From Flavobacteriales bacterium (lineage in GTDB: Bacteria > Bacteroidota > Bacteroidia > Flavobacteriales_D > Sanyastnellaceae): 40,839 bases of DNA. A program made the position numbers and the translations under genes. The notes under the pieces were generated by a model that was given only the letters and a program-made list of their open reading frames with translations, was not told the origin of the DNA and searched no databases. This document shows, in pieces, positions 1 through 40,839 of the stretch (position 1 is its first letter; each line of letters starts with the position of its first letter). The stretch lies in assembly GCA_016780385.1 (NCBI GenBank), contig JADHLY010000014.1, forward strand, positions 1 through 40,839, given 5' to 3'.

Positions 1-1926
1 CGTGGTGAACATCGTGGCGGGGTAGGCCGTGCCGTCCTTCAGGTTGTGGAGCGGGGAGTAGCCGTAGAGGTTGTCGAAGTGGACCTTGGAGCTGTCGGAG
101 CAGCCGTACTCCGGGATCCAGCCCCAGCCGATCGTGAACTTGTGGTAGCGGAGCATGTCCATCACGCCCACCGCCGGGAAGGCCACCTTGGCCAGGTCGG
201 GGCGCTGGGTCATGGTGGCGCCGACCAGCAGGCCGCCGTTGGAACCGCCGGCGATGGCCAGGCGGTCGTGGCTGGTGTAGCCCTCCGCGATGAGGTATTC
301 GCCTGCGGCGATGAAGTCGTCAAAGACGTTCTGCTTCTTCAGCAGCATGCCGCCCTCGTGCCAATCCTCACCGAACTCGCCGCCGCCGCGCAGATTGGGC
401 ATGGCGTAGACGCCGCCCTGCTCGAGCAACACGATGTTGGACGTGGAGAAGCTCGGGGTGAGGGAGATGTTGAACCCGCCGTAGGCATAGAGCATGGTTG
501 GGCGTTGGCCGTCGAGCTCGAGGCCCTTCTTGTGGACGATGAACATGGGGACCATCGTGCCGTCCTTGGAGGGGTAGAAGACCTGCTTGCTCTCGTATCC
601 TGCCGGGTCGAAGTCGACGTCGGGGACGTAAAACGGCGTGCTCTCGCCCGTGGCCATGTCGTAGCGGAAGATGCTCGTGGGGTAGGTGAACGAGGTGAAG
701 GCGTAAAAGAGCTCTGTGGCGTCCTTCTTGCCGCCGAAGCCGCCCGTGGAGCCCGTTGCGTTGGGCAGGGCAATCTCGCGGGGATTGGAGCCGTCGGCGT
801 CGTAGCGGGTGACCGCGTTGCAAGCGTTTTTCAAGTGGGTGGCGAAGAGCTGGCCGCCGGCGGTGCTGACGCCTTCGAGCAGGTGCTCCGACTCAGGGAT
901 CACGTCGGTCCAGGTGCTGCGGTCGGATGGGTTGGCCGGGTCAACCGCGACGAGGCGGTACTTCGGCGCATCGATGTCGGTCATCAGCAGCAGCCGGCCG
1001 TCCATATGGTCTACGATGTTGGAGCGGGTGTTGAAGCCGTCCACCACCATCTGCCAATCGGCGTTCGGGTCGGTGAGGTCCTTGATGTGGAGGTTGTTGC
1101 CGTCTGTTCCCGTGCTCGAGTTGAGGATGAGGAACCGGTTGTCTTCGGTGGCATAGGCGAAGTGGTAGCGGTTGGGCTCGTCGTCGTTGCGGAAGACCAG
1201 CGCGTCCTCGCTTTGCGGCGTGCCCAGCTTGTGGTAGTACACACTGTGAAAGGTGTTCTCTGCGGAGAATTCGCTGCCGTCGGGAGCGGGGTAGCGGCTG
1301 TAGTAGAAGCCGTCGCCGACCCAACTGGCGCCGGAGAACTTGACCCACTCGAGGACGTCGCCGGTCTCCTCGCCGGTCTCGAGGTCCATCACGCGAATCT
1401 CCTGCCAATCGCTGCCGGCGGCGTTGCGCATGACGGCGATGTATTTGTCGTCATCGGAGGCGCTGGAGAGGCTGGCGGTCACAGTGCCGTCCTCGCTCAA
1501 GGTGTTGGGGTCGAGGAAGACGCGGTCTTCGCCGTCGAGTCCGTCGCGGACGTACCATACGCTTTGGTTTTGCAGGCCGTCGTTCTTGCTGATGTAGTAG
1601 CGGTCGCCAATCTTCCGGGGGGCGCCGACCTTCTCGTAGTTGAAGATCTGCTCGTAGCGGTCGCGGATGGCGTTGCGGAAGGGGATGGCGTCCAGGTGGC
1701 CGCGGGTGACGGCGTTTTGGGCCTCAACCCACGCGCCGGTCTCCTCGCTGCGGTCGTCTTCGAGCCAACGGTAGGGGTCGCCGACTTCAGTGCCGAAGTA
1801 GGTGTCGGATACTGCTTCGGTGCGGGTGTCCGGGTAATCGTAAGCCTTCATGGATTCGCTAGAAGTAGGGGTGGCGCATGCGGCCCAAAGGAGGGCGATG
1901 GCGCAGGGGAAGATGAATTTGCGCAT
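1..1926 (-). CDS. Prolyl oligopeptidase family serine peptidase (S9A), lipoprotein, 3' end cut by the window
   Basis: Translating this strand gives 642 codons open to the window edge. The N-terminus has a short hydrophobic signal ending LLWAAC, so Cys17 is a probable lipid-attachment site and the enzyme is likely an envelope lipoprotein. The next part matches the S9A beta-propeller (DPYRWLED near the start, repeated blade-like segments). The C-terminal half enters the alpha/beta-hydrolase domain with the nucleophile elbow GGSNGG; the Ser is about residue 562, close to Ser554 of the porcine enzyme. The catalytic Asp and His should lie past the left edge. The family cleaves after proline in short peptides. 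The ATG at 1924-1926 was chosen because it gives the signal sequence. The gene is divergent from the AIM24-type gene with 29 bp between starts; a TAATTTG on this strand (1943-1949) could be part of its promoter. A long open frame on the opposite strand is a shadow. Confidence 0.93.
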
Positions 1927-1955
1927 GTCGTGAATGGAGCGGCAAATTAGGCGAC

Positions 1956-2747
1956 ATGAAGAACAGCCACGAAATAGACTACCGCATCCACGGGGATGAC
2001 CTGCAAATGGTGGAGGTCGAATTGGACCCTCAGGAGACCGTCATTGCAGAAGCAGGCGCCATGAACTGGATGGAAGAGGACATTCAATTCGAAGCCCGGA
2101 TGGGGGATGGGACCGAAGCGGGCAGCGGCATTATGGGCAAGCTCTTCGGAGCGGGCAAAAGGTTGCTGACCGGTGAGAGCCTCTTTATGACCCACTTCAC
2201 CAATCGTGGAGCGATGAAGCGTCATGTGGCCTTCGCTGCGCCGTATCCGGGCAAGATTGTGCCGGTGGACCTGGCGGCCCTCGGTGGTGACCTGTTGTGC
2301 CAGAAGGATGCCTTCCTGTGCGCAGCTATGGGGACGAAGGTGAGCATCGCCTTTAACCGCAAGATTGGTGCTGGATTTTTTGGGGGCGAGGGCTTCATCC
2401 TTCAAAAGCTGCAAGGCGATGGCTTGGCCTTCCTTCACGCCGGCGGAACCGTGATCAAGCGAGAGTTGCGCGGAGAGACCCTGCGTGTGGACACAGGGTG
2501 TATCGTCGCCTTTGACGCGACCGTTTCCTATGACATCCAGGCTGCAGGAGGATTGAAGAGCATGTTGTTTGGTGGGGAGGGCCTGTTCCTGGCCACGTTG
2601 AGCGGACATGGCACTGTGTGGATGCAAAGCTTGCCTTTCAGCCGGTTGGCCGATCGGATTTTGATGAACGCCCCATCGAATGGGGGGCAATCCAAGGGTG
2701 AAGGCAGTGTGCTCGGAGGGTTGGGCCGGATGATGGACGGGGTGTGA
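1956..2747 (+). CDS. AIM24 / TIGR00266 family protein
   Basis: 263 aa with no signal peptide or membrane segment, so probably cytoplasmic. The sequence fits the AIM24 (TIGR00266) family of Gly-rich beta-sandwich proteins: an early EAGAMNWME, a central RMGDG...[15 protein letters not shown] block, [10 protein letters not shown] and a late [21 protein letters not shown]. The length is normal for bacterial members (about 220-270 aa). The molecular function of the family is not settled; the eukaryotic relative is a mitochondrial protein. The ATG lies 29 bp from the start of the divergent peptidase gene, so any promoter must overlap that gene's 5' end. No partner gene follows; a giant repeat protein starts 149 bp downstream behind its own candidate promoter. 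Confidence 0.88.
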
Positions 2748-2756
2748 TCCGGAGGT

Positions 2757-2781
2757 AAAACCCCCGCTGAGGGTTCGTTTT
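2757..2781 (+). terminator. Weak candidate terminator after the AIM24-type gene
   Basis: About 10 bp after the stop codon, AACCC pairs with GGGTT across a 7-nt loop and is followed by CGTTTT. The stem is only 5 bp, so this is a weak hairpin. It is placed where a terminator would be expected before the next promoter. Confidence 0.3.
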
Positions 2782-2837
2782 GTGGCCGGACGAACGGGCT
2801 TCTTTGCTCTATCTGGGTTGATTTTATCAGGACGAAA

Positions 2838-2869
2838 TTGTTTTTTTCGTCGATAAATGGGTATATTTA
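2838..2869 (+). promoter_or_regulatory. Candidate Bacteroidota promoter of the giant repeat protein gene
   Basis: TTG at 2838-2840 and TATATTTA at 2862-2869 are separated by 21 bp. This matches the Bacteroidota pattern TTG, 17-23 bp, TAnnTTTG with one mismatch at the last base. Transcription would start near 2875, leaving roughly 20 nt before the ATG at 2897. That also argues against the in-frame TTG codon at 2873 as the start. Confidence 0.5.
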
Positions 2870-2896
2870 TGGTTGCCCAACCCAGATTGTGCTCAC

Positions 2897-5800
2897 ATGA
2901 ACCGTCTGATTACCCTTCTTTTTTGCCTTGTCTCTGTGGCTCTTGCCCACGGACAAGGCCCCGCTTATGGTCTCTCCGTCGAAGTTGTCGCGGAGCACGA
3001 TAGCGGCCCTTTGGCCGGTATGACCACCTATCAAATCTTTATGGACTGTGTCTATGCGGACGACATCGTTTCGTCCGTCAGTGGAGATGCCATCTTTCCG
3101 ATGGACCTCTCGACCACGACGACCTTCTATCAAGACGCTTTAGGCGCGGCGACCCCCAATGCAGTCAACCCACTGCTCTTCGGATTCTTCCCGGACCTGG
3201 CGTACGATACGTGGGTGACGGTGGGCATTTCCCAACAGCCCGATGCGGCAGCGGGAGAAGGTGAGATCAGCACGGTCGAAAGTCCCACGCAGGCGTGGGT
3301 CGCCGCTTTCGAGGCAGGGGGCAATCTCGTCATGGATGACGCTACGGGTGGCGCATGGTTCGTGACACAGAATTACAGCAATGGTTTGGCAGGTGATGAC
3401 TTGAAGGTGCTTTTGGCCCAGGTCACCACCGACGGTGAGATTTCAGGAACATTTTTGGTGCAGGTCTTTGAACATGGTGTGGGCGCATCAGACTTGCGGT
3501 TCCACTTGAGCTTTGATGGCACCGATGGATCGGGTGCGACAGGATGTACCGATCCCGACGCCGACAACTACAATTCAGGGGTAGCAGAAGATGACGGTTC
3601 TTGCCTCTATGGGGGCTGTACCGATGCAGCGGCCTGTAACTACGATGTGGCGGCCAACGACGACGATGGCAGCTGTGCATTCCCTGACCCCTTCCGCGAT
3701 TGCGCGGGTGTCTGTCTGTCGGACAGCGATGAAGATGGGGTATGTGATGAAGAGGAAGTGGCGGGATGTACGGATGCGACCGCATGGAATTACGATGATG
3801 CGGCGACCGATGAGGATGGGAATTGCATCTATTTCAATGCCTGCGACATCGACGCGGATGCCGTGGTGATGGTCAGCAGTTTTGATTACGATCCGGCCGT
3901 GTTGAGCCTCGAAGTAGGGGCGACTGTGGTGTGGGTCAATGTGGGGGGCTTGCACAACGTCAATGCCACCACGGATCAGCTGACTGGATTGCCATTTGAC
4001 AATCCACAACCGTTTACCATTCCCGCGGTACTGGGTTCGACCGAAGGCACTTGTCTTGGGTCGTTCACGTTCACGGTCCCCGGTATCTACAACTACAACT
4101 CTTCGGTATCCAACCAGGCTTCTTTGGGCATGACGGGAACGATTGTCGTGGGCACGGGTGGATGTAACGATGAGGATGCGACGAACTATGACGCCACAGC
4201 CGAATTCAATGACGGCACCTGCATCTATGATGGATGTACCGATGCGTCAGCGAGCAACTACGACCCCGATGCCGTGATCGACAACGGGACGTGCATCTAT
4301 CCCGGTTGTACGGATACGGAAGCGGCCAATTACGACGCCGGTGCCAACGAGAACGACGGAAGCTGTCTCTACCCCGGTTGTACGGACTTAGCAGCGGCCA
4401 ACTACGACGTCCAGGCCAACACCGACGATGGCACATGCTTCTACCTCGGTTGCATGGATCCCACAGCGTGTAACTACGATGCCACGGCCGATACGGACGA
4501 TGGCAGTTGCGCCGATGCCTTGGATACCTGGGGCGTGGACTACCTCGATTGCGACGGGATCTGTCTCAACGACGCCGATGAAGATGGCGTGTGCGACGAA
4601 GAGGAGGTCTTGGGATGTAACGATGTGACAGCCTGCAACTATGACGGCCTGGCCACGGAGAATGACGGCACTTGCGACTATTGCACGTGCGCCGGTAATG
4701 GCACGGACACGACCTGGATTCAAGGCGACACCCTCACGCAGCTGACCTTCACGGATGATACCTCAGGGTATGCCGTGGATGTGGAATGGGTGACGACGCA
4801 CACTGGAGGTGTCCTTGACGGCATGTCGACTTACCGCCTGTATGTGGTGGCCAATGCGCCCGAGGACCTCTTGAGCTCATGCTACGGCAACAGCAACAAC
4901 CCCTTGGTCATTGGATCGACGGCGCCGCTGTATCAGGATGCCTTCGGCAGCACCTTTGGGACCGGCATCAATCCGCTGTTGTTGCCAGCGTTCCCTGATG
5001 TGGCTTACGACAGCTGGGTGACCATTGGATTGGACCAGACGCCGCCTCCGGGATACAGCAATGTCCAAAGTGCCCAGAGCCCCAGCCAGAATTGGATCGC
5101 CGACTTCGATGCCGGTGGAGAGCTGCGCATGGATGACGCTGTGGGTGGTGCATGGTTTGTGACCTCTTCCAACCTCAACGGCGTGCCCGATGCAGAGCTT
5201 CGGGTTTTGGTGGCTCAATTCACCACATCCGGTGTGGTATCCGGCACCTTGCCCATTCAGATTTTCCCCTTGGGCAATGGTTCCGAAGAGGAGCGTGCTG
5301 CCTTCACCTTCACAACTGAAGGATTGGGCCAGCCCGAATTGACCGCGGTGGTTTCTACCGGAGGCACGGGGGGCAACAACTGCGGATGCCTCGACCCCGA
5401 GGCCGACAACTACGACGCGGATGCTGCATTTGAAAATGGGACTTGCTTGTATTCAGGGTGTACCAATGCCAATGCGTTGAACTACGATGCGGGTGCCAAT
5501 GTGGACGATGGCTCGTGTGTCGTGCCCGGATGTACCAATCCCGAAGCCGACAACTACGATCCTGAGGCCAACCAAAACAATGGCTCTTGCGTCATCAGCG
5601 GTTGCACCTATAACGACGCCTCGAATTTTGATCCTACGGCCAACGTGGACGATGGGAGCTGCATCTACTTTGGTTGTGTGGACCCCACGGCGGACAACTA
5701 CGACCCGACATCCAATACCGACGACGGGTCTTGCTTGTACCTGGGTTGCACAGACCCTGAGGCGGACAACTTCGATGCCGGCGCCAACCAGAACGATGGC

Positions 5801-8800
5801 ACCTGCGAATTTTTGGGTTGTACCATCCCTGTGGCCGCGAACTATGACGCCGATGCCAATGTGGATGACGGCAGCTGCATTTTCCCAGGATGTACCAATC
5901 CTGAAGCGACCAACTACGACATCACGGCCAACGAAGACGACGGTACGTGTATCCTGGAAGGCTGCTTGGATGAGAACGCGTCCAACTATGATGAAGACGC
6001 CAACTCAGACGACGGCAGCTGCACTTATCCCGGTTGCACGGACTCCGGAGCGGTCAACTTCAATCCCGGTGCCAACCTCGATGACGGCACTTGTGTTTTC
6101 CCCGGCTGCTTGGACAGCGATGCGTTGAACTATGACCCCCTCGCCAACTTGGATGACGACAGTTGCCAATATGGTGGATGTTTGGATGCAGAGGCGGTGA
6201 ACTTCGATGCCACCGCCGATGTGGACGATGGGTCTTGCGTGTACTCCGGTTGTACGGATGCTGCTGCGTCCAACTTTGACAGCACAGCTTCCTTGGACGA
6301 TGGGTCTTGTATCTATCCCGGTTGCACGGACAACAGTGCATTGAACTATGACCTCCTCGCCAATGAGGATGACGGTTCGTGTCAATACGGGGGTTGTATG
6401 GACCCCGGTGCCTGTAACTACGATGCTGCTGCCGACGTGGAAGACGGATCCTGCACGTATCCCATCTCCTTGAACGTAGACTGCAATGGAGACTGCCTCA
6501 ATGATGCCGATGGTGATGGCATTTGCGATGAGGACGAATTCAGTGGTTGTACCGATGAGACCGCATGCAATTTCAACCCCGACATGACCGAGGATGATGG
6601 CAGTTGTGAATACTGTTCCTGTGCGTCTGATGGGGCAGCCGGCCTCGACGTGTATGACTACGAGACCAACCAGTCCGGATATGGCTTGCGGTTGATTCGT
6701 GTTGCCGACCACACTGGCGGTGCCCTCGACGGCATGACCACATGGCGCGTTATTGCGACGGTGAGCCATCCGGACGACATGCTCTCCAGTGCTTACGGCA
6801 ATGAGGGACTTCCGCTCCAGATCTCTTCTACGGCACCCTTCTACCAGGACGTGTTGGGCAGCACTTTTGCGAGTGGGGTAAACCCCTTGTTGCTCTCGAG
6901 CTTCCCAGACCTCGCTTACGACAGCTGGGTCACGATTGGCATTGAGGGCACCCCTGATGCTGCGGCAGGAGAGGGGGCTGTCCAAAGCGCCCAAAGCCCG
7001 GGGCAGAATTGGATCATTGGCTTTGATGCCGGTGGAGAAATCCTCATGGACGATGCTACAGGTGGTGCCTGGTTTGTGACCAATGTGTACACCAATGGCA
7101 TCGCTGGAGACGACCTCGAAGTGCTGCTGGGACAGTTCACCACGGCGGGCGAGCTCAGCGGTGTGTTGAACTACCAAGTCTTCATCGAAGGCAGTGGCGA
7201 GAACGACGTCCGTGTGACGGCGAACTTCTCAACTGCAGACCTCGCTGGCGTGGCACCACCACCGTGTGGTTGTACCGATACCACAGCCGACAACTACGAC
7301 GCCAGTGCCGTGTACGAGGATGGCTCGTGCGTGACGGCCGGGTGTACGGATGCTGCTGCGGACAACTTCAACCCATTGGCCAATGTCGACGATGGAGGCT
7401 GCCTGTTCAGCGGGTGCACGGACGAAGCGGCGTTTAACTACGACCCCTCGGCCAACGACGATGACGGCTCTTGCATCTTCTTTGGATGTACCAACCCCGA
7501 TGCGGCCAACTATGACGCGGATGCCAACTTCGACAACGGCAGCTGCATCGTCTACGGTTGTACGATTTCTGGCGCGGAGAATTACAACCCTGCGGCGACG
7601 GACAACGATGGTTCCTGCATTTTCGTGGGCTGCACCAACGCGGACGCCAGCAATTACGACCCCCTGGCGAGCATCGACGACGGTTCCTGTGTGGTGCCCG
7701 GTTGTACCGACGCCCAAGCGACCAACTACAACCCGGATGCGACCTTCAACAATGGCAGCTGCGAGTACCTCGGCTGTACCGATGAGGCCGCCTGTAACTA
7801 TGATGCTTTGGCGTTGACGGACGATGGCAGTTGCCAATATCCCTCCGACATCTATGACTCGGAAGAGTACGATTGCAATGGCGAGTGCATCACCGACACC
7901 GATGGCGATGGCATTTGCGACGCCTTCGAAGTATTGGGATGTACCGAAGTCATGGCCTGCAATTACTTCGGCGCAACCGATGATGATGGGTCTTGCGAAT
8001 ACCTCTCTTGTGCGGGCTGTTCAGATGCTGAAGCCGACAACTACGAGCCCGGTGCACTGATCGCCAATGACGACCTCTGCGAATACCTCGGTTGCACCAG
8101 CCCCGCTGCGGACAACTACGATTCAGAGGCCAACGTCAATGACGGGTCCTGCATCTTCAGCGGTTGCACCGATCCAGCGGCTGACAACTACGACCCCCAG
8201 GCCAACCTGGACACCAACTGCATTTACCTCGGTTGTATTAACCCTGCAGCGGACAACTACGACGCTGAGGCCAACACCAACGATGGTTCCTGCGTCTTCA
8301 CCGGGTGCACGGACCCCAATGCCGACAACTATAACCCGCAGGCCAATTCAGACTCCAACTGTCTGTACCTCGGGTGCCTCGATGCCGACGCCTCGAACTT
8401 CGACCCGACGGCCAACACCGAAGACGGCAGCTGTGTATACCTCGGTTGTACCGATGATGCGGCGTGCAACTTCAGTGCAACGGCCAACACAGACGACGGA
8501 AGCTGCAGCTATCCGGCCTCTGCCAGTGTGGATTGCAACGGAGACTGCCTGCTTGATACCGACGGCGATGGCGTGTGCAACCCCGACGAAATCCCCGGTT
8601 GCCTCCTGCCAGGGGCTTGCAACTACAACCCGGACGCTACCGACGCTGGTGTGGTGTGTGATTACACCGCTTGCGCTGGATGTACCGACCCTACGGCCGA
8701 CAACTATGACGTGACGGCGACCTTGCCGAGTGGCGACTGCCAGTACCTCGGTTGCACGGACCCGGAAGCGGACAACTTCGCACCGGGCGCCAACGTGGAC

Positions 8801-11800
8801 GACGGTGGATGTTCTTACGGAGGCTGCACGGACCCCGCAGCGTACAACTACGACAGCAACGCTTCGTTGGACGATGGGTCCTGCCTCTATGCGGGTTGTG
8901 TCGACCCTGATGCTTGCAACTTCGACGAGAATGCAGACACGGACGATGGCACCTGTACGTACCCCGCCCCTGAATACACGTGCTTGGGTTACTGCATTTC
9001 AGACTACGACGGTGACGGCATTTGTGACGCCTTTGAGGTGCCGGGTTGTACCGCGCCTTCTGCGTGCAACTACGAAGCCACGGCCACCGAAAACAACGGC
9101 AGCTGTGAGTGGACGTCTTGCGTGGGCTGCACGGATGCCGCCGCGGACAACTTCTCGCCAACGGCATTGACCGACGACGGATCCTGCGAATTTGGCGGGT
9201 GTACTGACCCGACTGCGGTGAACTATGAGACCCAGTCGACCTACAATGATGGGACTTGCTTGTACGGCGGATGTACGGACAACGGCGCATGCAACTTCAC
9301 GGCCGGCGCCAATTATGACGACGGTTCTTGCGAGTACCTCTCTTGTGCGGGTTGCATGGTTCTGATCGCTTGCAACTACGATCCTACAGCCTCCATCTAC
9401 AACGACGCTGTATGTGACTTTGCCTCTTGTTGTGGTGACCCCGCAGCCGACAACTACGATGCCGACATCTCCAACCTTTTGGTGGAGGGATGTCTCTATG
9501 GTGGGGATGCTCCTGCCGCAGAGGTCACTGGCTGCGACCTCTCGTTTGCCTGCAACTTTGGTGATCCCGTCAATGACTGTGGGTTCGCCTCATGCGCCGG
9601 TTGTATTGAGGAAGGGGCCTGTAATTATGATGATGCAGCCACCTTGGCCATCACGTGCCTCTATCCGGAAGACCTCTATGATGCGGACTTCGTCGATTGC
9701 GATGGCGCTTGCTTGAATGACGTCAACGAGAATGGCATTTGCGACGAGATCGAGCCCTCTGGCTGCACGGACCCCAGCGCCTGTAACCTCAATCAGCAAG
9801 CGTCCTTTGACGATGGTTCTTGCGAATACTTGAGCTGCGCGGGATGCACAGTGGAAGCTGCCTGTAACTATGACGCGACCGCTACGGTCAACGATGGCGG
9901 CTGTGACTTCGACAGCTGTGCCGGATGTCTGGACGAGGTGGCCTGCAACTATGACGCAACGGCCGTCCTCGACAACGGCACCTGTATCTATGCCCAGCCC
10001 GAATACGATTGTGCCGGGGTGTGCCTCGAGGACACCGACAGCGATGGCATCTGTGATGCCTTCGATGAGCCAGTATTCGGTTGTAACGATGCTGCTGCCT
10101 GTAACTATGACGCCTTGGTGACAGACAACGACGGATCCTGTGACTTCTGCTCTTGCTTCATCACGACATCGGATACGGAAGGGTATGGCGTAGAAGTGGA
10201 GGTTGTGGCTGAGGACGGTGTTCCAGGATACACGACCTACAGGGTCTATGCGACGACTCCTTCTTCGGACGATTTCGTCAGCGCCATCACCGGTTTGGCG
10301 GGAACGCCGCTTGAGGTGCAAACCACGGGTGAGTTCTGGCAAAGTGGCATCGGTGGCGTTACGCCTTCGGTGATCACCGAATTGCTCATTGGATTCATTC
10401 CGGACCTCGCCTACGACAGTTGGGTGACGGTCGGTTTGGACCACAAAGCCAATGCCAACCAAGGGGAGGAGGATGCCGCGACGGTATCCGGTGTATCCCC
10501 CAGTTGGACAGTGGCCTTCGAAAACGGAGACGACATCCTCATCAACGATGGGACCGGCGGTGGATGGTACGTGCTGAACTCTGCCGTCAACGGTATTTCG
10601 GGCGATGACCAACGGGTGTTGTTGGGCCAGTTCACCACAGATGGTGACCTGAGCGGCAGCATGCGGATCCAGGTATTCCCTGGCGGGGATGCGGAAGCGG
10701 ACCTGCGCTACATCGCCACCTTCGGTGCGCCTGATTGCGGATGTACCGACCCCGATGCCCTCAACCCCGATTTGGACGCTGCTTATGACGATGGAAGCTG
10801 CCAGTACCCTGGCTGTACGGATGACGAGGCGGACAACTATGACGCGGGTGCGGACGTCGATGATGGCAGCTGCATCTACAGCGGTTGTACCGACCCTGCG
10901 GCCGACAACTACGACGCCCAGGCCACCGTTTTTGACGGAAGCTGCATCTTCTTTGGCTGTACCGACCCCCTCGCTGGGAACTACGACGCTTTGGCCAACA
11001 CCAACGACGGGTCGTGCGACTACACGGGCTGCACTTCGCCTTCAGCCTCCAACTACAACCCCATCGCGACGGTGGATGACGGCAGCTGTCAGTTTGACGG
11101 CTGTACGGACGCCGAAGCGGCCAACTACGAGCCCGGCGCCAACAACGATGATGGCTCTTGTCTCTACCCAGGTTGCACCAACCCCGCAGCCGACAATTAC
11201 GACGTCCAGGCCAACGTGCCCGATGGATCCTGCGTGATTTCAGGCTGCACGGATGCCGAAGCGGCGAACTATGACGCCGACGCCAACAACGACGATGGCA
11301 GCTGTGCCTTCCTCGGTTGCACGGATGAGGGCGCGGACAACTTCGACGCACAGGCCAACTCCGATGACGGCAGCTGCCTCTACGGTGGATGCACCCAGAT
11401 GGGCGCCTGTAACTACGACCCCTCTGCCAACGCAGACGATGGAAGTTGCACCTTCCCTGAGGACCTCTTTGGCGCAGACAATGTGGACTGCACGGGCGCC
11501 TGCAACAATGACGCTGATGAAGATGGTGTCTGTGATGAAGACGAGGTGTTGGGCTGCATGGACGAGACCGCCTGTAACTTCTCAGCAGACGCCACCGATG
11601 ACGACGGCAGTTGTGAGTCTCTGTCCTGCGCAGGTTGCACGGACCCTGAGGCCGACAATTATGATGTGGAGGCCAGCATCGAGGATGGTTCGTGTGTGAT
11701 CAGCGGCTGCACCTATTCGACTGCAGCCAACTACAACCCGGACGCCACCGTAGAGGATGGCAGTTGCAGCTTCGGCGGTTGTACCAACCCTGACGCCATC

Positions 11801-14800
11801 AACTACAGCGCCTTGGCTGACGTGGACAATGGCAACTGCATCCTTTTGGGATGCACGGACCCCGCGGCGATCAACTTCGACCCCACGGCCACTTTGGATG
11901 ACAACAGCTGCCAAGTCTACGGCTGCACCAACCCCTTGGCGGTCAACTTTGCTGCCAATGCGGTAGTGGACGACGGCACTTGTGTCATCGCGGGATGCAC
12001 CAACCCCTTGGCCATCAACTACAGTGTCGTGGCGACCACCGACGACGGTTCATGTATCGTGCTGGGATGTACCGATCCCATTGCCGACAACTACAATGCG
12101 GATGCCAACATCAACAATGGTTCCTGCGTGATCGGCGGATGTACGCTCTCGTTTGCCACGAACTACAACCCTCTTGCGACGTACGATGATGGCAGCTGCC
12201 TGATCTACGGTTGCACGGACCCCGCCGCCTTGAACTACAACTTCTTTGCGACCCTGGACAACGGCACCTGTTTGTTTGCTGGCTGTTTGGACCCTGAAGC
12301 GGACAACTACAATCCGGACGCCACCTTTGACACGGGCGACTGTGACTACCTCGGTTGTACCGACACCGGTGCGGCCAACTTCGACGCTGACGCCAATACT
12401 GACGACGGTTCCTGCTTGTACCCCGGTTGCACCGATCCGGCGGCTTCCAACTACGATGCCGATGCCAACAGCGAGGACGGCAGTTGCATCTACCTCGGCT
12501 GTACGGATGAGACGGCTTGTAACTATGATGCGACGGCCAACGCGGACGACGGAAGCTGTGACTTCGTGTCCTGCTTGGGATGTATGGACCCCGCAGCGTG
12601 TGATTACGACGCGGAAGCGACCCAAGACGACGGTTCCTGTTCTTATCCCGTGGACCTCTATGGGGTCGATTGGCTGGATTGCGCGGGCGCTTGCCTCCAA
12701 GATACCGATGGCGATGGCGTTTGTGACGAAGAAGAGGTGGCGGGTTGTACCAACGCCATCGCGGTGAACTTCAATCCCGATGCCACCGATGAAGACGGCT
12801 CTTGTCAAATCGAGGGCTGCACGGATTCCACCGCTGCCAACTTTGATGAGACCGCCAACCTCGACGACGGCACATGCCTGTATCCCGGTTGCACGGACAT
12901 CGCGGCCGACAACTACGATGAAGGGGCCAACAGTGATGACGGCTCGTGTCTCTACTTCGGTTGCACGGATCCCGAAGCCGACAACTTTGACGCGGGTGCC
13001 AACAGCGAAGACGGCACTTGCTTGTACTTCGGCTGCACGGACGCTGAGGCGGACAACTATGACGCCGGCGCCAACAGCGACGATGGCTCGTGCTTGTACT
13101 TCGGATGTACCGATGCATCGGCGGACAACTTCGACGCCGGCGCCAACAGCGACGATGGCTCATGTCTGTACTTCGGATGCACGGACCCCGCCGCCAACAA
13201 CTTTGTAGCTGGTGCCAACAGCGACGATGGCTCCTGTCTCTACTTTGGCTGTACGGACGCTGAAGCGGACAACTTCGATGCTGGGGCCAACTTCGACGAC
13301 GGTACGTGCGAGTACTTCGGTTGCATGGATCCTGAGGCTTCCAACTACGACGCTGGCGCCAACGTGGAAGATGGGTCCTGCACCTATCCCGGTTGTACAG
13401 ACAGCTTCGCGGACAACTTTGACCCTGGAGCTAACCTCGAGGACGGCTCTTGCGATTACCTCGGTTGTACCGATTCCGGGGCCATCAATTACGATGACTT
13501 CGCCAATGTGGATGACGGCAGTTGCTTGTTCCTGGGTTGTACCGACCCTGAAGCCGACAACTACGACCCCAATGCGAACTACGAAAGTGGTTTGTGCGAG
13601 TATGAGGGGTGCACGGACCCCGAGGCGGACAACTACGATCCCGAGGCCAACGTCAACAACGGTTTCTGTGTCTATGTGGGATGTACCGATGCCGAAGCGG
13701 CCAACTACGATGCAGGAGCCAACACCAATGACGGCTCATGTCTCTACGGCGGTTGTATCGACCCTGCCTACCTCGAATACGATGCCACGGCAGATGTAGA
13801 CGATGGCTCTTGCCAGACGCTCATTGTCGAAGGCTGCACGGACCCCGACTTTACCGAGTTCGACCCTGCGGCCAACGTGGAGGATGGCTCCTGTGCTACT
13901 GCCGTGGTGCTCGGTTGTACCGACCCGAACTTCCTGGAGTTCGATCCGGAAGCCAACACCTTTGATGGCAGCTGCGCCACGCCTGTGGTGACCGGTTGTA
14001 CCGACCCGAATTTTGTGGAGTACAACCCCTTCGCAAACACCGATGATGGCTCCTGCGCTACGCCGGTTGTGGAAGGCTGTACCGATGCCAACTACCTGGA
14101 ATTCGATGCAGCGGCCAACACCGATGACGGTTCTTGTGTCACGCCAGTGCTCACGGGCTGTATGGAGAGTGAGGCGTGCAACTACAACCCCTTGGCCAAT
14201 ACGCCTGACACCTGCGATTACCCTGTGGATGTCTACGGCATTGACTACGTCGATTGTGCAGGCCTGTGTCTGAACGACCTCGATGAAGACGGGGTCTGTG
14301 ACGAGGATGAGGTACCCGGCTGTATGGATGACGCCGCGGTCAACTTCGACCCGGAAGCGACCGATGAAGATGGCTCTTGTCTTTACCCCGGCTGCACGGA
14401 CCCCTTGTACCTCGAGTACGATGCGGATGCCGATGTGGACGACGGTTCTTGTGTCACGCTGGTGGTCGAGGGCTGCACCGATGCCGATTACATCGAATTC
14501 GATCCCGCGGCCAATGTGGACGACGGCTCTTGTACAGTATTGGTCTCCTTGGGCTGCACTGACTCTGATGCCTGCAATTACAGCGGTGGATACAACACCG
14601 ATGATGGCAGCTGTATCTACCCGGAGGACATCTACGGCGGCGACAACGTGGATTGCTTCGGCAACTGCTTGAATGATGCCGACGGAGACGGTGTCTGTGA
14701 TGAAGACGAGCTGGCGGGTTGCACGGACCCTGCGGCATGCAACTTCACCCCGTTCTTGACGGAGGATGACGGCAGCTGTGAATTCTGCTCCTGCTATGAG

Positions 14801-16069
14801 CCTGAGTGGCTCCCCGGTCCGGACTCCTTGTACTTCGAGAGCGACAGTGCAGGCTACGGAATCAAGCTACTGCGCGTGGCGGACCACGACGCTGGAGACC
14901 TTGAAGGCTTGTCCACTTATCGCCTCTATGTCACGGGACAGGACCCTGCGGACATGTTGTCCAGTGTCTTTGGCAATGGTGACCTTCCGCTGAACATCAA
15001 CACGTCCACGACGTGGTACCAGGACCCCATTGGTTCCAATTACGGTACGGCCATTAACCCCTTGCTCTTTGGCATCATTCCAACCCTGGCTTACGACAGC
15101 TGGGTGACCATTGGATTGGATGCCATTCCAAACTCAGCCTTGGGGCAGGGTGAGGTGCAAGGTGTGAGCAGCCCCGGACAGAATTGGTTGGCAGCATTCT
15201 CTGCAGGAGGCGGCATCGACATCGACGACGCCACCGGCGGAGCGTGGTTTGTCACCAGCGATGTGACCAACGGCATCATGGATGAAGGCCTCGAAGTCCT
15301 CATCGGCCAATTCACGACCGACGGTGTGATCTCAGGTACCCTCAACTTCCAGCTCTTTCTGGGCGGCGACGTGGATGCAGATATCCGTCCTTCGGTCAGC
15401 TTCTCTTCAGAAGACATGGCACCGAGTCTGTATTCCATGTGCGGATGTACGGATGAAGGAGCGGGCAACTACAATCCTGACGCCGTCTACGATGACGGCT
15501 CTTGCGCCAGCGGCCCTGGTTGTACCTATCCGACGGCAGCCAACTACGACGCTGAGGCGGGTTATGATGACGGAAGCTGTGTGTTTGCCGGGTGTACCGT
15601 GGATTTCTATCGCAACTACACCACGTTTGCCACGGTGGATGATGGAAGCTGCTCTGATGCACCGCCTTGTCCCGATTCCAATGGCGACGGCATGATTGGT
15701 GCGCTTGAGATCACAGACCTCTTGGTGTTCTACAACACCGATGGAGGAGGGTGTGGCATCTTCGCGCCATTGACACCGCTTGAAATCGGCGTGGACCCTT
15801 GTGACTTGCCAGGCGCTGATTGTGGCGATCAAGGATGCACCTATGCCAACGCCCAAAACTTTGACCCCGGTGCCACCATCGATGATGGGTCTTGCTTCTG
15901 GACGGGGTGTACCGATCCTACAATGCAGAACTATCAGCCACTGGCCAACCTGGACGACGGCACATGTGTCGCGCCAATCTGTTGGGACTTCGACTTTAGT
16001 GGTTCAGTGGGCATTCAAGACCTCTTGGACTTGTTGCTTCTCTTCAACCAATCCTGCGGAGCAGAATAA
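2897..16069 (+). CDS. Giant secreted protein of 4390 aa with ~113 two-Cys Asp-rich repeats, five large modules and dockerin-like C-terminus
   Basis: The ATG at 2897 gives a signal peptide (MNRLITLLFCLVSVALAHGQ); an in-frame TTG 8 codons upstream does not improve it. After the signal come, in order: module A1 (residues ~21-215), 3 short units, a cupredoxin-like domain (316-421), 6 units, module A2, 16 units, A3, 33 units, A4, 50 units, A5, 3 units, a dockerin-like loop, 2 units and a second dockerin-like segment. A typical unit is 24 aa: GCTD, x2, A, x, NYD, x2, A, x2, DDGSC, with two Cys each, probably disulfide bonded. Twelve units carry an insert with a thrombospondin-type-3-like DxDxDGxCDxxE stretch that should bind calcium. 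No type B T9SS domain ends the protein. It is probably a very long extracellular rod or surface layer component. The repeat type occurs in secreted proteins of marine Bacteroidota; its function is unknown to me. Followed by a strong terminator. Confidence 0.95.
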   Translation: MNRLITLLFCLVSVALAHGQGPAYGLSVEVVAEHDSGPLAGMTTYQIFMDCVYADDIVSSVSGDAIFPMDLSTTTTFYQDALGAATPNAVNPLLFGFFPDLAYDTWVTVGISQQPDAAAGEGEISTVESPTQAWVAAFEAGGNLVMDDATGGAWFVTQNYSNGLAGDDLKVLLAQVTTDGEISGTFLVQVFEHGVGASDLRFHLSFDGTDGSGATGCTDPDADNYNSGVAEDDGSCLYGGCTDAAACNYDVAANDDDGSCAFPDPFRDCAGVCLSDSDEDGVCDEEEVAGCTDATAWNYDDAATDEDGNCIYFNACDIDADAVVMVSSFDYDPAVLSLEVGATVVWVNVGGLHNVNATTDQLTGLPFDNPQPFTIPAVLGSTEGTCLGSFTFTVPGIYNYNSSVSNQASLGMTGTIVVGTGGCNDEDATNYDATAEFNDGTCIYDGCTDASASNYDPDAVIDNGTCIYPGCTDTEAANYDAGANENDGSCLYPGCTDLAAANYDVQANTDDGTCFYLGCMDPTACNYDATADTDDGSCADALDTWGVDYLDCDGICLNDADEDGVCDEEEVLGCNDVTACNYDGLATENDGTCDYCTCAGNGTDTTWIQGDTLTQLTFTDDTSGYAVDVEWVTTHTGGVLDGMSTYRLYVVANAPEDLLSSCYGNSNNPLVIGSTAPLYQDAFGSTFGTGINPLLLPAFPDVAYDSWVTIGLDQTPPPGYSNVQSAQSPSQNWIADFDAGGELRMDDAVGGAWFVTSSNLNGVPDAELRVLVAQFTTSGVVSGTLPIQIFPLGNGSEEERAAFTFTTEGLGQPELTAVVSTGGTGGNNCGCLDPEADNYDADAAFENGTCLYSGCTNANALNYDAGANVDDGSCVVPGCTNPEADNYDPEANQNNGSCVISGCTYNDASNFDPTANVDDGSCIYFGCVDPTADNYDPTSNTDDGSCLYLGCTDPEADNFDAGANQNDGTCEFLGCTIPVAANYDADANVDDGSCIFPGCTNPEATNYDITANEDDGTCILEGCLDENASNYDEDANSDDGSCTYPGCTDSGAVNFNPGANLDDGTCVFPGCLDSDALNYDPLANLDDDSCQYGGCLDAEAVNFDATADVDDGSCVYSGCTDAAASNFDSTASLDDGSCIYPGCTDNSALNYDLLANEDDGSCQYGGCMDPGACNYDAAADVEDGSCTYPISLNVDCNGDCLNDADGDGICDEDEFSGCTDETACNFNPDMTEDDGSCEYCSCASDGAAGLDVYDYETNQSGYGLRLIRVADHTGGALDGMTTWRVIATVSHPDDMLSSAYGNEGLPLQISSTAPFYQDVLGSTFASGVNPLLLSSFPDLAYDSWVTIGIEGTPDAAAGEGAVQSAQSPGQNWIIGFDAGGEILMDDATGGAWFVTNVYTNGIAGDDLEVLLGQFTTAGELSGVLNYQVFIEGSGENDVRVTANFSTADLAGVAPPPCGCTDTTADNYDASAVYEDGSCVTAGCTDAAADNFNPLANVDDGGCLFSGCTDEAAFNYDPSANDDDGSCIFFGCTNPDAANYDADANFDNGSCIVYGCTISGAENYNPAATDNDGSCIFVGCTNADASNYDPLASIDDGSCVVPGCTDAQATNYNPDATFNNGSCEYLGCTDEAACNYDALALTDDGSCQYPSDIYDSEEYDCNGECITDTDGDGICDAFEVLGCTEVMACNYFGATDDDGSCEYLSCAGCSDAEADNYEPGALIANDDLCEYLGCTSPAADNYDSEANVNDGSCIFSGCTDPAADNYDPQANLDTNCIYLGCINPAADNYDAEANTNDGSCVFTGCTDPNADNYNPQANSDSNCLYLGCLDADASNFDPTANTEDGSCVYLGCTDDAACNFSATANTDDGSCSYPASASVDCNGDCLLDTDGDGVCNPDEIPGCLLPGACNYNPDATDAGVVCDYTACAGCTDPTADNYDVTATLPSGDCQYLGCTDPEADNFAPGANVDDGGCSYGGCTDPAAYNYDSNASLDDGSCLYAGCVDPDACNFDENADTDDGTCTYPAPEYTCLGYCISDYDGDGICDAFEVPGCTAPSACNYEATATENNGSCEWTSCVGCTDAAADNFSPTALTDDGSCEFGGCTDPTAVNYETQSTYNDGTCLYGGCTDNGACNFTAGANYDDGSCEYLSCAGCMVLIACNYDPTASIYNDAVCDFASCCGDPAADNYDADISNLLVEGCLYGGDAPAAEVTGCDLSFACNFGDPVNDCGFASCAGCIEEGACNYDDAATLAITCLYPEDLYDADFVDCDGACLNDVNENGICDEIEPSGCTDPSACNLNQQASFDDGSCEYLSCAGCTVEAACNYDATATVNDGGCDFDSCAGCLDEVACNYDATAVLDNGTCIYAQPEYDCAGVCLEDTDSDGICDAFDEPVFGCNDAAACNYDALVTDNDGSCDFCSCFITTSDTEGYGVEVEVVAEDGVPGYTTYRVYATTPSSDDFVSAITGLAGTPLEVQTTGEFWQSGIGGVTPSVITELLIGFIPDLAYDSWVTVGLDHKANANQGEEDAATVSGVSPSWTVAFENGDDILINDGTGGGWYVLNSAVNGISGDDQRVLLGQFTTDGDLSGSMRIQVFPGGDAEADLRYIATFGAPDCGCTDPDALNPDLDAAYDDGSCQYPGCTDDEADNYDAGADVDDGSCIYSGCTDPAADNYDAQATVFDGSCIFFGCTDPLAGNYDALANTNDGSCDYTGCTSPSASNYNPIATVDDGSCQFDGCTDAEAANYEPGANNDDGSCLYPGCTNPAADNYDVQANVPDGSCVISGCTDAEAANYDADANNDDGSCAFLGCTDEGADNFDAQANSDDGSCLYGGCTQMGACNYDPSANADDGSCTFPEDLFGADNVDCTGACNNDADEDGVCDEDEVLGCMDETACNFSADATDDDGSCESLSCAGCTDPEADNYDVEASIEDGSCVISGCTYSTAANYNPDATVEDGSCSFGGCTNPDAINYSALADVDNGNCILLGCTDPAAINFDPTATLDDNSCQVYGCTNPLAVNFAANAVVDDGTCVIAGCTNPLAINYSVVATTDDGSCIVLGCTDPIADNYNADANINNGSCVIGGCTLSFATNYNPLATYDDGSCLIYGCTDPAALNYNFFATLDNGTCLFAGCLDPEADNYNPDATFDTGDCDYLGCTDTGAANFDADANTDDGSCLYPGCTDPAASNYDADANSEDGSCIYLGCTDETACNYDATANADDGSCDFVSCLGCMDPAACDYDAEATQDDGSCSYPVDLYGVDWLDCAGACLQDTDGDGVCDEEEVAGCTNAIAVNFNPDATDEDGSCQIEGCTDSTAANFDETANLDDGTCLYPGCTDIAADNYDEGANSDDGSCLYFGCTDPEADNFDAGANSEDGTCLYFGCTDAEADNYDAGANSDDGSCLYFGCTDASADNFDAGANSDDGSCLYFGCTDPAANNFVAGANSDDGSCLYFGCTDAEADNFDAGANFDDGTCEYFGCMDPEASNYDAGANVEDGSCTYPGCTDSFADNFDPGANLEDGSCDYLGCTDSGAINYDDFANVDDGSCLFLGCTDPEADNYDPNANYESGLCEYEGCTDPEADNYDPEANVNNGFCVYVGCTDAEAANYDAGANTNDGSCLYGGCIDPAYLEYDATADVDDGSCQTLIVEGCTDPDFTEFDPAANVEDGSCATAVVLGCTDPNFLEFDPEANTFDGSCATPVVTGCTDPNFVEYNPFANTDDGSCATPVVEGCTDANYLEFDAAANTDDGSCVTPVLTGCMESEACNYNPLANTPDTCDYPVDVYGIDYVDCAGLCLNDLDEDGVCDEDEVPGCMDDAAVNFDPEATDEDGSCLYPGCTDPLYLEYDADADVDDGSCVTLVVEGCTDADYIEFDPAANVDDGSCTVLVSLGCTDSDACNYSGGYNTDDGSCIYPEDIYGGDNVDCFGNCLNDADGDGVCDEDELAGCTDPAACNFTPFLTEDDGSCEFCSCYEPEWLPGPDSLYFESDSAGYGIKLLRVADHDAGDLEGLSTYRLYVTGQDPADMLSSVFGNGDLPLNINTSTTWYQDPIGSNYGTAINPLLFGIIPTLAYDSWVTIGLDAIPNSALGQGEVQGVSSPGQNWLAAFSAGGGIDIDDATGGAWFVTSDVTNGIMDEGLEVLIGQFTTDGVISGTLNFQLFLGGDVDADIRPSVSFSSEDMAPSLYSMCGCTDEGAGNYNPDAVYDDGSCASGPGCTYPTAANYDAEAGYDDGSCVFAGCTVDFYRNYTTFATVDDGSCSDAPPCPDSNGDGMIGALEITDLLVFYNTDGGGCGIFAPLTPLEIGVDPCDLPGADCGDQGCTYANAQNFDPGATIDDGSCFWTGCTDPTMQNYQPLANLDDGTCVAPICWDFDFSGSVGIQDLLDLLLLFNQSCGAE
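3842..4159 (+). other. Cupredoxin-like domain with degraded copper site (inside the giant protein)
   Basis: Residues ~316-421. The segment VGATVVWVNVGGLHNVN and the end GIYNY...LGMTGTIVV match the plastocyanin-like fold. His353 and Met412 are present. The Cys and second His expected in the ligand loop before the Met are replaced by Ser402 and Gln407, so copper binding is unlikely. It sits between short units 3 and 4 and occurs only once. Confidence 0.6.
12887..13318 (+). repeat. Six near-identical 72-bp tandem units
   Basis: Units 86 to 91, exactly 6 x 72 bp. The core DAGANSDDGSCLYFGCTD returns almost unchanged, and the DNA is also similar (gacgccggcgccaacagcga recurs). Other units differ far more, so this block looks like a recent tandem expansion. 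Confidence 0.85.
13751..14155 (+). repeat. Five 81-bp variant units (27 aa) with YLEYD/FxEFD core
   Basis: Units 98 to 102 are 27 aa long. The usual AxNYD is replaced by an aromatic-Leu-Glu-Tyr/Phe-Asp core (YLEYD, FTEFD, FLEFD, FVEYN, YLEFD), and the linker is extended (CATPVVT/E-like). Units 105 and 106 (about 14393-14553) are of the same type. One such unit also occurs in the truncated relative at the right end. Confidence 0.85.
15668..16057 (+). other. Two dockerin/EF-hand-like segments at the C-terminus of the giant protein
   Basis: Segment 1 (15668-15754) reads C-P-DSNGDGMIG, x4, DLLVF...C. Segment 2 (15980-16057) reads C-W-DFDFSGSVG, x2, DLLDLLLLF...SC and ends the protein. Both have the Asp-rich calcium loop followed by a Leu-rich helix, as in dockerin type I. 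Two short units lie between them. The same segment ends the protein encoded at 39491-40839. Confidence 0.7.
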
Positions 16070-16097
16070 CCAAAACCGCCAAATTGCCTCGCTTGGG

Positions 16098-16129
16098 TGG
16101 GCGCTCCTTCTGGGGCGCCCATCTTTTTT
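16098..16129 (+). terminator. Strong rho-independent terminator of the giant protein gene
   Basis: A 10-bp stem (TGGGCGCTCC with GGGGCGCCCA, one T-G wobble), TTCT loop and TCTTTTTT tail, 29 bp after the stop codon. The tail is only on the plus strand; the convergent operon ends at 16148, so the hairpin may still mark its end. Confidence 0.9.
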
Positions 16130-16147
16130 GCCCGGTTTTGTGGGACG

Positions 16148-17194
16148 CTACCGCGACCCCATTGGTGTCGCCCCCGTGAAGTCGGGGTTCCATGTCACAC
16201 CGACGGCCCAGCCTTGGGCAGCAGGAGAGGGGTGCCCCATCGGTAGTCCCGGCGCCAACCAAGCGGTGAGTTCGCCATGTTGCCAGGTAAGGGGGGTGCG
16301 CAAGACGCCATCCGATCTCCAAATGAGCCCCAGTTCGAAATGGTGACCCAAGCTGTTGCGCGTGTAGCGCGAGGTGGTGCCCCAGCTTTTACCGATGCCA
16401 GTTCCCACTTCGATGAGGTGGCTCTTTCCTTGCCAAGCGCCGCGGAGCCAAGCCCGCCCATCCAATGCGCCATTTCCCAACTGCCCTAGCGTCTCCACCC
16501 ATCCTGAAAGGGTTCTGCGCACGGTATCGGCATGGGTGGTCATGAAATGGGCTGTGGTGATGGGCAATACATGGTGCAGGCTCACTGCACCTTGGAATCG
16601 CGGGCCTTGCCCGCTGCGCTGTTGGTGTTGCCAGGCAAAGCCAACGGCGACTTCAGGTGAGAGCCCTGCTCCGGCAACGAGGCCATCGGGCTCTCCGGTT
16701 GGGGCCGCAGGATTGTAACCGCCCGAACCGTATTGCTGGTCCCAGGACCACTGCCTGCCGTCGAGCACCCATCCCCGCACGCCAATTCCTATTCCCGCGC
16801 TTCCCTTCCAATCCTGAGCCAGGGGCACCTTGATGGCCGCATGGAGGGCATGCCGCATTTCATTCCAACCTTGACCTGCTGCATGGATCCGGTTGGAGAG
16901 CCCGAAAGACCAGTTGCTGATGTTATTGCCCCATCCACCGCCTTTGGGCTGAGGCGTCCATCCAATGCCCAGCCATTGGTCGTTCATTGCGCCTGAGCCG
17001 CCTGTCCAACGGTTGGCGTGTTGCATCCCACAAGCAAATGGGGTGTCTCCAAGTGCCCACGCCGCAGGATGTTCGATGCCAGGGAGTCCCCCCGTCCAAG
17101 GGGCCATGGATTCCTGAGCCGCCATGCGCAGGCTCCCTGTAGAGAGCAGGGCCACGGACATCCACCCGCAGATTTGGACTGCACCTTTCGTCAT
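16148..17194 (-). CDS. PorP/SprF family type IX secretion membrane protein
   Basis: 348 aa. The start at 17192-17194 overlaps the stop of the upstream adhesin gene (ATGA) and gives a signal peptide (MTKGAVQICGWMSVALLSTG, cleaved near RMAAQES). The rest is Gly/Trp-rich with alternating beta segments, as in an outer-membrane barrel, and has the PorP/SprF character (PFACGMQHANRW near the N-terminus, GHHFELGLIWR and AVGVTW near the end). Family members bind or anchor T9SS cargo that carries a type B C-terminal domain. The gene directly before it encodes exactly such a cargo, so the two are probably partners. An in-frame extension upstream would overlap the adhesin by over 200 bp and was rejected. 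A slightly divergent family member; the operon position strengthens the call. Confidence 0.78.
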   Translation of the reverse strand: MTKGAVQICGWMSVALLSTGSLRMAAQESMAPWTGGLPGIEHPAAWALGDTPFACGMQHANRWTGGSGAMNDQWLGIGWTPQPKGGGWGNNISNWSFGLSNRIHAAGQGWNEMRHALHAAIKVPLAQDWKGSAGIGIGVRGWVLDGRQWSWDQQYGSGGYNPAAPTGEPDGLVAGAGLSPEVAVGFAWQHQQRSGQGPRFQGAVSLHHVLPITTAHFMTTHADTVRRTLSGWVETLGQLGNGALDGRAWLRGAWQGKSHLIEVGTGIGKSWGTTSRYTRNSLGHHFELGLIWRSDGVLRTPLTWQHGELTAWLAPGLPMGHPSPAAQGWAVGVTWNPDFTGATPMGSR

Positions 17195-20100
17195 CGGATC
17201 AATCGAAGGGGTTGTTCTACGATGATGGGCACTCCGCCATCTGTGGTGGCTTCCAATCGGACGGCATAGACTCCCACCGCTTCCTGATCTCCTGCCCAAC
17301 CGATGGGAAACCCTTCCTCTGTGGTGGCCTGCAGGGCACTTCCGGCGGGCAGTCCAACTTGGGATTCTTCCCAGACTAGTCGACCCCAGCCATCGTGAAT
17401 GGTCATGCGCCATGTGCTGACACCACTGCCGCGCGGTCTAAACCTGTCATTGGCACCGTCTCCGTTGGGAGAAAATGCATCCGGTAACCAGACATTGGTC
17501 TGAGGGAGGACGCAGATGGTGCTGCTCAATGTATCTGTGCAGCCCACATCCTGTTGCACCGCTTGGATCACCGTCCAGGTGCCTGCACTGGGCAAGGTCA
17601 ACAACGGATTGCTTCCTGCTGTCCAAGCCACGGAATCTGGAGTGGCGGGCATCCCTTGCAGTGCTGAGGGAAACCAGCTCCATTGGCCGGATTCTGCGCC
17701 GGTCGACAGATCGATGAGGCCGATGGGTTGGGCATCCCAAGGGATGCAGTCCGCCGCAGGGTTCACACTAAAAGCTGCGGCAATGGGAGGGTGTCCAGGC
17801 ACCAGAATGGTCGTGTCCAGTGCGCACCCTTCGAGGGTGTCAAGGACGCTCCAAGCGAGGGCACTTCCGGCAAGGGCGTCCACCACTACTGGGCCGTTTC
17901 CTGCGAAGCTGCCGTCGATGAAGTGTTGTACACCCGCTGGTGAAGGGACATCCAAAACAAGCGAAGTGGGCGCGTTGTGACAAGCCAGTGGGCCAAAGGT
18001 GATGTCGGTGTCGAAAGGTGGCAGGACGGTGAGCAGAATGCTGTCTTCTGCAGAAGTTGAACATCCGTCTCCCACGCTGACAGACCACCAAGATGTGACG
18101 GTGGGAATGAGGGTCCTCGTGCTCAGGGGGAGTCCCTCATCGGACCATGCAATGTCGAGACTGCCTGTCGGGGCCAACCCGCCCGTAATGACAGCGGTGG
18201 CTTGTGTGCCGGCCCCCGGGCACAACACCAGGTCGTCGGCTGTCAGCGCAACACTGAGTGGATCGAGTATTTGGAGGGTCCAGGCGGTATCGGTGCTGCA
18301 GGCTTCGCCTGACCATTGGACGGCCAGTAGATGCGTTCCACTTCCGATTTCTGCCGTGGAAGTATCGCTGAGCCAATCGGTGTCGTTGATGGTCCAGAGG
18401 GTTGTGGCACTGCCCGACGTGACACTTTCCAACGCGGGAGGAGGAGGGGAGATCAACACCTCATTGAAGCAGAGGATGGTATCACTGATGCTGTTCCAGA
18501 CCGGCGCCGATTCCACTTCGACCGCAACGTTGTCCGAGCAGCCCGCGGGATTGGTCCAAAGCAGGGTGTGCGCACCGGGCCCCGCTTGACCTGGAGACCA
18601 TGACCAAGTACTGTCATTGGTGGGCGTTTGGATGCCAGGGCCGCTCCACTGCGCACCTGCTGGCAGGATGGGGAGCAGCACTTCTGCGGAGGTGTTGCAG
18701 GAGACCCAAGGCTCGACATTGAGTGAATCAGGGTGAACTGAGATGTCCAGGGTGTCCGCACAGCCATTGACCGTATAGGTCAAGCGGTGTTCACCCACCG
18801 AAAGGCCCGGGGCGTTGATGCTCCAGTCGCAATCTCCAAGATCGGTGGGGTTTGTCGTGCCCAAGCCATTCCAAATGCCGCACCAAGGACTGACCTCAAG
18901 GCCATTGGCGAGCAAGTTGGCGGTGTCTGAAGCGCAAGCGTGCAATACGTCCGGTGCGATGGTGGTTTGACGGTTGAACATCCACAGGGTGTCCGTGCAC
19001 CCATTTGGGGCGCTGTAAATCAATGGAGACCATTGGTTGTCAGGGACATTGCCAGGTTGGTAAAGGCCAGAAATGGAGTCGTCCAAGGCGATGCCCGGCC
19101 CCTCCCAATTCCCGCCAGCAGGGAGGAAGTCGGGGTAGGGTACGAAGGGAAGCTGTTCGGGACAACTGGACATGGTTGGTCCCGCGTAGATGGGCAGCAG
19201 CGTGCCCGAGGCGAGGCGGTTACATCCTTGCATTTGGTAGGTCAAGGTGATGGGGCCTGCCGGCGCCTCTTCGGGCAGGAAGGCGTCGGCATCTTCGGAG
19301 AGGCCCGGTCCTGTCCACGTGCCACCCGGTGGGGAGGATGGCAGGGGAATGGCCGGTTCTGACTGACAGATTGTACCGATGTCAATCAGAGGGGCTGCCG
19401 GTTGGATGTGGATGTTGGTGATGTTCTGGCATGCACCTGCTGAAAACAGAACCTGAATCACGGTGTCCTGCCCCGGAGTGACCACGGCGCTGGGGTCAAA
19501 CGTGTTGCCTGTGATGCCCGTGCCTGTCCAGGTGCCGCCTGGCGGTGCTGCGGGGAGGTCAAACGGTGCAGATTCCGGGCACGTTGGGACATTGTTTGGG
19601 GCCCAGAAATTCACGACCGTAATGGTGGCTGTGGAGGCACAAGAAGCACTGCCGAATGCCGTGAAGGTGATGTCGTGTGCGCCCTGTCCACTTTCGCCAC
19701 TGTCAAACAGCCAAGGTGGTCCGATGACACCTGTTCCTGACCATTCACCGGATATGGAGCCTGTGCTCAATGGAACCTCCGCTCCTGGACAGATGGAGGT
19801 ATCCTGTACCCAGGCACCGAGGTCGAGTACGGTGATCGTCACAGACGCTTGACCTGTGGTGCCAGTGGTGACCTCATTGGCGGTCGCTGTATAGGTGGTG
19901 GTGGTCACAGGACAAACATTCCAAGGCCCAGGACCATTGAAGGTGCTGCCATCGGATGCGGTCCATGTCAAGTTGGTTTCTTCGCATCCCCGTTGCAGGG
20001 CTTCTAAAGTGGCGCAGCCCCCCGTGCAGACGGTGTCCGTGTCGGTGATGACCTCGGGGGTGGCAGGACAACCCATTGAGGTCCAAGTCGCTTCAATGGG

Positions 20101-20862
20101 AAGGGTCCAAATGGAATCGCAAGCGTCCCTGACGCCGATAAAGAGGTTGGCGGTCACAGTGCAGTTGCCGTCCACAGATTGGCCGTCCTCGAACGGGATG
20201 ATCAAGGCGTCGTTGGTCGTTCCTGAGCAACTCAAAATGGCCGCGGCGGATGTATCTGGAGCCCAAGTCTGTCCATTGGTGGCCGAAAAACTCAGGCTTG
20301 ACCAATCGATCAGGCTGCATTCGATGGGATAAGAGAAGTCCAGATTCACGGCCGTAAATGGGCAGTTGCCCGGTGCACCCAAGGATGCCTCTGGTGGCAC
20401 TGGCGGCGGCGGGTCCGCAGTCCAAGTCAGGTGGAACCCTTGGGGTTGGGCGCTGGCGTCTGACACAAAGTGCACGGTCAGCGGGCCGCTGGTCGTGTAA
20501 GAAGGAGGGTTGGCAATGTTGCCAAATAGGGTGTCGAGGACAGGAGAGGAAAGGCCCGGGCCGTCGTGGAGCACCAGATAGTCAAACAACAACCCGCCCG
20601 GTGCGGCGGGTTCGATGTCGATGCTCCCGATAAATCCAACGTCCAGAGGACTTCCCGCTTCGATGGTAAAGACGAGGTCTTCGTTGTTGCCATAAGCCTC
20701 TTCGGTGCCTCCTGAATCGGTCAATTCTCCAAAGCAATCCGTAACGGTCGTGTCCGTCATGGCATACTGAGGTGGTTGTGCCCAAACGGTATTCGTCTCA
20801 AACCCAGCGCAAGCCAGGAGCAACGCTACGAGCAAGTGTCGTGCTATCCGGGGGGGGCTCAC
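17191..20862 (-). CDS. T9SS adhesin with N-terminal CUB-like domain, Ig/SprB-like repeats and type B (gliding motility-associated) C-terminal domain
   Basis: 1223 aa. Signal peptide of about 29 residues ending TVWAQ. Residues ~33-150 look like a CUB domain (FDYLVLHDGPGLSSPVLDTLFG). The middle has many ~80 aa segments with paired Cys and phrases such as PPGGTWTGPGL and WSGPGIQTP, typical of SprB-like repeats in gliding-type adhesins. The last ~100 residues hold the type B signal: LPDAFSPNGDGANDRF, then MTIHDGWGRLVWE, then GVYAVRLEA and a basic end (RLIR). It should be exported by Sec, moved over the outer membrane by T9SS and exposed at the surface. The start overlaps the preceding lipoprotein by 4 bp and the stop overlaps the PorP/SprF gene by 4 bp, so the three are translationally coupled. 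Confidence 0.92.
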   Translation of the reverse strand: MSPPRIARHLLVALLLACAGFETNTVWAQPPQYAMTDTTVTDCFGELTDSGGTEEAYGNNEDLVFTIEAGSPLDVGFIGSIDIEPAAPGGLLFDYLVLHDGPGLSSPVLDTLFGNIANPPSYTTSGPLTVHFVSDASAQPQGFHLTWTADPPPPVPPEASLGAPGNCPFTAVNLDFSYPIECSLIDWSSLSFSATNGQTWAPDTSAAAILSCSGTTNDALIIPFEDGQSVDGNCTVTANLFIGVRDACDSIWTLPIEATWTSMGCPATPEVITDTDTVCTGGCATLEALQRGCEETNLTWTASDGSTFNGPGPWNVCPVTTTTYTATANEVTTGTTGQASVTITVLDLGAWVQDTSICPGAEVPLSTGSISGEWSGTGVIGPPWLFDSGESGQGAHDITFTAFGSASCASTATITVVNFWAPNNVPTCPESAPFDLPAAPPGGTWTGTGITGNTFDPSAVVTPGQDTVIQVLFSAGACQNITNIHIQPAAPLIDIGTICQSEPAIPLPSSPPGGTWTGPGLSEDADAFLPEEAPAGPITLTYQMQGCNRLASGTLLPIYAGPTMSSCPEQLPFVPYPDFLPAGGNWEGPGIALDDSISGLYQPGNVPDNQWSPLIYSAPNGCTDTLWMFNRQTTIAPDVLHACASDTANLLANGLEVSPWCGIWNGLGTTNPTDLGDCDWSINAPGLSVGEHRLTYTVNGCADTLDISVHPDSLNVEPWVSCNTSAEVLLPILPAGAQWSGPGIQTPTNDSTWSWSPGQAGPGAHTLLWTNPAGCSDNVAVEVESAPVWNSISDTILCFNEVLISPPPPALESVTSGSATTLWTINDTDWLSDTSTAEIGSGTHLLAVQWSGEACSTDTAWTLQILDPLSVALTADDLVLCPGAGTQATAVITGGLAPTGSLDIAWSDEGLPLSTRTLIPTVTSWWSVSVGDGCSTSAEDSILLTVLPPFDTDITFGPLACHNAPTSLVLDVPSPAGVQHFIDGSFAGNGPVVVDALAGSALAWSVLDTLEGCALDTTILVPGHPPIAAAFSVNPAADCIPWDAQPIGLIDLSTGAESGQWSWFPSALQGMPATPDSVAWTAGSNPLLTLPSAGTWTVIQAVQQDVGCTDTLSSTICVLPQTNVWLPDAFSPNGDGANDRFRPRGSGVSTWRMTIHDGWGRLVWEESQVGLPAGSALQATTEEGFPIGWAGDQEAVGVYAVRLEATTDGGVPIIVEQPLRLIR

Positions 20863-21317
20863 AGGGTGTCCGTGATCAGAATGACGGGAGATTCCACTTC
20901 ATTGGAGGCGTTTCCAGCGCGGTCTGTAATGCGAAAGGTCAGCCTCGTTTGTTCATCACCGCCGTTGCCAAGGAGAAACAATGGGGGGAGGTTCACGACG
21001 AAAGTCCCATCAATGTCCAGCTCCATGCCTTCCGGTGTTAGGGGAGGGATGTGATAGGTGTCGGGACTGTCTAGCCGTGTGTCGCGCACCTCGAGGGCGT
21101 GACGGTCCGGGTCGTCCCAGCCCAGGTCGCCTTGGTGGTCGCGATAGGACAGGGTCACGGTGATGGGGGTGGCCGACGACTCAACCGTCAGGGCATTGAT
21201 GGAAACCCAACCGATTTCAGGTGCAGTGGGTTTGACTTCTTCAGGTGTGCACGCCGAAACGGTCAATAGGAAGCATACAAGGCCTGCCTGGAAGCCATGG
21301 AAATGGGCGTGTTTCAT
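20859..21317 (-). CDS. Small lipoprotein, Ig-like, unknown function
   Basis: 152 aa. Signal with lipobox TVSAC puts the lipidated Cys at 23. The mature part is mostly beta: a segment ITVTLSYRDHQGDLGWDD followed by FRITDRAGNASNEVESPVILI, resembling bacterial Ig-like or PKD-like folds found in Bacteroidota lipoproteins. It overlaps the genes on both sides by 4 bp (21314-21317 and 20859-20862). It may help hold the adhesin or the cytochrome-like protein at the outer membrane; that is inference from position only. Confidence 0.8.
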   Translation of the reverse strand: MKHAHFHGFQAGLVCFLLTVSACTPEEVKPTAPEIGWVSINALTVESSATPITVTLSYRDHQGDLGWDDPDRHALEVRDTRLDSPDTYHIPPLTPEGMELDIDGTFVVNLPPLFLLGNGGDEQTRLTFRITDRAGNASNEVESPVILITDTL

Positions 21318-22288
21318 GAGACGATTCGGAGCCGGTAGAGCAGTTTGATGTATTCGGGACTGCTGGACAAAGGCGCCCGTGCTTCAGTCTCTCCATCGTG
21401 TGCCCTGATTTGCAATGTGAGCTCCGTGCCCGGAGCATACCCACTGAGGTCAAGGGTGGCCGAAAGACCATAAGTCTCGGTGCTGCCCGAAATGGTTGGG
21501 CCCTCAAAGGTGAAGGGCGCCGCACTGAAATCACCCCCGGCCGGAGCATTGTCGGCGTCTTGTACATCCATCCCCAAGGCCCAACTGCACTCCAACGTCG
21601 AGAGCGGTGTCAGGTCGTCGGTGATGGCGACAAAGACCTGAATGGCGATGGGGTCGACGAGGACAGGTTGGATGCCTGGTCCTTCTGCTCGGGGGTATAC
21701 ACCGGATTGGATGTCGGGTGGAAAAGCGGCAAAGCCCAGAATTTGTGCAGGGAGAGATGTCCCATCAACGGGTGCTGTCGTTCCGTTGATGTCTGGCGCC
21801 CCATCTGCGATCCATGCTGCGATGGCATCGAGGTATTCCGTTCTTCGCGTGTCGTAATCACTCTCCTCGTCCACTTCGAGGGGCATCATGCCAGAAGTGT
21901 TGGGGATTTCCACAGTCAATCGCTCGTACAAGAATGAGGCCGACACTTGACCGGGAACCACCCGACGGTTGAAGCTCATGGCCGCATCATTGGCGATCAC
22001 CGGGTGATTGACCAAGGTGTTCCACGAGGACCCCACCGTTCTGAAATCGGGTTCGAAAGTGCCGTCATGGCATCCGCTGTTGGCACAGGTGGGCTCGAAG
22101 ACCTGTTGGTGCAGCCAGGCAAAATTGCCCTCCGGTAAATCGGGAACGGCCAACCCCTCGGTCAGAACGACTGGCGGAAGTTCTGTATATGGGTTGGTGG
22201 GGTCCTCCGGTGCACATGCCTGAATCAGCACTGCCAGAAGCATGGCAGATGTCAAGACCAAGGGGCGCGTCATTGGGACTGTATTCAT
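21314..22288 (-). CDS. Cytochrome c-like lipoprotein with CX4CH motif
   Basis: 324 aa. The ATG at 22286-22288 was chosen because it overlaps the previous stop as ATGA and gives a signal with lipobox LIQAC (Cys25). About 40 residues later comes C-ANSG-CH (Cys68, Cys73, His74), a CX4CH heme-attachment motif. A later SGMMPLEVDEES resembles the Met ligand region of class I c-type cytochromes. The spacing from Cys to Met (~80 residues) and the AxIAAWIADGAP helix after it also fit a one-heme domain. The C-terminal ~180 residues are beta-rich and of unknown fold. Four-residue spacing is rarer than CXXCH, so heme binding is probable but not certain. Fifth-from-last part of a seven-gene coupled operon. 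Confidence 0.72.
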   Translation of the reverse strand: MNTVPMTRPLVLTSAMLLAVLIQACAPEDPTNPYTELPPVVLTEGLAVPDLPEGNFAWLHQQVFEPTCANSGCHDGTFEPDFRTVGSSWNTLVNHPVIANDAAMSFNRRVVPGQVSASFLYERLTVEIPNTSGMMPLEVDEESDYDTRRTEYLDAIAAWIADGAPDINGTTAPVDGTSLPAQILGFAAFPPDIQSGVYPRAEGPGIQPVLVDPIAIQVFVAITDDLTPLSTLECSWALGMDVQDADNAPAGGDFSAAPFTFEGPTISGSTETYGLSATLDLSGYAPGTELTLQIRAHDGETEARAPLSSSPEYIKLLYRLRIVS

Positions 22289-23619
22289 ATTCGGTTGAAT
22301 AGGCTGTCTGTCCCGGGGTGCACCATGCCTGCTGCTTGGACTTCCGGCATCACGCCCAGGATGTCGCATACGGTCATCATGGTGTCCGTCACCATACCGA
22401 TGGGATTGTCTTCGCCTCCGACGGTCAGCCCTTGCGGTACATTGGGCCCAGCCATCATGGTGAAAATGCGCATGCTGTTTTCATCACTGTGGTCATAGGC
22501 CCGCCAATCGTTTTCGTCGAGGATGTTGTTGGGTTGGAGATTCCGGCCACACTCAGGGGTGAGGATGAGCGTGGTATTGCCCGCCATTTCCGGGATTGAC
22601 TGAATGTGGTTCCAAAGGTGTCCAACCGCGTGATCCGCGCGGTGCAGGGCCCCCAAATAGGAAGAGAAGTTGGAGTGACAGCTGTCGACGGCCCCCAGGT
22701 TGACCATGGTGAACGCCGGATTGAACGCGGACAAGACTTCACAGGCAAAACCCACTGTGGCCGTATCTGCGTTGTCTGTGACCGGTGGGACTTCAATCGC
22801 ATTGTTTTCCACCTTGTCATACATGAGTTGCATGAAGGCCTTGATCTGTTCTTTCTCGTCGTCGGTGTTGTTGAGTCCACCGCCGAAACCACCCGTGCCG
22901 TCTGCTTGGAACTGCTGATCCAAAAAGGCCTTCATCCGGCGCATGGGATCCAACTCGTTTTCAGGGTGGTAGACCGCAGCTTCCGAGAAGGCGTATTGGC
23001 CCTCATTGACAAAAGTGACCAAGGGGGCGAAAAAATTTCCGGCATACTCGGCGCCATAGTCGGGATGACTGCTGTGGTTCAGCAAGGGGAGGGAGCCTCC
23101 GATGCCATTGCCCACAAACCAAGTGTCGGTGGCCTTGTATCCCCCATGTCGGCGGAGGTACTCAAATATGGTGGGTTGCAGCGGCCGGTCCTTCAATCCT
23201 TGCCCGCCAGGTGTTCCCCCTTGAAGCAGCGAATTCATTCCCCCGAAATGGCCTGCACTCAAGGCGGAGACTTCCGCGAAGGTGGTGCCGAATTGCTCCA
23301 TCGGTTGCGAGAGGACAGCAGGGATGGGGGTGATGCCGCCAACCCCCGTGCCGTAAACAATCTTTGCGGCTGGCGCTTCCCCTGACAGCAGGTTGTACAT
23401 GATGTTGCCCGGATATGGCTCTCCTTGGCTGTCATCCACATACCTGCGCAGGATGCTTTCCTGTTGTCTGACGCCACCGGCAAAGGCCACCATCACCACG
23501 TGGTCTGTCATGCGCCGTCCAGAGGCTGCGAACAATCTGCCCGCAGGTAGGATAACCGGAGCGGCGACCGTTCCCGCCGCGGCGAGTCCTGTGCGTTTGA
23601 GGAAGGTTCTTCTCTTCAT
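22285..23619 (-). CDS. Tat-signal DUF1501-like protein (alkaline phosphatase-like fold)
   Basis: 444 aa. The N-terminus MKRRTFLKRTGLAAAGTVAA is a twin-arginine signal, so the protein is exported folded. The start of the mature part (DHVVMVAFAGGVRQQES), the central FAEVSALSAGHFGGMNSLLQGG and the late ILTPECGRNL and DHSDENSMRIFTMMAGP fit the DUF1501 / sulfatase-like branch of the alkaline phosphatase superfamily. Proteins of this type in Planctomycetota and Bacteroidota are often coded next to DUF1549/DUF1553/DUF1800 proteins and cytochrome-like lipoproteins, as here. Substrate unknown. The stop overlaps the next ATG; 3 bp separate it from the upstream lipoprotein gene. Confidence 0.8.
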   Translation of the reverse strand: MKRRTFLKRTGLAAAGTVAAPVILPAGRLFAASGRRMTDHVVMVAFAGGVRQQESILRRYVDDSQGEPYPGNIMYNLLSGEAPAAKIVYGTGVGGITPIPAVLSQPMEQFGTTFAEVSALSAGHFGGMNSLLQGGTPGGQGLKDRPLQPTIFEYLRRHGGYKATDTWFVGNGIGGSLPLLNHSSHPDYGAEYAGNFFAPLVTFVNEGQYAFSEAAVYHPENELDPMRRMKAFLDQQFQADGTGGFGGGLNNTDDEKEQIKAFMQLMYDKVENNAIEVPPVTDNADTATVGFACEVLSAFNPAFTMVNLGAVDSCHSNFSSYLGALHRADHAVGHLWNHIQSIPEMAGNTTLILTPECGRNLQPNNILDENDWRAYDHSDENSMRIFTMMAGPNVPQGLTVGGEDNPIGMVTDTMMTVCDILGVMPEVQAAGMVHPGTDSLFNRI

Positions 23620-23622
23620 GGG

Positions 23623-24123
23623 TCAGTAGTGGAGGTATTCTTCACTCAGTGCAAACGCCGTGTAGACGAGCTCAGGGGTCATGGTGGGGTTGGAAGAGAG
23701 GTAATTCCTCATCCAGGTCCGTTCGGCTTCGGTGGGGTAACGCACCAGGAAACGGATGTAGGTTTCATCGATGAACCCATCGGGGTCTTGCGCTATGATG
23801 CCCGCTTCGGGCAATTGGACTTCGGCATCTCGCATGAAGTTCGAAACGAGGACCGCGCGGGCGATTTCCTGGTCACCAACGCTGGCAAAGGCCTGTTTGA
23901 TTTCAAACAATTCGGCGCTGCCCAAGGCTTCACCAAAAAGATCAGCGTGTAAAATGGTGATCCACTGTTCTATGGATTTGACGCGGTCCTTCTCTGCGGT
24001 TGACGCGCTGATTTCAAGTGGCTGGAGGCCGTAAGTGACTTCAGGCTCTGCTTGGCAACCCGCGAGCAGGAGTGCCGCCACGCAGAGTGAGCAAGAGAAG
24101 GAAGGGGTGAATCGATGGCTCAT
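23623..24123 (-). CDS. Lipoprotein of 166 aa related in motif to its upstream neighbour
   Basis: Signal with lipobox LLAGC. The mature part is helical. It contains FLVRYPTEAERTWMRNYL followed by VYTAFALSEEYLHY at the end. This resembles the pattern R-x-PT-x-xE ... S-x-EY in DUF1549/DUF1553- and DUF4214-like proteins. The upstream gene product has FGRYPTESEYEQAF and LLIASDEYADF, so the two lipoproteins look related. It overlaps the upstream gene by 4 bp. No catalytic motif seen. Confidence 0.78.
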   Translation of the reverse strand: MSHRFTPSFSCSLCVAALLLAGCQAEPEVTYGLQPLEISASTAEKDRVKSIEQWITILHADLFGEALGSAELFEIKQAFASVGDQEIARAVLVSNFMRDAEVQLPEAGIIAQDPDGFIDETYIRFLVRYPTEAERTWMRNYLSSNPTMTPELVYTAFALSEEYLHY

Positions 24124-25022
24124 TGGAAGTCAGCATATTCGTCAGAAGCAATCAGCAAGCGCATCAACGCGCGGATGTCCACATCGGGACCGGCTACATC
24201 GCGCCAGGCGACCATTTCAGCGCCGGTGATGGACCGTACCAGTAGTTTCTCGGCCCACCACCGGGTGGCGCCCTCATCGAATTCGGCATTTCCGACCATT
24301 GTGTTGAGGTAGTCGTCCTTGTCCACGATGACGTTTCCAAGCAAAACAGCGGGTGCGCCAAACTCAATGGCACTAAAAGCTTGTTCGTATTCTGACTCGG
24401 TGGGGTAGCGTCCGAACAGGTCGTCAAACGAGGCGTTGATGAAGTTGAAGCTGTTCATGTTGATCTCGTCGTACACCAGGTTGTCACAGAACCGGCGGTT
24501 GACTTCTCTCCAATTGATGGCGTCAGCTTGGAAGGCTTCGATGGCCGCTGCCGTGCTGTCCAACCTTCGCGCCCGTTCCAAGAAAAATGGGTAGGCCGAT
24601 CCACCCGCCAGTGAATCCTGTTCGGCACTGGCGCGCTCGGATGCGGCCAGACTCAGCAGACCTTCCAAGCTCGTTCCATTGAGGAATTGGCCCGACAGGT
24701 CGTCGAAGAGCTTGCGGTCGTGGGCTTGCTTGTAGGTGCTATCCGCTCCCATCAGCCGTTCGATCAGGTCAAGCCGTGCTGCGGGGCTCAAATCATCCGT
24801 GCGGAGGGCAGTCCGGGCCGTTTCGAGCTCGCCGGGGAGCGGTTCTCTTCCAATCAAGTCGATGTAAGCCCGGGTCAAGTAGGCATCCACCAATACGGTT
24901 GGAACCCCCGAGTACGAAGGGATGGGGTTGTCCTCGAAGCGGACCTCTTCGGGGTTGCAGCCCGCGACGCTTAATCCTGCGACGATGGCGCATGCCCAAT
25001 GAAAAATCTGATGCCGAACCAT
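24120..25022 (-). CDS. Lipoprotein, DUF1549-like, first gene of the seven-gene operon
   Basis: 300 aa. Signal with lipobox SVAGC (Cys22). The mature part begins with AYLTRAYIDLIGREPLPGELETARTAL, the same helical pattern as the N-terminus of DUF1549 proteins. A second copy of the pattern is DDLFGRYPTESEYEQAF, and the protein ends LLIASDEYADF. It starts the operon; an 89-bp gap separates it from the divergent propeller gene, and a candidate promoter lies at 25031-25058. Together with the following Tat and cytochrome-like genes it forms a set known from Planctomycetota-type loci, here joined to T9SS genes. Function unknown. Confidence 0.78.
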   Translation of the reverse strand: MVRHQIFHWACAIVAGLSVAGCNPEEVRFEDNPIPSYSGVPTVLVDAYLTRAYIDLIGREPLPGELETARTALRTDDLSPAARLDLIERLMGADSTYKQAHDRKLFDDLSGQFLNGTSLEGLLSLAASERASAEQDSLAGGSAYPFFLERARRLDSTAAAIEAFQADAINWREVNRRFCDNLVYDEINMNSFNFINASFDDLFGRYPTESEYEQAFSAIEFGAPAVLLGNVIVDKDDYLNTMVGNAEFDEGATRWWAEKLLVRSITGAEMVAWRDVAGPDVDIRALMRLLIASDEYADFQ

Positions 25023-25030
25023 GTTGTTGT

Positions 25031-25058
25031 CAAATTAAGAACGATTCGTGACCCTCAA
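25031..25058 (-). promoter_or_regulatory. Candidate promoter of the seven-gene operon
   Basis: On the minus strand TTG (25058-25056), 17 bp, then TTAATTTG (25038-25031), one mismatch to TAnnTTTG. The start codon is only 8 bp farther, so the mRNA would have almost no leader. It lies 2 bp from the divergent promoter at 25061-25090. Confidence 0.35.
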
Positions 25059-25060
25059 GG

Positions 25061-25090
25061 TTGAAAGGGAGCTTTGTTAGAATAGTTTTG
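25061..25090 (+). promoter_or_regulatory. Bacteroidota promoter of the propeller-protein gene
   Basis: TTG (25061-25063), exactly 19 bp, then TAGTTTTG (25083-25090), a full match to TTG-N19-TAnnTTTG. The ATG at 25112 is 21 bp farther, so the leader is about 15 nt. Confidence 0.75.
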
Positions 25091-25111
25091 TCATCCGATT
25101 TCAATCCCGCC

Positions 25112-26329
25112 ATGCGCTTACTCTCATTCTGCCTCACCAGCGCTTTTTTATTCGCCGTATCGGTGACCTCCATCACTGCGCAAAGCGAAAAAGCCTACGT
25201 ATTGTGTGAGGGTGCCCAAGACTTCTATTCCGGGGCAGTGTTGGAGGCGCCCAGATTGGGCGTAGTGGACCTCTCTGCGGAGACACTTGAATTCTCAGTG
25301 TTGCGGGTGTTTGAAGGGCACTCCTTTGCCGCAGACCTCGTGTTGGATGCGGCTGGCGAGACCATCTATGTGGCTGCTGAGGACACCGTGTTCAAGTTGG
25401 ATGCCGCATCGGGTGACGTTCTCGCCGAGCAAGCTTTAGAGGGTGCACGCCAGTTGCTCCTGCACGAGGATGAGCTTTTCGTGACGCGTGGCGATTACGA
25501 CCCTCTGACCTGGGGCTCTGTGGAGTTTGATGAGTACTTGGTCGCGCTGAACGCTGAGGACTTGACCTGGAATGCGGGGTGGCAAGCCGATGGTATTGCT
25601 GGGCCCAACTGGGCATCCGAAGGCCTGTGCCTCAGTGGTGACGCTGTTTATGTAGGCGTCAACAATGCCTTTGCCTACGGAGAAGAAGTGGGTCTGATTG
25701 GGCGTGTAGATTTGGCCACAGGAGATTACACGGAAATGGATCTCGGTCCCGAGGGACTCAACCCAGTTCACGTATTTGCCACTGGGGACGGCGCTGTGGT
25801 CTCTGTCAATGCCCGTCAATACGACGGTACATCCTTGAGCCGATGTGAATCCACAGGAGCGGTGTTGACGGCAACCGTGGCAGATGTGACGGCCGGATGC
25901 GCTGCAGCCGCTTGGCATGACGGTGGGGTACTGTACCAAGTGTATGGCGAAGCGGGGTTTCGCAAGGCAGATGGCGATGATCTGGATGCCCTTGAAGGGT
26001 GGTCGGGCAATGGCGGAGCCGTTTACGAGATGGCATCCCTTTCGGGAGATCGCTTTCTCCTGGGGACCACTGATTTTGCGACAACTGGCGTCCTCGAGAT
26101 GTGGAGCCTGACGTCGGGATTCCAATGGGACTTGCCCGTGGGGATAGCCCCCGGGAGTATCGCAGTGGTTGGTGGTGTGACCAGTGACCTCCCGGATCTT
26201 TCATCGGGACCCAAAGTGCTCTTGGCGACCTATGATTTCATGGGCCGGGCGCATGCATCTGGACAAGGGCTGCGCTTGCAGCAGTGGTCAGATGGAACCG
26301 TTACCAAGGCGTTCCAGTTGGCGGACTGA
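25112..26329 (+). CDS. Secreted beta-propeller-like protein
   Basis: 405 aa. The ATG at 25112 starts a signal peptide (MRLLSFCLTSAFLFAVSVTS, cleaved near TAQSEK). An upstream in-frame TTG falls in the promoter and is not used. The mature part has about seven repeats of a pattern such as ETIYVAAEDTVFKLDAASGDVLAEQ, as in YVTN/NHL-type propellers. The most similar stretches are DLATGDYTEMDLGPEGL and EMASLSGDRFLLGTTDF. No type B C-terminal domain and no lipobox were seen, so it is periplasmic or secreted in another way. Divergent from the seven-gene operon. Function unknown. Confidence 0.85.
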   Translation: MRLLSFCLTSAFLFAVSVTSITAQSEKAYVLCEGAQDFYSGAVLEAPRLGVVDLSAETLEFSVLRVFEGHSFAADLVLDAAGETIYVAAEDTVFKLDAASGDVLAEQALEGARQLLLHEDELFVTRGDYDPLTWGSVEFDEYLVALNAEDLTWNAGWQADGIAGPNWASEGLCLSGDAVYVGVNNAFAYGEEVGLIGRVDLATGDYTEMDLGPEGLNPVHVFATGDGAVVSVNARQYDGTSLSRCESTGAVLTATVADVTAGCAAAAWHDGGVLYQVYGEAGFRKADGDDLDALEGWSGNGGAVYEMASLSGDRFLLGTTDFATTGVLEMWSLTSGFQWDLPVGIAPGSIAVVGGVTSDLPDLSSGPKVLLATYDFMGRAHASGQGLRLQQWSDGTVTKAFQLAD

Positions 26330-26336
26330 TTTTCTT

Positions 26337-26357
26337 CTGAACCCGAAAGGGAATCAG
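26337..26357. other. Interrupted inverted repeat between convergent genes
   Basis: CTGA and TCAG flank CCC-GAAA-GGG, giving a 7-bp stem with an internal bulge. It overlaps the stop codon of the minus-strand gene. No T-run follows on either strand, so a terminator is only possible. Confidence 0.3.
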
Positions 26358-26752
26358 CCGAAAAGAGAATTGACCCCGTAGAATTTGGCGGTGGTCTTGA
26401 GCAAGCTTTTGTGGGCCCGCTCTACCGACGGCATGTTGCCATTGGATTGAAAGTTGAACCATTTTCCAGCAAATGAGGAGTGCCCATTGTGTTTGGGTTC
26501 AGTGCCTCGAATGAAAGCTTGAATGTTGGTGCCGTTGAGGTGGGGCAATTGACGGGCGAGGAATTCATCCAGTCCCACTTCGATGGGAAATACTTCATCG
26601 CGCTCAAACCAGTTTTTCTCGGGCTTCCAATGGTCATGGGCCCAGCGGAGTTCCAATTGTGGAATTTTGCTGTGAACGTGGAGCAGATCGCCCCTTTGTT
26701 CCAACGTATACACCGCCCCAGCGTCGGATTCGTGACGGTAACTGATTCGCAT
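26354..26752 (-). CDS. Hypothetical protein, 132 aa
   Basis: Starts at an ATG and ends just after the convergent propeller gene. It is hydrophilic and has no signal peptide or membrane segment, so it is probably cytoplasmic. It has several Trp and His residues (WAHDHWKPEKNWFERDE) and an ending FAGKWFNFQSNGNMPSVERA. The reading frame looks more protein-like than the overlapping frame on the plus strand. I do not recognise a family. It could form a unit with asnB upstream, with a 98-bp gap. Confidence 0.6.
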   Translation of the reverse strand: MRISYRHESDAGAVYTLEQRGDLLHVHSKIPQLELRWAHDHWKPEKNWFERDEVFPIEVGLDEFLARQLPHLNGTNIQAFIRGTEPKHNGHSSFAGKWFNFQSNGNMPSVERAHKSLLKTTAKFYGVNSLFG

Positions 26753-26850
26753 ATCCGAGGATACGCATTATCCACTGAAAATCACCATCATTGGGACAGT
26801 GCCGTGCCGAGAATACACGTTAAGGGGTGTGGCAGAGGGGAGTTGCCTCC

Positions 26851-28521
26851 TCAATTGTCGTAAGCATCGTTGTGGATGCCGCCGACCGCTCGACCGCTGG
26901 GGTCGATGTTGTCCTTGAGCCGGGCGTCCCACTCCAATGCTTTTTCGGTGCTGCAGGCGACGCTCTTGCCACCGGGCACAGTCGATGCTGCTGCGGCAGA
27001 AGGGTAGTGGCCTTCAAAAATCTGCCGATAGAAGTAGCCTTCTTTGGTGGCCGGTGGATGAATGGGGAAGCGGATGGCGGCCTTTTCCATCTCTGCATCG
27101 CTGACGTTGGCCTCAGCATGGTCCCTCAGCCCGTCGATCCAGCCGTAGCCCACGCCGTCGCTGAATTGCTCTTTCTGCCGGTTCAAGATGTTGTCTGGGA
27201 TATACCCTTCGAATGCTGTGCGGATGGCGGCTTTTTCTATGCGGCCTTGTCCGCCCATTTTGGCTTTTGGGTCGAGCCTCATCGCGTAATCGATGAATTC
27301 CCGGTCTAGAAAGGGGACCCTGGCTTCGATGCCCCAAGCCATCATGGATTTATTGGCGCGGGCACAGTCGTATTGATGCAGGCCCAGCACTTTGCGGACG
27401 GTTTCTTCGTGGAATTCCTTGGCGTCAGGGGCCATGTGGAAGTAGAGGTATCCGCCGAAGAGTTCATCAGCACCTTCTCCGCTCAGCACCATTTTTATGC
27501 CCATGGCCTTGATTTTCCGGGCCATGAGGAACATCGGCGTGGAAGCGCGGATGGTGGTGACGTCATAAGTCTCGATGTGGCGGATCACTTCGGAGAGCGC
27601 ATCGATGCCTTCTTGTATGGTAAACGTCAAGCCATGGTGCACGGTCCCGATGGCCTCAGCCACCTCTTGTGCTGCCGCAAGGTCTGGGGAGCCGTCCAAG
27701 CCGATTGAAAAGCTGTGCACCCTGGGCCACCACGCTTCGGAGTTCCCACCATCGTCCACCCTGCGCGCGGCATGTTGCATGGCGATCGCAGCGATGACAG
27801 AGCTGTCCAGTCCACCAGAGATGAGCAATCCATAGGGGACGTCTCCCATCAGGTGCCGGCGCACGGCTTCGGTCAATGCCGCATTCAGCTCTTCGGGTAC
27901 GTAAGGTGCAGCGGGCAATTCACCTTCCATCCAATCCCGCTGATAGAACGACTCTGGGGCATCCTGTCCTTTTTCCCAAACGTGTCCAGGGGGAAAGAGT
28001 TGGATGTCGTCGCAATGTGGTGCGATGGCCTTCATTTCGGAAGCGACCCACAGCCTGCCGTGGGCATCGGTGCCATAATAGAGCGGAATGATGCCGATGG
28101 GGTCTCGTGCGATGATCCAATGGTCATTTTCGGGCTGGTACAGCACAAAGGCGTACATCCCGCTGAGCTTATCGACGAGCTGTCGCCCCATGGATCGGTG
28201 CAGCGCCAGGATGACTTCGCAGTCGCTGCCGGATTGGAAAGGGTACCCACTTGTGGCTTCATCCTCCCTGAGGTCCAAGTGGTTGTAGATTTCTCCATTG
28301 ACGGCCAATACTGTGCCGCGATCGGGATCGACCATAGGTTGTGCTCCGCTGAGCACGTCGACGATGGCCAGCCGCTCATGGGCAATGAGGGCTTGCGGAT
28401 GTTGGGCAACGCCCGACCAGTCAGGACCGCGGTGACGCTGACAAAGCGAGGCTTCCAGTACCAATTGGCGGTCATTTTCGAGGGTGTGGCTCCGTTCGAG
28501 GAGCGCAGTAATGGAGCACAT
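26851..28521 (-). CDS. asnB: Asparagine synthetase B (glutamine-hydrolysing)
   Basis: 556 aa, the normal length. It starts MCSI, so Cys2 is free to act as the glutaminase nucleophile after Met removal. The N-terminal domain has RHRGPDWSG, AHERLAIVD and VNGEIYNH. The synthetase domain has the PP-loop SGGLDSS and later VLSGEGADELFGGY and EARVPFLD. The enzyme makes asparagine from aspartate, using ATP and ammonia from glutamine. Cytoplasmic. Its start is 114 bp from the divergent adhesin gene. All key residues are present. Confidence 0.97.
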   Translation of the reverse strand: MCSITALLERSHTLENDRQLVLEASLCQRHRGPDWSGVAQHPQALIAHERLAIVDVLSGAQPMVDPDRGTVLAVNGEIYNHLDLREDEATSGYPFQSGSDCEVILALHRSMGRQLVDKLSGMYAFVLYQPENDHWIIARDPIGIIPLYYGTDAHGRLWVASEMKAIAPHCDDIQLFPPGHVWEKGQDAPESFYQRDWMEGELPAAPYVPEELNAALTEAVRRHLMGDVPYGLLISGGLDSSVIAAIAMQHAARRVDDGGNSEAWWPRVHSFSIGLDGSPDLAAAQEVAEAIGTVHHGLTFTIQEGIDALSEVIRHIETYDVTTIRASTPMFLMARKIKAMGIKMVLSGEGADELFGGYLYFHMAPDAKEFHEETVRKVLGLHQYDCARANKSMMAWGIEARVPFLDREFIDYAMRLDPKAKMGGQGRIEKAAIRTAFEGYIPDNILNRQKEQFSDGVGYGWIDGLRDHAEANVSDAEMEKAAIRFPIHPPATKEGYFYRQIFEGHYPSAAAASTVPGGKSVACSTEKALEWDARLKDNIDPSGRAVGGIHNDAYDN

Positions 28522-28579
28522 GGCCTAGGCAAATGAGGAAATGTGAATTTCCTAGCACCGGGCTTCATATTCAAGTCGC

Positions 28580-28610
28580 TTGACAACCTTTTTCCCGGTT
28601 GGTCGGTTTG
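28580..28610 (+). promoter_or_regulatory. Candidate promoter of the beta-helix adhesin gene
   Basis: TTG at 28580-28582, 20 bp, then TCGGTTTG (28603-28610), one mismatch to TAnnTTTG. The ATG at 28636 would have a leader of about 20 nt. Confidence 0.4.
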
Positions 28611-28635
28611 TACTTTGCGCCTTGTACCGATTCCG

Positions 28636-31600
28636 ATGAAGTCCTCCCTGTTGTTTCTACCTGTGGCCCTCGCGGCCTTGGCATGTTCTTTTGAGGCGCA
28701 GGCTCAAATCACCGTAGACACCTTTGTAGATGGAGTGGATCCCAATCCAGGCGATGGTGTCTGTGATGGAGGTGGAGGATTTTGCACGCTCAGGGCTGCT
28801 TTGCAACAGGCGGCAAGTGCCGGCGTTCCCACTGAAATTGAGGTGCCTGCTGGTGTATACGAGTGGACCAATGGGGAGCTCTTTTTGAACGCCGGTGACA
28901 TCACGGTGACGGGAGATGGAGCGCGGACGACGTTTGTGGATGCAGCCAATGGGTCTCGGTTCTTGGACTTGGGCAATGGACTGACCGCCTTCAGCTTGAA
29001 CGACCTCGAGCTGCGCAATGGATTTGATGGAAACGACCCCGGTGGGGCCATCGAAAACGACTGTGACGCGTTGTCGCTCAACAGGGTGTCTCTGCGCAAT
29101 TGCATGACGGGCATTGGTTTTGGTGGTGCGATCCACAACAGGGGAGGCATGGACATCAACGCCTGCGCCTTTATCGACTGCATCGCCGAGGCCAACAGCG
29201 GCCAAAACGGCGGCGGTGGCGGTGGCGGCGCTTTCGGTGGTGGTGGTGCGGTCAGTTCCTGGTTGGGGTCGTCCTCGACCTTTGAGAACTGCACTTTTTC
29301 TGGATGTCAGGCATTCGGTGGCAATGGAGGTAACGGTGGCGCTGGCGGTGGCGGTGGTACCGGTGGACAGAGCTTCACCAACTGGGGTGATGGCGGCGAT
29401 GGAGGAAACATCGGTGGTGGCGAAGAAAATGGCGACAACGGCAGTGTAGGTGCAGGTGCTGGCGGTGGGGGGTACACCAACGGAGGTTGGTTGAACCCTG
29501 GAGGCCCCGGCGATGGGGGCAACGGCACGATGTTTGGCGGTAACGCTGGTGACGGCGCGGCCAATGGCGGCGGTGGCGGTGGCGGTGGCGCTGCTTTTGG
29601 TGGGGCCTTCTTCTCACGGGCCGGGACACACACATTTCGGCATTGCACGTTTTCTGGAAACCAGGCCATTCCCGGATCAGGAGGCAATGGCAATGGCGGA
29701 GGTGATGATGGTGATGATGGACAGGCAAGAGGCGGCGCCATTGGAACGACGAGCGGTGAGATCACCCTCGACAACTGCATCTTGGCAGGCAACACAGCCA
29801 TCGGGTCTTCTGCCGGTGAAGACGAGGACATCTACCTCAATGGCGGCGGCCCGATTCTGTCTGATGTCGGATACAATTTGATTGGCAACATGGGTGACAA
29901 CGCAGAGTCCGTCTTTGACGCGGGTTCGGTGGGCAACCTGATTGGTGTCGATCCCGTCTTGCTGCCTTTTGGTGATTACGGAGGGCCGACGGATGCCTTC
30001 ATGTTGAGCGCTTGCGAGCCGGTGAGCCCGGCCATCGATGCGGGTGCCAATGTGGGGGTGACCGAAGACCAACGGGGAGAGCCCCGTGATGCCAACCCGG
30101 ACATGGGTGCCATCGAAGGACCCGAGCCCGTAGTACTCGACCCCGTTATGGATGAAGTCTGTCCCGGCGATCAAGTAGAATTGACCTTGACTTGGCCTGG
30201 GGCCACCACGACCTGGCCTGATGGCACCATTGGCGATACGTGGGATACGGGAGCCCTCGCTGGTGGCATTGTCACCATTACGACCGCGGAAGGGTGTGAA
30301 GAGGAATTCAGTGTAGACGTCACCGAAATCGCCATCGTCACACCAGACCTTGGACCAGACACCACCGTTTGTCCCAACACCTTGCTCTCGTTTGATGCGG
30401 GCAACCCAGGCGCCCTGTACACTTGGACAGTGGGAGGGAACCCGGGTGGTTTTTCGCAAACAGAACTGGTGGTGGCAGAAGGCAGTGTTTCGGTGACGGT
30501 CCAGGTCATGGGCTGTTTGGCCACCGATGAGGTGGAGGTGACGTGGTTGCCTGAATATCCCGTCGATCTCGGGGCAAACGTTACGCTGTGTCTGGGAGAA
30601 GATGTGACGCTCGATGCTGAATTTGACGGTTGGGGTGGTTTGCCACCGACTTTCCAATGGCAGGGTGGTCCCAGTGATTCCGAGTTCGAAGTGGATGCGA
30701 CCGGAACATATACCGTGACGGCCACTACGACGGATGGTTGTGTTTCGACGGGTGAAGTCGATGTGATTCTCAGTCCGCTCACGACAGTAGACCTTGGACC
30801 GGACCAGACTATTTGCCCGGGTGCCCCCTTCATACTGGATCCCGGATATCCCACAGCCATGTGCCTGTGGCAGGATGGTTCCGTTTCGCCCACCTATGAC
30901 GTGGAAAACACGGGCATTTACACGGTCAGCGTCACCATAGGTGATTGCCAGGCCAACGCGCAAGTCTTTGTTGAAGTCGTCAATGGATTTGATGCTGAGC
31001 TGCCCGCTTCAGTGAGCTTTTGTGAAGGGGACAGCGCCCTCTTGCTGGCAGCCTTTGGTGCAGCCAATTACACCTGGTCCAATGGTGTCGAAGGCAACCA
31101 GTTGTGGGCCAGTCAGGCCGGATTGTATAGCGTGTCCAGCACCGTCGATGGATGCACCTTTACCGATGAAGTCTCGGTGGTTTCGCAGCCCCTTCCGTAC
31201 TTCGAATTGGGCGCAGACATCATTCTTTGCGAGGGTGAGACAGCGGTGCTCGAGCCCAATGTCCCCGGTGCTGATTACGTCATTTTCAACGACAGCTTGA
31301 GCACGCCGAGCCTCACCGTTGATGAGACCGGTGAGTACACAGCCACCGTGTCTGCTGGGGGCTGTGTCAACAGCGATACAGTGTCAGTTGAGGTTCGGCC
31401 CATCCCTGAATTCGCGCTGCCGGAAGACTCTTTGCTCTGTCCGGGTGAAGTCCTGACCATCGAAACCGGCTTGTCCGATGTCCTCGTGACCTGGAATACA
31501 GGAGAGGTGGGCACTTCTATTGAGGTCAACCAGCCCGCCACCTACGTGGCCACGAGTCAGGTCAGCGGATGCGTCTTCGTGGACTCCATGGCCATCGAAG

Positions 31601-32151
31601 TGACCCAACCCATCGCGATTCCGCTTGAGGCCAATTATGAGCTTTGCTTGGGAGATACGATGGAGCTGTCCGCATTGCAGGGCGCACAGGTCTATCCTTC
31701 GTCCTACCGGTGGGACAATGGAAGCATCACCCCGAACCGCATTTTTGATCGGGCTGGGGTCTTCTCAGTGGAAGTGACCAACGTGTGTGACACGGCCACC
31801 CACATTCTTCAAGTCGAACAGTTGGTGTGCGGATGCCAGATTTATGTGCCCACCGCCTTCACCCCAAACAACGACGGCAACAACGACGCTTGGTTCCCCG
31901 TATTGGACTGCGATCCCTTCACCTATGAGGTCACGGTGTGGGACCGCTGGGGCCGCCCCGTATTCCAATCTCAGGACCCCAATCAAGTATGGTATGGCCA
32001 AGTAGAAGGCACACCTGGGTCAAAGACCCGCGAGAGTGGCCGCTATTATGCCATCGACGGGGTCTACATGTGGGAAGTGATCATTGAGTTGCGCCGCGAC
32101 CGGGTGCCTGAAGTCATCCGCCAAAACGGATTCGTTCGCATCCTTCGCTAA
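28636..32151 (+). CDS. T9SS surface protein: CSLREA-type start, Gly-rich beta-helix, Ig-like repeats, type B C-terminal domain
   Basis: 1171 aa from the ATG at 28636; an in-frame ATG 31 codons upstream would spoil the signal peptide. The signal ends near EAQAQ. The mature start VDTFVDGVDPNPGDGVCDGGGGFCTLRAALQQA is the CSLREA-like motif found before right-handed beta-helices. Residues ~100-480 are beta-helix with very Gly-rich loops and end with the PAIDAGA...DMGAIEGPEP phrase common to such domains. Then about eight Ig/PKD-like repeats follow, most beginning LG, x, D, x, T, x, CPG or similar. The end is the type B T9SS signal: VPTAFTPNNDGNNDAWFP, VTVWDRWGRPVFQSQ and GVYMWEV. It is exported by T9SS; no PorP/SprF gene sits next to it. 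It ends 21 bp from the convergent phosphodiesterase gene. Confidence 0.92.
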   Translation: MKSSLLFLPVALAALACSFEAQAQITVDTFVDGVDPNPGDGVCDGGGGFCTLRAALQQAASAGVPTEIEVPAGVYEWTNGELFLNAGDITVTGDGARTTFVDAANGSRFLDLGNGLTAFSLNDLELRNGFDGNDPGGAIENDCDALSLNRVSLRNCMTGIGFGGAIHNRGGMDINACAFIDCIAEANSGQNGGGGGGGAFGGGGAVSSWLGSSSTFENCTFSGCQAFGGNGGNGGAGGGGGTGGQSFTNWGDGGDGGNIGGGEENGDNGSVGAGAGGGGYTNGGWLNPGGPGDGGNGTMFGGNAGDGAANGGGGGGGGAAFGGAFFSRAGTHTFRHCTFSGNQAIPGSGGNGNGGGDDGDDGQARGGAIGTTSGEITLDNCILAGNTAIGSSAGEDEDIYLNGGGPILSDVGYNLIGNMGDNAESVFDAGSVGNLIGVDPVLLPFGDYGGPTDAFMLSACEPVSPAIDAGANVGVTEDQRGEPRDANPDMGAIEGPEPVVLDPVMDEVCPGDQVELTLTWPGATTTWPDGTIGDTWDTGALAGGIVTITTAEGCEEEFSVDVTEIAIVTPDLGPDTTVCPNTLLSFDAGNPGALYTWTVGGNPGGFSQTELVVAEGSVSVTVQVMGCLATDEVEVTWLPEYPVDLGANVTLCLGEDVTLDAEFDGWGGLPPTFQWQGGPSDSEFEVDATGTYTVTATTTDGCVSTGEVDVILSPLTTVDLGPDQTICPGAPFILDPGYPTAMCLWQDGSVSPTYDVENTGIYTVSVTIGDCQANAQVFVEVVNGFDAELPASVSFCEGDSALLLAAFGAANYTWSNGVEGNQLWASQAGLYSVSSTVDGCTFTDEVSVVSQPLPYFELGADIILCEGETAVLEPNVPGADYVIFNDSLSTPSLTVDETGEYTATVSAGGCVNSDTVSVEVRPIPEFALPEDSLLCPGEVLTIETGLSDVLVTWNTGEVGTSIEVNQPATYVATSQVSGCVFVDSMAIEVTQPIAIPLEANYELCLGDTMELSALQGAQVYPSSYRWDNGSITPNRIFDRAGVFSVEVTNVCDTATHILQVEQLVCGCQIYVPTAFTPNNDGNNDAWFPVLDCDPFTYEVTVWDRWGRPVFQSQDPNQVWYGQVEGTPGSKTRESGRYYAIDGVYMWEVIIELRRDRVPEVIRQNGFVRILR

Positions 32152-32172
32152 CCCTTTCCGTCCCCGAAGGAC

Positions 32173-33129
32173 TTACTCGTCGAGCATGCTGTAAAGCCGA
32201 TCGGGATAGTCGGTGATGATGCCGTCAACCCCTATCTGCATCACGGCGTAGAGGTCTTCCTCTTGGTTGACCGTCCAGGGGATTACGCGGATGTTCTGAC
32301 CTTGGAGTGCATGGACATCATCGGCGTCAATCAATTGCCATTGAGGGGAATATATCGAAGGGGTGAAGCTCAATCGTGCCAATTGATCAGCACAGTCACC
32401 TTCGCTTTCAACCAGCAAGGCGGTCGTGATATCAGGATCGATTTGGTGCACGGCCTCAAGGGCATCGGTACTGAAGCTCTGGATGCAAGTGCGGTCAGAG
32501 ATACCGAGCCGGTTTACCTCATCGAGGACCAGTTGTGCAAACGTTGTGGCGTCCGGACAGAATGCTGGCTCGAGGTCCTGGTGGTGCTTGATCTCGAGGT
32601 TATAACGAATCTTTCGTCCTTCTGAAAGCATGGGGACTTTTTCCGCCATGTCCACAACCTCAGCCAAAGCGGGCTTGTGCGCAGGTACCTGTCGTTGGTT
32701 GGGAAACCGGGGGTGCGGATGCATGCCGCAGTCATAAGTTTGGATTTCCTCCAAGGTCATTTGACGCAGGTTCAGATCGCGTTCGCTTTCGGCCGCGATT
32801 TCTTGGCCATCGGCATGGGTACAGATTTCATGGCTCATCCAGGGTTCATGGCTGACGATCACCTGGTCATCCTTGGAGATGCACAGGTCCATTTCCAACA
32901 CATCGGAACCTTCGCGAATGGCGAGGATGAATCCAGGGATGGTGTTTTCGGGCAACAGGCCCCGGGCACCACGGTGACCATGGATCTCGAGGGCCGGTGC
33001 AGCGGTTTCCTCGGAGGATTCTGAAGGGATCGACATAGGTTCTGAGGAAATGGGACTGTCGGTGCCGCCCCCGCATCCCAAAGAAGAGAGAACAGCCAAA
33101 ATGCAAATTGTGCGCAGCGCTTGAGTCAT
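32173..33129 (-). CDS. Glycerophosphodiester phosphodiesterase, lipoprotein
   Basis: 318 aa from the ATG at 33127-33129; the frame stays open upstream only to a TTG. The N-terminus has a signal ending SSLGC, so Cys19 is probably lipidated and the enzyme is held in the envelope. Residues ~50-63 carry the catalytic HRG and PENT motifs (HGHRGARGLLPENT), then LEMDLC and VSHEPW with the second His. Later LEIKHH, IQSFS, IPWTVN and GVDGIITDYPDRL complete the GDPD barrel. It splits glycerophosphodiesters into glycerol 3-phosphate and an alcohol, freeing phosphate-containing units from lipid headgroups. The start is 17 bp from the divergent OlsF-like gene. Confidence 0.94.
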   Translation of the reverse strand: MTQALRTICILAVLSSLGCGGGTDSPISSEPMSIPSESSEETAAPALEIHGHRGARGLLPENTIPGFILAIREGSDVLEMDLCISKDDQVIVSHEPWMSHEICTHADGQEIAAESERDLNLRQMTLEEIQTYDCGMHPHPRFPNQRQVPAHKPALAEVVDMAEKVPMLSEGRKIRYNLEIKHHQDLEPAFCPDATTFAQLVLDEVNRLGISDRTCIQSFSTDALEAVHQIDPDITTALLVESEGDCADQLARLSFTPSIYSPQWQLIDADDVHALQGQNIRVIPWTVNQEEDLYAVMQIGVDGIITDYPDRLYSMLDE

Positions 33130-33146
33130 GCGCCGAAAATACTCCA

Positions 33147-34979
33147 ATGAACAATGCAGTCATGTCATCGGCTTACGGGCTAATTTGCCGTGAGATGGAA
33201 AACGCATCGCGCCCCCCACAGGAAAGGCTGTTGACCAAGGCAGACCTCGCATTGTGGTCTGGGCTGCCTGATCGGCATCCGCTTGTGGGCTTGTTTCATC
33301 GCTTTGGCGGAATTCGGAAGTTGAACACGGCGTACGACCGGATTGCGCACTTGCCTGCTTCTGAATTCGTGGATGAGGTGATGCACCAGTTGGATGTGCG
33401 GTTGGAGTTGAGTGATGAAGAGTTGGATAGAATTCCGAAGGAGGGGGCTTTCATTGTGGTGTCCAATCACCCTTTTGGTGTGCTCGATACCTTGGCCTTA
33501 ATCCGGTCCATTCAGCGGGTTCGGCCAGACTTTAAGATGGGGGTGGATTCTATTCTGGCAGCTACTCCTGCGTTGGAAGGTTCTTTTTGCCGGGTGTCCG
33601 AAGTCCGGCCTGGAGGGCATTCAGTTCCCCTGCTTTCAGGATGGAAGGCCGCCAGTCAGCACGTGTTATCCGGCGGGGCTTTCGGTGTATTTCCGGCGGG
33701 AAAGGTGTCGGGTTTTCGCCGGTCGTCTCGCGTGGTTTCTGATGGCAGGTGGTCGCGTTCGGTGGTCAGCTGGTTGGCGGCCCAGGAAGTGCCCGTTGTG
33801 CCGGTGTATATCGATGGTGCCAACAGTGCTTTGTTTCAGCTTTTGGGGTTGATTCACCCGACCTTGAGGTCCCTCAGGGTAGCGGCCGAGCTTCGCAATA
33901 AAAAGGGCCGCGTTCTGCGCATGCGGATTGGCAAGCCGATGCGTCCCCGAGACCTGAGCGGTTTTGAAGGCATTGATCAATTGGCGCGGTTTCTTCGTGC
34001 CAAGTCCTATGCACTCGGGGCGGCTTATGATGTCCGCAGGGAGTATTTCAAAGGGCTGCGTTTCCCACAAAAAGCAGCAGAGGTAGCCTCAGAACAAGAC
34101 CGAGATGTCCTGCGTCAGGAGATGGCGGGAATTGCATCGCTCAAGTTGTTTGAGCACGGACAGTTCGAAGTGTATTTGGCGCCTGCGGACCGCATTCCGA
34201 AAATGTTGCAGGAAATAGGTCGGTGCCGTGAATTGACGTTTCGCGCCGTGGGAGAGGGCACGAATCGGGCGTTGGATTTGGATGAGTACGATTTATACTA
34301 CCAACACTTGCTGTTGTGGGATGCTGAGGCAGGCAATCTTGCCGGCGCGTATCGCGTAGGTGAGGGGTGGGTGATCATGGAGCGCTTCGGACCCCGTGGA
34401 TTCTATACGCACTCATTGTTCCGCATGCGCAAAGGGTTCCATCCCGTACTGCGGAGTTCCTTGGAGCTTGGGAGGTCCTTTATTCGCCTAGATTATCAAC
34501 GGCAGCGCATGCCGCTGTTCCTATTGTGGAAGGGCATTTTGACGGTGCTTTTGCAGTCTCCTGAGGCCCGGTACATATTGGGGCCGGTCACCATCAGCAG
34601 CGACTATCAGCGCTTCTCTCGTGCGCTGATTATGGCATTTGTCCGCAAGAATTTCTGGGACGAAGAGTGGGCGGAATTCATCCGGCCCCGCAAGCGATTT
34701 GCTTTCGAAGAACGCCGGGTGGATGCCGGGGCTTTGGTGGCCGGTGCTCAAGACGATGTCAAGCGGTTGGACCGCATCCTGGCTGACATTGAGCCTTCAC
34801 AAGCAGTGGCTCCTGTGCTGCTGAAGAAATACCTCCACCAAAACGCCCGGATCTTGGGATTTAACCGTGATCCTAAATTCAATAACGCCTTGGATGGATT
34901 GATGCTGTTGGACGTGAATGACCTCCCCGCAGAAACCGTTCAGGCTTTGCAAAAGGAATTTGGCTTTTCGCCTTCATGA
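33147..34979 (+). CDS. OlsF-like bifunctional acyltransferase for aminolipid (ornithine or related lipid) synthesis
   Basis: 610 aa from the ATG at 33147; later ATGs at 33162 and 33195 are possible. The N-terminal part is a PlsC/OlsA-type acyltransferase with SNHPFGVLD: His108 and Asp114 are five residues apart, the form seen in this branch rather than the usual HX4D. A KMGVDSIL block and FPAGKVSGF follow. The C-terminal part (from about residue 345) is OlsB-like (GNAT-type): EVYLAPADRIPKMLQEIG, then AVGEGTN...LDLDEYDLYYQHLLLWD. This two-domain order matches OlsF, which adds both acyl chains to ornithine, but a glycine or other amino acid substrate cannot be ruled out. Cytoplasmic or membrane-associated. 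Confidence 0.82.
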   Translation: MNNAVMSSAYGLICREMENASRPPQERLLTKADLALWSGLPDRHPLVGLFHRFGGIRKLNTAYDRIAHLPASEFVDEVMHQLDVRLELSDEELDRIPKEGAFIVVSNHPFGVLDTLALIRSIQRVRPDFKMGVDSILAATPALEGSFCRVSEVRPGGHSVPLLSGWKAASQHVLSGGAFGVFPAGKVSGFRRSSRVVSDGRWSRSVVSWLAAQEVPVVPVYIDGANSALFQLLGLIHPTLRSLRVAAELRNKKGRVLRMRIGKPMRPRDLSGFEGIDQLARFLRAKSYALGAAYDVRREYFKGLRFPQKAAEVASEQDRDVLRQEMAGIASLKLFEHGQFEVYLAPADRIPKMLQEIGRCRELTFRAVGEGTNRALDLDEYDLYYQHLLLWDAEAGNLAGAYRVGEGWVIMERFGPRGFYTHSLFRMRKGFHPVLRSSLELGRSFIRLDYQRQRMPLFLLWKGILTVLLQSPEARYILGPVTISSDYQRFSRALIMAFVRKNFWDEEWAEFIRPRKRFAFEERRVDAGALVAGAQDDVKRLDRILADIEPSQAVAPVLLKKYLHQNARILGFNRDPKFNNALDGLMLLDVNDLPAETVQALQKEFGFSPS

Positions 34980-34980
34980 C

Positions 34981-34996
34981 CACTTGATATCAAGTG
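34981..34996. repeat. Perfect 16-bp palindrome between convergent stop codons
   Basis: CACTTGATATCAAGTG is its own reverse complement. It fills nearly the whole 18-bp gap between the OlsF-like gene and the lipoprotein gene. There is no loop and no T-run. Confidence 0.85.
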
Positions 34997-34997
34997 C

Positions 34998-36080
34998 TCA
35001 ATTCTGCTTCTCGAAGCGCAACAGGTAATTGAAATCTCGGATGGTTTCTCCGTCGTATTCGCGGAACTGATACGCTTGCAGGTCGTCCAGTTCTAGCTCC
35101 AGAATTTCCCAATAGACGTCCAGTTCCTTGACCTCGGTGACATAGGTGCTTTCCAATGCGACACCGAGGGGCTCGGCGACGCCGTCACAATCGAGGTCAA
35201 GAGAGGGGTTGTCAGCGATCAGTCCAAGAACAGCGCTATCATCCAGCCCGGATGGGGTGCCGTTGTACCAAGTCACGTCAAGCCCGCACTCAGTGAGCAA
35301 GGCGTCCAATAGGGCGGGGTCATCCCACCCTGTGATGGCAGGCGTGCTCGTCTCCACGAAGGCCACATTGGCGTTGTAATCCTGAAGTGTCAATGCGACC
35401 ACTTGTTCAATGCAGTCAGCGCTGAGTTCGTCTTCACAAGACTCGTCCAGCATTTCATCATCGATAAAACCTTCGATGTATTCTTCAATGGCTTCATTGA
35501 TGATGTCACCAGCATTGAGGACCGAACCGTTGTAGTTCAGAGTGCCTTCTGAGAGCACCCAATTGGCTCCTGTGGCAGTCAGCATCTCATAACAAGCGAA
35601 TACGTCGTCAGTGACCACTGTATGCGTCCCAGCGGCAAAGAAGAGGGTGTCATTACATCCCACATTCAACAGGTAGTCATACGCTTGCTCTACCAGCTCG
35701 GATTGGTCTATTTCGGATGAGTCGAGGAAGAAAGGACCTGTGGTTTTGACAAAAGTCAATTCATCCAAGTGCAAGACAGACTTGTCATCGTTGAATGCCC
35801 AGAGGCCATCATAGGTGATCTCCTCGTTGATGTTGGTGACCGTCACGGTGCCCTCTTCATCGAATACCGCCTCCAACAGCAAGTTGCTGGAAGAAAGAAA
35901 CTCTGTGAGGTTCGTGTCAGCAGTCCCTACTTGGTTGACCTCAACGCTTTTCCAAGTGCCGACCAGCCTTTTTTCTGGAGATTTGAAATGCAACAAGCTT
36001 CCATTTTGGTCATACTTCTTACAGCCCGCCAGGCTGAAAATCAGCGCAAGGACGAACAATTGCAGTCGTGAAAAAGTCAT
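34998..36080 (-). CDS. Lipoprotein, lipocalin-like start, partner of the TonB-dependent receptor
   Basis: 360 aa. The ATG at 36078-36080 lies 2 bp after the receptor stop and starts a signal with lipobox SLAGC (Cys20). The mature start RLVGTWKSVEVNQ resembles the first strand of lipocalin-like proteins in Bacteroidota. The remainder is acidic, with EAIEEYIEGFIDDEMLDESCEDE and several paired Cys, and ends with a beta segment (FREYDGETIRDFNYLLRFEKQN). It is not a SusD-type protein. The position suggests a surface lipoprotein working with the receptor; ligand unknown. Confidence 0.8.
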   Translation of the reverse strand: MTFSRLQLFVLALIFSLAGCKKYDQNGSLLHFKSPEKRLVGTWKSVEVNQVGTADTNLTEFLSSSNLLLEAVFDEEGTVTVTNINEEITYDGLWAFNDDKSVLHLDELTFVKTTGPFFLDSSEIDQSELVEQAYDYLLNVGCNDTLFFAAGTHTVVTDDVFACYEMLTATGANWVLSEGTLNYNGSVLNAGDIINEAIEEYIEGFIDDEMLDESCEDELSADCIEQVVALTLQDYNANVAFVETSTPAITGWDDPALLDALLTECGLDVTWYNGTPSGLDDSAVLGLIADNPSLDLDCDGVAEPLGVALESTYVTEVKELDVYWEILELELDDLQAYQFREYDGETIRDFNYLLRFEKQN

Positions 36081-36082
36081 GG

Positions 36083-39000
36083 TTAGATGCGATAGCTTAA
36101 GCTGATGGAGTACGTGGTGCCACGGGTAAAGCTGTTCCAATCGTACAACTCACCATTGAAGAGGTGGGTCTTCCGGTCACGTGGATTGAGAATGTTGCGC
36201 GCCTTGAAACCAAACCGGATGTTGTCGTTGAGCATTTTTCCTACGCTGAGGTCAAGCATGGGAGTGGGTTGCTGCATGACGTTGGGCAACGATCCCAGGG
36301 TGACCAACAGGACTTTCGGGCCCTGCACATTGTAGGCCAGTGTCGCCGTGAAGCCGGAGCTGTCATTGAAGTAAGTCAGGGTCGTGTTGACGATGTACGG
36401 GGCCTGTCCAAACAATGGCCTTGTTTCGGACTGCATCGGGTTTTGAGCGCGGATGGTCTCCAGCTCATTGCGCCAGATCCGTGAAGCAGACCGAATCAAG
36501 CTGATGTTTCCGCCAACGGACAGGTTGCGGATGAACCGAGCGTCGGTGACGTTGCCCAAATTCTTGCGGCCTTCAAATTCCACACCCCAGACATTGGCAT
36601 AGGGGAGGTTCGACCAGGTAAGCTCTGTATTGACGGCTTCCAGCACGGTGTTTTGTTCGATGGGATCCGTGAAGCGCTTGAAGAACAAGCTCGTGGATAC
36701 AACCTCTCCGAGGTTCGGGTAGTGCTCCAACCTCAGGTCGAGGTTGTCGATGCGGGTCTGGTCCAAGGCGGGGTTGCCCTTCAGCACTTGTAGCGTCTCG
36801 AAGTCGAAGCTTCTGAACGGGGCCTTCTCACGGAAAACAGGCCGAGCAAGGGTTCGGCTGTATGCGAAGCGCAGATTGGTGGCCTTGATGGGGTCAACCT
36901 TGCCCAAGACATAGGTCATGTTGAGCGAGGGCATCAAGTCAGACTCGTTTAAGAACCCCCTGGTCGTGGCAATTTGCAAGGGCGTCAAATCGGTGGTGTC
37001 GATCCCGGTCTGGATTTCCATGTCAGCCTTTTCAATGCGCAGGCCAAAGTTTCCACTGAGCCTTTCATTGACCTTGGCATCCAACATGACGTAGGCACCC
37101 AGCACATTCAAGGATCCCTCGTCGGTGTTCTTAGGGTCGGTACCCAGCGCGGTGTAGATGTAATCCTGCCCGGGGGTCACGACGAGGTTGCTGTCATTGA
37201 AATACGCTGTAGGGTCACCATCGACGAGGTCAAGGGAGTTGCCTTGCTCGGCCAGGGTAAACTTGTCTTCCTTTTGACGGCGGGTTGTGCGCACGTAGCT
37301 CAGACCGGTGGTGATTTTCGCTTTCCAACTGCTGTTGGTCAGAATCGGCTTGCTCGCATTGAGTTTCAAATCGGTTTTATTCTCCTCCAATTGCCTCCAG
37401 TACCTGGAAGGAGCGGGGTAGCGCGATGGCTGAATGGTGTAGAACCGGTCTGTTTCGGTGGGGATGGTCAAATCGCTAACCGGGAATTCAATGCCTTCAC
37501 TGTCCAAAATGGCCAAGGTCCCCTCAATGTCATTGGACCAGTTCGACCCCAGAACACCGTCCGAGATCAAGCCATTGATTTCATTCAAGATGGCCTCAGT
37601 CGTTTCTGGGTCATATGCTGTTCCGTCAGGACCAATGAACTCGGCCTCATCCGTTAAAATGACTTCGTTGTCGATATAGTTGTTGAAGAAGGTTCTGAGG
37701 TCAGGTGTGCTCAATTCACCTTCGGAACGGCTTGCCGTCCAGTTCACGCTGATTTCAGAGGCGGGCAGGTGGTGCTCTCCGCGCATTTGATAGGTGCTCA
37801 GGCTGCGGGATTGGTACCGGTGGGTGCGCTGCTGTTGGACTTCGTCACCGTCTCGGGGGTTGAGTCCCTCTTGGAAACGCGCGCTGTTCGTTCCGCTCGC
37901 GATGGTCATGCCCATAATGGAGACCTTGTTGAATTCATTGAGCTTATAGCTCAGGTTCAACATGGCATTCCAACGGTGGTTTTCGTTGGTTCGCTCGTCG
38001 GTGTAATAGTTCTGTACGTCAAGGGTGTCTGTGCCTTCGATGGACCCCGCGGCCCAGCGTGCATAGATACCGTCTTGGTAAGCCCTAGTATTCCGAGAAT
38101 ATTGGGCGCCAAAGGTGTAACCAAGTGGTCGGCCAAAGAGGGTGGTTTGGTTGCCGAAACTCAAGGAGTGTTTCAGGTCCATCGCGGCCTGTCTTCGAGT
38201 ATGCTCCCAGGTGTTGTCGAAGCTTTGTCCGATGTCGGTCAAGGGCTGATTGGCGACCAAGGAGGCAGGAATGCCCGCTTGGAAAAACAAGGAGTCGCTG
38301 TATGCACTTCCCCATTGGTCGATAAAGCCCAAACCATCGAGCACACAGTCCCGATCTGAGGTGTTCGCGATGTCATTCAGGCTGCCCAGGCCACAATTGA
38401 GCAGCACTTCTTCGAGGGTCTCTTCTGGGATGCCGTTTTGCGCAACGAGGTATTCCAACTGCCCCCCGAAGGATACGTTGACGAGCGAAGGCCAATCTTC
38501 AGAAGTCAGGCCGCTGACGGCTGGTGAGAGCCCACGAAATCCATCGTCGTATCCCAACCAGTCTGTATCGCTCCGTTGGCTTGAAATGACCTCTTTGCCG
38601 GTCGTATTTGTGTTCCAGCCAAGGCTGGTAGAATAGCTGAAATTGAAGGCCTCCGGAAAGTCCTTGGTCTCGACGGAAATGTAGGCTCCTGCCCAGTCTG
38701 AAGGGAGGTTGGCGGTTTGTGTTTTGACCACCACCAAGTTGTCAATGACATTGGTTGGGAACAGGTCCATTTCAATGGAATTCCGCCGTGGGTCAATGGA
38801 GGGTACCTCCGCGCCATTGAGCGTGGTCTTCAAGTAACGGTCCGAAAGGCCCCTCACAAACACGAAGTTGCCTACTGTAGAAACTCCGGATACGCGTTTC
38901 ATGGCACTTGCGGCATCACTGTCGCCTGTGCGCTTGATTTGCTGGCTTGAGATGTAATCGATGCTCGAGGCTGACTTCTTCTTGATGTTCTCCATGTAGA

Positions 39001-39364
39001 CATCCCGAGTTCGGTCGACCTTGGCAATGACCTCGGCAGCTTGCTCAATGACGAAGGTCTCAACGTAGAGGTTGAAATTCACAATCACTACCTCGTCACT
39101 GGTGATCGTAACGGTTTCTGTGATGGGGGTGTAGCCGATGAAGCGTCCTACAACATTGTAGGTGCCGGGCTCCAATCCTTCGAGGCTGTAGTTGCCGTCC
39201 AAATCAGCCATGGCACCTTTTGTGGTGCCTTCGATGAAGGCGTTCGCACCGATCAGCGATTCTCCATTTTGGCCATCTGTGATTTTGCCTCGAATGGTGC
39301 CCTGTGCCAGAGACATGCAACTCATGGCACTTATGAGGAGGGTGAAGAGAAGTCGCACCTGCAA
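36083..39364 (-). CDS. TonB-dependent receptor with carboxypeptidase-regulatory domain
   Basis: 1093 aa if translation begins at the TTG at 39364; a GTG two codons later (39358) is equally good, and no ATG gives a full signal peptide. The signal ends SLAQG. Residues ~22-100 form a carboxypeptidase-regulatory-like domain (GTIRGKITDGQNGESLIGAN). The plug follows (SASSIDYISSQQIKRTGDSDAAS..., then FVFVRGLSDRY and NVIDNLVVVKT). The rest is a 22-strand-type barrel ending YSISLSYRI. It imports a ligand over the outer membrane with TonB energy. The ligand is not evident. The next gene, 2 bp on, is a lipoprotein. Confidence 0.93.
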   Translation of the reverse strand: MQVRLLFTLLISAMSCMSLAQGTIRGKITDGQNGESLIGANAFIEGTTKGAMADLDGNYSLEGLEPGTYNVVGRFIGYTPITETVTITSDEVVIVNFNLYVETFVIEQAAEVIAKVDRTRDVYMENIKKKSASSIDYISSQQIKRTGDSDAASAMKRVSGVSTVGNFVFVRGLSDRYLKTTLNGAEVPSIDPRRNSIEMDLFPTNVIDNLVVVKTQTANLPSDWAGAYISVETKDFPEAFNFSYSTSLGWNTNTTGKEVISSQRSDTDWLGYDDGFRGLSPAVSGLTSEDWPSLVNVSFGGQLEYLVAQNGIPEETLEEVLLNCGLGSLNDIANTSDRDCVLDGLGFIDQWGSAYSDSLFFQAGIPASLVANQPLTDIGQSFDNTWEHTRRQAAMDLKHSLSFGNQTTLFGRPLGYTFGAQYSRNTRAYQDGIYARWAAGSIEGTDTLDVQNYYTDERTNENHRWNAMLNLSYKLNEFNKVSIMGMTIASGTNSARFQEGLNPRDGDEVQQQRTHRYQSRSLSTYQMRGEHHLPASEISVNWTASRSEGELSTPDLRTFFNNYIDNEVILTDEAEFIGPDGTAYDPETTEAILNEINGLISDGVLGSNWSNDIEGTLAILDSEGIEFPVSDLTIPTETDRFYTIQPSRYPAPSRYWRQLEENKTDLKLNASKPILTNSSWKAKITTGLSYVRTTRRQKEDKFTLAEQGNSLDLVDGDPTAYFNDSNLVVTPGQDYIYTALGTDPKNTDEGSLNVLGAYVMLDAKVNERLSGNFGLRIEKADMEIQTGIDTTDLTPLQIATTRGFLNESDLMPSLNMTYVLGKVDPIKATNLRFAYSRTLARPVFREKAPFRSFDFETLQVLKGNPALDQTRIDNLDLRLEHYPNLGEVVSTSLFFKRFTDPIEQNTVLEAVNTELTWSNLPYANVWGVEFEGRKNLGNVTDARFIRNLSVGGNISLIRSASRIWRNELETIRAQNPMQSETRPLFGQAPYIVNTTLTYFNDSSGFTATLAYNVQGPKVLLVTLGSLPNVMQQPTPMLDLSVGKMLNDNIRFGFKARNILNPRDRKTHLFNGELYDWNSFTRGTTYSISLSYRI

Positions 39365-39441
39365 ATAATTTGTACAAAGGGACGTGGAAATGGTGCGGGC
39401 TACGTTAAGGCTATATTAACTGCATTATAACCTTATACGAA

Positions 39442-39469
39442 GAAGGCCGGCCCAAATGGGCCGGCCTTC
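39442..39469 (-). terminator. Terminator hairpin after the truncated repeat-protein gene
   Basis: Perfect 12-bp stem (GAAGGCCGGCCC with its complement) and a 4-nt loop. On the minus strand it starts 21 bp after the stop codon and is followed by TTCGTATAAGG, a weak T-rich tail. Confidence 0.7.
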
Positions 39470-39490
39470 AGGCTTCTTAGAGGTGAAAGA

Positions 39491-40839
39491 TCACTCGCAG
39501 TTTTGGCCGAATTGACCCAAGAAAATCAGGAGGTCACCGGCACCGATGGCTTGGTCGCCATTCAAGTCAGCTGGGCAATCATTGGCGCTTCCAAATCCAG
39601 TACAAGAGCCGTCATCGACATTGGCTGAGGCACTGTAGTTTTCTGCGTCAACATATGTGCATCCGAGCACGGGTGCTGTTGCACAAGCGGCATTGTCGCT
39701 CATAGCGTAAGGATTGAACTCTGTGAATGCGGGGTTGGTACAACCTGGGCATAGCGAGTCAGAGTTAAAGCAGAACGTATAAACAGACTGGCTAGTGGTC
39801 TCACTGATGGAAATGACGCGTGGTGCGATGGTTTCCTGTTCTCCGTCAGCAGCAGTAAACGATACAGAGATGTCGCCAATGCCTGAGGTCAGCTCGAGGC
39901 TGTAGGCATTGAAGTTGGCGTAGTTCATTGCAACGCTGTTTCCACCATCGACAGAGATGCTGGCACCATTGGAGCCTTGTGTGGACATGTCCACTACAAC
40001 CTGGATCAAGAATTGGCAGCTGCCATCGTCGATGCTGGCTTCCATGTCGTAGTTGAGCGCGGTTGGATTGGTACAACCGGTGGCGTATTCACAGAGAGCA
40101 TTGTCAATGTTGATGGCATCAGGGTTGTAGTTGCCAGCCGTTTCGTCTCCGCATCCAGATGGGGCACAATCTGCATTGGCCTCTCCCGGAGTCGGGGTGG
40201 CGTAGCATCCCGTGATGGCGTCACCATTGATTTCACCTGGACCATCAAAGCTCTGTCCGTAAGCTGCATTGTCGGCGTCGTAGCTCGGCATCAGCTCCAC
40301 AGCGAGGACATTGCCGGCAGGGTCTCCGAGGTAGACGAAATCTCCACCGGAAGACAGTCCGCTTCCGAAGCTCATGTTGTCCTCGTAGTCGAACCAGTAC
40401 CCACCGGCTTCGATCACCGTTTCACCAAAGGTGTAGTCTGCGAAAGGCAGCTCATCGTCGAGGGTGAATCCGGCCATGGAGCAGGTGTTGCCGGTGTTGT
40501 GGATTTCGATGTAGTCCTCGGGCGTACCGCTGGTGTGAGCCTCGGAGACATACACCTGTCCGAGTTCGCACAACGGAGTACCACCTTCGAAGGAGTCAGC
40601 GAAGAGTCCGCGCTCATCGACGAAGGACCAGCCTTGGGTCCAATCGGAACCGGAACCTTGACCGCCTTCGATGTAGATCTTGTCGTTGGCCATCTGACCA
40701 GCTGCATCGAACCCGAAGGTGTAGTCGATTTGGAGTGCGTCGTTGGTTACGACTCCGTTTGCAGTGGCGTACGCGTCGAGCTGAGCGTCCCCGTCGGCGA
40801 TTTCAGATCCGTCGTAGTCGAGGGCGTCTGAGGATCCCA
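39491..40839 (-). CDS. C-terminal part of a second secreted repeat protein with lamin-tail domain and dockerin-like end
   Basis: The frame stays open to the right edge, so the 5' end is missing; 448 residues are visible and the ATG at 40693 is internal. Residues encoded at about 40171-40570 match a lamin-tail domain (VYVSEAHTSGTPEDYIEIHNTGN ... GDFVYLGDPAGN). Four two-Cys units of the giant-protein type follow (CTNPTALNYDMEASIDDGSC, CTYVDAENYSASANVDDGSC and two weaker ones), split by a ~80 aa beta domain. The end is DCPADLNGDQAIGAGDLLIFLGQFGQNC, the same dockerin-like segment as in the giant protein. Secreted, probably surface-bound. A terminator hairpin follows. Confidence 0.88.
   Translation of the reverse strand, partial: GSSDALDYDGSEIADGDAQLDAYATANGVVTNDALQIDYTFGFDAAGQMANDKIYIEGGQGSGSDWTQGWSFVDERGLFADSFEGGTPLCELGQVYVSEAHTSGTPEDYIEIHNTGNTCSMAGFTLDDELPFADYTFGETVIEAGGYWFDYEDNMSFGSGLSSGGDFVYLGDPAGNVLAVELMPSYDADNAAYGQSFDGPGEINGDAITGCYATPTPGEANADCAPSGCGDETAGNYNPDAINIDNALCEYATGCTNPTALNYDMEASIDDGSCQFLIQVVVDMSTQGSNGASISVDGGNSVAMNYANFNAYSLELTSGIGDISVSFTAADGEQETIAPRVISISETTSQSVYTFCFNSDSLCPGCTNPAFTEFNPYAMSDNAACATAPVLGCTYVDAENYSASANVDDGSCTGFGSANDCPADLNGDQAIGAGDLLIFLGQFGQNCE

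Follow-up and report, generated by a model that had tools for sequence, protein, structure and literature searches.

The stretch of DNA analysed here (the window: 40,839 nucleotides of contig JADHLY010000014.1, assembly GCA_016780385.1, from a Flavobacteriales bacterium of the Sanyastnellaceae) encodes a protein of 4390 residues with more than a hundred copies of one short cysteine-bearing repeat. The locus raises the question of what such a giant protein is, how its chain is held together and where it acts. An earlier note, made from the letters alone, had described a secreted protein of about 113 Asp-rich units with two cysteines each, and had proposed one disulfide per unit, a stiff chain and calcium binding by the units. 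The explanation preferred here, which is considered rather probable, is a disulfide-locked surface rod that is exported, presents beta-sandwich domains and is sorted or held by its C-terminal tail. Its surface location, its shape and the role of its tail are what we infer from sequence and from predicted structures.

An intact gene of conserved length

The gene occupies positions 2897-16069 of the forward strand as a single unbroken frame, with an ATG at 2897, a stop codon at 16067-16069 and no internal stop, which bears out the 4390-residue length given in the earlier note. The product, of 454 kDa, carries a net charge of about -797 (K+R minus D+E); its residues include 321 Cys and 626 Asp, but only 3 Lys and 19 Arg.

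An assembly artefact or a frameshift is ruled out by orthologues of equal length. Full-length orthologues were found in four other members of the genus, three of exactly 4390 residues and one of 4464 residues. The four 4390-residue copies, that of the window included, align without gaps in all six pairs, at 79.9-87.8% identity, and every one of the 321 cysteines of the window protein is kept in all five full-length copies. Because the lengths match and these cysteine columns are invariant, the gene is not regarded as an artefact. The dN/dS ratio was 0.035-0.105 in the four of ten orthologue pairs for which it was computable, where dS was near saturation (1.69-2.27). Among the partial orthologues, that of genome G004 aligns with no gap over 3217 residues; G007 has one gap of 3 residues, G001 and G009 have 3 residues in two gaps each, G012 has 1 gap residue, and G015 has one gap of 24 residues, the length of one unit.

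The search for the gene with a C-terminal probe covered the genus and nine genomes from other families of the order; it was found in 14 of the 17 genus genomes (source included) and in none of those nine. In the window, an AIM24-family gene lies directly upstream (1956-2744, +). The same arrangement occurs in five of nine orthologue loci; of the remaining loci, two stop within or at the giant gene, where the available sequence ends, and in two more (L125, L126) no AIM24 gene was found at that place.

The genus also contains a second giant protein with the same EF-hand tail (loci L218-L222, from G006, G001, G004, G007 and G009), and 38 units are present in five of its five full-length copies. 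This count leaves out G016 (a shorter frame of 2365 residues with 31 units), G002 (truncated where the fetched sequence stops, with 27 units over 3102 residues) and G008 (a 1997-residue frame with 10 units, probably another protein). A stable unit number is therefore general in the genus, and the idea of length selection peculiar to the studied gene is weakened. The strict absence of gaps, however, is stronger in the studied gene than in the second giant, in which the three closest pairs show 1-4 gap events and up to 10 residues, 28-30 gap events lie between G001 and those three, and pairs with G009 contain 474-727 gap residues.

The repeat unit, its cysteines and its relatives

The unit reads GC-T-D-x2-A-x-N-(Y/F)-D-x2-A-x2-D-D-G-S-C plus three residues, 24 residues in all. 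The proposed number of about 113 copies is confirmed: a unit HMM, built from 104 regular 24-residue units, gave 114 hits, 112 of them above 5 bits, and a simple regular expression also found 112. The literal pattern of the earlier note occurs only 11 times, whereas the looser spacing GC-x18-C-x3 occurs 104 times. In these 104 regular copies, for which G1, C2 and C21 were set by the search pattern, G19 is conserved in 101, A14 in 97, N9 in 96 and A7 in 95. The cysteine count, which had been put at well over 220, is in fact 321, since further cysteines come from ACN-type units and from 12 Asp-rich linkers.

The number of cysteines is even in 102 of 102 unit-to-unit segments of the giant protein (19-60 residues). 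Segments of units without Cys at position 8 contain exactly two cysteines in 77 of 80 cases and four in the other 3, and the ACN-type segments, with Cys at position 8, contain four or six in 22 of 22. Six longer segments span other domains; five are even and one is odd (residues 573-829, 7 cysteines). Even segments were also counted in the other proteins of the source genome (128/132), in loci L122-L204 (1501/1555) and in viral loci (320/343). With a core pattern that leaves both cysteines free, both were present in 233 of 233 matches from the source genome, 2043 of 2043 from relatives and 493 of 503 from viruses. This parity supports the earlier proposal of one disulfide per unit, and points to one C2-C21 bond per unit, with C8 forming a further bond to a cysteine of the linker. 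Each unit would then be a minimal fold closed by a bond from its first to its last cysteine, and tandem units would stack into a stiff chain; in ACN units the extra cysteine probably bonds to a cysteine in the following Asp-rich loop or short linker.

The units gave no sign of concerted evolution: neighbours have 12.4 of 21 positions in common, compared with 11.9 for all pairs. Units at the same position in orthologues share 16.2-17.3 positions, against 11.9-12.1 for other units. Per species, 46-63 of the 104 units have the orthologous unit as their single best match and 15-21 more have it as a tied best, so that between a quarter and slightly over a third of the units are matched better by another unit.

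An AlphaFold model of six units (12959-13390; 18 aligned rows) gave a regular, confidently predicted chain (mean pLDDT 96.3, pTM 0.67), in line with the chain of regular units described in the earlier note. That note had also expected no named family. This is true insofar as no NCBIfam model matched the unit, and Pfam gave only chance-level matches on the whole protein, both below cut-off (PF23509, E 0.038; PF18760, E 0.4); the one PHROGs match was a weak one of 16 residues to phrog_9943, of unknown function (E 0.00017). No description of the repeat was found among listed papers on dockerins of Bacteroidetes or Planctomycetes, giant or cysteine-rich Flavobacteria proteins, a phage motif and TSP3 repeats, a literature to which subscription papers mostly do not belong. 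A solved relative nevertheless exists. When a profile of 45 diverse units was compared with the PDB, five of the five distinct sequences at E<=10 were MPEG1, with a best E of 1.2e-6. An earlier three-unit profile had also placed MPEG1 first (4.6e-4), followed by an RTX protein (0.39) and hydrogenase chains (1.7 and 2.5). Foldseek gave three PDB matches at E<=10, all of them MPEG1, with E-values of 2.0-3.1; two of these superpose at 0.6-0.7 A over 24-25 columns with 56-58% identity, and the third aligns poorly (6.7 A). By these sequence profiles, the only solved structure with a significant relationship to the unit is MPEG1/perforin-2, in its small 'EGF-like' hinge.

EGF domains carry six cysteines, paired in three bonds, and 77 of the 80 non-ACN segments of the giant protein have exactly two. 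Because of this difference the unit is treated here as a separate minimal module, and the same is suggested for the 'truncated EGF' hinge of MPEG1.

Among predicted structures of viral proteins (BFVD), 22 fold matches reached E<=10, 13 of them E<=0.001; those that extend over about 150 columns have an rmsd of 9-27 A. Given these values and a six-unit pTM of only 0.67, the present data do not fix how one unit is placed relative to the next; this geometry either differs between models or is poorly predicted. One of the 22 matches, A0A3G4ZMM5, a MACPF-domain protein of Terrestrivirus, is weak (E 0.37); if true, it would pair the unit with a MACPF domain as in MPEG1.

The calcium binding that had been read from the Asp/Asn pattern of the unit is not supported as stated. 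If it were correct, the giant protein would be a calcium-loaded fibre, in which the Asp and Asn residues of the units bind calcium and thereby provide a store or a calcium-dependent stiffness, as in thrombospondin type 3 repeats. The 626 Asp residues and the strongly negative net charge are in keeping with such a fibre, as are 12 EF/TSP3-like loops of the DxDxDG type (for example DADGDGICD; within 3722-14701, +) and the EF-hand tail of the same protein. These loops, however, sit in the tail and in linkers, each of the 12 following an ACN- or ACD-type unit, and the unit itself does not have the DxDxDG spacing. Moreover, the MPEG1 unit keeps most of the Asp/Asn pattern, yet the word calcium does not occur in the three MPEG1 papers searched, PMC7593815 and PMC6753088 among them. 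The acidic, Lys-poor composition is also seen in other exported proteins of the window, such as a 1223-residue CHU_C protein with 0% Lys, and lysine depletion is thus ruled out as a special feature of the giant. Both thrombospondin type 3 repeats and the giant protein have short, Asp-rich, Cys-bearing repeats, and the 12 linkers carry loops of the DxDxDGxC type, but the main unit has no DxDxDG core and no TSP3 model of Pfam matched at E<=1. Calcium could well play a part in the linkers and the tail; that the unit itself binds it is unproven, and the calcium-loaded fibre is considered unlikely.

Domains between the arrays and the C-terminal tail

The disulfide-locked rod preferred here would have to be exported. 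A Sec signal peptide, predicted by eye (2897-2953, +), is cut before Gln20 (AHG/QG), which supports the earlier claim of secretion. This Gln is conserved in the four full-length orthologues and fits the Bacteroidetes Q-rule for signal peptidase I (PMC5837995).

The mature part contains several elements that the earlier note had not mentioned: five large domains, a plastocyanin-like domain, the 12 linker loops described above and a dockerin-like C-terminus. All of these lie on the forward strand, with the arrays delimited by HMM hits and the large domains by profile A4. The first large beta-sandwich domain (2963-3523) is followed by unit array A (3542-3841), the plastocyanin-like domain (3842-4159) and array B (4160-4699). 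The second large domain (4766-5320) precedes array C (5384-6634), the third (6677-7240; modelled as 6671-7267) precedes array D (7268-10159), and the fourth (10181-10738) precedes array E (10739-14797), which holds the six modelled units. The fifth large domain (14852-15415) is followed by array F (15443-15652), a possible first dockerin-like EF-hand module that is weakly matched (15662-15730, E 0.079), the last two units (15833-15967) and the C-terminal dockerin-like EF-hand tail (15977-16060, E 4.1e-11). A second protein of the window with the same unit and the same EF-hand tail, recognised by the unit HMM and the tail profile, is encoded at 39494-40693 on the reverse strand; it has four units above 5 bits and a lamin-tail-domain match below the cut-off.

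The plastocyanin-like domain was recognised by a profile search with the stretch 3842-4162, in which residues of about 316-421 of the giant protein resembled 1pcs (E 0.0032). This segment raises the possibility of a redox protein in which the repeats are incidental. It is, however, one domain of about 105 residues in a protein of 4390, and the stretch expected to hold the ligands reads YNYNSSVSNQASLGM, without Cys and without His. Measured against the Cys and His copper-ligand pattern of plastocyanins, the domain seems to have lost these ligands, so copper binding is doubtful, and a redox protein is a highly improbable reading. In the surface rod, the plastocyanin-like domain and the five large beta-sandwich domains would instead be held away from the cell, and a role in spacing or adhesion might follow.

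The large domain, of about 185 residues, occurs in five copies between the arrays. AlphaFold modelled one copy as a beta-sandwich (pLDDT 93.4, pTM 0.88). Assignment to a known fold failed: Foldseek gave no convincing match (best E 5.9e-4, but TM 0.23), the large-domain profile had no PDB match better than E 0.34, and the modelled copy had no Pfam match. Among 54 large-domain members, four Pfam families matched one member each, with a best E of 0.015.

The profile of the tail was built from 19 C-termini and gave 68 matches at E<=1 in the source genome. Among the ORFs of the fetched stretches, a count to which four weak whole-genome matches (C49, C28, C38, C4) do not belong, 41 distinct ORFs carry the tail, and in 39 of these it lies no more than 2 residues from the stop codon; of the two ORFs that differ, C47 is a strong match (E 9.7e-11). 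Units are also carried by 30 of the 39 tail-ended ORFs and the large domain by 10, and a crude test found an N-terminal hydrophobic stretch in 29. All 17 genus genomes have the tail, as do all 8 genomes from other genera of the family; of 15 further genomes of the order 3 have it, one only marginally. The tail of the giant, common to 38 other ORFs of the genome, could act as a shared sorting or attachment handle.

In comparison with solved structures, the tail profile matched best a type I dockerin, 2y3n_B (E 1.8e-7, over two stretches), followed by calmodulins from 1.9e-6 and by other dockerins. This match gives some ground for a scaffold or matrix, in which the tails and large domains of many proteins would bind each other in the manner of cohesin and dockerin, and the giant would be the scaffold of an extracellular sheath. 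The distribution of the two elements is also compatible with such a pairing. The large domain was found in 17 of 17 genus genomes, in all 8 genomes of other genera of the family, where the tail is likewise present, and in 2 of the 15 others of the order, both of which have the tail (Fisher p 0.029 for co-occurrence in these 15 genomes of other families). Tail and large domain also correlate across the 8 family genomes (Spearman 0.72, p 0.045). However, 10 of the 17 large-domain ORFs of the fetched stretches hold both elements, and 3 of the other 7 are cut at the stretch end. Because both are so often in one protein, their joint spread is only a hint of a functional pair, and their co-occurrence may be trivial. 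Furthermore, no Pfam cohesin (PF00963) was found in the source genome, which is 83.6% complete and might contain an unrecognised partner, and the large domain resembles the cohesin fold only weakly (best match 2zf9, rank 32, TM 0.33/0.36). The Dockerin_1 model had no match at E<=0.001 in the source genome, and when the 19 tails were scanned singly, 8 matched at E<=0.1, the best at 0.0029. With neither a Pfam cohesin nor a Dockerin_1 match at these thresholds in the incomplete source genome, a known cohesin-dockerin system is rejected, and a scaffold of the kind described is considered improbable.

The source genome contains SprA, and the T9SS type A tail model matches it 42 times, with 39 matches above the cut-off. 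In the giant protein, neither a type A nor a type B C-terminal sorting domain of the T9SS was found (Pfam, NCBIfam, E<=1). Two other genes of the window (17194-20862, -, and 28543-32148, +) match the T9SS type B (CHU_C) model, the former at a score slightly under the cut-off; their products contain 0% and 0.25% lysine, a strong depletion in exported proteins of this organism. The C-terminal tail at the end of 39 ORFs is a possible undescribed sorting or anchoring signal, a role that can be tested. A bolder and quite improbable extension is that, alongside the type IX tails, this tail would be a new signal of the bacterial family for surface sorting or attachment, with the large domain as its receptor, so that giant unit-built rods and dozens of other exported proteins would assemble into an extracellular lattice set by calcium.

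Distribution and comparison with known systems

Within the fetched stretches of the source genome, units were recognised at E<=1e-3 in 45 distinct ORFs. Of 40 relatives, 38 have units, whereas among 118 genomes sampled across the phylum just 10 do, the source being included in both counts. The named unit loci of one scan (73 kept) come mostly from marine Flavobacteriales metagenome assemblies, and two are labelled as Chitinophagales. One contig assigned to an uncultured euryarchaeote (L144) carries both the unit and the large domain; a binning mix-up is more likely here than a real transfer.

Units are also found in viral sequences. In a phage collection, 1 of 50,697 records matches the unit, and 353 stretches of IMG/VR encode relatives of it; the best 80 loci among the latter hold 84 unit ORFs. 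Nine viral unit ORFs, chosen by eye for having no obvious T9SS tail, were compared with PHROGs: six match PHROG 14478, a virion structural family, at E 4e-55 to 5e-108, and the other three match nothing. In all six (L034, L047, L051, L060, L062, L083), the units lie outside the best matched stretch, toward the C-terminus. Six other ORFs of the viral set were compared with Pfam; three end in T9SS domains and three have no match, and the T9SS-tailed ORFs may be bacterial contigs binned as viral. Among the matches in the viral structure library was a crAss-type muzzle-domain protein (E 1.0e-11).

The conserved length, the cysteine parity, the predicted model, the kinship with MPEG1, the placing of the tail next to the stop codon and the arrays in phage virion proteins are all counted in favour of the surface rod. 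What is new here is the array, the unnamed module in common with MPEG1 and the family-wide tail. A minimal repeat closed by a putative disulfide appears to be common to bacteria and phages of marine origin and to a pore-forming immune protein of animals; in the bacteria it builds very long arrays that keep their number of units from species to species. Such a unit may provide a ready-made building block that can be tested for rigidity.

Several known systems can be compared with the giant protein. The hinge of MPEG1 (PDB 6u2j, 6u23, 6sb3) has about 23 residues, both cysteines and a local backbone that matches the predicted unit, but in that animal protein a single copy lies between the MACPF and P2/MABP domains, whereas the giant has about 113 copies in tandem. 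The marine phage proteins of PHROG 14478 contain arrays of the same unit, but belong to the virion and not to a bacterial surface. A connector role of the unit is plausible in each case, the MPEG1 hinge, where it joins two domains, and the phage virion proteins. The T9SS substrates of Bacteroidota are, like the giant, large and exported, and some other unit proteins indeed end in T9SS type A domains (C24, C30, L016, L018); unlike them, the giant ends in an EF-hand tail. This tail resembles one EF-hand half of a type I dockerin, but differs from the latter in having one or two copies with flanking cysteines, in its position at the extreme C-terminus of 39 ORFs and in scoring below the Dockerin_1 threshold.
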